Origin: Halogranum rubrum
GTDB taxonomy: Archaea; Halobacteriota; Halobacteria; Halobacteriales; Haloferacaceae
Length of the DNA stretch: 49,149 nucleotides
Direction of reading: 5' to 3'
Assembly: GCF_900114455.1 (NCBI RefSeq)
Contig: NZ_FOTC01000012.1
Span: 1-49,149, forward strand
Part shown: piece by piece, positions 1-49,149 of the stretch
Layout of the letters: the number at the start of each line of letters is the position of its first letter
How positions within the stretch are numbered: the first letter of the stretch is position 1
Notes under the pieces: generated by a model
Seen by the model: the letters and a program-made list of their open reading frames with translations, nothing else
Databases searched by the model: none
What the model was told of the DNA's origin: nothing
Translations under genes and position numbers: made by a program

Positions 1-289
1 CCGTATGTTCGGTTCGGAGCCGGTCAACTTGCCGCCATTCGAGGTAGTCGTCGTTGCGACGATACGTGGCTGGGTCGTCGCTTGCTTTCTTCACAACGCC
101 GGTCTCTGTGAGGAAGCCGAGGTACTTCCGTGCGGTATCCGGCGCAACTCCCGCCCGGTCTGCGATGTCTGCGACACGCAGCGGTTCAGCGAGCTGGAGG
201 GCGACGTCGTAAATCTTCTCGACCGTCGTCCGACCGTCGAGCTCAGCCTCCCACTCGGCGGCGAAATCAATCGACGATGGGTCACTCAT
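1..289 (-). CDS. DUF7342-like winged-helix regulator, C-terminus off the window
   Basis: The minus-strand frame opens with ATG at 287-289 (MSDPSSIDFAAEWEAEL) and stays open for 96 codons to the window edge, so the 3' end is missing. Residues 25-60 form a helix-turn-helix of the kind that separates early and late promoter recognition helices (VADIADRAGVAPDTARKYL). The N-terminal WEAEL...TTVEKIYDV pattern and the TARKYL helix match the same region of the protein at 38009-38599 (WEAETTPYERVRHV, TARKHL), so the two are paralogues. That second copy is paired with a TumE-like toxin, so this one is probably the antitoxin or regulator of a pair whose partner lies beyond the left edge. A 29-bp imperfect repeat upstream (321-349) matches the one before the paralogue. 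Family assignment is from memory of haloarchaeal DUF7342 proteins. Confidence 0.8.
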   Translation of the reverse strand, partial: MSDPSSIDFAAEWEAELDGRTTVEKIYDVALQLAEPLRVADIADRAGVAPDTARKYLGFLTETGVVKKASDDPATYRRNDDYLEWRQVDRLRTEHT

Positions 290-320
290 GGCGTATGCGT
301 GTATATTCGGTTGGCTGACT

Positions 321-349
321 AATATAGTTGTCTACAAGCGCAGTATACT
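321..349 (-). promoter_or_regulatory. Promoter/operator repeat upstream of the DUF7342-like gene
   Basis: Read on the minus strand this is AGTATAC, 15 bases, then CTATATT, ending 31 nt before the ATG. The antitoxin-like gene at 38009 has AGTATAG, 15 bases, CTATACT at the equivalent place. The gene-proximal half lies where a haloarchaeal TATA box is expected, so binding at the repeat could block transcription. Autoregulation is an inference. Confidence 0.5.
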
Positions 350-365
350 CTTGTGAAGGCGTCGT

Positions 366-1598
366 TTATTCCCCGAAGAGTCGCTTCGTTCGACCCCACA
401 GCGACGTCGCCTCTGACTCTGCGTCGTCATCAGTCGCCTCCGTGCGTCTATCGTCGTTGACGGCGTCAGACTGCCTGGGCTGCACTGCATCGGCATCAGT
501 GAGCCGTGCCACTTCTGTCTCGAGTTCGTCGATACGTTCGTCTCGCTCCTCAAGCGTTGCTTCGAGGGTGTTCACACGCTCTCGCAGCAAGCGATTCTTC
601 TCCACGAGGTATGCTCGACTACGCGTGTTGTCGGCGTCGTCGCTATCGGTGGTGGGTGCGTCTATCTCTGCCTCTTTCGACCGTGGTTCGTAGAACTCCG
701 ACGTCCGTTCGATCGCACGTTCGATGGTCTTCTCGCCGTACGTCGACCCGTCGGCGTAGTGCACTTCGTCCCACTTCTCGCGAATCAACTCCGACTGGCG
801 GAACAGTTGGTCCATTTGGGTCGTGTCGCCGCCACTCCAAAAGGCCAGTATGCAACACAACGCCATGTCCGCTTCCGAGTTACTGTCGTAGCCACTGGTT
901 GAGCCGTTCCACAGTCGGTCGAACTTCGCGCCGTTCGAAGCGCTCTTCGCTTTCTCTAAGAGGGTGTCGTCGTCGAGTGACGTGCTAGATGTGGTCTCCT
1001 CACATTCCGTTACACGCGTAGGACTGTCTGTTGCCTGTGCAGGTTCTTCGTCGGCGATATACTCTCGGTGGATTGCTTCTAGAGCGTCTTGTCTCTGCGA
1101 CACCTCGGTGGGCGTTCCTGTCACTCGGTCGCCGGTGACAGTGAAGAAGCGCGCTGTGTCGTAACACTCGATCTTCCCTCGTCGGTTGCGGCCTTCCGGC
1201 AAACTCCCCTGAATCAGTACGTGATACCCCGTTCCCGATGGTGAGACTTCCGTATAGGAGTCCAACCGAGTGATGATGTCCTTCGCGTCGTCGTCAACGT
1301 CTCCCGTTTCAGGGTCGCGGCAGTCATCCAAGTCGACGCCAACGATTGGGTCCGCCTCAGTGAACACGAACCCGACGCCGTCGGCCCGGCCACGTTCGAG
1401 ATACGCAACTGCAGTCTCAAAGTCTGCCCACGTTTCTGGGTCCGTCGACGACGCGAACGACCCCACCCCTGGGACCACCGGAATCTTCGTCGCTTTCCCG
1501 TCGCGCTCCGCCCGTCGCCAGCACACCCACTGGGGTCGGTCGACTAATTCGTCGGGTATCGATTCCTGTGTCAGCATCTCGGTAGGTTCCTCACTCAT
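366..1598 (-). CDS. PrimPol-type replication protein with NrS-1-like helical domain
   Basis: The 410-aa protein begins with an archaeo-eukaryotic primase-polymerase (AEP) domain. Motif I is VGVDLDDC (D89, D91), motif II is SPSGTGYHV (S119-H126), and the third block is ECYDTARFFTVTGD (E144 onward). Residues 209-300 resemble the helix-bundle domain of phage NrS-1 polymerase (NSEADMALCCILAFWSGGD, TYGEKTIERAIE). Residues 325-370 are a heptad coiled coil, followed by an acidic linker and a short basic tail ending GRTKRLFGE. No helicase domain is present, unlike fused PrimPol-helicase plasmid proteins. The probable role is priming or synthesis at an element-specific origin, and repeats fitting an origin lie just upstream (1701-1884). 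It is co-oriented with the upstream conjugation operon but separated from it by 333 bp. Confidence 0.8.
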   Translation of the reverse strand: MSEEPTEMLTQESIPDELVDRPQWVCWRRAERDGKATKIPVVPGVGSFASSTDPETWADFETAVAYLERGRADGVGFVFTEADPIVGVDLDDCRDPETGDVDDDAKDIITRLDSYTEVSPSGTGYHVLIQGSLPEGRNRRGKIECYDTARFFTVTGDRVTGTPTEVSQRQDALEAIHREYIADEEPAQATDSPTRVTECEETTSSTSLDDDTLLEKAKSASNGAKFDRLWNGSTSGYDSNSEADMALCCILAFWSGGDTTQMDQLFRQSELIREKWDEVHYADGSTYGEKTIERAIERTSEFYEPRSKEAEIDAPTTDSDDADNTRSRAYLVEKNRLLRERVNTLEATLEERDERIDELETEVARLTDADAVQPRQSDAVNDDRRTEATDDDAESEATSLWGRTKRLFGE

Positions 1599-1700
1599 TG
1601 GGTATCTCCTCTGGAAGCCGCGCCCCTTTTGGCGCCAGAAAAAATCCCCCCGCGTTCGCTTCGCTCACTTCCAACGCCCTCACCCCCCTCTATACTAGTT

Positions 1701-1884
1701 GGTTTTTGCCGTAACAGAATCACCAAATACGCAATAGAGACGCTGAGATACAGGCGTACGCCATGTACGGCATTTTTCTGAGCAGGGGTCAGTGTTACGG
1801 CATTCTCGGTTTTGCCGTAACACCACGCTGTCTTGCGTTTTTGCGGATTTTCGCGAATCGCAACCGCCGGTTGGCGTAACGCCA
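1701..1884. repeat. Iteron-like TGCCGTAACA repeats, candidate plasmid origin
   Basis: Three exact copies of TGCCGTAACA are present: 1707-1716 and 1813-1822 on the plus strand, and an inverted copy TGTTACGGCA at 1793-1802. The last two form a perfect 10-bp inverted repeat with a 10-nt spacer. Two related palindromes flank them: GGCGTACGCC at 1753-1762 and TGGCGTAACGCCA at 1872-1884. The block fills the 333-bp gap upstream of the PrimPol-like gene, the usual place for initiator-binding sites. It could instead be an operator for that gene. Confidence 0.55.
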
Positions 1885-1931
1885 TCGTGAAATGCGGTAG
1901 AGTCGCGTTTGAAGGCGTACACTGCCTGATT

Positions 1932-4900
1932 TCAGCATTCATCGTCGACACTCCGATTTGCGAGCGAAATCCCCTTGTAGCACCGAATCGCCTCCCCATC
2001 GTGGCGCTCAGTTGTCCGCTCAAATTCTATCTGATTACTGAGGCGTCGGCTGAACCAGCTCGGTGAATCGGGAGTAATCTCGTGTTGTTTGGCCCACGAT
2101 TCATACGTCGAATAGACGTCTGCAGCGGGGACCGAACTGCCCTTCTCTTCGACAATCCACTCGGATATGAACTGCCCAACGATGGCATCGGAATCGTCTT
2201 TCCAGTTTTGAGGTGGAGTTTCCTCAGACTGCTCGGTATTCCCAAGGATTGTCTCAAGAGGCCTCGTCGATCCGTCCCTGTAGACGACCGGTTCATCATC
2301 TTCACGGAGAGTGACGATTGCGTAGCTGTCTGTGCCATATGTCGGATTCGTCAACTCCGTTGCTGGGATGAACGGCTGTTTGATTGTGGCCCAGTCAGCT
2401 TCGAGTGCCGCTTTCGACTCATAGACGTGAATTTCCCCACGTTCATAGACGAGATACTCCTCTACCGGGTGGTCGTAACTGTAGGTTGCTGGCACACGGT
2501 CCTTCGTCACGTTGTCCCAGCCAGAAGCACGAAGATACTCTGTACCACTGCCATCGCGGAGGACAATCTCGTCTCCCTCCTTCACCCACACAGAGCGCTT
2601 CGAGTCGTCGCTCCCGTTCACTGGCCGGATGGCCGTCACGCCACCGTGCTCAGTTGCTCCGCCATTGAATGTCAACGGCGAATCGTGCGTATAGAACCGC
2701 GTCTCTCCGTTTGCAAGTTCACGAACTGGGGGTGAAAGGATGGTCTCGATTCGTTCAGCCCAGTAGGCCTCTGTCTCACCTGTTCGGACAACAAAGAGCG
2801 GAACTGTGCTCTCTGCTTGTGCCTTCTTGAGATTCGTGAGAACCTTCGTTGGGTACTCTGGCGTCGTCGTCTCGACCTCGATCGCGAACGGAGTTTCGAG
2901 GTCCGGATGTGTCGCTCTCGCGTCTGGTTTCTCACTGCCGTCTTGCGTGAGAATCGAGACGGTGAACCCCAGCGGTGACAACGCCTGTTCGATCTCCAAG
3001 AGCGCATCATCGTGATCGCTCCCACCGGCAGATCGCACATCGCCCGTGTCGGGTTCGGCTTCGATTTCTCCAGCCTCAGTGAGTCGGACGATGAGTTCGT
3101 CGGCGTCGATATCGACCGTGGTGTCGAGCAATCGCGACCGCTTGCGTATCTCCGTGAGTTCCTCATAGGCCGGAGGCTCTGCGTCGACCCGCTCGTATAA
3201 CTCCCGCAGTGTCTCGTCGACTGTCTCGACATTCACCCACTCGTTGTCGTCACGAACGCCGTTGCGGAGTTGCACACTCCGGACGGTTTTCGCGATGGCG
3301 ACGTCCAAATCGTCGGTGTGCACATCGAGCAACTCGCCAAGTTCGTCTGGCGTCGTCGCCGTCGGCTGGCTGGTGTCTCGAGGAACGCCGAACTCCTCCT
3401 GTGTCCGTTCGTGCACGTGAGACAGTGCGTCTTGGAACCGCTGTTCTTCGACGCCCGTGAGTGGCGCCTCACTCTCCGGGTGGCCCGCTGGAATCGGGAG
3501 GGGTTTAACGTTGAACGGGTATGGGCCAGTTTTGCCGAAGGTTGGACTCGGGAGTTGGGCGATCCACTCACCCCGTGGCAATGACCGAATCCGATTCGCG
3601 AATGCCTCGGGGTCCAACTCTTCGTGGGCCATTGCGTTCGCGAGTTCGCGGTCGACGTTGATCTTCCCGACGAGCAGCGTTCCGATGTTGTTGAGCAGGT
3701 TGAGGTAGAGTCGTCGGCCACCCTCGGCTTGCATCTGCTCGGGGAACTGCATCGCGAGTCCCACCGAGAGTCGGAAACTCCGACCTTTCTCAAGCATGTT
3801 GTTGAGAACGTCAGAGGCGGCCACAGAGGCAGCCTCGTCAATCATGAGGTTAACCACGTAGTCATCGTCCCGACGCGCTAGGTCGCCCTCGTGCGTCCGG
3901 AGTGCGTCTTCCAACATGGCGAGGATGAGTCCAGTCAGCAATTTCGCCGCTTCGTCGCTCAAACCACCAAGGTCGAAGAGGATGACCTGGTTACTGTCGA
4001 GGATCTCGTTGAAGTCGAGTTGCTGAGCAGTGTTGTTGAAGATTCGACGGAGATTGGTGTCTTGGGATACATATGCGAGACGGTTGTTCAGCCCCGTGAG
4101 AATCGTCGAGAACGTCTTCGCATCCGTGTTGATCTTCCGACGGAGTTCACGCTGGGCGGCGACGTCGGTCGTCTTTGGGAGGGCCGCCTCGTTCGGTTCG
4201 GGTGGGCCAGCAGCTGCGAGTTGGTCCGACGCATTCTCGAGTTGTTCGTGGCCGAAGTAGTCCTCGCTTTCACGGTAACTCCCGTTCTCACGACCGTACT
4301 CCTCGTCGAACAGCGCCTTGATGAGCGACTCGATGAGGATTGGGGAGGTGGCTGCCCGTCTGAACAGGTCTTTCCCCATCACGAGTTCGAGAATCTGCTT
4401 GTACTGGTCGGCTTTCCGCTTGACGGCGTCCGTCCGTCGAACCCCCCGTGAGAGATCCGGCCGGAGGTCGAAAAACGAGAAGCCAGGCAAGATATCGGGG
4501 ACGGTGAAATGCAAGACGTTCTCCTCGAGATCATCCATCCCGAAGCGCCGACCGTGCGCACGCATGTAGTTCTCCGCCAGCCCGTCGCCCTTGTGATCAA
4601 GCACGATGACCGGGCCGTCAGTGGTGGCAGACGCCGAGAGGATGTCGTTGAGCAGTGCTTTCGATTTCCCACCACCCGTCGTCGCCGCCCGGAGATAGTG
4701 CGTGACCAACGACGACGTCGGAATACACACTGGGTCGTCTTCGGGCGTCCCATTCTCGTCGACGGCGTGGCCGATCGCCATCCCCTCACGAAGGCTCTCC
4801 ATGTGGTCGTGATGTGGCAAGGGCAGTGAACTCCGACTCTCCTGTTCGGAGCGCGTTCGTCGCGACCCCTCAACGCTCAACTCGCTTCCCGACGGAATGG

Positions 4901-5891
4901 TAATGAACGGCGCGAGTTCGCGGGAATTACAAACGAAATCCGGTGTCGTTCGGCCCCGGCCAGTCACGAGTTCTCGGTCCAGCAGTTGGTCGAACACAGC
5001 GAGGGCGTGTTTCCGTTTCGACGACGCACGATGTCGATTCGCTCGCAAGCGTTCACGTTCGACTTCGTAGAACTCCCCACCAATCGAATCGAAGACCGTC
5101 ATGAGGTCGTCGAGTTGGGCGTCGACTGGTTGCTCGTCGACATCGACTGTGGGAACGGAAACGGCACGAAGATTGACAGTGAAGGTTCGACGGGGGTTCT
5201 TGGCACTGAGTTCCTCAAGTCGTTGAGTGGCCCCGTCGCTCAGATGCTGTTCTTTCTCGGCCAGCGTCCGTGTGTCTGTGAACACAGCGTCGACGGCTTT
5301 GTCCATCAGCGTGTCCGTCTGATTCCGAAGGTCGAGCTTGCGACCCTCGGCCGTCGGTGACCAGTCGGGTTTGCGCTGGAACAACACTTGGAAGACGGTG
5401 GGTGCCTCGACGTCAGCGAGTTCGTCAACGAGTGAAACGAGTGGGAGTGACAGGTCGTCGTCTGCGAACGGTTCGGCGTCGTTCCGCGTGAGCAGCATCA
5501 TCCAGTCGTCTTTCCGCATGCTCGACCCTTGCCATCGCACGCCGCGTGGTGAGAGATCCTCACGGGTGATGTCCTCGGCGACGAGTTTCGATTCGACGTC
5601 GAAGGATTCTCGCGAGAGGTCAAACGACGACGGATAGATTCGCGTGAGGCGTTCTTCGAGCGTGTCGAGATGCCTGTCGGCGCCGTAGTAGAACTCGACT
5701 GGTTCGTCGACGCCTTTGCTGAGGACAAGAAACTCGAACGTCGGTGGCGTCGTCGAGTGCAGCGGGTTCAATCGTTGCGTGAACGAGGATTCTTCGGCTG
5801 TGAGTTTGTGCAGACTCTCGAGTGCGGTCGGAATTTGCGTGGTCGGGAGTGTCTCCGACGTGGGCGTGACCCGAATGTACTCGCGGGTCAT
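1932..5891 (-). CDS. VirD4/TraG-like conjugation ATPase with nuclease-like and D5-type C-terminal domains
   Basis: This 1319-aa protein is the largest in the window. Residues 1-330 are an N-terminal region without a recognised domain. A RecA/HerA-type ATPase core follows, with Walker A TTGGGKSK (404-411), VIVLDHKGDG (428-437) and Walker B NLMIDEAAS (681-689). This core fits a coupling protein that pumps DNA in conjugation. Residues 960-1060 (PDAR at 989-992, then FAIEVE at 1002-1007 and a Lys-rich helix) look like a PD-(D/E)XK-type fold, though the usual ExK is ExE. Residues 1237-1313 (DVYSTYESWAKQH, WFSRRLSN, CYKGISL) match the winged helix found at the end of D5-like plasmid primase-helicases. 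It follows the membrane protein gene by 57 bp. The extra domains suggest a link between transfer and replication, which is an inference. Confidence 0.8.
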   Translation of the reverse strand: MTREYIRVTPTSETLPTTQIPTALESLHKLTAEESSFTQRLNPLHSTTPPTFEFLVLSKGVDEPVEFYYGADRHLDTLEERLTRIYPSSFDLSRESFDVESKLVAEDITREDLSPRGVRWQGSSMRKDDWMMLLTRNDAEPFADDDLSLPLVSLVDELADVEAPTVFQVLFQRKPDWSPTAEGRKLDLRNQTDTLMDKAVDAVFTDTRTLAEKEQHLSDGATQRLEELSAKNPRRTFTVNLRAVSVPTVDVDEQPVDAQLDDLMTVFDSIGGEFYEVERERLRANRHRASSKRKHALAVFDQLLDRELVTGRGRTTPDFVCNSRELAPFITIPSGSELSVEGSRRTRSEQESRSSLPLPHHDHMESLREGMAIGHAVDENGTPEDDPVCIPTSSLVTHYLRAATTGGGKSKALLNDILSASATTDGPVIVLDHKGDGLAENYMRAHGRRFGMDDLEENVLHFTVPDILPGFSFFDLRPDLSRGVRRTDAVKRKADQYKQILELVMGKDLFRRAATSPILIESLIKALFDEEYGRENGSYRESEDYFGHEQLENASDQLAAAGPPEPNEAALPKTTDVAAQRELRRKINTDAKTFSTILTGLNNRLAYVSQDTNLRRIFNNTAQQLDFNEILDSNQVILFDLGGLSDEAAKLLTGLILAMLEDALRTHEGDLARRDDDYVVNLMIDEAASVAASDVLNNMLEKGRSFRLSVGLAMQFPEQMQAEGGRRLYLNLLNNIGTLLVGKINVDRELANAMAHEELDPEAFANRIRSLPRGEWIAQLPSPTFGKTGPYPFNVKPLPIPAGHPESEAPLTGVEEQRFQDALSHVHERTQEEFGVPRDTSQPTATTPDELGELLDVHTDDLDVAIAKTVRSVQLRNGVRDDNEWVNVETVDETLRELYERVDAEPPAYEELTEIRKRSRLLDTTVDIDADELIVRLTEAGEIEAEPDTGDVRSAGGSDHDDALLEIEQALSPLGFTVSILTQDGSEKPDARATHPDLETPFAIEVETTTPEYPTKVLTNLKKAQAESTVPLFVVRTGETEAYWAERIETILSPPVRELANGETRFYTHDSPLTFNGGATEHGGVTAIRPVNGSDDSKRSVWVKEGDEIVLRDGSGTEYLRASGWDNVTKDRVPATYSYDHPVEEYLVYERGEIHVYESKAALEADWATIKQPFIPATELTNPTYGTDSYAIVTLREDDEPVVYRDGSTRPLETILGNTEQSEETPPQNWKDDSDAIVGQFISEWIVEEKGSSVPAADVYSTYESWAKQHEITPDSPSWFSRRLSNQIEFERTTERHDGEAIRCYKGISLANRSVDDEC

Positions 5892-5948
5892 TCGAAGGTT
5901 CCTCGCTGGGGGGTGTGAGTTACTGGGTAGTGCGGCTGTCGGGGTGGA

Positions 5949-7001
5949 TTAGTTGTCGTCATTGTCGCGGATGCGAAGGAGTTCGAGCAGGCGGTCCTGT
6001 GCGGCGATACACTTGTCTCGAAACACCCGGTCGTGGGGGAGTCGAGCGATGATGTAGGCGGTACTAATGGCTGGTGTGAGGGCTGCGAGGAGCGGCGTGG
6101 TGAACGTCGGAAGCGAGGCGGGGGGACCGACGGCAAATGCGGTCAGTGCGAGGACGAACCCATAGCGGGCTGGGAACTCCCAGAGTTCACGCCGGGGCTT
6201 CCAGACCATCCGAACGAGGTCTAATCGGAGTGCGTCTTTGATCTGGTAGGCGATGCCCACAGAGCCGATAAACCAGAAAATTCGAGCGCCGAATTGTCGA
6301 CCCATCGGAGCGCTCCCGACGGCGACGAGGATGAGTGTGACCGCCCCGTACAGGCCGATGGCAGAGTAGACGGCGAGGGTGTACCACTTCGGGGGGTTCC
6401 ACTCACCAGCCCAGCCTGTGGGGTCGTTGCGTTCTCTCTCGGCGACGTGGGCGAAGTAGATGAGGCCGAATAGCCCAGTGAATGCCCAGGCGAGTGTGTT
6501 TCTCGGCGTGTTGCTTACGGTGGTGATGGTTGTGATTGCTTGGTCGAACCACTCCATGCCCGTGTTGGGAGAGACGAATAACGCGCCAACGACGGCGGCA
6601 ATCGGCGGGATGAGTAGGAGAACGCCGATGAGGAGGATTGTGAGCACGCCGAGGCGACGCGCAAAGAGGAAACGCGCTGTCGGGTCAGTGACGTAGTCGC
6701 GAACGGAATCCGGGAAGTTCCGTAGCTTCCCACGGAGCGACGTCGGTGGTTGTGGTTGCTCTGCTGCACGCTTCTTTCGAACGGCTTCCTTCCAATCATC
6801 GCGCTCTTCGCAGTCACGACAAAGCACAACGTGATTTTCGACAGTGAAGACGTTGTCATCCAAAAGGAGGACGTTGAAATCTCTAATGTCCTTTCCATCG
6901 ACAACCTTCCCACAAGCCTCACAGTGAGAGCTTTCTCTTCCCAGGGCTTTCTGGAACATACCGGCCATATCGTAGTCCGGTGGGGGGTTGTCGTCCGGCA
7001 T
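5949..7001 (-). CDS. Zinc-finger multi-pass membrane protein of the conjugation operon
   Basis: A 350-aa protein of unknown function. The N-terminus has a treble-clef-like pair CEAC (residues 27-30) and CRDC (about 60-63), resembling the zinc knuckle of HNH proteins but with no visible catalytic His cluster. About six hydrophobic membrane segments follow between residues 115 and 330, and the C-terminal tail is charged. Its start lies 2 nt after the stop of the VirB4-like gene, so the two are probably co-transcribed and it is likely a structural or accessory component of the secretion channel. I recognise no named family. Confidence 0.75.
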   Translation of the reverse strand: MPDDNPPPDYDMAGMFQKALGRESSHCEACGKVVDGKDIRDFNVLLLDDNVFTVENHVVLCRDCEERDDWKEAVRKKRAAEQPQPPTSLRGKLRNFPDSVRDYVTDPTARFLFARRLGVLTILLIGVLLLIPPIAAVVGALFVSPNTGMEWFDQAITTITTVSNTPRNTLAWAFTGLFGLIYFAHVAERERNDPTGWAGEWNPPKWYTLAVYSAIGLYGAVTLILVAVGSAPMGRQFGARIFWFIGSVGIAYQIKDALRLDLVRMVWKPRRELWEFPARYGFVLALTAFAVGPPASLPTFTTPLLAALTPAISTAYIIARLPHDRVFRDKCIAAQDRLLELLRIRDNDDN

Positions 7002-7003
7002 GG

Positions 7004-8914
7004 CTACATCCTGTGAGTGTTGTTAGGAGGTTCGTCAGACGTCTCGATTAGCTGTGCTTCTTCCTCGAGTGCAGTTACTTTGACCGGGTACGTCCCCTCA
7101 TCTTCGACCGAGACGAGTGCATGGCTATATCCACGGTCCCTGTCACCCGGCTTTGCGTTCCGAATAAACTCTGCCTCTCGGGAAGTGAGTCCAAGCTTCG
7201 CCCGGTTCTCTTCGGAGAGACCCGGGAGCCGATAGAGAATCTTCATCGAGCAGTTGTTCGCGATGGTCTCCGCTCGTGGGTGGACGAAGAAGTCCTTGAG
7301 TTCCTGTGTCACCAGATGAATGCTCAAATCATAGTGACGAGAGTGCCGTGTGGCACGGTCGAGCCACTGGAGGCTGCCTTCGTGTTCCATAAGGTAATGC
7401 GCTTCGTCGACGGCGAGGATGACGCGTTTGTCCGTCTCTTTGGCTCGCTGGTAGACGCTGTCGAAGAGCAGCTGCATCATCAACGCGATCTCACGATCGG
7501 CCTCGCCTTGCTGGAGGTCCAGATAGACGACCTTCTCATCGGAGATGTTGACTTCTGTTTCACCTGCGAGGTTCGAGAACTCGCCGTTGCCCATGAACGG
7601 ACGCATCGCCATTCGGAGATCGGCGGCACGTTCTTGCCACTTCTCGACCTCTAAGTCAGTTGGGTCGGCAGCCTCGGTGTCAACTGAATCGAGGAACACC
7701 GCTGCGTCCTCTGCAATCTCGGCGAGGATACCGATTACATCACGGATGGTTGGACTCGCATTGCCGTGTGTGGAGGGGTCCGATGTGATTCCGTTGCGGC
7801 GGTAGGCCTCTCGAACAGTGGTGCCGAGGACGGCACGCTCTTTCTTGTCGAGGCCGTTGCCGACGTGGGCAAAGAAGGTATCAAAGAAGCCCATAACGCT
7901 GCTGAAACGCTGGCTGAACGGGTCGATGTCGGGAGCGTCTCGCAGCACGTGTGTTGGTGTTTGCTTGATTTCGAGTGGGTTCAATCCTCTGGTGCCGCCG
8001 ACCACGATGTGCTCGCCATCGAGAGCGTCAGAGAGACTGCGGAAGCCCTCCAGTGGGTCGATCATGATGAGAATCGTGTCGGGGTCCTTTGCGAGTTGCC
8101 GCAGATTCAGCAACTTCGTCCCGAACGATTTTCCCGAGCCAATCTTCGCGGCGGTGAGGATGTTGTAGCCGTTCTCGCGGTCGAAGCGGTCCATGACGAC
8201 TGGGGCGTCCGTTGTCGCATGGTAGCCGACGAGTACGCCGCTTTCTTCGATGAGGGTACTTGCAGAGAACGGGAACAGTGCGCCAGCGGCTTTCCCCAAC
8301 ATCGGCGTCGTCTGTCCGAGCGTGTCTTTCGCAATTGGACTGTTGCTCACGAGCCCCTCGTCTTGCGTGTAATCGACAGACTTCGTGACGAGCCGCTTTT
8401 TCATCAGCTCCGATTGTAGGCGGTTGGTCGTCTCTTGGACTTCTTTCCGGGTGTTGCCGCGAATCGTGAGATAGACGGAGACCTCGAAGACACGCTGGGA
8501 ACCATCGGTGAGTTGGGCAAGAACTTCTTTGTGGTCCTGCAATCGGCGTTGCGTGGCGCCAAGCGAGGCCCCGCCACGCTGTTGTTTCTCTCGTCTCGTT
8601 GCATCAAGGTCGGTAATTGCTCGCTCGAACTGCTTTATCGCCTGCTCTGACTCACGCGGGCTTGCGTGAATCGAGATGTCGATATCGGCGCTCGGATGCG
8701 TTGTGAGCATATCGAGTAAGCCGGGAGTCGCTGCTGCCGGGAAATCTGCAAAGAACAGCGTCTTCGCCCAGCGCTCACCCGTCCGCGCGATGTCGGACTC
8801 GAGTTTGATGCTTGACGGGGCGACGTTCTGCGCGTGTACCCGGTTGTGATCGTCAGCAGCGTCGACGGCGTTCGCTTCGAGACTGGTGAACCGCTCGATG
8901 AGTGTCTTGAGCAT
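7004..8914 (-). CDS. VirB4-like conjugation ATPase
   Basis: The 636-aa protein has the VirB4/TraC layout: an N-terminal mixed domain (residues 30-230), then a RecA-like ATPase with Walker A AAKIGSGKSF (255-264) and Walker B VILAVDEAHYLM near residue 490. The RLPGLSEENRAKLGL segment near the C-terminus is typical of VirB4 motor domains. In type IV secretion this cytosolic ATPase drives pilus assembly and substrate transfer. The start is 2 nt from the preceding stop and the end is 2 nt from the next gene, so it sits inside a tight operon. The gene just upstream supplies a second VirB4-N-terminal-like segment. Confidence 0.88.
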   Translation of the reverse strand: MLKTLIERFTSLEANAVDAADDHNRVHAQNVAPSSIKLESDIARTGERWAKTLFFADFPAAATPGLLDMLTTHPSADIDISIHASPRESEQAIKQFERAITDLDATRREKQQRGGASLGATQRRLQDHKEVLAQLTDGSQRVFEVSVYLTIRGNTRKEVQETTNRLQSELMKKRLVTKSVDYTQDEGLVSNSPIAKDTLGQTTPMLGKAAGALFPFSASTLIEESGVLVGYHATTDAPVVMDRFDRENGYNILTAAKIGSGKSFGTKLLNLRQLAKDPDTILIMIDPLEGFRSLSDALDGEHIVVGGTRGLNPLEIKQTPTHVLRDAPDIDPFSQRFSSVMGFFDTFFAHVGNGLDKKERAVLGTTVREAYRRNGITSDPSTHGNASPTIRDVIGILAEIAEDAAVFLDSVDTEAADPTDLEVEKWQERAADLRMAMRPFMGNGEFSNLAGETEVNISDEKVVYLDLQQGEADREIALMMQLLFDSVYQRAKETDKRVILAVDEAHYLMEHEGSLQWLDRATRHSRHYDLSIHLVTQELKDFFVHPRAETIANNCSMKILYRLPGLSEENRAKLGLTSREAEFIRNAKPGDRDRGYSHALVSVEDEGTYPVKVTALEEEAQLIETSDEPPNNTHRM

Positions 8915-8916
8915 TG

Positions 8917-9966
8917 TTAGAACCTCCCCGAATCGTCGCCGATCACGACGGGGATCGAACGAATCCGCTCGTTCCGCTGTCCGGCACTCGGCCCGTAGTG
9001 TGTTCGTTCGCCACTCCAGTACTCCTCCAGTAGGGCAGAGAGTTCGTCGGCTGAGACACGCTCTGCGTCACAACCTTCGAGGTCACGAATCCCGCTCTCG
9101 ACTGCCCGGAGTCGGCGTTCGAGTTCCTCTTTCTGTCGCTCGCGAATCTCCTCGTGAGTGAGGTTGGTGCTTTCAGCTCCCAATACTCGGATACACCCAC
9201 CAATCATTGGGAGGTCACAGAGCTTTGCCAGTGCACCGCGATCAGCGAGCTGCACTTCGCGGATACTGACGGGGATGAGAATGTGATACTCGCGAACACA
9301 CGTTCCACGACTCTCGAACTCTGTGGGGAACTTCTCTCGGTAGACGCTAATGATGTCGCCGAGCGCTGGGTTCTCGACGACGTCGGGATCATCCAACCGC
9401 TTGTCGTATCCGGCTGTGATTCGTTCAGGTTCGACGGGACGGGCCGTCGAATGAATCTGTAGGTCGAAGTCAAGTGCGTTCAGCACACTGCCGAAGGAGT
9501 TGGCCATCGATTCCCACTCTTCGTCAGTCGCGAGCGAGAGGTTCGCTGGACTCACTCGGAGGGCGGCGACGAGGTCACCATCAGTACGCTCAACCAGGTT
9601 CGACACTGGCAGAATGCGCTCAACCTGTGTGAGCGAGTCAGTCTGTTTGGCAGGTGTGTCAGCGACTGCGGTTTTAGTGTGTGCTGCTCGTGAAAACATA
9701 ATCATGTCCGCCAGCCACTGCTGGGGCGATTTGTGGGAAGGTGTGATGAAGACGAATGCGGCGGTCATCAACAGAATACCACCCGCTAGGAGAATACCGA
9801 CGACGTTCAGCCACTGCGGCGTCGCAAGGAGAATGAACCCACAAACAACCCCAGCAGGGATGAACAACTTCAGATCGTTGAGACTGTAGTCGATTTCGAT
9901 ACCGAAAATCTCGTCACTCGCTCCGAACTCATCGAGAATTCGCCGAGACGGATCGCGATGGCTCAT
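8917..9966 (-). CDS. VirB3/VirB4-N-terminal-like membrane protein
   Basis: The 349-aa protein has two adjacent membrane helices at residues 30-75, the PrgI/VirB3-like arrangement. A soluble domain follows containing VERILPVSNLVERTDGDLVAALRVSP, similar to the start of the VirB4/TraC N-terminal domain. The C-terminus is charged and ends GDDSGRF. Haloarchaeal conjugation clusters often carry this part as a separate protein ahead of the VirB4 motor, which fits the order here. Its ATG overlaps the stop of the upstream gene by 4 nt (ATGA), indicating translational coupling. Confidence 0.75.
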   Translation of the reverse strand: MSHRDPSRRILDEFGASDEIFGIEIDYSLNDLKLFIPAGVVCGFILLATPQWLNVVGILLAGGILLMTAAFVFITPSHKSPQQWLADMIMFSRAAHTKTAVADTPAKQTDSLTQVERILPVSNLVERTDGDLVAALRVSPANLSLATDEEWESMANSFGSVLNALDFDLQIHSTARPVEPERITAGYDKRLDDPDVVENPALGDIISVYREKFPTEFESRGTCVREYHILIPVSIREVQLADRGALAKLCDLPMIGGCIRVLGAESTNLTHEEIRERQKEELERRLRAVESGIRDLEGCDAERVSADELSALLEEYWSGERTHYGPSAGQRNERIRSIPVVIGDDSGRF

Positions 9967-11699
9967 TCGTTCTGCCCTCGCGTGTTGAACACTGTTTCTC
10001 TGCTCTCAGCATTCTGTTGGGCGTACGAATACGGACCACCGTACCGATTACTACTCACTACGTCTCGGACATCGTAGAACTGCTCGTCGTCGGCACCTTG
10101 GAGTACAAGTGTTTCCTCTGGGAATATCTTATCGAGCCGTTCGTATCCCGTATCAAGAGTCCAGTCACGATTTGAACTCGTCCCACCAACCCCTTTGAAA
10201 TCCCCGTTCGAGAGGAAGTATCCCGTTCGGTAGTCCTGTTCACTATCCAACTCTGATCGTGCTGCAACCTCGTTCAAGGAAACACCAGAGGGAATCCGGG
10301 TATCGCTGAAGGATTCGCTCGAAGTACCAGACGAACTCGAGGTACTCGAAGCGCCCACAGCACCCATACTCGTCGTCGCCGAGGTACCACTCCGGGCAAG
10401 CCCTCTCGAGGCACTCCCCAGAGCACCAGCAGCACTTGTTCCGGTCGCGCCAACAGCGCCAGTCGAACTCGTATTATCGCTGGAGAACGGCGAACCTTGG
10501 ATCGGATCGACACGTCCACTTGCAGCTGACCCGGCAGCACTCGTGGCTGCACTACTTGCCTTCCCAACTTTACTGGAGGCACTCGCGAGACTCGTCGCCG
10601 ACACGGCACCGAGCACACCAGCGGCCATCGATGAGAACGGACGCATCGAGCGCATGCCGACGAAGAGCATGATCGGCGATAGGAGTGCAATGACCCACAA
10701 ACACAACGTCAAGAGCGCATAGACACCGAGGCCGGGCACAATCGACGCCGGGCCAGGCATGGCACTTCGAGCGGCATTGATGACGGGATAGCCGAAGCCC
10801 AACACCAACGCTGTCGGGAAGGGCAAGAACGAGACGGTGACGAACAAGTCTCGGCCAATCTTTCCAACGTTGGAGACGATGCTGAGTGGCCCGAAGTCGA
10901 CCAGTGAGAGGGCGATGAAAATCGGGAGTGCGGGGGCGAAGATGAACACCGACACCCACGAGAGCCCAAAGACGAGCGCGATCATCAGGAACAACACACC
11001 CGAAGACAACCACACGAGAATAATTCCAAGGCCGCTCGCTGCAGCATTCCCTCCGACTGACCCGAGGTCGGCGACGAGGTCAGCGCCATCAGGGGCGACG
11101 GCGAGGATCATCCCCTGTGAGAGATGTAAGATGACGGCCGCCCACATCCACGAGGCGAGGATGAAAAACAACCCGAACCACCCTTTTTGACGCAAGGTCT
11201 TGCTCCGGTGGGCCGCCGCCGACCCACCCGGGAGAATCGTCGTGAGTCGAAGGACAAGCATCCCGAAACCCCACAAGGCGAGGCCGATTGGCAAGCCCTT
11301 CGTGAACCACATGTCGTAGGCGGTGCCCATCGGGGCGTTCGTCGGGCGCTCAACGAGTTCTATCTCGCCGTCGTCCATGGGGACGGGCCGAGAGACAAGG
11401 AACTCGACGGCCCACTCGGCGACGTCGCGAGCGAACTCGAGGAAGCCTTGGGCGATTGCGCGGACGGCGTCGACGACGCCGTTACACACCTGTCCGCTCA
11501 CGGGGTCGATGCCACTACAGTAGCCTGCTTCTTCGTTCGAGTCGCCGCTTTGCTCCTCACCAGTCGGTGTCTGTTCGGGAGTCGTGCCGAGTTGCGCGTG
11601 GCTTGTCGGCGTCGCCGCCGCAGCGAGCACTGGGACGACCCCAGCACTCACAACGAGCGTCAGTGCAACCACCACTGCGAGTCGTGAGTTACGTGTCAT
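9963..11699 (-). CDS. VirB6/TrbL-like channel protein with signal peptide
   Basis: The frame stays open upstream, but the ATG at 11697-11699 gives a clean signal peptide (MTRNSRLAVVVALTLVVSAG) and was chosen as the start, giving 578 aa. After a short acidic linker with two Cys (YCSGIDPVSGQVC) there are about six membrane helices between residues 140 and 390. A long Ser/Ala/Gly/Thr-rich, probably disordered stretch (about 390-490) and a charged tail follow. Topology and length match VirB6/TrbL inner-membrane channel proteins, which share little sequence identity, so the call rests on architecture and position between the pilin-like and VirB4-like genes. Confidence 0.72.
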   Translation of the reverse strand: MTRNSRLAVVVALTLVVSAGVVPVLAAAATPTSHAQLGTTPEQTPTGEEQSGDSNEEAGYCSGIDPVSGQVCNGVVDAVRAIAQGFLEFARDVAEWAVEFLVSRPVPMDDGEIELVERPTNAPMGTAYDMWFTKGLPIGLALWGFGMLVLRLTTILPGGSAAAHRSKTLRQKGWFGLFFILASWMWAAVILHLSQGMILAVAPDGADLVADLGSVGGNAAASGLGIILVWLSSGVLFLMIALVFGLSWVSVFIFAPALPIFIALSLVDFGPLSIVSNVGKIGRDLFVTVSFLPFPTALVLGFGYPVINAARSAMPGPASIVPGLGVYALLTLCLWVIALLSPIMLFVGMRSMRPFSSMAAGVLGAVSATSLASASSKVGKASSAATSAAGSAASGRVDPIQGSPFSSDNTSSTGAVGATGTSAAGALGSASRGLARSGTSATTSMGAVGASSTSSSSGTSSESFSDTRIPSGVSLNEVAARSELDSEQDYRTGYFLSNGDFKGVGGTSSNRDWTLDTGYERLDKIFPEETLVLQGADDEQFYDVRDVVSSNRYGGPYSYAQQNAESRETVFNTRGQNE

Positions 11700-11727
11700 G
11701 GAAGGGTGAATCGTGGCGTGAGTGCCC

Positions 11728-12189
11728 TCAGAAGAAGGGGACGAGACTGATACAGTCCGAGATGGACGTTCCCGTGAAGCCGATAAACATCTCGATGACG
11801 ACGGCAAACAGCGGCGTCGTGATCGCACTTGTTGCAGCACGATTCCGCCAATTTTTGAGCGTTTGGACGGATTGAGGGTCCTTCGGGAAGGCTGCAGCCG
11901 TGTGGAGGATGTACGCGAGAATCGACGCCCCAATCATGAGCGTCCCAACAATGAGTGGGGCAGCTTGATTGATTGTCTCGGCAATCGGAGTGCCACAAAC
12001 GCCGCTACCGACACCCTCCTGAGCAGCGACGGTCGTGCTCGCCGCGACGAGAAGAGCTCCGGTAGTCACAGCGGTCTGGCAGCCGACTCTACCAATTTGT
12101 GACATGAAGTGCTGTTCACTCGATGAACAGCTGTTCGATTCTTCTAATTCGAATGTCTCAGGCAAGACAGAGGTTGATTTCTTTGACAT
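11728..12189 (-). CDS. VirB2/TrbC-like pilin precursor
   Basis: A 153-aa protein, first in the conjugation operon. An internal ATG at 12103-12105 (MSQIGRVGCQTAVTTGALL) begins a typical signal peptide ending near AQEG and is an alternative start. The longer form adds 28 polar residues, and the start at 12189 is retained because an AT-rich TATA-like stretch lies directly upstream. The mature part has two hydrophobic helices (PLIVGTLMIGASILAYIL and ITTPLFAVVIEMFIGF) separated by a short basic loop, the hairpin layout of VirB2/TrbC pilins. Two Cys (in VCGTP and SDCIS) could form a disulfide. The next gene starts 28 nt downstream. Confidence 0.7.
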   Translation of the reverse strand: MSKKSTSVLPETFELEESNSCSSSEQHFMSQIGRVGCQTAVTTGALLVAASTTVAAQEGVGSGVCGTPIAETINQAAPLIVGTLMIGASILAYILHTAAAFPKDPQSVQTLKNWRNRAATSAITTPLFAVVIEMFIGFTGTSISDCISLVPFF

Positions 12190-12313
12190 AATGTCGTATT
12201 CTATTTGATAGATTGGGGTTGTATTACTAGTAACTATCGGCCAAATTTAACATATCTGACTGAAAGACTGTCCCAAATGCTTTTGTGCTGGTGCTGACCA
12301 GTGTGGGCCGGTA
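12190..12313. promoter_or_regulatory. Divergent promoter region of the conjugation operon
   Basis: This AT-rich gap separates the leftward pilin-first operon from a rightward small gene. It contains the perfect palindrome TTACTAGTAA at 12224-12233, about 35 nt before the longer pilin start, a position suited to an operator. No second copy of this palindrome was noticed in the window. Confidence 0.4.
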
Positions 12314-12508
12314 ATGACACGACCGAATGCCGATATTCCGGAGGGGGTTCACGGGAGTATGAAAGAGCTGGGGAAGATGTATGGAATCTCGACGGAGGAG
12401 GCCTACATTCTCGCGTGCAAAGTGCTGTTGAACCTTGAATCGGAGATTGAGTACAACCCCGATGGAGAATTGGTGGAGACGTTTCTTGAGAAGCACGCGA
12501 ATCGGTAG
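12314..12508 (+). CDS. Small acidic protein divergent from the conjugation operon
   Basis: A 64-aa protein with no family I can name. Residues 12-45 are helical (GSMKELGKMYGISTEEAYILACKVLL), and the segment ELGKMYGISTEEAY could be a short helix-turn-helix. The position, facing away from the transfer operon across a palindrome-bearing promoter, makes a regulatory role plausible, but this is inferred from context only. Confidence 0.6.
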   Translation: MTRPNADIPEGVHGSMKELGKMYGISTEEAYILACKVLLNLESEIEYNPDGELVETFLEKHANR

Positions 12509-12632
12509 AGGAGGATTGGACAGCGGGTTCGAAACACGTTAGCTGGCAGGATACGCTGACTGGTCTGTCGACTCGATACGAGTGTCTCCTGAACCTATGT
12601 GACTATACGCGCCGACGCTGGAAGAGTGAGAT

Positions 12633-13007
12633 ATGGCTGATTCGGATTCGGATTCACCGGAGGACCAGACGGCGTCCGATGCAGCGGACAGTAACCACGA
12701 GATAGACTTTGAGGCGTATAATCTTCCAACCGACTTGACGGCCTTTCAAGCGTATCTCTTGTGTCTCATTTATCGCTTCGATGTTACAGATGGAGCGGTC
12801 TTGCAATCGGCGCTTGAAGCACTCTATCCCGAACCAATCAACCATGGGCGACTGTATCCGAGTCTCGATCGGTTGGTCGATGCGGGATTGGTAAGCAAGC
12901 AGACGAAAGACACGGACAAGCGATACAGAGAGTACACGCTCACCGGACGTGGGGAGTGGGTCGTCGACGAGTATGCGCAGTTCGTCAAAGAGATGGTCGG
13001 TGTCTGA
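12633..13007 (+). CDS. PadR-family transcriptional regulator
   Basis: A 124-aa protein. After an acidic 35-residue leader comes a winged helix with the PadR signature: LTAFQAYLLCLIYR (recognition core), EPINHGRLYPSLDRLVDAGLV and a beta-wing YREYTLTGRGEWVVDEY. The C-terminal dimerisation helix of classical PadR proteins is short or absent, as is common in haloarchaeal members. It is the first of three GRLYP-containing regulators between 12.6 and 16.6 kb. Its targets are not visible from the sequence, but the conjugation operon and the membrane protein gene nearby are candidates. Confidence 0.85.
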   Translation: MADSDSDSPEDQTASDAADSNHEIDFEAYNLPTDLTAFQAYLLCLIYRFDVTDGAVLQSALEALYPEPINHGRLYPSLDRLVDAGLVSKQTKDTDKRYREYTLTGRGEWVVDEYAQFVKEMVGV

Positions 13008-13174
13008 GTTGGCGGATTGAGTTGCGACGGTAGGTCATCGTTGTGTGAGCACTGCTGCGTGTGTTGTCGACGTCGTCAATAGGGAGAGTACATTTCGTCT
13101 GTTCAAGCGACGACAGAGCCACTCTCCGGCTACGCTCCGTTCAGCGTCACCAAGCCCACTGGATGGTGGGTGAT

Positions 13175-13663
13175 TCACTTCGTTGTTTGGTTATCAACGG
13201 TATCGGCAGCCTCGTCGTCGGGAACTGAGGCGTACGTCGCGTCGGGGGATTCTTCTGTGGCACGTGCTTGAGCCTGCGATTCGGCGTACATCGCACCAAG
13301 ATACCCGCCTACTGCACTGAGGCCGAGGATGTACACTGCGGCGATCAAGAGCATAAGCCCGATCATGATAATGACGAACATTGGACCGGCGAACTCGCCA
13401 GTGGTGAGCGAGCCGAAGGACATGATGGTGAACATGAAAAAGAACACCGCTGCCAACGGGAGCGACGCGAAGATTCCCGAGACGAACCCAACTCGTGTGC
13501 CACGGCTCGTCCCTTCGTTGTGCAAGTAGCCTGCGACGGCCCCACCGATGAGTGGTGAAAACGGGATGAAGGACGTAACGACGGTCACGACGGCGCCCAA
13601 CAGTGCATGGAGGTAGAAGTTTTCTCCGCGGGAGGCGACGTCTCTGGTGGATGCTGTTTCCAT
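13175..13663 (-). CDS. DUF5518-like four-helix membrane protein
   Basis: The open frame extends to 13711, but the ATG at 13661-13663 (METASTRDVASRGENFY) leaves a sensible soluble N-terminus, giving 162 aa. Four hydrophobic segments are visible: an N-terminal pair around LLGAVVTVVTSFIPFSPLIGG and YLHNEG, then SGIFASLPLAAVFFFMF and VIIMIGLMLLIAAVYILGL, followed by an acidic tail. The GGxxAGYLHNE pattern is characteristic of haloarchaeal DUF5518 proteins, whose function is unknown. It lies between two PadR-like regulators, which could control it. Confidence 0.75.
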   Translation of the reverse strand: METASTRDVASRGENFYLHALLGAVVTVVTSFIPFSPLIGGAVAGYLHNEGTSRGTRVGFVSGIFASLPLAAVFFFMFTIMSFGSLTTGEFAGPMFVIIMIGLMLLIAAVYILGLSAVGGYLGAMYAESQAQARATEESPDATYASVPDDEAADTVDNQTTK

Positions 13664-13827
13664 ACTACTGTATTGGCTTGTGTGCGTAAATAGCGGGCTT
13701 ATGAGTACCATCTTGTGAGAACGTCTCAGCTGTGACCAAGGCTAGAGATGGCAGAGACTCGATATTTTTCCATCAAAGCGTTACGCTGAAGCGTCCGACT
13801 CAGGGCAGAGGGCTGACTAAAAGAGTG

Positions 13828-14127
13828 TCAGGCTGGCAGTGCTCTGGATTCCGATCGCATCCACTCCAGTCGCTCTTGAATGGTCAGTTTCCCCTTTTCG
13901 GTGATTTGGTAGTAGTTTGTGCGGCGGTCATGCTGACCTTTTTCGAGTAACCCATGTTCGACCAGCGTGTCGAGGTTCGGGTACAACCGCCCGTGTTTCA
14001 CCGATGTGCCCATCGCCGCTTCGATGTGGTCTTTGATGTCCTGTCCCGATGGTTTCTCGAGCCCACTCGCTATCACGAGGAGGTCTCGCTGGAACCCCGT
14101 CAACCCAAACATTTCGTTCATTCCCAT
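13828..14127 (-). CDS. PadR-family transcriptional regulator
   Basis: Start chosen at 14127 because a purine-rich GGGAGGG sits directly upstream of clustered ATGs (14127, 14121); the open frame itself reaches 14166. The roughly 99-aa protein shows LTGFQRDLLVIASGL, SGQDIKDHIEAAMG, HGRLYPNLDTLVEHGLLEKG and the wing NYYQITEKGKLTI, all standard for the PadR winged helix. It is closest in style to small haloarchaeal PadR proteins that act as local repressors. It is transcribed toward the DUF5518-like gene. Confidence 0.85.
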   Translation of the reverse strand: MGMNEMFGLTGFQRDLLVIASGLEKPSGQDIKDHIEAAMGTSVKHGRLYPNLDTLVEHGLLEKGQHDRRTNYYQITEKGKLTIQERLEWMRSESRALPA

Positions 14128-14166
14128 TCCCTCCCTACATAGATTGCATTCTGAATACTTAGTCAT

Positions 14167-14825
14167 TCATCAACATCATATCTCAACGAATTGTGGGTGA
14201 TTTTTGTAATTAAGGGGGAACTGAATAACTAATTATCCAGATTCACTCTTGTAACGGCATTTCGTGTCGACCGGTCTTGGCGACGACTCGGGTGGGTCCG
14301 TGAGACAGACGACCCACCTCCTCCGCTGTCAGGCGTTGATACCACTCACAAAAATACACATCCAATACAAACCACTTCGTTAACAAACAGGCCGTTAACT
14401 TGTTGTCTGAGTGTCTGAAACTCCTGTTTGCGACATCCACTAAATATGGAGTCGTGTGTCAGAGGCACCTCCCTTTCCACGCTATTCAGTACGCCCCAGC
14501 GCAGGATGACGATACTCTACCGACTCACTGGATGATGATTCTACCAGTATACCCCTGAGGAATGCCTCTGGATGTCCGTCACCGGCGGCCGTACTGAACG
14601 CGGCCACCCAACGAGCAGTCGCATGGCTCTGTGCTGAAAAACTGGCTCGGGCTTGTCTGAGCGAGAGCGGCATATCTCACGTGTCCGTCGAAGGCAAGGA
14701 GACGACGTCGCCGAAAAGAGTGGCCGTAAGCGCGCGCCTCGAGTAACGCTGTAGTTGACAGTCACCGACTGAATCGACAAAACGACCCGAACAATTTCGT
14801 GTCGAAGTTGCCTACAAGACCAGTA
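14167..14825. other. Gene-poor stretch, no supported gene
   Basis: About 660 bases with an AT-rich first third and a GC-rich remainder. Several overlapping frames stay open, including a plus-strand frame without a start codon at about 14510-14745 (AAVLNAATQRAVAWLCAEKL), but none has a recognisable family. It may hold decayed coding sequence, and I see no terminal repeats. Confidence 0.4.
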
Positions 14826-15047
14826 ATGCGGAATCCAACCACCACACTCACACCGTCACAACGAACGGCCTTCGACCAACTCACCCAGCATATCGATGCT
14901 GAAACCGACCCAATCAGTTCCGAGACAGCAGTGGGATACATTACTGACGGCGGGTTTGAACGGCCAGAGGCACAGGACCTTCTCGAACAGCTGTTGCTAA
15001 AGGGATATCTGTACGAATCAACACACGGCCTCAAAATCACGAAGTGA
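14826..15047 (+). CDS. Small winged-helix-like protein, paralogue of 32540-32758
   Basis: A 73-aa protein (start MRNPTTTLTPSQ) sharing its whole length with the 72-aa protein at 32540. Both have LTPxQxTAF near the N-terminus, an acidic middle, and an almost identical end: LLEQLLLKGYLYE, then GLxITK at the C-terminus. The layout (helix, helix, LLLKGYLYE recognition helix, short beta wing) suggests a DNA-binding winged helix resembling the C-terminal domain of primase or MCM-type proteins, but I cannot name the family. No Shine-Dalgarno sequence is evident, so a leaderless message is likely. Confidence 0.75.
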   Translation: MRNPTTTLTPSQRTAFDQLTQHIDAETDPISSETAVGYITDGGFERPEAQDLLEQLLLKGYLYESTHGLKITK

Positions 15048-15401
15048 CCTTGGTGTCGCTGTGGGCTCGAGTGGGTATCCTCGGAGGGTCTCGCTATGTA
15101 AGCAGCCACACCCGAGGTGGACACCCTTGAGGCAACCCGCGTGGCTACTGGTGGTACAGAGACGTCATTGTTGGTGATCCGTGATTCAGCCATTGAGTCT
15201 GAAGTGTCCGCATCGAGGCAACGACCAGCGCGGCTCGTGACAGTAGATATACTTGCAAAGAATTGTCACAGCTGGCCACTACACGTAACCGCGTGAGGGA
15301 CGAAGCTTGGAATGCATTCCCCCGCTGCGCAGTCACAATCCCGGGAAGGGTGGAATGCGCATGGCATTCCGGTTTTCACGACGCCCTCTGGCCAAGGGCG
15401 T
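15048..15401. repeat. Spacer with GGAATGC inverted repeats
   Basis: No gene is supported here. Two palindromic elements lie close together: GGAATGCATTCC at 15309-15320 and GGAATGC-N5-GCATTCC at 15352-15370. Subterminal palindromes like these occur at ends of IS200/IS605-type elements, but no transposase or TnpB remnant was recognised, so they may equally be a terminator or protein site. Confidence 0.4.
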
Positions 15402-16067
15402 TTAGGCGTCGTCTCGTTCCAACCGATACTCAAATACCATATACGAGACGGTGTCCTCGCTGAACTCATTTGCCCGCACTATAGAAGCACCCCCAAGCCC
15501 GACCGTGATTATAATCATCGGTAGCAGAGCAAGTTCTGGGACCGAGAGTTTGATGATATCTGCATCGTTGAGCATGACTGAGATAACGTAGAGGAATGCC
15601 AGCAAGAACATTGCAACGCCGGTCCCTCTCATCGCGAGATATAGTGCTTGTAGCCGGAGGGTCCGATTTCGCGAAGTTGACTCTAGTTGAGCAAGAATCA
15701 TCTTGTATATTCTCTTCCATGCATCATAGTTTGCATCAAGTTCGAAATCTTCTCGAACGTTTTCAACAAACTTGATGTCCATCGGAGTTGTTTCATACTC
15801 TGACTCTTCCTCTTCCGTGATTTGGCGCATCCGAGTCTCAAAGGCATCGCTGCCGCTAATTACGTATCCCCCAATCGTCTGAAGAAATTGTCCTGATGCG
15901 AAAGCCAGTATTACCCAAACGACCAAGTTCCCGATCTTCAGTTCGGTGGTGACGATGCCGCTGCCAACGTACGGTATCATCACCCCAATTAAAAATAATG
16001 CACCAGGAAAGAAGCTCGAGAAAATATCATATAAGTTGAACTGCGCAAATCCCTGCTGTCCCTCCAT
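15402..16067 (-). CDS. Hypothetical four-helix membrane protein
   Basis: A 221-aa protein with four hydrophobic segments: residues 17-37 (FPGALFLIGVMIPYVGSGI), 45-70 (GNLVVWVILAFASGQFLQTIGGYV), about 150-170 (GTGVAMFLLAFLYVISVML) and 178-195 (ELALLPMIIITVGLGGASIV). The central cytoplasmic loop (75-140) is charged. Pairs of helices around a soluble loop are seen in several bacterial phage-defence membrane proteins, but nothing here proves such a role. The upstream neighbour, a PadR-like regulator on the same strand, may control it. Confidence 0.7.
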   Translation of the reverse strand: MEGQQGFAQFNLYDIFSSFFPGALFLIGVMIPYVGSGIVTTELKIGNLVVWVILAFASGQFLQTIGGYVISGSDAFETRMRQITEEEESEYETTPMDIKFVENVREDFELDANYDAWKRIYKMILAQLESTSRNRTLRLQALYLAMRGTGVAMFLLAFLYVISVMLNDADIIKLSVPELALLPMIIITVGLGGASIVRANEFSEDTVSYMVFEYRLERDDA

Positions 16068-16129
16068 TTTATATCAACACAACAGCCCAACCACAGTTAT
16101 TTATTTCGGAGAGTTGGCAATCTTCCGAG

Positions 16130-16543
16130 CTAGACCATACCCGCAGGAACCTTTCCTTGAATTCTCTTGATAGCTTCGTTGAGGCGATCTGTATTCACAT
16201 AGTACCGTCCTTGAGCGTTCTCTACGATACCCTCCTGCTCAAGTCTTCGTAGTTTTGGATACAATCGCCCTAATCCAATCTCACTGTATTTACTCACTTC
16301 CATCGGCGTGAGAGAGGCGCTATTAGAGTCGTTTACGAGTTCACGCCAGGCTAATTGACCTAGCAAGATTGTGAGGATTTGATTTTCTTCGTTCAGTTGC
16401 TGATAAGGCTCTTCGAACCGGAATCGATTTGGTTCTGGAACAATCCTCAAATACGATTTCAGTGCTCCGATTAGCTTCTCTTCATCCACAGGCATCTCAG
16501 GGATGTAGAGCTCGCTCAGGGATTCACTGCTCATACTATCCAA
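16130..16543 (-). CDS. PadR-like winged-helix regulator
   Basis: A 137-aa protein with a C-terminal winged helix: QILTILLGQLAWRELV, LTPMEVSKYSEIGLGRLYPKLRRLEQEGIVE and the wing GRYYVN. The LGRLYPKL...LEQEGI block is the PadR recognition signature. The N-terminal 60 residues are not alike in the other two PadR-type proteins and may bind a ligand or partner. An alternative start (MSSESLSEL) lies three codons in. It is read in the same direction as the membrane protein gene 62 bp downstream. Confidence 0.75.
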   Translation of the reverse strand: MDSMSSESLSELYIPEMPVDEEKLIGALKSYLRIVPEPNRFRFEEPYQQLNEENQILTILLGQLAWRELVNDSNSASLTPMEVSKYSEIGLGRLYPKLRRLEQEGIVENAQGRYYVNTDRLNEAIKRIQGKVPAGMV

Positions 16544-16781
16544 TTTAGGTGACGGAATGATAAATTCCTATGGTTCAAAGACCGACATATCTATTAGTGA
16601 ATAATAATCGTGGTTGACAGTAGGGTATAAGGGAAACTGCATGTCTGTTCGATGACCGAAGAACACATCACTGGTGACGACGAGTCCGTGATGACAGACC
16701 CCGCGTCCTGCAGTACGAAGCTGCTAACAGCGACCAGGGTGGCTTTGTGTGGCACCGTCGCCGAGTGACAGACTCGTGAGC

Positions 16782-16877
16782 AACGCTGTCGACACCCACA
16801 TGTTTTGGCGTCGTGAGGAGACACCCAGCTAGTAGCGACAGCGTTGACACCCGACGTGAGCGAGGCGATGGACACCC
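16782..16877. repeat. GACACCC iteron-like array with inverted repeat
   Basis: Four copies of GACACCC occur at 16791-16797, 16820-16826, 16846-16852 and 16871-16877, spaced 29, 26 and 25 bp. The first and third are each preceded by the arms of a perfect 10-bp inverted repeat, AACGCTGTCG (16782-16791) and CGACAGCGTT (16836-16845). The arrangement resembles an initiator or recombinase site. It sits in a 390-bp stretch without an intact gene, beside a broken gene. Confidence 0.5.
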
Positions 16878-16933
16878 GACTGCACGTCGCCAAGATGGGG
16901 AGATGACTGCCAAGTGTCCTCTTAACAGGCTGC

Positions 16934-17320
16934 TTACGCGAGTAACGCGTTGAGTTCTTCGAGCGCTGCGGCGTCGTACCCACGGATGTCGTAGCGATTT
17001 GCGCTGGCGCGCTCTGTGTAGATGTCGATGATTGCGAGATCGACGAGCAGTGTGAGTAGGCGGCCGAAGGTCCGTGACGGGATGGGTGGGGCTTCGAGGT
17101 GGGTGTACAGTTGCCGGCCCGTTGGGTAGGGGCGGGTGGCGTCGTCGAGTGCTGTCTGGAGGAGTGGGAGGTACCGTTGGAGGGTGCTGTAGTGTTGTGG
17201 GGAGCGGGCTTCAAGCGCCTCGAGTCAGGTGGTGAGCGACGACGCCATCAGTGGGTTGCTAGTGAGTCGTGCGGTGAGGGGGTTCGATGTCTGGTGTTCA
17301 GTGGAGTCCTCACCAATATG
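16934..17320 (-). pseudogene. Broken gene with in-frame TGA
   Basis: The minus strand between 17320 and 16934 reads as a continuous protein-like sequence interrupted once by TGA at 17225-17227, and it lacks a start codon. The downstream part is convincingly coding: LEALEARSPQHYSTLQRYLPLLQ, PTGRQLYTHLEAPPIP, GRLLTLLVDLAIIDIYTE and NRYDIRGYD, ending at TAA. The pattern suggests the C-terminal winged helix of a haloarchaeal plasmid regulator. The upstream part (NPLTARLTSNPLMASSLTT) fits the same protein. Loss of the start and the stop codon together argue for a remnant rather than a sequencing error, though the latter cannot be excluded. Confidence 0.6.
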
Positions 17321-17332
17321 TCACAGTATCTC

Positions 17333-19807
17333 CTACTCTGCATCCTCTTCGGGAACCTTCATCATCTGCTCCAAAATAACGTCTGGGTGTTGGAACAGCT
17401 CGAATTCCTGTTCACCGCGGTCATAATCCACCATCCCGGTAGAGACAGCTACCGCTTCGATAACGTTTGCAACCTTCTGTTTCTCGATTCCCCTCTCCAG
17501 AATATTCTCATCTCCTAACACCATCCCGATAGCAGGCTTGTTAACCGGGTTTTTTGTCTGGGCGTCCCAACCAATATCCAAGATTTCTCTCATTAAGCCG
17601 GGCTCTGGCGTTTCCTGCCATATTTCTCCAACGTAATCGACCAGTTCGTCAGGGTGTTGGTCATTGGTGAGTATGTCTACGATTTGTTGGTGGGTAAACC
17701 GACGTCGTTTGTGTAACCGGAGCAGTTTCTCCATGGCTTCGTTAGTCAGTAGAGATGCGCTACCATCCATTTCCCGTAGAAGAGCGCTATCCTTGCCGTA
17801 TTTCCCATCCAACTGGAACTCTCGTGCAATCACAACGGCATGATCACACTCTGCTTCTTCTTTATGACGGGTGACTGTCGCCTCTTTCGCATCCTCGTGA
17901 TTCACGATGCCTTTCGAGCCCTTTGCTTCCATACAGAAGCGAAGGTTCTTGGAACCTGCTTGTGGTATCGTTAGAACCCCATCTGGTCGATCAGAAGCTC
18001 CCTCGTGTCGAGCAGATACGTTGATTTGCCGGAATACGTCGACAATCACCTCTTCATACCGCGACCCGCCCTCGAGAGAAGCATCATGAATCTCGTTGAT
18101 GTAGTACTCAATCTCATCTCGAATGTAACCAGCAGCACTACGCAGTGCATCGTCGGAAACCTCTTTGGAGATGTCTAACAGTTCTTGTTCGACACCGTGG
18201 TACTCCAGATACCCAGAGGCAAGCAGATTCCCAGCGACTGCTTCTCCAAACACTTGTTTGAATTCGTTGGACATCTTGTTACTCTCTTCGAGTGCTTTGA
18301 ACAGAGGATGTGATTCGTTGATAAAAATGGTTTGATCGTCCGAAGAATAGTACGTGATCTCATCAGATTCGTCATAAGAGCTGAATTTGACGTCGATGGA
18401 GCCAAGACCACCCTCAGGAAATCCATCGCTGGATAGTCCTCTGAGTCCTTGTGTCGCATCGAATGGAGCCAAAGTATTAAGTCGGGTTCCGAACGTACGC
18501 ACCGATTGTTCGTCTTCCTCAATCTCCTCCAGTTTCTGCTGGTCTAATCGGTTGGCCTTTCGACGGCAGTAATTGAACAACGCTTGAATTACCTCTCTTA
18601 CGAGATGTGTCTCGATGTGTTCCTCAGAGACCTGATTACGTTGAACAAGAATTGCATCGTCAAGGTCCGGTACCTCAATTTCCGCTAGAAAACGACCAAA
18701 GTCGCCGTGAGGTGGGTTGTCAAGTCCGAATAGCGGGTCTTCACGATTGACCAACTTTCCTTTCACGGTAATGCGGAACCCGTGATCTTTGAGACCTCTC
18801 TTCTTCCGTTTCCCCTTCGTTAAGAGATCTTCGTAGTAGGTTGCCTTCCCCGTGATCGGTCCTAATTCGGGGACTTCGAGTGCACGAACGTCCTCCTTAA
18901 CGTTATCATACTGGCTTGTTTCCCCGACACTGCACTCATACTTGCTCTCGGGTACGTCGTCCATGTTGTCGTGCTCGTCTCGTTCTTTCCAGAACGACTG
19001 GAGTCGGTTCTCGATTTCCCCTCGGACGTCCTCTTCCAAGAGATCAGCAGTGAAGCGTTCGTCAGTATCTGGTTCCCTTCTCGAGATTTTGCTGTTGTCC
19101 AGGGATACCTGGAACTGAGCAGAGAGAGGTATTGAGGTGCGAATCATCTGGTGAAGATACTGGGGTTGCAACGCCTTCCCAGTGTACTGTTCTTCGATGT
19201 CGTCGACGATGGCTAGGGTCCAAGAATCCCAGTCTTTCTCCCATGGGTTGGGAAGGTTTTTCTCTTCGAAGTACCCAGCAACTACATCTTGAGCCTCATT
19301 CAGCCCCATCTTGTGAACATTGAAGCTGGGAGGATTCCCATCATCCCGTTCCTTTATTTCTTCTTCTGAAACAGACACAATACGAACAGTACCATTCTTT
19401 GCTGCGATGTGTGTCAGTTTCCGCCCTAACGCAAATGCAGCGAGTTTCCCTACACCAAATTTGCCGATTTGCTGGCGGCCATGCTTCACTCGGTCTTCAT
19501 CTTCCTGATTGGCTTTAGGGCTCTTTGCCACACTCCAGAGCCACTCAAATCCACCCATATCCATAGAGGAGCCGTCGTCGAGAACAGCTAGATAGTCAGA
19601 CTCCGACTCAGGAGTGTTAATGTGGCATTCGCTTGCACCAGCGTCGTAGCTATTGCAAACGAGTTCTTCCACAGCTTTCCGTGGGTTCGTGTAAAGCTGT
19701 GATGAGACTTGTCGGATGATTTGGTAGCTAACGTCGACCTCGATCGACTTATCTTCTTGTTTACCTCTAGATACAAAATCGTCCTCCAAATCACGGGCAG
19801 TAGACAT
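17333..19807 (-). CDS. GHKL ATPase fused to a PD-(D/E)XK nuclease domain
   Basis: An 824-aa protein. The N-terminus is a GHKL (Hsp90/MutL/histidine-kinase type) ATPase: N-box AVEELVCNSYDAGAS (E48, N52), G1 box VLDDGSSMD (D77, G79) and G2 box GKFGVGKLAAF (115-125). A middle region (200-550) has no clear motif. Residues 585-665 carry a restriction-endonuclease core: RYEEVIVDVF, then RPDG (D609) and CMEAKGS (E627-A-K629), followed by a conserved-looking helix and CDHAVVIA. The fusion suggests an ATP-gated clamp that cuts DNA. It is divergent from the helicase-led operon across 102 bp, so both probably belong to one defence system. Codon use and base composition look less GC-rich than the conjugation operon. 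Confidence 0.85.
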   Translation of the reverse strand: MSTARDLEDDFVSRGKQEDKSIEVDVSYQIIRQVSSQLYTNPRKAVEELVCNSYDAGASECHINTPESESDYLAVLDDGSSMDMGGFEWLWSVAKSPKANQEDEDRVKHGRQQIGKFGVGKLAAFALGRKLTHIAAKNGTVRIVSVSEEEIKERDDGNPPSFNVHKMGLNEAQDVVAGYFEEKNLPNPWEKDWDSWTLAIVDDIEEQYTGKALQPQYLHQMIRTSIPLSAQFQVSLDNSKISRREPDTDERFTADLLEEDVRGEIENRLQSFWKERDEHDNMDDVPESKYECSVGETSQYDNVKEDVRALEVPELGPITGKATYYEDLLTKGKRKKRGLKDHGFRITVKGKLVNREDPLFGLDNPPHGDFGRFLAEIEVPDLDDAILVQRNQVSEEHIETHLVREVIQALFNYCRRKANRLDQQKLEEIEEDEQSVRTFGTRLNTLAPFDATQGLRGLSSDGFPEGGLGSIDVKFSSYDESDEITYYSSDDQTIFINESHPLFKALEESNKMSNEFKQVFGEAVAGNLLASGYLEYHGVEQELLDISKEVSDDALRSAAGYIRDEIEYYINEIHDASLEGGSRYEEVIVDVFRQINVSARHEGASDRPDGVLTIPQAGSKNLRFCMEAKGSKGIVNHEDAKEATVTRHKEEAECDHAVVIAREFQLDGKYGKDSALLREMDGSASLLTNEAMEKLLRLHKRRRFTHQQIVDILTNDQHPDELVDYVGEIWQETPEPGLMREILDIGWDAQTKNPVNKPAIGMVLGDENILERGIEKQKVANVIEAVAVSTGMVDYDRGEQEFELFQHPDVILEQMMKVPEEDAE

Positions 19808-19909
19808 GCTGATACCAATAAATTCTGGCCTATTTAAATTTGTGAGAAGTAATCCAATTTAGCCAACAACACGCTTAACTCGCCTCCGAAACCAGTTCTG
19901 CCAACAGCG
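19808..19909. promoter_or_regulatory. Divergent promoter of the defence island
   Basis: TATTTAAATT at 19831-19840 is a good haloarchaeal TATA box about 27 nt before the leftward GHKL gene, implying a very short or absent leader. For the rightward gene, TTAACT near 19875-19880 lies about 30 nt before the ATG. The two promoters share about 100 bp, which allows joint control. Confidence 0.5.
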
Positions 19910-21958
19910 ATGGCTTCCGACGGTACTACATTCGAATCCCTCGATCTCCCTCGTGTCCTCAACACGTCGACCACTGATTTTGTCGAAGAGTTCTATCAGC
20001 CTCTTTTGTCGCGTTCTGTCGAGTACAAACGGGGTGTTGGGTTCTTCACAACAAACTGGATAAAATCGGCAGCGAGAGGTATTGCAGAGCTGGCAAACAA
20101 CGACGGAACTGCCAAGTGGATTACTAGCCCCAAGCTCACCGAAGAAGACTGGGAAGCCATTAAGAAAGGCGAGGAGGCGCGTAGCGACGAAGTACTTAGA
20201 GACACCCTCCAGCAGACAATCACCAACTTACGTTTTGACCTCGAATACGACACGCGGAACGCTGTCGCTTGGATGATTGCTGACGGACTCCTCGAAATCA
20301 AGCTAGCCGTTCCAACCGAATCACTTTCTGGTGGCGACTTCCACGACAAGTTCGGTATCTTCTACGACACAGATGGCAACCGAGTTGCGTTCCATGGGTC
20401 CCAGAACGATAGCCAGCAGGCTCTACGGAACTACGAGGCTTACAGTGTTGATTGTGATTGGCTCGGTGAACGAGACGCAGAAGGCGTCGATACTCATGAA
20501 CTGCGCTTCGATGATCTTTGGAATGGACGGGACCCAAACGTCAATACGTACACTATTCCGGAAGGAGTAGCAGAGGATATCGCTGAACTCCGAGACTACG
20601 ACAACCGTCCATACGATACCCCGTTCGACAACCTAGACGACCCAGCCAACGGGGAGAAAGCGGGTCCAGAAATCACGCTCCGTGACTACCAACGCGAGGC
20701 CGTGGATAGTTGGTTCGAGAACGACTGCATCGGGCTCTTTCGGATGGCCACTGGCACGGGCAAAACGTTCACCGCTCTCGCGGCTCTCAACGAATATATC
20801 GACCAACACGACGGACCCGTTCTCTGCGTAATCGCTGTCCCAGTTACCCACCTCGCCACACAGTGGGCCGAAGAAATGGAGATATTCGGCCTCAAATCAC
20901 CGCGATTCCTCTTCGGCACAGCGAACAGCGACTGGAAAAGCGATCTCTCTCGGGTTGTGTCGAATATCAAGCTCGGGATTCGGGACCACGATATCGTCAT
21001 TACCACCCACAAAACCCTTAGTGAGGAGTACTTCCGCGAGAAGGTCAGTAGCATAGATGGCGATGTCATTCTTCTCGGCGACGAGGTCCACGGGCTCGGG
21101 TCGGAGGAGCAACGAAAGGGGCTCCTCGAGAACTACACTGCTCGCATTGGTCTCTCAGCAACACCAGAACGTCACTACGACGAAGAAGGCACAGAGTTCC
21201 TCTTGGACTACTTCGGCGGGACTGTGTACGAGTACACCCTCAGCGACGCGATTCCCGAATATCTCACTCCCTACGAATATGATCCGATCATTGTAGAGAT
21301 GACGGAAGACGAGTTAGAGGAGTATCGGGAAGAGTCTCGAAAGCTAGCAACTGCTGCTGGTAGTGACGATGTCGAGGACGAAATCGTGGAGAGGCTTGCA
21401 ATGAAGCGTGCTGCGATTGTCAAGGGCGCCGAGAACAAGTATCGGCATCTAAGACGCCTGCTCCAGAAGATGAACAACCCGGACCATCTCCTGGTATACA
21501 CAAACCCGAAACAGATTGACACTGTCCAACAAATTCTTAACGAAGAAGGCATCGTCCATCACAAGTTCACCTACGAGGAGGACGAAGAGACGCGTAAAGA
21601 GCTGCTTGAGGGATTTGATGAGGGCCGGTGGGACGCATTGGTGGCGATGAAGTGTTTGGACGAGGGTGTCGACGTCCCGGCGACTAGGCAAGCAATCCTG
21701 ATGAGCAACAGTGGAAACCCGATGCAGTTCATCCAGCGACGTGGACGTGTTCTTCGGCAATCTGAGGGGAAAGACAAGGCGACGATTTACGACATGGTCG
21801 TGGTGCCGTGGTTACACCCGCCCGAGGAGATCGGGACGTCGGAGCAGAACCTGCTCAAAAAAGAACTGGATCGATTTTCGGAGTTCGCTGAGAACGCAAA
21901 GAACCGTCACACCGCCTTAAACGTCATCGACAGCATCCGAGTAAAATACCGGATATAG
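19910..21958 (+). CDS. SF2 helicase with N-terminal phospholipase-D nuclease domain
   Basis: A 682-aa protein. Residues 25-200 form a PLD-like domain with one HKD-type site: FHDKFGIF (H145, K147) followed by HGSQN (S164, N166). Family members of this type dimerise or pair two half-sites to cleave phosphodiesters. Residues 255-680 are a superfamily-2 helicase: LRDYQREAV, Walker A MATGTGKT (279-286), GDEVHG (DExH, 389-394), LSATPER (415-421) and QRRGRVLR in motif VI. PLD-SF2 fusions are typical of restriction and DNA-repair loci. It is the first gene of the operon, and the next gene begins 68 bp downstream. Translocation coupled to strand cleavage is the likely activity. Confidence 0.88.
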   Translation: MASDGTTFESLDLPRVLNTSTTDFVEEFYQPLLSRSVEYKRGVGFFTTNWIKSAARGIAELANNDGTAKWITSPKLTEEDWEAIKKGEEARSDEVLRDTLQQTITNLRFDLEYDTRNAVAWMIADGLLEIKLAVPTESLSGGDFHDKFGIFYDTDGNRVAFHGSQNDSQQALRNYEAYSVDCDWLGERDAEGVDTHELRFDDLWNGRDPNVNTYTIPEGVAEDIAELRDYDNRPYDTPFDNLDDPANGEKAGPEITLRDYQREAVDSWFENDCIGLFRMATGTGKTFTALAALNEYIDQHDGPVLCVIAVPVTHLATQWAEEMEIFGLKSPRFLFGTANSDWKSDLSRVVSNIKLGIRDHDIVITTHKTLSEEYFREKVSSIDGDVILLGDEVHGLGSEEQRKGLLENYTARIGLSATPERHYDEEGTEFLLDYFGGTVYEYTLSDAIPEYLTPYEYDPIIVEMTEDELEEYREESRKLATAAGSDDVEDEIVERLAMKRAAIVKGAENKYRHLRRLLQKMNNPDHLLVYTNPKQIDTVQQILNEEGIVHHKFTYEEDEETRKELLEGFDEGRWDALVAMKCLDEGVDVPATRQAILMSNSGNPMQFIQRRGRVLRQSEGKDKATIYDMVVVPWLHPPEEIGTSEQNLLKKELDRFSEFAENAKNRHTALNVIDSIRVKYRI

Positions 21959-22026
21959 GGGATTCGTGAGACGAAGAACGTCTGCGAACGAATGTATTAT
22001 GATACGTGGGTATCACGAGTTAGGAC

Positions 22027-22230
22027 ATGAAGGACTCGGAGGTACACTCGCTCATCCTCGACCAAACGGATGAGATCGAGGAAGACGACTATCGCTCTTT
22101 TATTCGGGAGATTCTGAAGCACGAGCGGACGAAACTAGACCAGGATCGTCCGAAGTATGCGGAAAAGTACCGATCGCTAATCGATTCGTATGCTACTAAC
22201 GAAAGTCTTGGTGACTACGCTGACGAATGA
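22027..22230 (+). CDS. Small acidic helical protein in the defence operon
   Basis: A 67-aa protein, rich in Asp, Glu, Lys and Tyr and predicted to be mostly helical (DDYRSFIREILKHERTKL, KYAEKYRSLIDSYA). No family is recognised. Its stop overlaps the start of the SMC-like gene by 4 nt (ATGA), so the two are translationally coupled. A small partner subunit of the SMC-like ATPase is the simplest guess. Confidence 0.7.
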   Translation: MKDSEVHSLILDQTDEIEEDDYRSFIREILKHERTKLDQDRPKYAEKYRSLIDSYATNESLGDYADE

Positions 22231-24200
22231 ATAACATTCAGATCTTCGACATAGAGCTCAAAAACTACCGTCAATACCGAGGTATCGAGGAGATTGACCT
22301 CGCAACAACTCCGGACAAACACATCAATGTCATCGAGGGGCAGAACGGGTCGGGGAAATCTAACCTGCTGAATGCAATTACGCTTTGTTTCTACGACAAA
22401 GAACCTCATATCGACAACCAAGACAACCAGGGGTTAGGTGCCGATCCCTTAGTCAATCTCAAGGAACTAAGACAAATCGATGTGGGCGAGGCCGTACGTG
22501 GGTATATCGAGATTACTCTCGGGAAGCAGGAACCCCAGTACGTATTTACCCGAAAATTCCGAACCGCGAAAGTCGATGAGGACGAGTACAGCAGCGTCAC
22601 TGACGACCTCCAGCTCCGACAACGATTCGGTCCGGATTGGCAAAACGTCGACAACCCCAACATCCGGCTCCGAGAAATCCTACCGACACACGTCCACCAA
22701 TACTTCCTATTCGACGGCGAGCAGCTCGACCAGTTCTTCGAAGAAGGGTACACTGAGCGTGTGCAAGACGCCGTTCTCGACGTCTCTCATATTCAACTGC
22801 TGGAACGAGCAGTAGACCATCTCAAGTCGGTTCAGAAAGACCTCGAGAAGGAAGCCTCGGATGTCGAGGGGACGCCTCAAGACTTGCACGATGAGTACGA
22901 GGAAGCCCAAGAAACGCTTGAGGAGCTTGAGGAAGAAGAGAAGATACTCGAGGGGAACATCAGCGATGCGAACGAGGAGATAGAGGGTATCGACGAGGAG
23001 CTATCTGACAGTACCAACCCAGATGTTCGTGAGAAGCAGCAGCGTCGACGCTACTTGAACGAGCGCCTCGAGGACCGGAAGGAGGAGCTCCAGAACGCTC
23101 GTGAAGACGCCGCTGTGGCACTCGCTCGCGCGGGGCCAGTTGCATACAACAAAGATGCCTTGGAGTTCACGCTTGATCGGTTCCGCGAATGGGAGACCAG
23201 CGGTCAAGAACCACCAGATATCCCCGAGTGGTGGCTCGAACAGCTGCTCGAGAAGGGCAGATGTATCTGTGGGACCGACATCGAAACTGAGCAAGAGAAA
23301 CGTCGGCATCTCGAAGAATTCAAACAAACCGTTGCTGAGACAGCGACGCAGAGTGCCAACGGGAAGCGGAAGGTAGAGCGCGCGCTTGAGCGTGCAGATG
23401 ACATGGTCGATGTAGCGAAAGAACGGAAGGGACGCGTTGAGGACATCCGAGACGACATCGACGAAATCAATGAAGAACTGCGCGAAATCTCTGCTGAGTT
23501 GGAAAGTAAGAACATCCCGGACGACGTCGATGTGGCCGACCTCGAGAAACAGCGCAAGCGAATCGACGCTCGCATTAAGGACATGCGCGAGGAGCTCGGG
23601 CAACTTCGCGGGAAAATCGAGCAACAAAGCGAGGAAGTCGAAGAGCGCAGGAATAAGTGGAAACGAGAAGTGGAAAAGGAGAAGAAACACGATCAGCTTC
23701 TTCGGAAGATTCGTTTCGTTGAGAACGCCCGGGGCAAGGTAGAGAGTATCGAGACCAAGATTCTTGAGCAGGTCCGCGACGAGACAGAGACCTCACTTGA
23801 ACAGTACTTCAACGACCTCATCTGGAAGGACGAGCACTACGACATCGAGCTCACTGAGGACTACGAAGTGCGCGTTTACGGCCCGTCTGGAGAGAAAAAG
23901 CTCGGGTCGTTGTCGGCAGGTGAGCGGCAAGTGCTCGCGCTGTCGTTCATGTCGGGGCTTTCGAAGATTAGCGGGTTCTCTGCACCAGTTGTTATCGACA
24001 CTCCACTGGGGCGGATTTCGAGTAAACCGAAACGAAGAATCGCACAGAACGTCCCGAACTATCTGGAAAATAGCCAGGTGACGTTCCTAATGACCGACGA
24101 AGAATACACAAGCGAGGTCAAAGCCTTCCTACAGAATGATGTCGCCCACGAATACCATCTGGAGTACACTGATGAGGTAACGAAGGTGACGACAGAATGA
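22227..24200 (+). CDS. DndD-like SMC/Rad50-type ATPase
   Basis: A 657-aa protein with split ABC-type ATPase halves and long coiled coils. Walker A is GQNGSGKSN (38-46). Residues 200-300 and 370-510 are coiled coil, joined by a hinge containing RCICGTDIE, a CxCG hook reminiscent of the Rad50 zinc hook. The C-terminal half holds the ABC signature LSAGERQVLALS and Walker B PVVIDTPLGRIS, then FLMTDEEY. The DndD family acts in phosphorothioate-linked restriction, but no DndC (PAPS-reductase-like) gene is present here, so the protein probably serves a different DNA-sensing machine. Both ends overlap neighbouring genes by 4 nt. Confidence 0.85.
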   Translation: MNNIQIFDIELKNYRQYRGIEEIDLATTPDKHINVIEGQNGSGKSNLLNAITLCFYDKEPHIDNQDNQGLGADPLVNLKELRQIDVGEAVRGYIEITLGKQEPQYVFTRKFRTAKVDEDEYSSVTDDLQLRQRFGPDWQNVDNPNIRLREILPTHVHQYFLFDGEQLDQFFEEGYTERVQDAVLDVSHIQLLERAVDHLKSVQKDLEKEASDVEGTPQDLHDEYEEAQETLEELEEEEKILEGNISDANEEIEGIDEELSDSTNPDVREKQQRRRYLNERLEDRKEELQNAREDAAVALARAGPVAYNKDALEFTLDRFREWETSGQEPPDIPEWWLEQLLEKGRCICGTDIETEQEKRRHLEEFKQTVAETATQSANGKRKVERALERADDMVDVAKERKGRVEDIRDDIDEINEELREISAELESKNIPDDVDVADLEKQRKRIDARIKDMREELGQLRGKIEQQSEEVEERRNKWKREVEKEKKHDQLLRKIRFVENARGKVESIETKILEQVRDETETSLEQYFNDLIWKDEHYDIELTEDYEVRVYGPSGEKKLGSLSAGERQVLALSFMSGLSKISGFSAPVVIDTPLGRISSKPKRRIAQNVPNYLENSQVTFLMTDEEYTSEVKAFLQNDVAHEYHLEYTDEVTKVTTE

Positions 24201-24637
24201 GCGAGCAAAAATCCCACAAGTATGAGGAGTCCGAGCCGCGGCGTGACGTTCACATTGAGAAATCGAAGCGCAGTCTGTACGAGGACCTACGAACCAAAGA
24301 GACCTCGCCGTTCTACGACGTCGAGCTGCACGATCTGTTCTTGTTCGCCGTAAGTTACGGTCGTAAGAAGGCCGGACGAGTCGAGCTTGAGGGGAAGGAG
24401 CATGCGCTGTTCGGTCGGTCCTCTGCACTCCGTGAAGAGCAAGAGGGTATCATCGAGGCAGTTGCGGTGCGAGAAGAGCGTACTCTCGATGTTTTGCAGG
24501 ATAAGCGCCTCGTCTACACTATCGCTGAGGAATACGCGAATGGCGGAATTGACAAATTGCATGGACGGGTATTCGGGCCCGAAGATGATGCACTGAGTGA
24601 ACTAACGATAGAAGTCGTTGGAGAGTATGAAGGATAA
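24197..24637 (+). CDS. Uncharacterised protein coupled to the DndD-like ATPase
   Basis: A 146-aa protein overlapping the SMC-like gene by 4 nt. It reads LYEDLRTKETSPFYDVELHDLFLFAVSYGRKKAGR, then a polar middle, then VYTIAEEYANGGIDKL. The 'hydrophobic FxFAxxxG' segment followed by an EEYANGGI helix near the end recalls small accessory proteins next to DndD-type ATPases (the DndE position), but the sequence is not one I can assign. It may dock on the ATPase or on DNA. Spacing to the methyltransferase gene is 75 bp. Confidence 0.7.
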   Translation: MSEQKSHKYEESEPRRDVHIEKSKRSLYEDLRTKETSPFYDVELHDLFLFAVSYGRKKAGRVELEGKEHALFGRSSALREEQEGIIEAVAVREERTLDVLQDKRLVYTIAEEYANGGIDKLHGRVFGPEDDALSELTIEVVGEYEG

Positions 24638-24712
24638 CCATCTATCGGTTTCGCAGCAGACATTGCGAGAGTTACGAAGTACTCAAATGGCTAGAAAAAT
24701 CTTGTTCAAGCA

Positions 24713-26122
24713 ATGAGCCAAAATGAATTCGAAAACCAAGAGGAGCCGTTGACTATGGAGCGGCTCGACCCTGGAGTCCGAAAGCTTATCTCTATCATTA
24801 GCGAGCATATTGACGACGTCGACAACGTCTCCAGCCTCGACGAGTTCCTGGACGGAACCCACCAGCCGAAGGAACCGAGCACGCCGGACGTCTACAACTT
24901 TCTCTCTTCAAATCCGGATGTCGCCAAGAAACTCCACGGTGCAATCAAAGACGAGTTAGAGCACCATGGGAGTGTTACCGCTGAGGACATTCGGGCACAA
25001 CACGATGAGCGTCCCGATGTTGACGAACTGAAGGCGAAGGTTGAGCACGCGAATGCTCGCTACGTCATCCCGTCTGACGCTGACAAAGACGCCGACACTG
25101 AGAACTCCAAACGACTGGAAATCGAATCTGAATCAGTCGATCTTATAATAACGTCGCCGCCTTACTGGCGGAAGCGCAACTACGGCGTCGACGACCAGCT
25201 CGGTCAGGAGTCGGATCCAGACCAGTACATTGAGAACCTCGTCAAGGCGCTCGAGCACTGGCGCGCGTTCCTGCGCCCACACGGGTCGATATTCCTCAAT
25301 ATCGGCGACAGCTACAACAACAAGAGTCGTGTTGGAATTCCTGGCCGGTTCGTCCGTGCTGCGCAGGAAGCTGGTTGGACGATTCGTAACGACATCATCT
25401 GGGCAAAAGACAATGGCATGCCGTCCCCGGCAAAGGACCGACTGGTTCCACGCCATGAGCATATCATCCATCTCGTGTGGGATGCTGACGACTACTACTA
25501 CGACCTCCACGGATACGCCGAGGTCTTCGGGAACGGCTCGAATCCGGGAGACGTCTGGCGAATGAACCATGACCGCAACACCGGTGGACACCTCGCACCA
25601 TACCCGGAGGAACTGGTTCGGAGAGCGATCACGCTCGCTTGTCCGCACTCAGTGTGTACGAAGTGTGGTGTGGCGCGTGAGCGCAATCGGGTGAGAGGGA
25701 CGACCGAGTTGGACACGAGTCGGCCACAGGCTGAGCGAGCCCTTGAGCTGTATAATCAGTCCGATCTCGAAGAGCGACATATCAAGGCGGTTCAGGCGGT
25801 TGGGATTTCTGACGCTGGCAAGGCGAAGGAATTCCAGGATGGTGCGGGTGAGAACGCCAAAGACGTCCAAGAGCTAGCGAAGGAAGCGAAAGAGGTGCTA
25901 GGCGGTTACTTTAGAGAGTTTACGTTCCCTCAGTGGATTACTGAGGGATGGACTGAGTGCGACTGCGAGGAACCGGAGTATGGGCCTGGAATGGTGTTCG
26001 ACCCGTTCAGCGGCTCCGGAACCACCATCAAGGTCGCTAACGAACTGGGGCTCCATGCGTGGGGAACAGACCTCGATACCTCCAACTTCGACAAGAATCA
26101 GTCACTGTCACAGTATCAATAA
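24713..26122 (+). CDS. Class beta DNA methyltransferase (N4-cytosine or N6-adenine)
   Basis: A 469-aa protein. The first 130 residues are a helical extension with a possible winged helix (HHGSVTAEDIRAQHDE). The catalytic motif TSPPYW (148-153) comes first and the SAM-binding motif FDPFSGSGTT comes near the end, followed by WGTDLD. This order is that of beta-class enzymes. TSPPYW is typical of N4-cytosine enzymes, though some N6-adenine enzymes share it. A Cys pair (CPHSVCTKCG) and a later CDCEEP probably bind zinc. No recognition sequence can be read from the protein. Within this operon it is likely the self-marking subunit. Its TAA overlaps the next ATG by one base. Confidence 0.88.
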   Translation: MSQNEFENQEEPLTMERLDPGVRKLISIISEHIDDVDNVSSLDEFLDGTHQPKEPSTPDVYNFLSSNPDVAKKLHGAIKDELEHHGSVTAEDIRAQHDERPDVDELKAKVEHANARYVIPSDADKDADTENSKRLEIESESVDLIITSPPYWRKRNYGVDDQLGQESDPDQYIENLVKALEHWRAFLRPHGSIFLNIGDSYNNKSRVGIPGRFVRAAQEAGWTIRNDIIWAKDNGMPSPAKDRLVPRHEHIIHLVWDADDYYYDLHGYAEVFGNGSNPGDVWRMNHDRNTGGHLAPYPEELVRRAITLACPHSVCTKCGVARERNRVRGTTELDTSRPQAERALELYNQSDLEERHIKAVQAVGISDAGKAKEFQDGAGENAKDVQELAKEAKEVLGGYFREFTFPQWITEGWTECDCEEPEYGPGMVFDPFSGSGTTIKVANELGLHAWGTDLDTSNFDKNQSLSQYQ

Positions 26123-26724
26123 TGACTCAGTACGTCCTGAAACCCGAAGTAGTCAAAGATTGCTTTTGGCGGCTCGTTGAGTCGTCTATACACAGGCTCT
26201 TCCCCGGGTATCTGTGTCTTCAGCAGCAGTCCAATCTCGACGGGAGAACGATGGGTCTGTCGTTCCCATACAACGATTTCTTCGACACGTACTTTCGGGT
26301 TCTCGACGGTGACAAACCGTACCTAGTTCCCTTTACACAGGCAGAGAATCCAGCAGACGCTACACTGTGGTTCAACGCGAACGTAGCTGGGACGTATGCA
26401 CCATCGTCACTCAGAGCGAAATCACCGCTGATGCAAGTAGCGACCCTTGAAGAGGGCGGTCACAACTCGAAGTGGGGATTAGGTGATGAGCACTGGAAAC
26501 TTGCGCGCCATCACATATGTGACGGCGAGCAAATCCCTGTAGAGTCCGTCGCGGCGTACTTGTTCCGAGACTTCGCGTTTCAGACCGATGACCCGTCAGC
26601 GTATACGGTCGTATCTGCGTATACTGAGGAGTTTGGGTACGATCTTGGTGGGTCAGCATTCGCGCATCTGTACGAAACGGGCGACTCGAATATTACTGCG
26701 GAGAGCTTCGAAGAATATGAGTGA
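26122..26724 (+). CDS. Uncharacterised protein of the defence operon
   Basis: The ATG at 26122-26124 overlaps the methyltransferase stop (TAATG) and is preferred to an upstream in-frame start that would run into that gene. The 200-aa product is alpha/beta in appearance, with motifs FPGYLCLQQQSN, GLSFPYNDFFDTYFRV, HNSKWGLGDEHWKLARHHICDG and FGYDLGG. No catalytic signature is recognised. The DxxW/HWKLARHH segment, rich in His and Asp, could bind metal. Translation is coupled on both sides, so it belongs to the same complex or pathway. Confidence 0.7.
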   Translation: MTQYVLKPEVVKDCFWRLVESSIHRLFPGYLCLQQQSNLDGRTMGLSFPYNDFFDTYFRVLDGDKPYLVPFTQAENPADATLWFNANVAGTYAPSSLRAKSPLMQVATLEEGGHNSKWGLGDEHWKLARHHICDGEQIPVESVAAYLFRDFAFQTDDPSAYTVVSAYTEEFGYDLGGSAFAHLYETGDSNITAESFEEYE

Positions 26725-27199
26725 GCAAACCCAGATGCGGCTTGGTAACGAGAATTCGATTCTCTCGCGGGGGAGAGTTCGACGATTATCGCCCGAGGAT
26801 CTTGAGGTGGCTTCTCCCGAGGACCCCACCGAGCAATTAACCGATTCAGAGCGAGCTGGTGAGTTGCGAGAGTCAGCGGTTGAAGCGGCGTCAGCGGGTA
26901 TTGGTGCTGCTGTTGTAACTGCTGATGGTGATGTCTATACAGGTTGTCCAGTCGAAGGAAAGGGGTGGGGAGTGCACGCGATTGAGCTAGCAGTCTCGAA
27001 GGCTGTGTCTGAGGGTACAGGTTCGGTTTCTGAGGTTGCTGTGTTTTCTGAAGATGGAGAATCGGGGTTGTGTGGCCGGTGTCTTCAGGCGATAGCAGAT
27101 AGTCGAGACGATGACGTTACAGTGCAGATTGTGGATGCTGAGGATTGTGTGGAGAGATTCGATTTCGACGAATTGTACCCTGCACTTTGGAGGAAGTAA
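26717..27199 (+). CDS. Cytidine-deaminase-like protein lacking the catalytic Glu position
   Basis: The start at 26717 overlaps the previous gene by 8 nt; upstream in-frame codons belong to a shadow of that gene. The 160-aa protein has the cytidine deaminase fold pattern: IGAAVVTADGDVYTGCPVE, GVHAIELAVSKAVSEG (H87-A-I-E90) and LCGRCLQAI (C119, C122), ending LYPALW. The E. coli type reads VHAEQSAISHA at this place, so His and the two Cys zinc ligands are kept, but the catalytic Glu is Ile and a Glu follows one residue later. It may be inactive, altered in specificity, or a nucleotide sensor. It is the last gene of the operon, 27 bp from the convergent GIY-YIG gene. Confidence 0.82.
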   Translation: MSEQTQMRLGNENSILSRGRVRRLSPEDLEVASPEDPTEQLTDSERAGELRESAVEAASAGIGAAVVTADGDVYTGCPVEGKGWGVHAIELAVSKAVSEGTGSVSEVAVFSEDGESGLCGRCLQAIADSRDDDVTVQIVDAEDCVERFDFDELYPALWRK

Positions 27200-27226
27200 T
27201 TCGCGCTAGACTGCGTTTTCGCGTGA

Positions 27227-27538
27227 CTATCTCGGGTATATGGGTTCGAGTTTGTTGGTGAGTTTCTTTTCGATGGTTATTCGATGCGACTTTTCGCTCC
27301 CGGGCATTTGCATGATTCGCACCTCTGTGAGGAACTGTAGCTCTCTGGCTTCAACGGGAGAGTCGTTATCTCGTTGTACGTGACTGCGTAAATCAGATGA
27401 TTTGCTGTTGTTGTAGTGGCCGTTGATTCGGCTTCTGAGGTTGCTGGATTGACCTACGTATAGGCAGTTTTCGGTCCCTTTGACGAAAATTGCATATACG
27501 CCTTGCATATTTCCAGGTTCGATTGCATCCCAGCGCAT
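27227..27538 (-). CDS. GIY-YIG nuclease-domain protein
   Basis: A 103-aa protein that is a single GIY-YIG domain: GVYAIFVKG (first motif), CLYVGQSSNLRSRINGH (YVG motif with the catalytic Arg), and a Glu in IEKKLTNKLEP. Length fits stand-alone GIY-YIG proteins, which nick DNA or occur fused in homing endonucleases and UvrC. It is convergent with the defence operon, and a MITE lies 48 bp upstream of its start. It may be part of the island or a later arrival. Confidence 0.85.
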   Translation of the reverse strand: MRWDAIEPGNMQGVYAIFVKGTENCLYVGQSSNLRSRINGHYNNSKSSDLRSHVQRDNDSPVEARELQFLTEVRIMQMPGSEKSHRITIEKKLTNKLEPIYPR

Positions 27539-27585
27539 ATCGTCCCTTCTCTGTGGTTGTTGATTTGTGTTTTGCTGGCGGTTGG

Positions 27586-27826
27586 TTAATCCTACTTCCG
27601 CAGTTTAATCTGAACGTGTAGCACGGGTTTCCTGCAAGGCAGTGCAGTCTCTCGGTTTTTTATGGACGAATCGGGAAGACGTCACCGATTTGAACACGCT
27701 TCTCCGTGAGCCAACGTGAGAACTCACAGCCGCTGAAACGGCACAGACGCTGCGAAGAGACTTCCTCGGTAACACGCGAAAACGAGCTCGAAACGCCGCT
27801 CTACTAAATCGCGGAAGTAGGATTAA
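27586..27826. mobile_element. MITE with perfect 16-bp terminal inverted repeats
   Basis: The element begins TTAATCCTACTTCCGC (27586-27601) and ends with its exact reverse complement GCGGAAGTAGGATTAA (27811-27826), 241 bp in all. It holds no transposase. The outermost TTAA may be a target duplication rather than part of the element, since it is its own reverse complement. It is probably mobilised in trans by an insertion sequence with the same ends, which is not in this window. Confidence 0.75.
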
Positions 27827-28029
27827 TCAGTGAGCGCCTTGATGACTTTCAGACGCCGGAGTCTGGCTAGACATTGTTGTATTCATACAATCGGTACCTC
27901 GAAGCATTTTCAGTTGGTACCGGGTTTCGTTCGTCCCGCCAGTACCCGAGTGCCCAGCTCGGACTGTCCAGGTACTCAATAAGCGAGTGAAATTTTGAGA
28001 GGAGTATTAGCTATATCAGTTTATATGAC
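27827..28029. other. Spacer between MITE and next gene
   Basis: AT-mixed sequence with two copies of GGTACC (27892-27897 and 27915-27920) and no open frame of interest. Nothing else was identified. Confidence 0.3.
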
Positions 28030-28218
28030 CTAGCAGTTGTGCATCTCGATCCGCTCCGGCAACCCTACTGTCCCACACACCGGACACTCGACGAGCGGCG
28101 TCGGCGGCAACGCCTCGGTAGACTCCAAGGCCGCGTGCAGATGCGCTTGCACCTCGGCATCCTCAGTCCGCGACAACGCCTGCGAGAGGTGCATCTGTAA
28201 CTCCTCGCGGGCGCTCAT
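28030..28218 (-). CDS. Small zinc-finger protein
   Basis: The frame extends further, but the ATG at 28218 (MSAREELQMHLSQAL) overlaps the stop of the gene upstream by 4 nt and gives a 62-aa product. The N-terminal half is a helix (EELQMHLSQALSRTEDAEVQAHLHAALE). The end has CPVCGTVGLPERIEMHNC, a C-x2-C...H-x-C zinc knuckle. I recall this pair of small genes as recurrent in haloarchaeal plasmids, with no assigned function. Translational coupling suggests it works with the 101-aa neighbour. Confidence 0.75.
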   Translation of the reverse strand: MSAREELQMHLSQALSRTEDAEVQAHLHAALESTEALPPTPLVECPVCGTVGLPERIEMHNC

Positions 28219-28520
28219 GCGTGGGCCTCCTTGCGCTCCAAATCGTGCTGCAGGCCGAGCTGCGCGAACTGGCCGGTCGAAGCCCACCCACGCTCGTCGG
28301 CGACGAACGCCTGCCACTCTGCGAGCGGACGGCCATCGAGTGGCTGGTAGTGATCTAACGTGCGTCCGTCGAAGACGACGACGGCGTCGGCGGGACGGTA
28401 ATAGTGATGCGTCGACCCCGTAGCGTCGACACCGAGGGTGAACGAGCGCGCGAGGGCGTCGGTGAGGTGGCTGGCTAGCGATGCGGTACGCTCTTGTGGC
28501 GCGGTGTGCGTAGTTGACAT
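28215..28520 (-). CDS. Hypothetical haloarchaeal plasmid protein
   Basis: Start set at 28520 (MSTTHTAPQERTASLAS); the longer frame to 28625 runs through the promoter region. The 101-aa protein reads LTDALARSFTLGVDATGSTHHYY, DAVVVFDGRTLDHYQPLDGRPLAEWQAFVADERGW, then a charged end. No family is known to me. It overlaps the zinc-finger gene by 4 nt. An inverted repeat between this gene and the divergent winged-helix gene may control both. Confidence 0.72.
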   Translation of the reverse strand: MSTTHTAPQERTASLASHLTDALARSFTLGVDATGSTHHYYRPADAVVVFDGRTLDHYQPLDGRPLAEWQAFVADERGWASTGQFAQLGLQHDLERKEAHA

Positions 28521-28634
28521 TGGCTTTCTTGCCTCAATCGAGAAGCCACCGGTCACGTGTTGGCGCACGTGGCCTTTCTGCGAACGGCGAAACCAGGACT
28601 TCTCACTGATAGCTATGGTCTGCATCTACTTAAT

Positions 28635-28666
28635 AATGTGCATTCAGCACAGTTGTTCTGCACATT
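28635..28666. promoter_or_regulatory. Inverted repeat operator candidate in a divergent promoter
   Basis: AATGTGCA (28635-28642) and TGCACATT (28659-28666) form a perfect 8-bp inverted repeat with a 16-nt spacer. It lies between divergent genes starting at 28520 and 28710, with a TATA-like TTTTATAG just before the rightward gene. The winged-helix protein encoded at 28710 is the obvious candidate to bind it. Confidence 0.5.
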
Positions 28667-28709
28667 TAGTAAGCCATGTTTTATAGCATAGTCACAGCAA
28701 AGAGCAGCT

Positions 28710-28946
28710 ATGAGCACTCCTAATCTCACCGGAACTGACGAAGCTATTCTTGACGTGCTCAAACGCGGTCGAGAATCGGATGGGCCGTGGGGTATCGCAA
28801 CGAAAGGATATCTCGTCGATGAAACAGGGTACTCACGCAACAGCGTGTACAATCGTCTCGAGGTACTCGAAGCCCGTGGTCATGTGAAACTCATCCACGA
28901 ATCCACGCGGCTCTTCGAGTTCGTGAGCGACCCACGCGACAAGTAG
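28710..28946 (+). CDS. Winged-helix transcriptional regulator
   Basis: A 78-aa protein made almost wholly of one winged helix: LTGTDEAILDVLKRGRE, WGIATKGYLVDETGYSRNSVYNRLEVLEARGHVKLIHESTRLFEFV. The SRNSVYNRL helix is the recognition helix and the HESTRLFEF strand pair the wing. It matches small haloarchaeal MarR/phage-repressor-like proteins. An inverted repeat 44-75 nt upstream suggests autoregulation. Confidence 0.85.
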   Translation: MSTPNLTGTDEAILDVLKRGRESDGPWGIATKGYLVDETGYSRNSVYNRLEVLEARGHVKLIHESTRLFEFVSDPRDK

Positions 28947-28966
28947 GAAGAAGCGAGTTCTCGTGG

Positions 28967-29194
28967 TTATAGCTCAGACGCGTCGACGTCTCCAGAGAGA
29001 TAGCCGAGTCCATCGTCAGTGATTTCGTACTTTCCGCGCTCGATACGCCTTACGAGGCCCTTCTCAACGAATTCCGATAATCGCCGATTCACGTGAGACC
29101 TACCGAAACCAGCATTGAACGCGACTACAGTAGGTGTTAGTACGAGACCCGAATCGCCGAGTATCTCGAGAATCTGATCATCGGTCGGTTTCAT
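28967..29194 (-). CDS. Winged-helix protein
   Basis: Start chosen at MKPTDDQILEIL (29194), the usual first residues of this haloarchaeal group; the frame reaches 29215. The 75-aa protein has ILEILGDSGLVLTPTVVAFNAGFGRSHVNRRLSEFVEKGLVRRIERGKYEITDDGLGYL, a complete winged helix with wing. It converges with the gene at 28710-28946, the stops being 20 bp apart. Likely a repressor, with unknown target. Confidence 0.82.
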   Translation of the reverse strand: MKPTDDQILEILGDSGLVLTPTVVAFNAGFGRSHVNRRLSEFVEKGLVRRIERGKYEITDDGLGYLSGDVDASEL

Positions 29195-29215
29195 CCACTC
29201 CCCCCGTTTGCGCAT

Positions 29216-29490
29216 ACAGAAGCAAGTCCAAGGTGAGTGTTAATCAAACCGATGTGTGAGATAGTGAGTCCGATCCTAAACCTAATGAGCACCAGATAGT
29301 GCTCAGATTAAAGTGAGTTGAATGAGTGGGATAACGTAACGACTCACCGGGTCACTTGGTCCTGACAGAAAGGACCCGTGTAAGAGCACGGATCCGGTGC
29401 GGTCGAACTACCCAACCGCATGACTTCGAATACGCCCCCTACTCAAAAAGGTCTCGTCGCACAACTGATCTGCAGCACGGAGGGCCACAA
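29216..29490. promoter_or_regulatory. Upstream region with hairpins before the coiled-coil gene
   Basis: Two short inverted repeats are visible: ATGAGCAC-N4-GTGCTCA around 29285-29304, and GGGTC...GACCC-type symmetry around TCACTTGGTCC/GGACC at 29350-29376. They may be regulatory or structural RNA features of a long leader. No gene is supported here. Confidence 0.35.
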
Positions 29491-30222
29491 ATGAGCGCAC
29501 CCGCGAGTCCGGCCCTCGCCGACGAACTCGAGACGCTCAAAGACCGCCTCGACGCTCTCGAAACACGAAACGACCAACTCGAAGCCCGCGTCGACGAGCT
29601 CGAAACCGAGAACACCGAACTCACAAATCGCGTTGACACCCTCGAAGCCGAAACCGACCAACTCAAAGACCGCGTCGACGACCAGGCCGAGACGATCGAG
29701 TCCCAGCACGCTGAGCTCGCCGAGTACAAAGCCCGCGTGCGCAAAGTCGAAGCCACGACCGAATCAGCCAGAGAGCACCGCAAGCGACTCCAACAGCAGT
29801 TCCACGAACTAACTACGGACGACGTCGCCACGACGGACGATGTGACGTCACTCTCCCCACTCCAGCAGGTCGTCGCCTTCTCGAAAGACGCCGTCCAGAA
29901 ACTCACGCCGAACGAGCAACGCGCTCGCTACGTCGCCAAAGGCATCAGCGACTATGCGAAGAAAGTCCCGGCAGGGTACACGATTGATTCGAGTACCATC
30001 AGCACCGTCCTCCGCTCGAAGGACGGCGAGAGCCCCCACACAGAGACCGTCTCGCGAGTGATGGAGTTCCTCAATCGCTTCGGGAAAGACGAGACGAAGA
30101 TCGTCAAACGCCGCGGCACGAAACGCGTCGTCTTCACCGAGCAAGCGGTCGCGGATCTCGAGTCAGCGACGAGTGAGGAGTCGCGCAGTATCACAGACGT
30201 TGTGATGTGGTGGCGACAGTGA
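29491..30222 (+). CDS. Coiled-coil DNA-associated plasmid protein
   Basis: Start set at MSAPASPALADELETL (29491), where the coiled coil begins; the frame upstream is a shadow. Residues 8-105 are a regular heptad coiled coil (DELETLKDRLDALETRN, VDELETENTELTNRVDTLE). The C-terminal 120 residues are globular: LSPLQQVVAFSKDAVQ, RARYVAKGISDYAKKVPAGYTIDSS, TETVSRVMEFLNRFGK, and RRGTKRVVF, which could be a winged helix. Similar proteins are common on haloarchaeal plasmids, where a partition or segregation role has been guessed but not shown to my knowledge. The bipartite DNA module at 30332-30403 lies just downstream. Confidence 0.78.
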   Translation: MSAPASPALADELETLKDRLDALETRNDQLEARVDELETENTELTNRVDTLEAETDQLKDRVDDQAETIESQHAELAEYKARVRKVEATTESAREHRKRLQQQFHELTTDDVATTDDVTSLSPLQQVVAFSKDAVQKLTPNEQRARYVAKGISDYAKKVPAGYTIDSSTISTVLRSKDGESPHTETVSRVMEFLNRFGKDETKIVKRRGTKRVVFTEQAVADLESATSEESRSITDVVMWWRQ

Positions 30223-30331
30223 GGGCGTGATAGACGCCGATTCAACACTCACTATACGATAGGCACCTAACACAAACCGCGGGGACACACGGTACTACTA
30301 GCCGCAGCACTCGGGAAACCCTCGGTTGGTG

Positions 30332-30403
30332 TAGGAGTAGTAGTGGTGGATAAAACGAGTTTGAGCCGTTCGGTCGGTCGGAGCCTATCACAACGGGTGT
30401 GAT
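30332..30403. repeat. Bipartite 72-bp module, copy 1
   Basis: TAGGAGTAGTAG (30332-30343) and TATCACAACGGGTGTGAT (30386-30403) recur at 39099-39170 with the same 42-nt gap, although the gap sequences differ. The second box has the dyad ATCACA-N5-TGTGAT. Read on the minus strand it is dyad, then a TATA-like TTTTATCC, then CTACTACTCC, the order of an operator, promoter and transcript start. It lies in the 320-bp gap between 30222 and 30543. Confidence 0.6.
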
Positions 30404-30542
30404 GAGACGACCGTCATGAGTCGCTCGGAACACGGGGAGAGCTAAGCACTGGAACGGTACCGCACGACATTGACGTCGGTCCCCAACAATGACGTCAGCC
30501 GAGAATGCTGACAAGAGCTGCGCGCTGAATAGAGAGGAGGTG

Positions 30543-32117
30543 TCAACAAACCCGTCTCTTCGTAATACAGGCGTCGTCCATCACTAGCGTACTGCCTGTG
30601 TATCGGGGAGTATCCTCTCGAGCATTTGTGGCGACGTAGTCAAACTCACCGTTTTGATTTGTATCGCGATATGCAACTGCCCACAGGCGCTGAGAATCCG
30701 TGAGTGGCTCGTCCAGAGTGATGTGAACCAGTTCATGGCTACCAGCAGTGAGGAATGACGAGACGCCACGGATACTCGGGAACACGCCATCGTCGTCCGT
30801 GAACAGTCGCTCGTCGTGGAGTACCACAAACCCGCTCTCTGGAAGACTTACTTCGTCGACGACGATTTCCATCCCATCGGAGTCTTGGTCGGAAAACGTC
30901 ACCTGTTCGGGCTTGGAGGACATGTTTTGGTTTCGCAGCACTGTGAGTCTGTAACCTTCTTTCTCCAAGAAGGGTTTCACTCCATTATCGTCACCTTGTG
31001 CGATGCGAATCGAATGCGTGCCAGCCGTCTCTGCTGTCACTGGTTCGTCCAGTACCCGTGTGGACGTGCTGAGAACGTTACCCAGAGGGTCGTACAGTGT
31101 TACCTCTCTATCGAAGAGATCGACGAACTGTATGACCTCGTAGTCGATTACGATCTCGTCGCCTGCTTCGGCAGTGAATTGGTACCAGTCACGGTCGTAT
31201 CCAGCCAGCGTCGCTTCGACTGGCTCGCCGGGTGTAATCGGGGTTGCGGTCTCCCTGCTCTCGTTCGGCTCGTCTTGGCCGAGATCGACAGTCTTGACGA
31301 CGAGTTTGTACGTGGTAAAGCCATCAACCGCACCGTCCAGCCCCTGGACCTGAATGAAGTACGATCCGTCTTCCTCGGCAACGTCTGCGCCGAATGCCGT
31401 ATTGAGAGAACTAAAGTTGAAGTTGGACACGGTCTTATATGCGCTAAAGGGGCGATCACGCGGCACCTCACCAATCTCATCACCGCTCGGATCGAACAAC
31501 GAGATCTCGAGATCACGGTTGATGGCCAAATTCTCAGCGGTCAACTCAAATTCAATCCCCTCTCCAGCGTTGACTTCGAAGCGGAACCAATCCTCTTCGT
31601 TGTCGATGATGACGCCATCGACAGGGTCGTCGATACCAATTTCAGTAGCGCTTTCGCGATCATCGTTTATCTCGTTAGGGTCTGGGTCTTTGTCAGCGAC
31701 ATCAAACAGGAGCGAGTAGGGTATCTGACCCCCTAGAGACGCGATTCGCACAGCGTACGTACCTGTCTCAGGTACGGTGGTGCCAATGGCGACTCGAGGC
31801 AATTCTGTCTGTGTCACCTTCGTCGAATCCAGAACAGTACCGTCTGGCGTGTATAGGATAATTTCGACTCCTCGTTTGAACCAGTAGTCAAACCCGAGAA
31901 GGGCGAAACACACTGTCTCTTCGGCCTGGAGGTCGATCGTGAACCAGTCTTCCTCACCGTCGGTCAGGGTTCGTTCGACCGTCGTCCCTCTGGACACGGG
32001 TTCCGCATCCTCCGGCACGTGAGCCGACACTTCCCCCCAGTTGAGAGGCGTGTCGAACCACTTGGCCGCGCCAGTTCCGAGTCCGAATAAACCTCCGATG
32101 ACACTTCGTCGTCTCAT
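30543..32117 (-). CDS. Tat-exported protein with PPC-type repeats and DUF7282-like end
   Basis: A 524-aa protein beginning MRRRSVIGGLFGLGTGAA, a twin-arginine signal. Three pre-peptidase C-terminal (PPC-like) beta domains follow, each with an EEDWF/DRDWY motif: about residues 40-140 (GEEDWFTIDL), 145-275 (NEEDWFRFEV) and 280-390 (YDRDWYQFTAEAGD). The last 125 residues (VTFSDQDSDGMEIVVDEV, FLTAGSHELVHITLDEP, YRDTNQNGEFDYV) match the DUF7282 beta domain of haloarchaeal secreted proteins. No catalytic domain is present, so it is probably a cell-surface binding protein. It faces away from its neighbours and appears to be a single-gene unit. Confidence 0.82.
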   Translation of the reverse strand: MRRRSVIGGLFGLGTGAAKWFDTPLNWGEVSAHVPEDAEPVSRGTTVERTLTDGEEDWFTIDLQAEETVCFALLGFDYWFKRGVEIILYTPDGTVLDSTKVTQTELPRVAIGTTVPETGTYAVRIASLGGQIPYSLLFDVADKDPDPNEINDDRESATEIGIDDPVDGVIIDNEEDWFRFEVNAGEGIEFELTAENLAINRDLEISLFDPSGDEIGEVPRDRPFSAYKTVSNFNFSSLNTAFGADVAEEDGSYFIQVQGLDGAVDGFTTYKLVVKTVDLGQDEPNESRETATPITPGEPVEATLAGYDRDWYQFTAEAGDEIVIDYEVIQFVDLFDREVTLYDPLGNVLSTSTRVLDEPVTAETAGTHSIRIAQGDDNGVKPFLEKEGYRLTVLRNQNMSSKPEQVTFSDQDSDGMEIVVDEVSLPESGFVVLHDERLFTDDDGVFPSIRGVSSFLTAGSHELVHITLDEPLTDSQRLWAVAYRDTNQNGEFDYVATNAREDTPRYTGSTLVMDDACITKRRVC

Positions 32118-32539
32118 GTGAACATGACCCGGTAGTAGACCATCCGACCTCGAAATATGAATTCTGTTGCTGTAGGAGTATATGTAGAGAAAAGAAGACT
32201 GTGAGTACTACAGGACTGTCTTTGAGATGATTGTACTCTGTTGGATAGCGGTGTCCTCATAGAAGGTCGCAATTTGATTTAGTGTCTCAACTGCTGACGG
32301 TGGGGGTTTCAGAATCACCGTGGCTTTACGTCGACCTAGTGCACGTTGTTCAACACGGCGGGACAATCGGGGAATCGACCGGATGTGTTGTCCCTTCGAC
32401 AACCAGCACCTCAACAACTATGAGCGCCTTTTGCACACGTACGAAGAACAAATAATCAGACCGTGTGAGTGCGATACGAGATACCCCGCGCTACACTCAA
32501 CCCCAACAATCACGGCAGCAGCGACGCACTGTACTCTTA
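32118..32539. other. Gap between secreted protein and small winged-helix gene
   Basis: About 420 bases with short shadow frames only. The left part is the AT-rich promoter side of the leftward gene. Nothing else could be supported. Confidence 0.3.
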
Positions 32540-32758
32540 ATGCGGCATTCGTCGACCCAGTTGACCCCAACACAACAGACAGCCTTCGAGCAAATCGAAC
32601 ACGCAGTTACAACAGACGAGCCATTCACACACGACACAGCGATCGACGGGATCAGTGCCGGCGACGTCGAGCACTCCGAAGCCGAAGCGCTCCTTGAACA
32701 GCTGCTGTTGAAAGGCTATCTCTACGAGACCGACACGGGTCTGCGGATTACGAAGTGA
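32540..32758 (+). CDS. Small winged-helix-like protein, paralogue of 14826-15047
   Basis: The start MRHSSTQLTPTQQ (32540) corresponds to the start of the paralogue; the open frame begins 25 codons earlier, but that part is not shared. The 72-aa protein ends LLEQLLLKGYLYETDTGLRITK-type, nearly the same as the other copy, with HSEAEALL in place of RPEAQDLL. Two diverged copies on one element imply an older duplication or independent acquisition. Both lack a Shine-Dalgarno sequence and both begin within TAATGCGG. Function unknown; DNA binding is inferred. Confidence 0.72.
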   Translation: MRHSSTQLTPTQQTAFEQIEHAVTTDEPFTHDTAIDGISAGDVEHSEAEALLEQLLLKGYLYETDTGLRITK

Positions 32759-32787
32759 TAGCTGCGACGTATTCTACACTCTGTCTG

Positions 32788-32851
32788 TTGCACGCTTTTT
32801 CTGACAAGATCTGAGTAGGTTTCTCTGGTCGTGCTGAACTCACAGCGCGAG
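32788..32851. repeat. Diverged direct repeat, left of the histidine kinase
   Basis: This 64-bp segment starts TTGCACGCTTTTTCTGACA and pairs with 34392-34455 (TTGCACGCAATTTCTGACA). They share roughly 70% of positions, in the same orientation, including AGGTTTCT and GTGCTGAAC. The two copies bracket the kinase gene. They could be remnants of a mobile element. Confidence 0.5.
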
Positions 32852-33021
32852 TCGGTCAAGTTAGCCTGACATGCCGTCGGGAGAATCTCTCAGCACAGGC
32901 GACACAAAGCTCGCTCTGCGTAGACGAGCAACCCACAATCACAGATACGATCGTCCACGAGGGACACGTCCTCGGTTGGATAGCATCCCACCAGCCACGA
33001 AGAGAGATTGTAACGGTTCGG

Positions 33022-34140
33022 TCACGCTCGCTTGAGCTCGACGGTGAACACAGCTCCCTTCGGTTCGTTATCTGTTATCCAAACATCGCCCCCGTACGCC
33101 GTGACGAGGGTCTCCACCAGATACAGACCCAGTCCCGTCCCCCCGCTTTCCAGACCCTTCGTGTCCTTCTCAAAGATCTCGACCCGCTGTTGTTCCGGAA
33201 TGCCGGGACCGTTGTCGGCGATTCGGACACGGATCGTCCCCTCCGTGTGCTCGGTCTCGATGGAAATCCGAACCATCTCTGCATCGTTGTGCTGAACGGC
33301 ATTGTTCAGGATGTTCCCGAACACCGACGACAGCATCGCGTTGGCCTGTACCTGAACGTCCGGAATCTCCTCTACACGAACTTCGACCCGGTCGAACGAC
33401 GTCCGGACTCGCTCGATCTCATCGGTGAGCACGTGTTTCAACGAGACAGGGTGGAGGTCGAAGTCGTCGTCACCTTCGAGGAGCTCCATGACGTCTCGCA
33501 CCTCTTCTGTGAGTTCGGTCGTGTGCTGACTGGCACGGTAAATCCGGTCCAGTTTGTCCGCGGACTCCGCCGGGAGTTCGTCTCGAAGCAATTCGGCCCA
33601 TCCGGTGATGACGGCCATATCGTTACGGATGTCGTGCCGGACGATTCTGTTGAGTAGGCTGAACTGCTCGTTTTTGCGCCGAAGATCCTCCTCGACCTGT
33701 TTACGTCGAGTGATATCGATGACCACGCCCGTCACTTTCAGGGGACCTCCATCGGCGTTGCGTTTGGTGACGCCTCCGACGTCGTGGAACCACCGATAGT
33801 CCCCATCGGCGTCGCGAATCCGATACTCCACGTCGTACTTCTCGGCGTCACCTTGGAGATGACGTCGCATCGCCTCCATCGCGCGTTCATGGTCCTCGGG
33901 GTGAACGAGAGCCGTGAAATCCTCGTAGTGGTCGAATTCGGCCGGTGAGAACCCGAGCATGTCGACCTTGTTCTCGTGGAACGTGACCGCTCCACTCTCG
34001 ACATCCATCTCCCACCACGCAAGATCGCCTGCGAACATCGCACCGTCCAGTCGTCGTCGATACTGTTCCAGTTCTACTACGTACTGCTCCGTATCATCCA
34101 GACCATCGTCGGTATCGTCAAACTCTGTTCGCTCAGTCAC
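33022..34140 (-). CDS. PAS-domain sensor histidine kinase
   Basis: The ATG of the open frame (34299) gives an unlikely basic N-terminus, so the GTG at 34138-34140 (VTERTEFDDTDDG) was chosen, giving about 372 aa. A PAS domain spans roughly residues 30-150 (WWEMDVESGAVTFHENKVDMLGF, YRWFHDVGG, VVIDITRRK). The HisKA helix has VRHDIRNDM with H169 as phospho-acceptor. The ATPase domain shows GNILNNAVQHN, ADNGPGIP and GGTGLGLYLV. No membrane helix is present, so it senses cytoplasmic signals. No response regulator is adjacent; haloarchaeal kinases often lack one nearby. Confidence 0.85.
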   Translation of the reverse strand: MTERTEFDDTDDGLDDTEQYVVELEQYRRRLDGAMFAGDLAWWEMDVESGAVTFHENKVDMLGFSPAEFDHYEDFTALVHPEDHERAMEAMRRHLQGDAEKYDVEYRIRDADGDYRWFHDVGGVTKRNADGGPLKVTGVVIDITRRKQVEEDLRRKNEQFSLLNRIVRHDIRNDMAVITGWAELLRDELPAESADKLDRIYRASQHTTELTEEVRDVMELLEGDDDFDLHPVSLKHVLTDEIERVRTSFDRVEVRVEEIPDVQVQANAMLSSVFGNILNNAVQHNDAEMVRISIETEHTEGTIRVRIADNGPGIPEQQRVEIFEKDTKGLESGGTGLGLYLVETLVTAYGGDVWITDNEPKGAVFTVELKRA

Positions 34141-34663
34141 GATATGTCGGCTGGTACAGTACCCGTGCGTATAGTGGTTACTCCGCCGATCTCTGCGTCC
34201 TACGGGAGTGATGCTTCTCCCCACCTGGCCATTTTTCACCGGGACATGTGCCAAGCTGTCGTCCTGGTGTCCACTTCGCTTGAGAATCCATGCGTTCACA
34301 CAGAGTGCGACGCACTGACCTAGTCGCTGCCTGTTTTACCATTAATTCTGTGAAACGACACCAGTGGCTTGCGGACTACACCCTCTAAGTCTTGCACGCA
34401 ATTTCTGACAGCTTTTGGTGAGGTTTCTGTGACTGTGCTGAACAGAGAGCGCATCGTCTCAGTCCCGTGCACCGGAGAGGCCAGTCGCGACGTCCGCCGC
34501 GTACGCCGCGGTTGGTAGTATTCACAACCAGTGCTACATTAAAATTCCCCATATATCTGCATTGCACATTATGTTGTCTGAAATATTACTTCCAACTTTC
34601 AACCATGTTTATGACACGGGGGTGGCTATCCCGAGATGCGTGACAAGAAATAAACTCACCCGC
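34141..34663. other. Gap with second kinase-flanking repeat
   Basis: This stretch holds the second copy of the flanking repeat (34392-34455) and the AT-rich promoter of the GH31 gene (ATTAAAATTCC and CATATATC near 34538-34557). The minus-strand frame above the chosen kinase start is open but unlike a protein. No other gene is supported. Confidence 0.4.
34392..34455. repeat. Diverged direct repeat, right of the histidine kinase
   Basis: Partner of 32788-32851, in the same orientation. Both copies contain TTCTGACA, AGGTTTCT and GTGCTGAAC. See the left copy for the comparison. Confidence 0.5.
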
Positions 34664-37288
34664 ATGGGTCGCCGTACACTTCTTAAATCAACTGCTGCTC
34701 TCTTTGGCGTCGGAGGTGTGCTCGCATCGGCTTCGAGACCGGCACGAGCGGACCACTACGATTCGAAGATTCATTACGAACCACAACTCGACAACGAGAA
34801 CCTCGCTCAATTGTCTGTCCAGTCACACAAAATTCTCGGAGACGGTGTGAAATTGGACTTCGGTGACCACGACGGATACGTTCGACTATTCGCCGACGAC
34901 TTTGCTCGCGTTTCCGTGACCGAGCCTGGCCAGGCCGAGTACGAGTCACCCGGCGTCGCGAACGGACTCGACGAGTGGGACGCCCCGACGTTCGGCGCTG
35001 AGAGCACCTCCGAGCGCATCGTCCTCGAGACCGAGAGTATCACTGTCGACATCAGCAAAGATCCCTTCGGCGTCAAGTTCCTCGACGCGGATGGGAACGT
35101 CGTTAATGAGGACTATCTCGACAAAGGAACGTCTGGATACGAGGGTGACAAACCTTACGTCTACAAGAAGACCGACGAAAACGAGGCCTTCTACGGGTTC
35201 GGCGAGCAGCCTGACATGGGGTTCAACCAACGCGGCGAGAAGCTCGAAAACTGGAACACCGACCAATACGGGTACGGTCCAGACAGCGACTACGTCTACT
35301 CGTCAGTGCCGTTCTTTGTTGGCTTGAAAGACACTGGTGCGTACGGTATCTTCTTCGACGATCCGTATCACTCGGTGTTCCACATGGCTGACGAGTCGGA
35401 CGACTACTACTACTTCCTCGCTGACGGCGGACAACTGACCTACTACTTCGCTTATGGACCCGAAGTGAGCACCGTCCTCGACCGATACACGGACCTGACG
35501 GGGAAAATCGATCTTCCCCCGAAGTGGGGAATCGGTCTCCACCAGAGCAAGTGGGAGTACACAGCACAGGAAATTGTCGACACCGCTGAGACCTACCGTG
35601 AGAAGGAAATCCCCCTCGACGCGATGCACTTCGACATCGACTACATGGGTGGGGAGTACAACGCCTTCACCTGGGACCCCGACTACTACGACGCTCTACA
35701 GACGCTCAACGCCGATCTTCCGGAACTCCACTCAGTTGCGGTCAACGACCCTGGCGTTGGCAAAACCACCGAAGTCAACGGCGAGCCGTACGAGACGTAT
35801 CTTGAAGGAACAGAGAATGATTATTGGGTCAAAGACGCCGACGGCGACACGTTCACAGCCGAGGTCTGGCCACCAGAGGCTGTGTGGCCCGACTTCTCTC
35901 GTGAGGAAGTCCGCAGCTGGTACGCTAGCCAGCACGACGCGCTGTTCGACGCCGGTATCGACGGTGTGAAAAACGACATGGGCGAACCGGCGGTGTTCCA
36001 GAAGAACGAGAAGTACGACTGGACGATGCCGCACGACAACATCCACGGTGTCGGCGAAGATACGATACGCCACGAGGCGTACCACAACCTGTACGGGTTA
36101 GACTACGCCCGTGCTGCTTACGAAGCCTTCGAGCAGTACAAGCCTGAAAAGCGACCATTCCTCCTGAATCGAAACCTGTTCGCCGGCGGTCAGCGATACG
36201 CGGCTATTTGGACCGGCGACAATGTGAGTTCGTGGGAACACCTCAGACTATCGATTCCGATGATGCTCAACCTAAGCGTTTCGGGGATGCCGTTCGTCGG
36301 CTGCGACATCGGTGGGTTCGTCAACCGGCCGTCGCCCGAACTATTCGCCCGCTGGATGCAGGCCGGTGCGTTCAACCCCTACTGTCGGAACCACACCGAC
36401 TCACACCGGAAGGACGAGCTGAACGGCCCGCGGAACCAGCATCCGTGGACGTTCGGTGAGGAGGTTGAAGCGATCAGCAAGCAGTACATCGAGCTGCGGT
36501 ACCGACTCCTGCCGTATCTCTACAACGCATTCAAGACGGCCTCGGAGACCGGCAAGCCTGTCCAACAGCCGTTGATGTTCCAATTCCAGGACGACGAACA
36601 GACCGTCGACATCGATGACCAGTTCATGTTCGGTGACGACATGCTCGTTGCGCCGGTGCTGGAGAAAGGGGCAACCACACGCGAGGTCTATCTCCCCGAA
36701 GACGAGCAGTGGGCCGACTTCTGGACGGACGCTGTCCACGAGGGTGGTCAGACCATTACCGTCGACGCTCCGCTCGACCGTGTCCCACTCTTCGTGAAGA
36801 TGGACTCCATTATCCCGATGCGCGAGATCCAGCAGTACACCGGTGAGAAGCCGTTGACGATGCTCACTCTCGACACGTATCTCGACGAGGAAGTGTCGTA
36901 CTCGTTCTACGAGGACGACGGCGAGACCCGAGCACACGAAAACGGCGCGTACAACGTGACAGAGTTCACCGTCTCGACGAATCCCGGTGGTGTCGTCACC
37001 TTCGAGCGCGAACACGAGGAACAGAACTACGACGACTCGGAGCTGTCGTCGTATCTCCTGAAACTCAACCGGTCGGAAGCACCGCAGAAGGTTCAGGCTG
37101 CGGCGGCCAAGTACACCGCAGTCGACGACGCCGAGACCGTCACGGAGACGTCTGAGACATACACCCACAGCGAGGAACAGAACGCTGTGCTAGTACACAT
37201 CCCGGCCGATGAAGATAATGCAGTTCGGCTGTTCTTCAATGGGCAAGGGCGAGGCCCTCAGGGTCAGGGCAAGGGTCGCGGCCACTAG
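34664..37288 (+). CDS. Tat-exported glycoside hydrolase family 31 alpha-glucosidase
   Basis: The frame begins at 34562, but ATG 34664 starts an ideal Tat signal (GRRTLLKSTAALFGVGGVL); GTG at 34640 is an alternative. The product is about 874 aa, normal for GH31. The N-terminal beta domain is followed by the catalytic barrel (PPKWGIGLHQSKWEY, AMHFDIDYMGG). The nucleophile Asp is D438 in VKNDMGEPA and the acid/base Asp is D548 in GCDIGGF. RYRLLPYLYNAF and MFGDDMLVAPVL are further GH31 markers. It probably hydrolyses alpha-linked glucosides outside the cell. The C-terminal tail is unusual (GQGRGPQGQGKGRGH). A 9-bp hairpin follows the stop. No sugar transporter is adjacent. Confidence 0.9.
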   Translation: MGRRTLLKSTAALFGVGGVLASASRPARADHYDSKIHYEPQLDNENLAQLSVQSHKILGDGVKLDFGDHDGYVRLFADDFARVSVTEPGQAEYESPGVANGLDEWDAPTFGAESTSERIVLETESITVDISKDPFGVKFLDADGNVVNEDYLDKGTSGYEGDKPYVYKKTDENEAFYGFGEQPDMGFNQRGEKLENWNTDQYGYGPDSDYVYSSVPFFVGLKDTGAYGIFFDDPYHSVFHMADESDDYYYFLADGGQLTYYFAYGPEVSTVLDRYTDLTGKIDLPPKWGIGLHQSKWEYTAQEIVDTAETYREKEIPLDAMHFDIDYMGGEYNAFTWDPDYYDALQTLNADLPELHSVAVNDPGVGKTTEVNGEPYETYLEGTENDYWVKDADGDTFTAEVWPPEAVWPDFSREEVRSWYASQHDALFDAGIDGVKNDMGEPAVFQKNEKYDWTMPHDNIHGVGEDTIRHEAYHNLYGLDYARAAYEAFEQYKPEKRPFLLNRNLFAGGQRYAAIWTGDNVSSWEHLRLSIPMMLNLSVSGMPFVGCDIGGFVNRPSPELFARWMQAGAFNPYCRNHTDSHRKDELNGPRNQHPWTFGEEVEAISKQYIELRYRLLPYLYNAFKTASETGKPVQQPLMFQFQDDEQTVDIDDQFMFGDDMLVAPVLEKGATTREVYLPEDEQWADFWTDAVHEGGQTITVDAPLDRVPLFVKMDSIIPMREIQQYTGEKPLTMLTLDTYLDEEVSYSFYEDDGETRAHENGAYNVTEFTVSTNPGGVVTFEREHEEQNYDDSELSSYLLKLNRSEAPQKVQAAAAKYTAVDDAETVTETSETYTHSEEQNAVLVHIPADEDNAVRLFFNGQGRGPQGQGKGRGH

Positions 37289-37311
37289 TAGGCTCCGGGT
37301 TATGGTATGCG

Positions 37312-37334
37312 AACGAGACGTAAAGCGTCTCGTT
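37312..37334. terminator. Hairpin between convergent genes
   Basis: AACGAGACG (37312-37320), a 5-nt loop TAAAG, then CGTCTCGTT (37326-37334) form a perfect 9-bp stem. It follows the GH31 stop and includes the stop codon of the convergent gene. No T-run is attached, so terminator function is inferred from position. Confidence 0.5.
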
Positions 37335-37848
37335 AACATCGCCGTCCGCTCCCGCTGCCAACATTCAAGCGTCGCAGTATCTGCATTCTCTCTGAGCAGG
37401 TCTCTGAGTAGTAGTGAACACTAGCGCTTCGACCTGCTCGTTCCTTATCTAGACAGTGCCTCTGCAGCGTCTCTTCCTCTGATGCAGACCATCGCGACCT
37501 GTGGAGTCGAAAACGAGAGCATCGCAGCGACGTCTTCACGTCGACTGTGTAGCCGAAAATCTCGAAATCATGCCCTGAATAGCTCTCAGGGTTACACAGA
37601 CGCATGGCGTCGTCGTTCTCCCAGTGCCACATCTCGACGGGGAGATATTCACGGCAGAACGATTCGAAGGCGAGTTCGCCGAGATTGCCGATGCGTTTGA
37701 CCCCAATGTCTCTTTGGTTCGTCTCGGTGACCTGTTTGAGCGCTTGATGGTGGGCACGTTCGCGGTCGATTTCGTCAGGGCGGTAGCAATACATACAATC
37801 GGTAGGAACACTCTTCTCAAGAGAACTGTTGTGCTGTCTCTCGAACAC
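37333..37848 (-). CDS. PD-(D/E)XK nuclease-like protein, C-terminus possibly degraded
   Basis: A 171-aa protein. An N-terminal part has CMYCYRPDEID. The core reads RIGNLGELAFESFCREY, then SGHDFEIFGYTVDVKTS, with D-x(10-12)-D-V-K as the PD-(D/E)XK metal site. After VDVKTS the sequence becomes Arg/Ser/Cys-rich (RCSRFRLHRSRW) and loses the alternating strands and helices expected. Another frame (AAMLSFSTPQVAMVCI) looks better over the same bases. A frameshift near 37500 is therefore likely, and the gene may be broken. The family would be a restriction-like or repair nuclease. Confidence 0.55.
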   Translation of the reverse strand: MFERQHNSSLEKSVPTDCMYCYRPDEIDRERAHHQALKQVTETNQRDIGVKRIGNLGELAFESFCREYLPVEMWHWENDDAMRLCNPESYSGHDFEIFGYTVDVKTSLRCSRFRLHRSRWSASEEETLQRHCLDKERAGRSASVHYYSETCSERMQILRRLNVGSGSGRRC

Positions 37849-37957
37849 TCGATCCCTATAACCGTCCTATTGAGGAAAAACCGACACACAGGACGTTCCC
37901 GTCTCATAGGCAAGTGCGCCCCATGTTGTTGATTAACCCGCAGACACAGAATGCAGT

Positions 37958-37986
37958 AGTATAGGACCCTACCAAAGTACTATACT
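37958..37986 (+). promoter_or_regulatory. Promoter/operator repeat of the TumE-like toxin-antitoxin pair
   Basis: AGTATAG, 15 bases, CTATACT: a perfect 7-bp inverted repeat ending 22 nt before the ATG. The second half is at TATA-box distance for a leaderless gene. The same layout precedes the paralogue at the left edge (321-349). Autorepression by the DUF7342-like protein is inferred. Confidence 0.55.
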
Positions 37987-38008
37987 CCTGTACCCCGTCA
38001 CCAGAGCT

Positions 38009-38599
38009 ATGAGCAATCGAACGCCACCTGACGACTTCACCGACATCAACGACGATGTCGGCGAGGAATGGGAAGCTGAGACAACGCCCTACGAGCGAGT
38101 GCGCCACGTCATCGCCCATACGTACGCGCCTGTCTCGGCAGACACCGTCGCCACAGACGCCAGGACATCGCCGAAGACAGCACGCAAGCACCTCAACGCA
38201 CTCGCTTCCGAAGGCTTCGTCACTACTACAACGGGGTCCCACGGTGGGACAGCTTATCGGCGGTCGCCGGAGTCGCTTGTCGTTGAGCAGGCCGCGGACA
38301 TCCTCGAGCACGTCTCGACAGACGAGCTTGTCACACGAATTGCAGAGATGCGTGAGCAACTCAAAGAGTACCAGACGAAATACGGCGTCGAATCACCCGA
38401 AGAGGTGACCGTCGAGCAGACGAACCAGACGCTCTCGGAGTCTGAGTCTACACAGCCAGACATCGATGCTGAAACACTCCGCGAGTGGCAGACGACGCGG
38501 CGGAACCTCGCGTTTGCGAACGCCGCACTGTCGATTGCGAACGCCGAGCGCTTCGTCGACGACAGCCTACGACCAACAGACGAGAGTGCCTCCGCCTAA
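38009..38599 (+). CDS. DUF7342-like antitoxin/regulator
   Basis: A 196-aa protein. The N-terminus is acidic with EEWEAETTPYERVRHVIAHTY, then a helix-turn-helix (VSADTVATDARTSPKTARKHLNALASEGFV) and a wing (GTAYRRSPESL). The C-terminal half is helical (ILEHVSTDELVTRIAEMREQL, TLREWQTTRRNLAFANAALSIANAERFV) and probably binds the toxin. In haloarchaea proteins of this family are typically next to TumE-like genes, and here the toxin-like gene starts 3 nt after the stop. A 29-bp repeat overlaps the promoter. Confidence 0.82.
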   Translation: MSNRTPPDDFTDINDDVGEEWEAETTPYERVRHVIAHTYAPVSADTVATDARTSPKTARKHLNALASEGFVTTTTGSHGGTAYRRSPESLVVEQAADILEHVSTDELVTRIAEMREQLKEYQTKYGVESPEEVTVEQTNQTLSESESTQPDIDAETLREWQTTRRNLAFANAALSIANAERFVDDSLRPTDESASA

Positions 38600-38602
38600 C
38601 TG

Positions 38603-39085
38603 ATGGGAGGACCTGATAAAACAGACGAACTCCATTCACTACGCGGAGCAATCGACCGAGCAGCGCTGCTCACGATTCGTGACGTTATCGAGCAGACCGA
38701 GCCGCTTGCAACCCCGACGCTAGACGACTATCTCAATCCATCTGTGCTCACCGTCACACTCGATGATGGCCTCTGTAGTGCCGACGCCGCTCGCCTCGAC
38801 GTCCAATGGACGACCCATGGTGACTACAAATTTCACTATACAGATTCCGAGGGAGTGAACGTGCGCTGGGGCAAGCATCCCCACAATGGTGACTATATCC
38901 ACGTCCCGGGACTCGAGCATTATCACCCGCCACCAGATGCGACCTCAGATCCCAACGACGTCGAAGACTCCTGTATCAAACAGTCCGTCGAAGTGCTCGT
39001 CACACGCGCTGTGCTCAAACTGTGGCGCGTCGCGTATCACGCTGAGTCCTACGAGCCTCTGAATGCTGCGAGTAATCCACCGTAG
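38603..39085 (+). CDS. TumE-like toxin
   Basis: A 160-aa protein. The core reads RLDVQWTTHGDYKFHYTDSEGVNVRWGKHPHNGDYIHVPGLEHYH, matching the pattern of TumE-family toxins: an aromatic beta sheet with W/Y residues, an R-W and a His cluster near HPHN and HVPG. The N-terminus (LRGAIDRAALLTIRDVIEQ) and C-terminus are helical. TumE toxins act with TumA-type antitoxins; the cellular target is not well defined to my knowledge. Three nt from the DUF7342-like gene, it forms a two-gene operon with antitoxin first. Family assignment is moderate. Confidence 0.7.
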   Translation: MGGPDKTDELHSLRGAIDRAALLTIRDVIEQTEPLATPTLDDYLNPSVLTVTLDDGLCSADAARLDVQWTTHGDYKFHYTDSEGVNVRWGKHPHNGDYIHVPGLEHYHPPPDATSDPNDVEDSCIKQSVEVLVTRAVLKLWRVAYHAESYEPLNAASNPP

Positions 39086-39677
39086 CAATCTTCGTGAATA
39101 GGAGTAGTAGACGTGATTTACACGCATTTGCGGTGGTGTGGCGTGTATGGCTTATCACAACGGGTGTGATTAGATGCTGGTTCGAGACGATTGGGCTGAC
39201 CAAGTCTGTGACGACCATCACGAGTTCCTCAAGCCGTCACCACTGTCTGCAACAGCGACAGACACGCTTGACAGAGTAGCCCCCATCGACGAGTTCCAAC
39301 GGACAGGTTGATAAGAAAGACGCTATCATACCCATCTGTGCGTCCATTGACGCACGCCAGATATCCCCGGCCACAGCATCACAACCGACGCTTTTCTCGT
39401 CGGTCGTGAACGCTGCACCACCGCCAGCCGTCATCCGCCACCTGACGGCCGGCCCCCTCGTCTCGACCCCACGCAGCGACTCTTCTAGCAATCAGCGTGG
39501 ATTACTCATCAATTCCGGTCAGGACGCTCGCAGGGGACGACCTATGCTACGACTAACTATCCCGTGGTTATGGGGTATCTTGATGGCGGCTATTACCTCT
39601 TCATCTGCATCGATATGCCAGTGATCGGACCGGATGCGTAACGGCCGTCTCTTGTTCCAAGTAGTTGAGTCGAATCG
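39086..39677. other. Gap containing the second bipartite module, otherwise without a supported gene
   Basis: The first 85 bases hold the module at 39099-39170. The rest (39171-39677) contains only overlapping frames with no family. One minus frame at 39237-39491 reads SLRGVETRGPAVRWRM, possibly a remnant. Confidence 0.35.
39099..39170. repeat. Bipartite 72-bp module, copy 2
   Basis: TAGGAGTAGTAG (39099-39110) and TATCACAACGGGTGTGAT (39153-39170), separated by 42 nt exactly as in copy 1 (30332-30403). The gap differs in sequence. On the minus strand the gap carries GTGTAAATC, a weak TATA candidate. It starts 14 bp after the TumE-like stop codon. Confidence 0.6.
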
Positions 39678-40232
39678 TTAGTCAGTAAGAGCTTCGCTGA
39701 CCACAAACGCGAGGAGAGCCACCGTACTTGCGATTGCCCAGCCTGCAGCTGGGAGTCCCGAGAGAACAGGAACTCCGAGAAGGCCGGCGGCAACGAGAAG
39801 GACATAAACGACCACCGCGCTGAGCCGAAGCGTAATCAAATTCGATTCCGGAACCACTGGATCTGCATAGAGGTATGGGAGCAGGGGTGCTGCAGCGGGG
39901 CGAAGCTCAATTGTTCCGCGATTCTTCTCAAAGTCGATGATCCCGTAACTCGCCATCTTTGGCAGGTGTACTTGATACAACCCAATATAGACGCGTTTAC
40001 GCTGCTGTGAGGAAATTGCGTGGAGGTCGATACCGTTTTCTATCGCTGCAATGTGTTCAGCGACGTCGCTGAGCGTTGCACTGCCACCGTTCGTATTGAG
40101 GAAGTCCAGTACCTCCCGACGACGTTCGTTTTTTAGAATCTCGAAGAGGTTGTCTGTCGAGAGTGTTATAGCGCCTGATTGTTCGTCAGGGCTGTTGCGA
40201 CCAACTTCTCCTTGTATTGTAGTGAGTTCCAT
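39678..40232 (-). CDS. DUF7344-type winged-helix membrane protein
   Basis: A 184-aa protein. Residues 25-115 form a winged helix (LFEILKNERRREVLDFL, GGSATLSDVAEHIAAIENG, RKRVYIGLYQVHLPKMASYGIIDFEKNRGTIEL). Two membrane helices follow (ITLRLSAVVVYVLLVAAGLLG and AAGWAIASTVALLAFVV). The RKRVYIxLYQxHLPKM block is diagnostic of haloarchaeal DUF7344 proteins, presumed membrane-tethered regulators. A second member is at 41780-42361, in the opposite orientation. Start MELTTIQGEV is preceded by a purine-rich stretch. Confidence 0.85.
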   Translation of the reverse strand: MELTTIQGEVGRNSPDEQSGAITLSTDNLFEILKNERRREVLDFLNTNGGSATLSDVAEHIAAIENGIDLHAISSQQRKRVYIGLYQVHLPKMASYGIIDFEKNRGTIELRPAAAPLLPYLYADPVVPESNLITLRLSAVVVYVLLVAAGLLGVPVLSGLPAAGWAIASTVALLAFVVSEALTD

Positions 40233-41299
40233 TTCCCGTTCTTTTGCCAGTAGCCGTGGGGGCTATCACAGACGGAGTGCCATTGCCTGTCTGTCGAAGA
40301 GAGCCAGAGTGTAGTTTTCATCACACTTCGAACGAGTGTCGGGTCTTGTCGACTCCGGTGGCTTCCTCGACGGCTATCTATCTGATAGTCGCACAGTCTT
40401 AAATACATGACTGACAGGCACAGTTGGTGAAAATCTCAGGAAGAATATGCAGAATTTGACAGTGAAAAGAAAGTCTATATGAGGATACCATCTGCTTATC
40501 TCTTAGATTGAACACCGGCAGACCTGTGAAGATGTGAGTCATTATTCATCTCGTATAATACCCAATAGTAATTATGCAGTAATATGATATTCGAGGAGGA
40601 ACTGTGTCTATTCGGGGTCAAACCGGGCTGTCAGAGGCACTTGCCCCATCCATCCCTTCCCTTCCCAGTTTTCCATCTCAATCCCCCAACTCATCGTATT
40701 CGGACTCACGTCTCGGTAGCTGTCACAATCGGTTCCCACGCCGAAGTGGTCGCAGAGACGCATCGGATGCTGACAGCAACCAGAGTTCCAACCGCTGGCG
40801 CAGCCATTTGGGGTCGATTGTCTCGCCCGGCAACGGAAGATCGTCAAGCATCCACCGAAGAATACTCCCCATCGTCCACAGCAGCGCGAGTGTCTCGTCA
40901 CTAATACGAAGCTGTGTACACTCCGAGCGACGATGCATGATTCGTGGTCGTCTCACTGGAAGGATACAAAATTGCCAGCCGTCGATGGGTTCATCGTCGC
41001 TCCCATATTTGTCTCATTGAATACCCCAGAGCGAATAGCTGGGCCAAAGGAATGTCTCTCCGAGCAGGCGTTTCCAAGGTGCCCGCTACTAGTTATACCG
41101 ACCATGCGCCTTCTCAGCGTGTATTCACCCCTCAAACTAGCTTAGAGACGAGTGAACCCTTTTATCGATGTTCGACGCGTTCCAGATTAGAAGCCAACGC
41201 AGTGCTGCGATTAAGAGTCGAAAAACATCCAGAACAGAGTAAAACAATTCGAGACGAAGCTCTCTCTTTATTCGGTCGCCGCAAGTTCCACAGAATGCT
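40233..41299. other. Long gap with a probable frameshifted gene
   Basis: About 1 kb without an intact gene. The first 200 bases are AT-rich promoter-like sequence. A broken minus-strand gene lies at 40608-40938 and is listed separately. Beyond 40960 only shadow frames are seen. Confidence 0.35.
40608..40938 (-). pseudogene. Frameshifted hypothetical gene
   Basis: Two minus-strand frames join into one protein-like sequence. The first (from 40938) reads MHRRSECTQLRISDETLALLW, LDDLPLPGETIDPKWLRQRLELW and ends soon after. The second, one frame away, continues CDHFGVGTDCDSYRDVSP, TMSWGIEMENWEGKG and ends ARFDPE-stop at 40608. The switch falls near 40750. Each part alone looks coding, so a single-base indel in a decaying gene is likely. 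No family is recognised. Confidence 0.4.
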
Positions 41300-41500
41300 A
41301 TGGCAACCAAACCATCCGCCCTTGACGGAGTCACAGAAGCATGCTCGGAATGCGCACGTGAGACGCTCCACAAGGTCCGGGTGGAGCTCCGCAAAGAGAG
41401 CTCAAAGCCGAAGAACGCAGAGTACTCCCGCGAGCCGTATCGCGTGGCGACCTGCATGGAATGTCAAACCGAGACGACGCTGCGGATGAACAACGCTTGA
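41300..41500 (+). CDS. Zinc beta-ribbon protein (DUF7835-like)
   Basis: A 66-aa protein with two Cys pairs, CSEC (15-18) and CMEC (52-55), separated by basic beta strands (HKVRVELRKES, YREPYRVATC-type). This four-Cys spacing is that of small haloarchaeal zinc ribbons that bind nucleic acid. It stands alone, 280 bp before the DUF7344-type gene. Function unknown. Confidence 0.78.
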   Translation: MATKPSALDGVTEACSECARETLHKVRVELRKESSKPKNAEYSREPYRVATCMECQTETTLRMNNA

Positions 41501-41779
41501 GACAGCCGTCGCTGCCCAGACTACTTTTTTCGCGATGGCCGCTTACCACAGAGACAGCGTCCACAGCCCGGTGAAAAGCTGGAATCGGACCAGCGAGTAA
41601 GTGCACGAAAAACAAGACCCAAACTCAATACGAAATTCACCCGACACTGGGTAGAAATGTCGAATGAGAGTGACTTCTCTAAGAAAACCACCAGACGTGA
41701 ACGGTATTGAACAGAATTGAATCACCACTAACGGTCGGGGAAGTTTATGAATAGCTGGTGAGTGACTCCGGATAGGCCA

Positions 41780-42361
41780 ATGAGTACCCAATCCACCTCG
41801 GCAACTGAATCGTCCGCACAGGCAGCGACCGAACAGCCACTGAGCCGAGATGACGTGTTTCATCTCCTCCAGAACGCGCGTCGGCGTGGTGTGGTGCGGT
41901 ATTTGAGCGAGCGCGACGATGACGCGGTGTACGAGATGCGCGACATTGCAACGCAAGTTGCCGCCTGGGAGAACAACAAACCCATCGCGCAGCTGAACTC
42001 AGACGAGCGCCAGCGTGTCTACATCTCTCTCTATCAGGGACACCTGCCGAAGCTCGCCGAGAAGGGGCTCATCGAGTACAACCAGAGTCGTGGGCGGGTC
42101 GAATCCACACCGCGACTCGAACAACTCGAAGCCTACGTCACGACCGATACTGACGAGCAACAGGCCGACTCCGAGCCGGCGACTACTGAGGACTCGACGT
42201 CACTGAAGTACTATAGTGGCGCAACAGCCGTGAGTGTCGCACTCTTCGTCGCAACTACGCTGGGACTCGCGCCCGCTGTTATCGCTGGGTCGCTCGCCAC
42301 GATCATCACGGGCCTGTTCGGTGTGACAACCCTCGGCGTTACCTCACGAACACTCCGGTAA
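41780..42361 (+). CDS. DUF7344-type winged-helix membrane protein
   Basis: Start set at MSTQSTSATESSAQ (41780). The 193-aa protein has the same plan as that at 39678: winged helix with DVFHLLQNARRRGVVRYL, YEMRDIATQVAAWEN and RQRVYISLYQGHLPKLAEKGLIEYNQSRGRVE, an acidic linker, then two membrane helices (ATAVSVALFVATTLGLA and VIAGSLATIITGLFGV). Presumed membrane-associated transcription regulator. The paralogue on the other strand lies 1.5 kb away. Confidence 0.85.
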   Translation: MSTQSTSATESSAQAATEQPLSRDDVFHLLQNARRRGVVRYLSERDDDAVYEMRDIATQVAAWENNKPIAQLNSDERQRVYISLYQGHLPKLAEKGLIEYNQSRGRVESTPRLEQLEAYVTTDTDEQQADSEPATTEDSTSLKYYSGATAVSVALFVATTLGLAPAVIAGSLATIITGLFGVTTLGVTSRTLR

Positions 42362-42411
42362 GCGGCGTCTTCCGGTAGTGAGTAGACAAACCGACTCCCG
42401 TCGATAGAACG

Positions 42412-42825
42412 CTACGAGTCGTCTGTGGCGATTTCAGCGAAGGCGACGTTCTCGCGGACCGTCTGAATGTCCACTACAACAGTCTCGCCAGGCTGACCGC
42501 CGTCGACGATGATGACGTATCCGCGTTCAACCTTCGCGATGCCGTCGCCTTGCTCACCGAGCGTCTCAATCGTGACCTCACGGACGTCTCCCTCCTCAAC
42601 GGGCGGCCTCTGCTGAGCATCCGGCGACGTATTCGGGGCGGCGTCCAGCGACTCACTCGGCGACGATGCGGTGGTGTGCGTGAGTACGCCAACACGATAG
42701 AACTCGCCGACGTCGAGCTCACCTTCTTCAACCTCCTCACGTGGAATCTCGATGCGGTACGACCCCGCTTGTTCGGTCACAGACGCAGTACACAGACATT
42801 GCAGTGAGTCAGGAATCTCGACCAT
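42412..42825 (-). CDS. TRAM-domain RNA-binding protein
   Basis: A 137-aa protein. The N-terminus has a short Cys segment (CLCTASV) and a beta strand pair (SYRIEIPREEVEEGELDVGEFYRVGVL). A Pro/Ser-rich linker follows. Residues 77-133 are a TRAM domain: VEEGDVREVTIETLGEQGDGIAKVERGYVIIVDGGQPGETVVVDIQTVRENVAFAEI. TRAM proteins in haloarchaea are RNA-binding, sometimes chaperone-like. The gene faces away from the origin. Confidence 0.85.
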   Translation of the reverse strand: MVEIPDSLQCLCTASVTEQAGSYRIEIPREEVEEGELDVGEFYRVGVLTHTTASSPSESLDAAPNTSPDAQQRPPVEEGDVREVTIETLGEQGDGIAKVERGYVIIVDGGQPGETVVVDIQTVRENVAFAEIATDDS

Positions 42826-43159
42826 CGGTGTAGTGGTCGCTCATTTGGGGGAACCGTCTATAGAGGTGAGGGCCGCGCACCTCATTGACCCCTGCACACA
42901 CCACCACTTCCAGTGCTCTGGCCAAGCCGTCACAAGTGAAGCGATTCCTTACCCGAGTCTCCCACTGCATATCGAAGCCCACCCATCCACCGCAAGGCTC
43001 GGAACAGCGAAGTGCAGGTTCCAGTCTGCACGGAGCGGGCGGAACGCAGGGGATTGTCCCCTGACCCGCAACGCCGGGCCGCACAGAGCCGACTCCAGAG
43101 GCTCCCACCGAGTGGCGGTCAGAAGTTCGTCGACGAGTTCGACCGACAGAGAGAGTGGT

Positions 43160-43580
43160 GTTTCCAGTGCTTTGCTCAACACACACGGGAATCGCTGAGT
43201 GAACCGCTCACTCAACGATTGCAGTGACGCCACTACGGACTAGCTCATCCGCGTGTGTTATTAAACTTTCCACGAATTTAGTATTGTATTTGCAACGAGA
43301 CCACACCTTGGGTGAAAAAGCACTGGAAACGACACTCTCTCTGTGTTGGAAGCCCACTAAAATGAGTGATCCCTGCCTTCTCACGGCTGTTACCGTCTGG
43401 TTCTGCTACTCGAATCCTTGTTTTAGCGATAGCACTGGAAACAGTGGTGTCTGACAATACACTGGAAACGACACTCTGACCGTCCGAACAATTAAGCGGA
43501 AGCACTGGAAACAGTGCTCTACGAGGAAGCACTGGAAACATCAGTCCCAGATAAGCACTGGAAACAGTGGTCTGCGCTCT
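43160..43580. repeat. Replication origin: origin recognition boxes upstream of orc1/cdc6
   Basis: Six direct copies of the ORB core CACTGGAAAC occur at 43321-43330, 43433-43442, 43460-43469, 43503-43512, 43530-43539 and 43556-43565, five of them preceded by G. An inverted copy GTTTCCAGTGC lies at 43160-43170. Several extend to GGAAACAGTG(G/C)T. An AT-rich stretch at about 43258-43300 between inverted and direct boxes is the likely unwinding element. The array abuts the Orc1/Cdc6 start, the standard haloarchaeal origin layout. The left part of the gap (42826-43159) contains no supported gene. Confidence 0.9.
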
Positions 43581-44846
43581 ATGAACGAAATCAGTTTCAC
43601 ACCAGACGACAGCCTCTACCAAGACCGCGATAGCCTCTCAGAGGATTACACACCTGACTCGATTGTTGGTCGCGACAGCGAAATCCAGCAGTACCACACA
43701 GCACTCCAACCCGTCATCAATGGCGAACAGCCGAACAACATCTTCCTGTATGGCAAGACTGGCGTCGGGAAAACCGCAGTCACGAACTATCTGCTCAATC
43801 AACTGCGTCAGGACGCATCCCAGTTCGACGTCGATCTGTCGGTCGTCTCTCTAAACTGTGAAGGACTGAATAGCAGCTATCAAATTGCGATTAATCTCGT
43901 CAACCGATTACGGCCACCAGAGGCACAGATAAGCAAAACAGGCCATCCACAGTACGAAATCTACGAGTTCCTCTGGAACAACCTCGATGAGATTGGCGGT
44001 ACGGTGCTCATCGTCCTCGACGAAGTGGACAACATCGGTGACGACGACTCAATCTTGTACCAGATTCCGCGTGCGCGGAGTAACGGGAATATCGAGAACG
44101 CTCGCGTCGGCATCATCGGTATCTCGAACGACCTCGCCTTCCGCGAAAATCTCTCGCCGAAAGTCCGCTCCTCACTGTGTGAGAAATCGATTTCCTTCCC
44201 GCCGTATGATGCAGACGAACTGCAGGCAGTCCTCAGCCAACGTGCCGCTGTTGCATTCCACGAGGGAGCACTCGATAACGGCGTGCTTGAGCTGTGTGCA
44301 GCGTACGGGGCACAGGATGCCGGCGACGCACGCAAAGCGCTCGACCTACTCCGCGGTGCTGGCGATATCGCGCGTGCAGAGAACGCTGCAGAGGTCACTG
44401 CCGATCACGTCAAACGCGCCCGTGCTGAGCTTGAGCGCGAAGAGTTGATGGACGGGATTGCAGACCTCGCCGATCATCAACAGCTCGTTCTGTACGCACT
44501 TGCCACGCTGCAAGCGGAAAGTGAAACCCCAGCTCGCTCGCAAGTAGTCTACCAACGGTATGAAGAACTCTGTAAGCTCGCAGCACTTGATAGTCGAACA
44601 AGTCGTCGCGTCCGTGACTTCCTCGCTGATCTGGCGATGCTGAGCATCATCGTCTCCTCACAACGCAACGATGGGCTTGCGGGTGGGCAGTATCGTGACC
44701 ACAAACTCAAGCACGATCTCGAAACCGTGTTGAGTGCGATGAGTGATCTGCTCGAACGTATTGGGATTCACCACAGTATTCACGACGTCGTCGCTGAATC
44801 CGACGTGGTGATGCTGTCGACGAACCTTGAATCGTCGTCAGAATAG
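43581..44846 (+). CDS. orc: Orc1/Cdc6 replication initiator
   Basis: A 421-aa AAA+ protein. Walker A is GKTGVGKTAVTN (58-69) and Walker B is VLIVLDEVDNIG (about 135-146). Sensor 1 is GIIGISNDL and the arginine-finger region follows in LSPKVRSSLCEKSISFPPY. The C-terminal winged helix (LVLYALATLQ, SRTSRRVRDFLADLAMLSIIV) binds ORBs. The length is usual for haloarchaeal Orc proteins. The upstream ORB array indicates that it initiates replication of this element and probably represses itself. The IS5-family element begins 11 bp after the stop codon. Confidence 0.93.
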   Translation: MNEISFTPDDSLYQDRDSLSEDYTPDSIVGRDSEIQQYHTALQPVINGEQPNNIFLYGKTGVGKTAVTNYLLNQLRQDASQFDVDLSVVSLNCEGLNSSYQIAINLVNRLRPPEAQISKTGHPQYEIYEFLWNNLDEIGGTVLIVLDEVDNIGDDDSILYQIPRARSNGNIENARVGIIGISNDLAFRENLSPKVRSSLCEKSISFPPYDADELQAVLSQRAAVAFHEGALDNGVLELCAAYGAQDAGDARKALDLLRGAGDIARAENAAEVTADHVKRARAELEREELMDGIADLADHQQLVLYALATLQAESETPARSQVVYQRYEELCKLAALDSRTSRRVRDFLADLAMLSIIVSSQRNDGLAGGQYRDHKLKHDLETVLSAMSDLLERIGIHHSIHDVVAESDVVMLSTNLESSSE

Positions 44847-44857
44847 GGAATCCGTTC

Positions 44858-45795
44858 GGCTCTGGTGAATCACTAGACGGCGTCGGATTCGTCCGTTAGC
44901 TCAAAGGAGTTGAAGCGGAAGATTGCCGATGATCCATGTCGAAAATCTCCCGCTTCACGAGCAAAGCGGTCACGTTAGCTAAAAATGTTGTTGGTGATCG
45001 AGGCGAAGTCGCCGCCCCCGAAGGGGGTGGCGGCTTCGCCGACTACGCCCTCGTGTCGCTGCACTGTCTGCGGGTTTACCTCGATGAATCGTACCGCAAC
45101 GCACTCGATTTGCTGAGCGAGATGCCGCATATTTGTGGGGAGATCGGCCTCGAAGAGGGCGATCTCCCTGACCACTCGACATTAGTAAAGGCGTTTGATA
45201 GATTCGAGATGAAGGTCTGGCGAGTGCTGCTCCGACTCTCGTCGGAGCTGCACGACCTCTCGGGTCACGCCGCCATCGACGCCACGTTTTTCGACCGTGA
45301 GAACGCCAGCAAGCACTACTGCCGCCGGACGAATTATCGCGTTCAAACACTGAAAGCGACCGCTCTCGTCGACACAGACACTCAAGCGATTCTCGACGTT
45401 CACTGTACGACCGAGAAAACGCACGACACACAGCTCGGCTGGCAGGTCGCCTGCCGCAACGCAGGCGACCTGCACAGCCTTGCCGCTGACAAAGGCTACG
45501 ACTGGATGGATTTACGCGAGAAATTGCGGGAAGAGGACGTGAGACCTCTAATTAAACATCGCATCTTCCGGCCCATCGACCACGCGCATAACGCGCGGGT
45601 CGATGGGCCTCGTTACCGCCAACGATCGATGTGTGAGACCGTCTTCTCGTCGGTCAAGCGCACGCACGGCGACGCCGTGCGAGCGCGAACGTGGTACCGA
45701 GAATTTCGTGAACTCGTTGTGAAATGTGTTGTTCACAACATCAAGCGTGCCGTGACACCGTGAAATCAACCGCTGTATGGCGATTCACCAGAGCC
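44858..45795 (+). mobile_element. IS5-family insertion sequence, intact
   Basis: The 938-bp element has perfect 14-bp terminal inverted repeats GGCTCTGGTGAATC (44858-44871) and GATTCACCAGAGCC (45782-45795). It is flanked by an 8-bp target duplication ATCCGTTC at 44850-44857 and 45796-45803. It holds one transposase gene. The exact duplication and clean ends point to a recent insertion. It lies 3' of orc, whose reading frame is untouched. Confidence 0.93.
44936..45763 (+). CDS. IS5-family DDE transposase
   Basis: A 275-aa transposase of the short haloarchaeal IS5 type. The catalytic triad sits in AIDATFFDR (first Asp), SLAADKGYDW (second Asp) and ETVFSSVKRTHGD (Glu). An N-terminal region (YALVSLHCLRVYLDESYR, LPDHSTLVKAFDRF) matches the DNA-binding part. 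Two GC-rich hairpins occur within the gene (about 45004-45040 and 45570-45610) without breaking the frame. The gene appears complete and potentially active. Confidence 0.92.
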   Translation: MSKISRFTSKAVTLAKNVVGDRGEVAAPEGGGGFADYALVSLHCLRVYLDESYRNALDLLSEMPHICGEIGLEEGDLPDHSTLVKAFDRFEMKVWRVLLRLSSELHDLSGHAAIDATFFDRENASKHYCRRTNYRVQTLKATALVDTDTQAILDVHCTTEKTHDTQLGWQVACRNAGDLHSLAADKGYDWMDLREKLREEDVRPLIKHRIFRPIDHAHNARVDGPRYRQRSMCETVFSSVKRTHGDAVRARTWYREFRELVVKCVVHNIKRAVTP

Positions 45796-45883
45796 ATCCG
45801 TTCTGGACATCGGTGAGAGCGAGAGGAATCGGCTTCAAAAAGGTACTACAGGAGCATCATTCGAGGGTAGAATGCACAACCGC

Positions 45884-46297
45884 TCACTCAACGGCTGGTC
45901 GAAGAGCGTTTTCGTATTTGACCATCTTCTCAGACTTATCCGAGATCGTCTCATAGATGCGCTGAAGCGTCTCTTCTGCGGCGAGGAGGTTGTGTTTCTC
46001 GAGAAACGCACGGCCATCGTCGGTGAGTCCGTAGAACTTCCATGGGTAGCCCTGACGACGTTCACCGTCCGAGAGTGCAACCTCTTTGACGATGCCAGCG
46101 TCGATCAGCTTCTGGATATGCTTGTAGACAGTGGCATCGCTGACACTCGGGTTGAGCTCCTCGAGTTCGTACATCGACGGGAGTTGCTTGGGATGCTGGA
46201 GGATGTTGTTGACGAGCGCGAATCGTGTCTGTTGGGTCACGAAATGGATCAGCTCGCGATTATTTGCCTCCGTCGAGGTTCCCAAGTCGGTGCTCAT
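45884..46297 (-). CDS. Winged-helix transcriptional regulator
   Basis: A 137-aa protein with FVTQQTRFALVNNILQHPKQLPSMYELEELNPSVSDATVYKHIQKLIDAGIVKEVAL and a wing ending YPWKFYGLTDDGRAFLEKHNLL. The C-terminal helix (EETLQRIYETISDKSEKMVKYEN) probably dimerises. It resembles haloarchaeal ArsR/MarR-type regulators. It is divergent from the 182-aa gene at 46426, with palindromes in the shared promoter that it may bind. Gap to the IS element is 88 bp. Confidence 0.85.
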   Translation of the reverse strand: MSTDLGTSTEANNRELIHFVTQQTRFALVNNILQHPKQLPSMYELEELNPSVSDATVYKHIQKLIDAGIVKEVALSDGERRQGYPWKFYGLTDDGRAFLEKHNLLAAEETLQRIYETISDKSEKMVKYENALRPAVE

Positions 46298-46330
46298 GTG
46301 CTCTCCTACGCGATGCTCTGCAAAGTAGTT

Positions 46331-46393
46331 TACTCTTGGGTAAATTACCCCAGAGTATATCAGACACTATTGACTCGGTGAATTACTCAGTAA
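46331..46393. promoter_or_regulatory. Palindromic operators in a divergent promoter
   Basis: TACTCTTGGGTAA-A-TTACCCCAGAGTA (46331-46357) is a 27-bp palindrome with one mismatched pair. TTACTCAGTAA (46383-46393) is a second, shorter palindrome with the related core TTACT/AGTAA. They lie between the leftward regulator (start 46297) and the rightward gene (start 46426). The regulator is the likely ligand. Confidence 0.6.
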
Positions 46394-46425
46394 ACCATAT
46401 CTCACACCGGTGAAATGGTGACAAT

Positions 46426-46974
46426 ATGAGCGACGAAGAAGCATCGGTCCCCGATGATATCCTCACGAGTGCGAAGACACAACTCGACCAAGAGGAGATC
46501 TCGCTCGCGGATAACGAGGAGATTCTCCACGCACTCAGTGAGCTCACGCCAGTCTACGAGAACGAGCGCTCGTATTTCGTGCTCGGAAACTACGACCGAG
46601 AACCGATTCGTCGGCTGAATCTCGTGGTTGACCGGCTCAACCGCCGTCCCGATGGCTACGCGTTCCGTATGGTCGACATTCGTGGTGAGTGGGACAACAG
46701 CATTCAGAAATTCTGTCTCATCGCTGACCTCGTGACATACCTCGTCGGTGTCGCTGAAAAGGACCCGAGTGACTTCCTCGTTGAACAAGGGTTGCTCGTT
46801 GGCACTGTCGAATATTTCGCGAAGAGCTACGTGCTCAAACGAGAGTACGAGGATGAAGCTCATCCCTTTGGGTGGATGCAAGATGGCGTGTTCGACCTAT
46901 TCGCTCAGGAGGGTCGACTCTATCAGTGGCAAACCGAAGACGACCTTGTCGACGTCGCTGAAAAACTGCCGTAA
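46426..46974 (+). CDS. Hypothetical haloarchaeal protein
   Basis: A 182-aa acidic protein with no recognised domain. Sequence blocks: QLDQEEISLADNEEIL, YFVLGNYDREPIRRLNLVVDRLNRRPDGYAFRMVDIRGEWDNS, YLVGVAEKDPSDFLVEQGLLVGTVEYF and FGWMQDGVFDLFAQEGRLYQW. It looks alpha/beta and cytoplasmic. The palindromic operators upstream suggest control by the divergent regulator. I have a vague memory of similar haloarchaeal proteins but no function. Confidence 0.75.
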   Translation: MSDEEASVPDDILTSAKTQLDQEEISLADNEEILHALSELTPVYENERSYFVLGNYDREPIRRLNLVVDRLNRRPDGYAFRMVDIRGEWDNSIQKFCLIADLVTYLVGVAEKDPSDFLVEQGLLVGTVEYFAKSYVLKREYEDEAHPFGWMQDGVFDLFAQEGRLYQWQTEDDLVDVAEKLP

Positions 46975-47008
46975 ATAGTCACTATGAACTCTGAGAAAAC
47001 CGAATTGG

Positions 47009-47051
47009 ATTAACCAACAAAATCTGTGTTTGTCGCCTTGTGTTGGTTAAT
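47009..47051. terminator. Perfect 11-bp inverted repeat after the 182-aa gene
   Basis: ATTAACCAACA (47009-47019) and TGTTGGTTAAT (47041-47051) flank a 21-nt loop. It lies 34 bp after the stop at 46974 and touches the end of the toxin remnant. It may terminate both converging transcripts or be an end of a lost mobile element. Confidence 0.4.
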
Positions 47052-47136
47052 ACGACACTGAATCGACTCCAACATGCACTTGAGGTGTATGTCCGAATGG
47101 ATCCGCTGCGACGACGATGACCCCACGCTCATACAT
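47047..47136 (-). pseudogene. Truncated PemK/MazF-like toxin
   Basis: The antitoxin stop at 47136-47138 overlaps an ATG (TGATG). From it reads MYERGVIVVAADPFGHTPQ, then VHVGVDSVSY and a TAA. The first 19 residues resemble the start of haloarchaeal MazF/PemK-like toxins (RGxVVVxxDPF), whose full length is about 120 residues. Everything after HTPQ is lost at an inverted repeat, so the toxin is inactive here. Confidence 0.55.
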
Positions 47137-47516
47137 CAGGCCTGCTCCGAATCAGCGTCTGTATCCTCGTACTCGTCGAGGTCTGGAAGATTGGCGTCCC
47201 AATCTGGATTCTCGTCGTAGTAGTCGCCCTCGAACTGCTCGCTCACGGCCGCGAGGCCAATCAAACTCGCCGTGTGTGCATCGTACGCATCAGGGTTGAT
47301 CGCCCAATACTGGCCCTTATGACGCACAAACCCCTGGTCGTGGAGTCGACCTAGCGTCGTGCCAACGCTTCCTCTTGGGAGTTCGAGTGCTTCGGCGATC
47401 TCTCCTGCTCGATACCCAGTCTCTGGAGTCGCTGCGAGGAATCGAAGAATCTTCCGTCCATTCGTGTTCGCACCCGGAAGATCTGATGGCTGGTAGTTTT
47501 CGAAGTCGACGGGCAT
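47136..47516 (-). CDS. MarR-like antitoxin of a broken toxin-antitoxin pair
   Basis: Start set at MPVDFENYQPSDLPG (47516), the usual start of this haloarchaeal family; the frame extends three codons further. The roughly 126-aa protein has a winged helix (NGRKILRFLAATPETGYRAGEIAEALELPRGSVGTTLGRLHDQGFVRHKGQYW) and a long acidic helix and tail (DYYDENPDWDANLPDLDEYED). The acidic tail is the part expected to bind a basic MazF/PemK-type toxin. The toxin gene downstream is truncated, leaving an orphan antitoxin. Confidence 0.8.
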   Translation of the reverse strand: MPVDFENYQPSDLPGANTNGRKILRFLAATPETGYRAGEIAEALELPRGSVGTTLGRLHDQGFVRHKGQYWAINPDAYDAHTASLIGLAAVSEQFEGDYYDENPDWDANLPDLDEYEDTDADSEQA

Positions 47517-47525
47517 ATGTAACAC

Positions 47526-47976
47526 TATGTAACAGAGTGTAATAGACTTGGTGGAGTAGTCTTCCCGAGTACCCTCTGAGCGCCCCGTAGTCGTTCACAA
47601 ACTTCGCTACTAGCGTTGTGTACACCACTCCACAGTCGTAGATCTCAACGTCGGCATCGCTGCTACAGCCTCTCGGTCCAGTGGACTTCATGGTTTCTTC
47701 AACTTGATTCGAAGGATGCGAGACCAATTTCGTTGCTTCAAAAAGCACAAAATCGCCGCAGACTCTATGTAGCGATATACAGTTTATTCTCTGTAAGCAT
47801 ATTCTCACCCAATCAGCCGTGGGTTCAGCAGACTGCAGAGGTCTGGCCAACCCACAAAATTATAAGAAAACCAATTGAAACGCTGAACACCCAGAACATG
47901 CCACACTCAGAAACACCCCCAAACACAGCGAGTGGGCTACTACCTCGGAATCTTCGCTCTGAAAGGAGATATCGCG
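47526..47976. other. Gap upstream of the integrase gene
   Basis: About 450 bases. The right end holds an AT-rich promoter-like tract (AAAATTATAAGAAAACC near 47855-47871). A possible 28-codon leader frame overlaps the integrase start and is listed separately. No tRNA or attachment site was recognised. Confidence 0.4.
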
Positions 47977-47984
47977 ATGAGTGA
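47898..47984 (+). CDS. Possible 28-codon leader overlapping the integrase start
   Basis: ATG at 47898 opens a 28-codon frame (MPHSETPPNTASGLLPRNL) whose TGA lies 8 nt inside the integrase gene (ATGAGTGA). The Shine-Dalgarno sequence AGGAGAT at 47964-47970 belongs to the integrase. The frame could be chance, or a leader that couples translation. Low confidence. Confidence 0.25.
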   Translation: MPHSETPPNTASGLLPRNLRSERRYRDE

Positions 47985-49149
47985 GTCAGAAGAGGAACCG
48001 AAGCTCACGCCCTCGTTCGACGACGTCCGCTGGACAACCTGCTCACTCGAGGACTTCAGCGAACTGTACTGGGACGAAATCGCGCCCTGTCTCGAAGCAG
48101 CAGGCATCGATTCGACGAGCGAAAAGCCGACCCATCAGTGGTTTCGAGACCACGATGCTCGCCCGTTCCTTGCTGCACTACGACGCCAGCACGACCGATC
48201 CTTTGGCGAGTTCTGGACCGAAGACCTCGGGCTCGGCGACGGTGACGAGGGCTACACGTGGGCCACCACAGACGAACGAACGATCGACGCCCTCGAACGG
48301 TTTCTCGACCGCCGGCAATCGCGGTACAGCCTCGCGACGTCGTCTGTGGAGACACTGCGAACACGGCTGAACCTGTACGTCCGTGCCTACCGAGAAGCGA
48401 ACAGTACAGACGACCTCCTCACACCGATTCAACGCGACGGAGATGCTCCGGCCTACGAAGCCGTCGACGCGTGCTATGCAGCGTTCGACTGGTTGAATGA
48501 GGAAGCCGAACGCGAGTACAGCGCCCAGACCCTCCAGCGTGTCCGGCGCATCGTCGACGCCTGGTATCAACATCTGGTCGGACGGCGTGTCGCTGCGATG
48601 AATCCGGCGAGCGGTCTCTACGACGAGTTCAAATGGGAACTCGAAGAGTCGTCGACGCCAGCACTCTCCGCAGCCCACATTCGGAAGTTGATGCAGATGA
48701 CGACGACGCCGCGAGAACAGCTGTTGATGGTTGCACTCGCGGGCTGGGGACTCCGCGCAAGCGAAGTCGCAGCACTCCACGTCTCGCAGTTCAATCGCGA
48801 CGTTGCCGACGGCGACGTCCCCTACATCGCCTTCGAGAACCGAAAGAACGGTCCCGGAGAGGTGTCGGTGCTGTTCGGCCTAGACATCCTCGACGCACGA
48901 ATCGACGAGTTAGCAAGCGACGAAACGTGGACAGGGTACGTCTTCCCGTCGCCACAAGGCGAAACACCGCACGTGACGCGAGACACGATTCGGAACTGGT
49001 TCCAAACGCTCGCCGCTGAAGCCGACCTCCCCGAGCACATCGACGGCGAGCGTCCGAGTCCACAGCTGTGTCGTCGCTTCTGGTACGACACGTACACGGC
49101 AGTCCTCGAAGGCGTGCTCGAAGGCGTCGAAGAGATCGCCGCAGAGCAA
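47977..49149 (+). CDS. Tyrosine recombinase/integrase, C-terminus off the window
   Basis: ATG 47977 follows a strong Shine-Dalgarno GGAG at 47965-47968 and opens 391 codons to the window edge. Residues 90-200 are a core-binding SAM-like domain (LRTRLNLYVRAYREAN, TLQRVRRIVDAWYQHLVGRR). The catalytic domain begins near 220 (LSAAHIRKLMQMTTT), with the first Arg in AGWGLRASEVAALH and a Lys in ENRKNGPG. The box II region SPQLCRRFWYDTY keeps the Arg, but Gln replaces the usual His. The nucleophile Tyr is beyond the edge. It probably integrates the element or resolves dimers; a target site cannot be seen. Confidence 0.88.
   Translation, partial: MSESEEEPKLTPSFDDVRWTTCSLEDFSELYWDEIAPCLEAAGIDSTSEKPTHQWFRDHDARPFLAALRRQHDRSFGEFWTEDLGLGDGDEGYTWATTDERTIDALERFLDRRQSRYSLATSSVETLRTRLNLYVRAYREANSTDDLLTPIQRDGDAPAYEAVDACYAAFDWLNEEAEREYSAQTLQRVRRIVDAWYQHLVGRRVAAMNPASGLYDEFKWELEESSTPALSAAHIRKLMQMTTTPREQLLMVALAGWGLRASEVAALHVSQFNRDVADGDVPYIAFENRKNGPGEVSVLFGLDILDARIDELASDETWTGYVFPSPQGETPHVTRDTIRNWFQTLAAEADLPEHIDGERPSPQLCRRFWYDTYTAVLEGVLEGVEEIAAEQ

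What the first reader, a model, noticed from the sequence alone, without database searches (positions are those of the whole stretch)
17333..27199. Composite DNA-defence island with no name I can give: GHKL-nuclease, PLD-SF2 helicase, DndD-like ATPase, methyltransferase, deaminase-like protein
Eight genes form two divergent units sharing a 102-bp promoter, and the seven rightward genes mostly overlap by 1-8 nt. The set combines a nuclease-fused GHKL ATPase, a PLD-helicase, an SMC-type ATPase with CxCG hook, a beta-class methyltransferase and three uncharacterised or altered proteins. It resembles parts of Dnd/Pbe phosphorothioate systems, DISARM and classical restriction-modification, yet lacks DndA/DndC, DrmA/DrmB and an R-M specificity subunit. 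Reading: a self-marking methylase with an ATP-driven sensing and cutting machine.
Basis: partly seen in the sequence, partly recalled or inferred. Interest (0 to 1): 0.85.

Follow-up and report, generated by a model that had tools for sequence, protein, structure and literature searches.

The report
Methylation-linked Pbe defence operon with pseudo-deaminase
This stretch of a salt-loving archaeon's plasmid-like DNA carries a known four-gene virus-blocking machine (PbeABCD) paired with a DNA methylase and with two little-studied helper proteins, one of which looks like a nucleotide-editing enzyme that has lost its active site.

Summary
The genes are there as described, but the core has a name. 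Genes at 19910-24637 are a complete PbeABCD cassette in canonical order, the CxC ABC-ATPase/DndE-type system of Xiong 2019 and Rakesh 2024. DndC is absent from the host genome; the self-mark is probably N4-methylcytosine from a permuted TSPPY methylase, a pairing those papers already report. New here: two downstream genes, a 200-aa family (P200) and a cytidine-deaminase-fold protein, travel together. P200 is in 11 of 392 genomes of the order, in each followed by the deaminase-like gene, nine times with PbeABCD, twice without. The deaminase keeps its His/Cys/Cys positions but lacks the catalytic Glu in 11 of 11 and the NxE motif. In three genomes it is fused to a gyrase-A propeller. Its N-terminal tag also occurs on one McrB-like ATPase after a split P200. 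The GHKL gene is an accessory restriction-type gene: 7 of 7 full-length copies lie within about 5 kb of a methylase, only 2 of 7 beside Pbe. Function is inferred, not measured. Verdict: new variant of a known kind.

The parts
17333..19807 (-). GHKL ATPase + C-terminal PD-(D/E)XK-like protein, 824 aa; accessory restriction-type gene, not part of the conserved cassette
   Evidence: HATPase_c_3 1.6e-16; BbrUII/HgiDII REase model 2.5e-14 but far below its cut-off; full-length homologues in 7 of 392 genomes, each with a DNA methylase gene within about 5 kb; next to Pbe only here and in G134 (G383 cannot be judged, its contig ends just before PbeA)
19808..19909 (.). 102-bp divergent intergenic region
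   Evidence: ORF coordinates; contains an A/T-rich TTTAAA box seen directly, promoter function not tested
19910..21958 (+). PbeA: HKD (PLD) nuclease + SF2 DEVH helicase, 682 aa
   Evidence: PADLOC PDLC02707 5.6e-235; TIGR04095 7e-136, below its cut-off; HDKFGIFYD...HGSQN
22027..22230 (+). PbeB-position small protein, 67 aa
   Evidence: size and place of PbeB (66 aa); homologues at the same place in 15 of the 16 fetched clade genomes other than the window's (none seen in L046)
22227..24200 (+). PbeC: CxC-hook ABC ATPase, 657 aa
   Evidence: PADLOC PDLC02723 1027.8 bits; CICG hook and GQNGSGKS
24197..24637 (+). PbeD: DndE-type partner, 146 aa
   Evidence: TIGR04062 dnd_assoc_4 1e-9, 38.7 bits, below the 74.25 cut-off; size and place of PbeD (152 aa)
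24713..26122 (+). permuted TSPPY DNA methylase, probable N4-cytosine, 469 aa
   Evidence: N6_N4_Mtase 3.3e-37; PDLC03316 MTase_II 5.6e-120; TSPPY before DPFSGSGTT
26122..26724 (+). P200: 200-aa protein of no named family
   Evidence: no Pfam, PADLOC or NCBIfam match at E 0.1; in 11 of 392 genomes of the order; alignment A1
26717..27199 (+). pseudo-cytidine deaminase with an N-terminal tag, 160 aa
   Evidence: deaminase fold by sequence and Foldseek E 1.5e-9; HAIE...CGRC where other haloarchaeal copies have HAEE...CGMC; N-terminal tag shared with a McrB-like protein

Best explanation
The locus is a plasmid-borne, methylation-type PbeABCD defence system. The permuted TSPPY methylase marks host DNA (N4-methylcytosine is inferred from TSPPY). 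PbeC, a CxC-hook ABC ATPase, and PbeD, the DndE-like partner, scan DNA for the target site. If the mark is missing, PbeA is engaged: an SF2 motor carrying an HKD nuclease, which translocates and cuts or blocks the invading DNA. PbeB is a small regulator. P200 and the catalytically altered deaminase act together as an adaptor that ties the marked or unmarked site to the restriction engine: P200 goes with the mark, and the tagged partner (deaminase fold, deaminase fold plus gyrase-A propeller, or McrB) goes with DNA or the effector. The divergent GHKL-nuclease is a second, independent cutter using the same mark. Shown: gene identities, order, recurrence, loss of the catalytic Glu, the fusions, absence of DndC. 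Inferred: the base modified, direction of discrimination, cutting, zinc binding and the adaptor role.
For: Core identity: with the published description (passages of PMC6459918; sections 16, 17, 24 of PMC10853773). Methylation instead of phosphorothioation: no DndC in the host; of the 17 genomes with this PbeC clade (own included), 15 have an N6/N4 methylase in or near the cassette, G296 has DndC beside it, G060 has neither. P200 and the deaminase-like gene as a unit: adjacent in 11 of 11 genomes; P200-bearing PbeC fall on one side of a branch (1 change, support 81/72); Fisher 2.3e-12. Adaptor reading: the methylase-P200-deaminase trio stands without Pbe in G039 and G123; the N-terminal tag recurs on a McrB-like AAA_5 protein after a split second P200 (E 0.0049 in 11016 ORFs; AAA_5 4.5e-19, McrC-like PF10117 2.2e-36). 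DNA handling by the partner: gyrase-A propeller fused in 3 of 11 (PF03989, best 1.1e-62).
Against: No activity has been measured. The published PbeABCD (with Dnd) showed no viral DNA cleavage, so 'cutting' may be wrong. The adaptor role of P200 has no structural support: its model failed (pLDDT 35). The shared tag rests on one McrB-like protein. The second P200 of G244 is in two halves near the ends of two contigs that do not overlap, so it may be broken and the contigs may not be neighbours. One clade member (G060) has neither an N6/N4 nor a C5 methylase near the Pbe genes, nor DndC (other methylase families were not searched). Eight of the 17 clade members lack P200 altogether, so PbeABCD can do without it. 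PbeD is identified by a below-cut-off match, place and size. The motif that suggests N4 rather than N6 methylation is recalled knowledge.
Confidence: 0.7

Rival explanations
1. P200 is already known under another name (the MTaX1 domain that Rakesh 2024 places beside methylases in CxC ABC-ATPase systems and in several restriction-modification systems), so the whole locus is an ordinary methylase-type CxC system plus a stray deaminase gene.
For: PMC10853773 says methylase-bearing CxC systems often have an MTaX1 gene; P200 sits with the methylase and a split copy lies upstream of a McrBC-type set.
Against: The deaminase-like gene is next to P200 in 11 of 11 genomes, with invariant H, E, L and C-x2-C positions, so it is not a decaying stray; 'deaminase' and 'gyrase' do not occur in the main text of that paper. 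P200 was found only in the window's order here. The MTaX1 definition (Krishnan 2020, recalled) is not held, so identity could not be tested.
Confidence: 0.35
2. Suicide model: the system does not cut invaders but, on sensing a virus, damages host DNA or arrests the cell; PbeB and the deaminase-like protein are inhibitors or sensors of viral nucleotide metabolism.
For: Rakesh 2024 proposes this alternative for PbeB-bearing systems; Xiong 2019 saw replication blocked without cleavage; a deaminase fold could sense nucleotides.
Against: The NxE motif (substrate-binding role recalled) is absent in 11 of 11 and present in the 11 other haloarchaeal copies looked at, so binding of free cytidine in the usual way is unlikely; HKD residues of PbeA are intact here, which fits cutting of either DNA.
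Confidence: 0.25
3. Two unrelated restriction systems happen to be side by side on a plasmid: a GHKL-type restriction enzyme and a methylation-type Pbe, with the methylase serving either one.
For: The GHKL gene is beside Pbe in only 2 of its 7 full-length occurrences, each time with a methylase within about 5 kb; it is divergent and separate from the rightward operon.
Against: In G123 the GHKL gene stands near the methylase-P200-deaminase trio without Pbe, so 3 of 7 copies are with this trio; more than loose neighbourhood, but few cases.
Confidence: 0.45

Closest known systems
DndCDEA-PbeABCD phosphorothioate-dependent defence (Haloterrigena jeotgali A29; Xiong et al. 2019, PMC6459918)
   Same: All four Pbe genes, same order, matching sizes (PbeB 66 vs 67 aa, PbeD 152 vs 146 aa), halophilic archaea
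   Different: No DndC in the genome; a methylase, P200, a pseudo-deaminase and a divergent GHKL gene instead of dndCDEA
CxC ABC-ATPase/DndE systems with permuted cytosine-N4 methylases (Rakesh, Aravind, Krishnan 2024, PMC10853773)
   Same: CxC-hook ATPase, DndE cognate, HKD+SF2 helicase, small protein, permuted TSPPY methylase
   Different: Main text mentions no deaminase, gyrase, propeller or McrB (supplements not seen); identity of P200 with MTaX1 untested
Cytidine deaminases of the B. subtilis/mouse type (1jtk, 1ux1, 2fr5) and haloarchaeal copies of it
   Same: Fold; His/Cys/Cys positions of the haloarchaeal copies
   Different: Catalytic Glu position is I, V or L in 11 of 11; NxE motif absent; N-terminal tag added; gyrase-A propeller in 3 of 11
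BbrUII/HgiDII-type restriction enzymes
   Same: N-terminal match (residues 25-245) of the GHKL protein; methylase nearby
   Different: Score far below the family cut-off (52.8 vs 550 bits); the rest does not match
DISARM
   Same: Helicase and PLD functions, methylase
   Different: No Drm model among the PADLOC matches shown

Membership tests
PbeABCD cassette | PbeA: HKD/PLD nuclease fused to SF2 helicase | tested here: met
   PDLC02707 5.6e-235; HxK...D...GSxN
PbeABCD cassette | PbeC: CxC-hook ABC ATPase | tested here: met
   PDLC02723 1027.8 bits; CICG
PbeABCD cassette | Small PbeB between PbeA and PbeC | tested here: met
   67 aa at the same place; homologues in place in 15 of 16 other clade genomes; no PADLOC model matched, so met by place, size and recurrence
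PbeABCD cassette | PbeD, DndE cognate, after PbeC | tested here: inconclusive
   TIGR04062 1e-9 but below cut-off; place and size fit; no PADLOC match
PbeABCD cassette | Gene order A-B-C-D | tested here: met

Phosphorothioate-dependent DndCDEA-PbeABCD | DndC (PT modification) | tested here: not met
   no TIGR03183 match in the whole genome of 4.57 Mb; DndA not searched
Methylase-type CxC ABC-ATPase system (Rakesh 2024) | Permuted cytosine-N4 methylase in the operon | tested here: met
   N6_N4_Mtase 3.3e-37; TSPPY before FSGSG; which base is modified is not testable here
Methylase-type CxC ABC-ATPase system (Rakesh 2024) | MTaX1 domain gene | not testable with these tools
   defining paper not held; P200 is the candidate
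Active cytidine deaminase | [HC]xE ... CxxC active site | tested here: not met
   HAIE...LCGRC; catalytic Glu missing in 11 of 11 P200-linked copies, present in the 11 other copies looked at
DISARM | DrmA/DrmB | tested here: not met
   no Drm model in the PADLOC matches shown for ten window proteins (at most 25 rows a protein)
Type I R-M | HsdS specificity subunit | tested here: not met
   no specificity-subunit match shown among ten window proteins
BbrUII/HgiDII restriction enzyme | full-length family match | tested here: not met
   52.8 bits against a cut-off of 550

The most novel reading that the evidence does not exclude
Methylase + P200 + a tagged partner is a modular 'mark-to-engine' coupler of haloarchaea: one methylase mark serves interchangeable restriction engines (PbeABCD, a GHKL pair, McrBC-type), each tied to the mark through P200 and a short N-terminal tag. 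In the Pbe form the tagged partner is a deaminase turned into a non-catalytic zinc-binding, DNA-wrapping subunit (with a gyrase-A propeller in some), that reads or presents the cytosine mark.
Probability: 0.25. Interest if true: 0.78.

Novelty: new variant of a known kind. Interest (0 to 1): 0.52.

Why it matters
In 2019 only 42.1% of PbeAC pairs had dndCD nearby, and whether the rest work with methylases was left open. This clade is a clean test case: 15 of 17 members have an N6/N4-type methylase and one has DndC. It also adds two conserved subunits whose role is unknown, one a pseudo-deaminase that in some species carries a gyrase-type DNA-wrapping domain. That gives a direct handle on how such systems link a base mark to a DNA-scanning ATPase, and an unusual case of a housekeeping-type enzyme fold reused in defence.

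Tried and rejected
DISARM and Type I R-M: no matching defining subunits shown. DndFGH: no match shown there either. Phosphorothioation: DndC absent. A fold for P200: AlphaFold2 with six sequences (window and five loci of the search for related loci) failed (mean pLDDT 35), so no fold search was made with it. P200 against PDB sequences gave Scone-E/R at E 6.5e-4 and 0.026, which are three 5-7-bit repeat hits summed in a triplicated protein; rejected. P200 against Pfam at E up to 10: RteC in 3 of 10 members, best E 0.023, taken as chance. P200 in viral contigs and phage records: none; in genome contigs 5 loci, all haloarchaeal, but these scans use strict peptide patterns. The one P200 hit outside the order among 294 genomes of the phylum (G418, E 0.002, 54 residues) lies in a 389-aa ORF that I read, from recall and no call, as an inositol-phosphate-synthase-like gene; rejected. 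P0004 alone against 392 genomes hits some deaminase in 376, so it is not informative by itself; seven or more genomes have a second copy without P200 that I did not look at. A tree of pseudo versus other deaminases puts them on two sides of one branch in 88% of bootstraps, but with very long branches; not relied on. In one search the pattern caught the wrong place for G157; its true stretch also lacks NxE. The sigma-70 scan is not meaningful for an archaeon. GHKL protein against PDB sequences: nothing at E 0.01. Rows dropped: G383 PbeA and PbeC are split between two contigs and were left out of the tree and the motif counts; G244's second, split P200 was left out of the alignments.

The HKD pattern was complete in 13 of 16 PbeA looked at; G092 and G296 lack the Asp position and G197 has SS for GS. 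Only the window's copy bears on the verdict.
Full report
What is there. The window is the whole 49,149-bp contig C15 of a 4.57-Mb genome in 17 contigs. The genome carries no name; that it is a haloarchaeon (order Halobacteriales) is inferred from its relatives named. Conjugation-type genes (TrbL/VirB6, TraG P-loop, TraD/HerA-like) and an Orc1/Cdc6 gene on the contig suggest a plasmid. The divergent gap is 102 bp; four of six rightward junctions overlap by 1-8 nt.

Core identity. PADLOC-DB names ORF 19910-21958 PbeA (5.6e-235) and ORF 22227-24200 PbeC (1027.8 bits). NCBIfam gives dnd_restrict_1 (7e-136), DndD (1.8e-62) and, for the 146-aa protein, dnd_assoc_4 (1e-9), all below their cut-offs. 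Xiong et al. 2019 (PMC6459918, passages seen) give PbeB 66 aa and PbeD 152 aa in a conserved four-gene cassette; here they are 67 and 146 aa in that order. Rakesh et al. 2024 (PMC10853773; abstract, passages and sections 16, 17 and 24 seen) re-describe Pbe as the CxC ABC-ATPase system: PbeA is an HKD nuclease fused to an SF2 helicase, PbeB a small protein, PbeC the CxC ATPase, PbeD the DndE cognate. The window's proteins show the CICG hook and Walker A and HDKFGIFYD...HGSQN. The four-gene core is therefore PbeABCD.

Self-mark. DndC has no match in the host genome. The methylase has TSPPY before DPFSGSGTT, the permuted order; TSPPY pointing to N4-cytosine is recalled knowledge. Both papers report methylases near Pbe: at 155 of 320 Pbe loci without dndCD, and permuted cytosine-N4 methylases. 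I searched 392 genomes of the order with PbeC: 49 match at E 1e-20, and 17 of them (own included) form a close set at 39% identity or more, the next being at 28%. Of these 17, 15 have an N6/N4 methylase in or near the cassette (for six, for nine), G296 has DndC beside Pbe, and G060 has neither these nor a C5 methylase nearby (other methylase families not searched).

The new part. ORFs 26122-26724 (P200) and 26717-27199 have no named counterpart except that the second has a deaminase fold (Pfam 4.5e-6; B. subtilis CDA 2.1e-11; Foldseek mouse CDA 1.5e-9 on a model with mean pLDDT 74). P200 occurs in 11 of 392 genomes. In all 11 a deaminase-like gene follows it, overlapping or within about 20 bases. 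Nine of the 11 are with PbeABCD: seven in the order PbeABCD-methylase-P200-deaminase-like (one of them, G383, split over two contigs), two with the methylase after the pair. The other eight members of the PbeC clade have no P200. In G039 and G123 the methylase-P200-deaminase-like trio stands without Pbe, beside a 685-715-aa protein (weak HATPase_c_3 match in G123, E 0.0074, below cut-off; none in G039) and a 247-aa protein. On a PbeC tree the eight P200 loci with an unbroken PbeC fall on one side of one branch (support 81/72; 16 clade members and three outsiders). This fits one gain followed by inheritance, with moderate support only.

A pseudo-deaminase. Other haloarchaeal deaminases, taken from the best-scoring loci, read like CNIENANYSNSLHAEEVAV...TPCGMC; all 11 looked at keep the catalytic Glu and the NxE motif. 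The window's protein reads CPVEGKGWGVHAIELAV...LCGRC. The H, C and C positions are kept in 11 of 11 P200-linked copies and the Glu position is I, V or L in 11 of 11 (in G039 and G123 a Glu stands one place earlier, at H+1). NxE is absent in 11 of 11. Deamination by the known mechanism is therefore unlikely. In G197, G244 and G157 the protein runs on for about 500 residues into a gyrase-A C-terminal propeller (PF03989, E 1.3e-56 to 1.1e-62, five or six stretches), a DNA-wrapping fold by established knowledge.

A shared tag. The first ~30 residues (roughly N-x2-R-S-x3-V-R-x-L-x4-L) are conserved in the 11 deaminase-like proteins. A profile built from nine of them finds, among 11,016 ORFs of the window and 29 loci, the 11 (nine of them by construction) and then one more protein above noise (E 0.0049; next 1.5). 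That one is a McrB-like AAA_5 ATPase (4.5e-19) right after a P200 half on contig C64 of G244 and followed by McrC-like (2.2e-36), PD-(D/E)XK and UvrD genes. The N-terminal half of a second P200 lies after the methylase near the end of contig C44 of the same genome, and the halves fit (residues 2-74 and 72-199). The contig ends do not overlap, so an insertion or gap between them is likely and adjacency is unproven. If they adjoin, one methylase there has two P200 genes leading to two engines.

The GHKL gene. Full-length homologues exist in 7 of 392 genomes (two more match only in the ATPase domain). Each has a DNA methylase within about 5 kb: window, G134 and G123 the trio's methylase; G200 and G067 N6/N4 type; G320 N6/Eco57I type and G295 C5 type. 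A DG/DA...EAK pattern, PD-(D/E)XK-like, is seen in six of seven (by eye). It is best read as a separate restriction enzyme that uses whatever mark is at hand.

Mechanism and limits. I propose mark (methylase), scan (PbeC/PbeD), act (PbeA), with P200 and the pseudo-deaminase as the coupling. Only the anatomy is shown. Xiong 2019 saw no cleavage of viral DNA, so 'act' may be a block. P200 may be the MTaX1 domain of Rakesh 2024; the defining paper (recalled: Krishnan 2020) is not held.

Is it in print? Searches of the held library for PbeABCD (10 papers), MTaX1, CxC ABC/methylase/deaminase/DndE, gyrase/deaminase/restriction-modification/haloarchaea/phosphorothioate, PbeA/PbeC with methyltransferase and deaminase/gyrase/antiphage/methyltransferase/beta-pinwheel showed no paper on a pseudo-deaminase or gyrase propeller in Pbe loci, as judged from listings, from term counts in PMC10853773 and from passages of PMC12707154. 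Supplements, subscription papers and preprints are not covered.

Named carriers of P200: Halovivax asiaticus, Halobiforma nitratireducens, Haloarcula amylovorans, Halorubrum salsamenti, Natronomonas aquatica, and plasmids of Haloprofundus sp. MHR1 and Salarchaeum japonicum.

Noticed in passing
window 366-11933 and 43581-44846: NrS-1-polymerase-type domain protein, TraD/HerA-like, TraG P-loop and TrbL/VirB6-like genes, and an Orc1/Cdc6 gene: the contig looks like a conjugative-type plasmid.
   Followed up: partly
window 27227-27538 (-): Small GIY-YIG protein convergent with the operon end; Rakesh 2024 notes such nucleases at the borders of Dnd loci, but no homologue was found in the 20 related stretches searched.
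   Followed up: partly
window 15402-16067 (-): 221-aa protein with a weak match to PADLOC Csx27 (3.1e-5); looks membrane-bound by eye.
   Followed up: no
window 27583-27607 and 27805-27829: 25-nt inverted repeat, 88% complementary, arms 197 nt apart, just outside the operon; could be a small mobile-element remnant.
   Followed up: no
L077 11908-14864 and L078 5417-8280: A 685-715-aa protein plus a 247-aa protein of no family, upstream of the methylase-P200-pseudo-deaminase trio in G039 and G123: a possible further restriction engine.
   Followed up: partly
L079 1-8685: McrB-like, McrC-like, PD-(D/E)XK and UvrD genes after a P200 half; the McrB-like protein carries the tag of the pseudo-deaminases.
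   Followed up: partly
L082 6099-13301: GHKL homologue between an Eco57I-type methylase and a KAP-family P-loop NTPase.
   Followed up: no
L037, L038, L039, L043, L044 (G088, G337, G346, G263, G228): Sister Pbe loci without P200 (G337, G346, G263, G228) carry a ~970-995-aa open frame with an N6/N4 methylase domain near Pbe, plus a ~520-550-aa one: probably a different methylase set for the same engine.
   Followed up: no

What the first reader, a model, noticed from the sequence alone, without database searches (positions are those of the whole stretch)
17333..19807. Hsp90-like GHKL ATPase fused to a PD-ExK nuclease
N-box, G1 and G2 motifs lie in the first 125 residues. A restriction-like RPDG...CMEAKGS site lies at 608-631 of the same 824-aa protein. 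ATP-gated clamping (as in MutL or topoisomerase VI) coupled directly to a nuclease would make this the likely effector of the island.
Basis: partly seen in the sequence, partly recalled or inferred. Interest (0 to 1): 0.68.

Follow-up and report, generated by a model that had tools for sequence, protein, structure and literature searches.

The report
ATP-gated restriction enzyme beside Pbe system
A salt-loving archaeon carries, on a mobile element, a DNA-cutting enzyme fused to an ATP-driven clamp; it belongs to a family that travels with DNA-methylating genes in archaea and bacteria, so it is most likely a restriction enzyme, here next to a second antiviral system that may share the same methylase.

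Summary
The N-terminal GHKL domain is secure: Pfam E=1.6e-16, a fold like MORC2/MORC3/Hsp90, ATP motifs invariant in 19 of 19 relatives. Residues 560-720 model confidently (pLDDT 86) and match FokI (E=6.5e-7) and HindIII. E585 and K629 are kept in 18 of 19 relatives, D609 as Asp in 17, residue 627 acidic in 18; one relative is clearly dead.
The family spans haloarchaea, other archaea, bacteria and viral contigs. All 18 relatives with readable flanks lie near a DNA methyltransferase, often as a two-gene M-R operon. It is therefore most likely an ATP-gated, type II-like restriction enzyme. In the window it sits divergently beside PbeABCD plus an N4/N6 methyltransferase. Six close Pbe-methyltransferase loci lack it, so it is an optional module, not the island's sole effector. 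GHKL-nuclease restriction enzymes (HgiDII/BbrUII), paraMORC3 and a GHKL-Shedu are already known, so this is a new variant of a known kind. Sharing one methylase with PbeABCD is inferred, not shown.

The parts
17333..19807 (-). GHKL ATPase - PD-(D/E)xK nuclease fusion, 824 aa ('GHKL1')
18758..19807 (-). residues 1-350: GHKL domain plus S5-like transducer; E48 at 19664-19666, N52 at 19652-19654
   Evidence: PF13589; Foldseek MORC2/MORC3/Hsp90; motifs invariant in 19 relatives
17648..18130 (-). residues 560-720: PD-(D/E)xK nuclease; E585 at 18053-18055, D609 at 17981-17983, E627 at 17927-17929, K629 at 17921-17923
   Evidence: model; FokI/HindIII fold match; conservation; Mrr_cat hit in a relative
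19808..19909 (.). 102-bp divergent intergenic region between GHKL1 and PbeA (coordinates from the ORFs; no promoter tested)
19910..21958 (+). PbeA (SF2 helicase; HKD fusion according to PMC10853773)
   Evidence: PADLOC PbeA 5.6e-235; Pfam ResIII/Helicase_C
22027..22230 (+). PbeB-like small acidic protein, 67 aa
   Evidence: position and 79% identity to the same gene in the Halovivax cassette
22227..24200 (+). PbeC, DndD-like/CxC ABC ATPase
   Evidence: PADLOC PbeC, E=0
24197..24637 (+). PbeD / DndE-cognate, 146 aa
   Evidence: NCBIfam dnd_assoc_4 1e-9, below cut-off; position
24713..26122 (+). N4/N6 DNA methyltransferase (TSPPYW then DPFSGSG; probably N4-cytosine, inferred from the motif)
   Evidence: PF01555 3.3e-37; PADLOC MTase_II 5.6e-120; motifs
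26122..26724 (+). ~200-aa conserved partner of the methyltransferase ('MT200'), no known domain
   Evidence: same gene in L037, L049, L050, L051, L052, L036
26717..27199 (+). cytidine-deaminase-like protein, ~160 aa
   Evidence: PF00383 6e-6; NCBIfam cytidine deaminase 2.5e-12, below cut-off; start set by homology

Best explanation
GHKL1 is the restriction subunit of a type II-like, ATP-dependent R-M pair. It is expected to dimerise through the ATP-bound GHKL/S5 module, as MutL, MORC and Hsp90 do, and to close on DNA. ATP-driven closure would position two C-terminal FokI/HindIII-like PD-(D/E)xK domains to cut unmodified DNA. A linked DNA methyltransferase would protect the host's own sites. 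In the window the linked methyltransferase is the one in the PbeABCD operon, so GHKL1 and PbeABCD would be two restriction modules using one methyl mark. Shown here: the domain folds by model, active-site conservation, and linkage to methyltransferases. Inferred: dimerisation, ATP gating, cutting, the methyl signal, and the sharing of the mark.
For: GHKL motifs and nuclease residues are co-conserved across archaea, bacteria and viral contigs. Folds: MORC2/MORC3/Hsp90 for the whole model, FokI/HindIII for residues 560-720. Methyltransferase linkage: 18 of 18 relatives with readable flanks have a methyltransferase nearby, of at least four kinds: the window type, permuted N4/N6, gamma N6, and C5. 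In L101, L103, L104, L045 and L096 the two reading frames overlap or touch; in L102, L032, L033 and L098 they lie within about 60 bp. The window-type methyltransferase accompanies GHKL1 in two separate branches of the GHKL1 tree: window/Halovivax and Halorubrum/Salarchaeum (same split). Co-occurrence in 391 genomes: p=3e-6, or 5e-5 without the near-duplicate (counts). The Halorubrum genome G292 has only one N6_N4 methyltransferase at E below 1e-8 and it is in this locus; G000 has two. G000 has no dndC, so its Pbe module cannot rest on its own Dnd phosphorothioation. The best named NCBIfam model is the BbrUII/HgiDII restriction enzyme family.
Against: The usual partner, a methyltransferase in direct operon, is replaced in the window by a methyltransferase about 5 kb away on the other strand. 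That methyltransferase also occurs with PbeABCD and no GHKL1 in six genomes, so it need not be GHKL1's partner. No cleavage, methylation or ATPase data exist for this family. One relative (Halorubrum lipolyticum) has lost the nuclease site yet keeps the ATPase motifs. Sequence specificity could not be located.
Confidence: 0.68

Rival explanations
1. GHKL1 is an added effector of PbeABCD: the Pbe helicase and CxC ABC-ATPase/DndE complex senses unmodified invader DNA and recruits or triggers the GHKL-nuclease, making one composite defence system.
For: GHKL1 lies at the PbeA end of the cassette in both orientations, in two separate GHKL1 branches. Related Pbe loci carry a GHKL domain fused to an N6_N4 methyltransferase. 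Published paraMORC/MORC neighbourhoods often include an SF2 helicase (PMC2292703).
Against: PbeABCD + methyltransferase occurs without GHKL1 in six genomes, and GHKL1 occurs with a methyltransferase and no Pbe in most other members. PbeABCD-DndCDEA works without any such gene (PMC6459918).
Confidence: 0.15
2. GHKL1 is a methylation-independent nuclease triggered by an invader feature such as a DNA end or a phage protein, like the GHKL-Shedu protein VcSduA; its closeness to methyltransferases only reflects clustering in defence islands.
For: VcSduA has the same order, GHKL then PD-(D/E)xK, and both sites are needed for defence (PMC12137116). The window lies on an element with conjugation genes.
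Against: No Shedu domain in GHKL1 (E up to 10; relatives). Overlapping or near-touching M-R gene pairs in other archaea, bacteria and viral contigs argue for a specific partnership.
Confidence: 0.12
3. GHKL1 is a DNA remodeller whose C-terminal domain does not cut, or only nicks, more like MORC.
For: Closest full-length folds are MORC2/MORC3; one relative has a degenerate nuclease site.
Against: Catalytic residues are kept in 17-18 of 19 members over very large divergence.
Confidence: 0.05

Closest known systems
BbrUII/HgiDII family type II restriction enzymes (NCBIfam NF050001)
   Same: N-terminal GHKL domain; C-terminal D...ExK in the Rhizobium member read here; gene beside a DNA methyltransferase
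   Different: GHKL1 aligns only over residues 25-245 and scores 52.8 bits against a cut-off of 550; it is longer; its nuclease end is of another subgroup (FokI/HindIII/Mrr_cat-like); partners are mostly N4/N6 methyltransferases, whereas the HgiDII-type genes read here sit by C5 methyltransferases
paraMORC3 (Iyer, Abhiman and Aravind 2008, PMC2292703)
   Same: GHKL + S5 + C-terminal restriction-fold domain with E-D-ExK, in R-M neighbourhoods
   Different: paraMORC3 was described mainly in proteobacteria and Bacteroidetes, a subset standalone, and was later equated with Shedu-domain proteins (PMC12137116); no reference alignment was available to place GHKL1 in it
VcSduA, GHKL-Shedu of Vibrio cholerae (PMC12137116)
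   Same: GHKL ATPase followed by a PD-(D/E)xK nuclease in one chain; both sites essential for phage defence
   Different: nuclease is DUF4263/SduA_C, not found here; acts as a single gene, without a methyltransferase
PbeABCD / CxC ABC ATPase-DndE systems (PMC6459918, PMC10853773)
   Same: neighbouring operon in the window; methylase-coupled forms already reported, including permuted N4-cytosine methylases
   Different: no GHKL gene is reported with it there (no 'GHKL', 'MORC' or 'Hsp90' in PMC10853773)
MORC ATPases / MutL
   Same: predicted ATP-dependent GHKL-S5 clamp
   Different: a PD-(D/E)xK nuclease in the same chain, in place of chromatin-reader domains (MORC) or the MutL C-terminal nuclease

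Membership tests
GHKL ATPase superfamily | N-box ExxN, DxG, GxGxxG motifs in a Bergerat fold | tested here: met
   PF13589 above cut-off; motifs 19/19; fold matches
PD-(D/E)xK nucleases | alpha-beta restriction fold with D...[ED]xK on the core strands | tested here: met
   H581-594, E598-601, E610-614, E622-629, H642-651, E656-661 in the model; FokI and HindIII top hits
BbrUII/HgiDII restriction enzymes (NF050001) | full-length model score of at least 550 bits | tested here: not met
   52.8 bits, residues 25-245 only; the Rhizobium control scores 830
BbrUII/HgiDII restriction enzymes (NF050001) | GHKL + PD-ExK chain encoded beside a methyltransferase | tested here: met
paraMORC3 | C-terminal RE-fold domain with E-D-ExK after GHKL-S5 | tested here: met
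   E585, D609, E627, K629; fold
paraMORC3 | sequence placement with the published paraMORC3 set | not testable with these tools
   no paraMORC3 reference sequences could be fetched by name
Prokaryotic MORC | GhXhhpXXRhl motif in the S5 domain | tested here: inconclusive
   residues 343-353 GFRITVKGKLV; relatives GFFVYVRDRMI and GFFVMVRGRLV come closer but lack the polar position (K or R at 351 in 19/19)
Shedu | SduA_C/DUF4263 nuclease domain (PF14082) | tested here: not met
   no hit for P0001 at E up to 10, nor in four relatives at E up to 0.1
Type II R-M system | restriction gene genetically coupled to a modification methyltransferase | tested here: met
   18 of 18 assessable relatives; in the window the methyltransferase is about 5 kb away
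Type II R-M system | cuts at or near a fixed site, blocked by the cognate methylation | not testable with these tools
   needs biochemistry and a methylome
PbeABCD system component | constant presence with pbeABCD | tested here: not met
   absent from G128, G039, G384, G119, G220, G102

The most novel reading that the evidence does not exclude
GHKL ATPases and PbeABCD form one class of methyl-directed defence: the GHKL module, either fused to the nuclease (window) or fused to the methyltransferase (Halorubrum-type loci), works as an ATP clamp in the same complex as the CxC ABC-ATPase/DndE and PbeA, with GHKL1 as an added cutting arm.
Probability: 0.17. Interest if true: 0.62.

Novelty: new variant of a known kind. 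Interest (0 to 1): 0.42.

Why it matters
It defines a family of ATP-clamp restriction enzymes with no full-length model in the libraries searched, spanning archaea and bacteria with several methyltransferase classes, and so a testable set for how GHKL clamps gate nucleases. The window pairing also bears on an open question: what PbeABCD uses as its self mark when phosphorothioation genes are absent, and whether two restriction modules can share one methylase.

Tried and rejected
The first genome-contig scan with the single protein found nothing; the alignment query worked. Hsp90 or MutL proper rejected: only the N-terminal part aligns by sequence. Weak GHKL hits in about 58 haloarchaeal genomes cover only the N-terminal part, are other GHKL proteins, and were not counted. 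ORF 16594-17214(-) was taken as spurious (2% acidic residues in an acidic proteome). The methyltransferase of the L101 type was not found in G000, G071, G292, G344 or G221, but that search had no positive control. G363 could not be judged (fragmented contigs). L100 (contig end) was left out of the methyltransferase count. Methyltransferase calls in L096-L098 and L101-L104 rest on motifs read from the sequence, not on a family search. The permuted character of the L032/L033 methyltransferases is read from the Pfam match positions. The tree flags long branches; the split between the window and Halorubrum branches was read and agrees.

Full report
What is there. The ORF at 17333-19807 is on the minus strand and encodes 824 residues. 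It is divergent from PbeA with 102 bp between the two start codons.

ATPase. Pfam HATPase_c_3 covers 42-157 at E=1.6e-16. In an alignment of 19 relatives from haloarchaea, other archaea of the phylum, two bacteria and three viral contigs, the N-box, DxG and GxGxxG residues and T197 never vary. The full model (pLDDT 77.8, pTM 0.45) matches MORC2 and MORC3 ATPase modules first, with TRAP1/Hsp90 among the top hits, at E around 1e-10. The low pTM and a poorly modelled ATP-lid stretch (95-117) mean that the domain arrangement should not be trusted; the fold assignment can be.

Nuclease. The letter pattern alone is weak evidence: a loose version occurs five times in the window's larger ORFs. The domain 560-720 alone gives a confident model (pLDDT 85.6, pTM 0.83). 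Foldseek places it with FokI (E=6.5e-7, probability 1.00, TM 0.68) and HindIII (3.7e-5, TM 0.70), then more weakly with MspJI, EcoT38I, BamHI and Holliday-junction resolvases, all of the same fold class. E585, D609, E627 and K629 make the E-D-(E/D)xK set. E585 and K629 are kept in 18 of 19, and position 627 is acidic in 18 of 19. D609 is Asp in 17; the other two have Glu, one of them the dead relative. That relative (Halorubrum lipolyticum) lacks the site. A gammaproteobacterial relative hits Mrr_cat above its cut-off.

Neighbours. PADLOC names PbeA and PbeC at overwhelming scores. They are followed by a DndE-cognate, an N4/N6 methyltransferase, a ~200-aa partner and a deaminase-like gene, with overlapping or near-touching frames. 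The literature calls this the CxC ABC ATPase-DndE system, with PbeA an HKD nuclease-helicase, and notes methylase-coupled forms, including permuted N4-cytosine methylases (PMC10853773). PbeABCD was first described with DndCDEA phosphorothioation and reported not to cleave viral DNA (PMC6459918). The window's genome has no dndC, so here the methyltransferase is the plausible mark.

Who travels with whom. Halovivax asiaticus has the same cassette, with the proteins checked 71-84% identical. Two Halorubrum-genus genomes (G292, G344; one is H. salsamenti) have GHKL1, PbeABCD and methyltransferase all in one direction. Six genomes have PbeABCD with the same methyltransferase family and no GHKL1 (G128, G039, G384, G119, G220, G102). 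Salarchaeum japonicum has GHKL1 with that methyltransferase family and a second, unrelated GHKL-like gene but no Pbe genes there. In other haloarchaea GHKL1 sits beside a different methyltransferase: permuted N4/N6 (G120, G049), gamma N6 (G194) or C5 (G299, L044). In four other archaea (L101-L104), a gammaproteobacterium, Kribbella and three viral contigs it is next to a methyltransferase, often overlapping it, with a Vsr-like gene in one case. That is 18 of 18 members with readable flanks. The window and Halorubrum/Salarchaeum GHKL1 proteins fall in separate branches, so the pairing with the window-type methyltransferase either arose twice or survived while other branches swapped methyltransferases.

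Mechanism. The most likely reading is a restriction enzyme whose GHKL dimer closes on ATP and brings two nuclease domains onto DNA, with methylation marking self. Support from the literature: VcSduA loses defence when either the GHKL or the nuclease site is mutated (PMC12137116). That GHKL-nuclease chains act as type II enzymes rests on the HgiDII/BbrUII family name in NCBIfam and on general knowledge. What is not shown: cutting, ATP gating, the recognition site, and that the window's methyltransferase protects against GHKL1 rather than only against PbeABCD.

Novelty. GHKL-nuclease fusions in R-M settings were predicted in 2008 (PMC2292703), and type II and Shedu forms are known. GHKL1 fails the HgiDII/BbrUII full-length model and the Shedu domain test, and no library searched holds a full-length model of it. 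It is a new variant of a known kind. The unusual part is its recurrent placement beside methylase-coupled PbeABCD, together with GHKL-methyltransferase fusions in sister Pbe loci.

Noticed in passing
L062:11860-14799, L064:12152-15058, L065:1481-4408, L066:16445-19363 (similar gene in L063:3020-5926): Proteins of 968-979 aa fusing an N-terminal GHKL domain to an N6_N4 methyltransferase, in haloarchaeal PbeABCD loci that lack the window-type methyltransferase. Pfam was run on L062, L064 and L065; L066 by BLAST similarity.
   Followed up: partly
L052:11078-13141, L055:11984-14083 (similar in L056:2072-4051): The deaminase-like gene of the Pbe-methyltransferase operon is fused to a DNA gyrase A C-terminal beta-propeller (5-6 repeats, E about 1e-57) in some genomes.
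   Followed up: partly
L036:1218-4084, L053:5687-8499, L054:10409-13365: A two-gene module (685-aa weakly GHKL-like protein + 247-aa protein) takes the place of PbeABCD in front of the same methyltransferase family.
   Followed up: partly
L034:8690-11209: Halorubrum lipolyticum GHKL1 relative with intact ATPase motifs but lost nuclease residues, beside a gamma N6 methyltransferase and a KAP NTPase resembling QatA.
   Followed up: no
L065:11565-14144: In one Pbe locus a divergent 859-aa HNH protein occupies the position that GHKL1 has in the window, suggesting exchangeable nucleases at this spot.
   Followed up: no
window 7004-8914, 9963-11933, 43581-44846: TraG-like P-loop, TrbL/VirB6-like and Orc1/Cdc6 genes: the 49-kb contig looks like a conjugative plasmid or integrative element; its ends do not overlap exactly.
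   Followed up: no
window 15402-16067 (-): Hydrophobic 221-aa protein, several probable membrane segments, with a weak PADLOC Csx27 match (3e-5), downstream of a TrmB/PadR-like winged-helix gene.
   Followed up: no
L096, L097, L098 (IMG/VR contigs): GHKL1 relatives lie on contigs catalogued as viral, each followed by a methyltransferase or by Vsr-like and C5-methyltransferase genes.
   Followed up: partly
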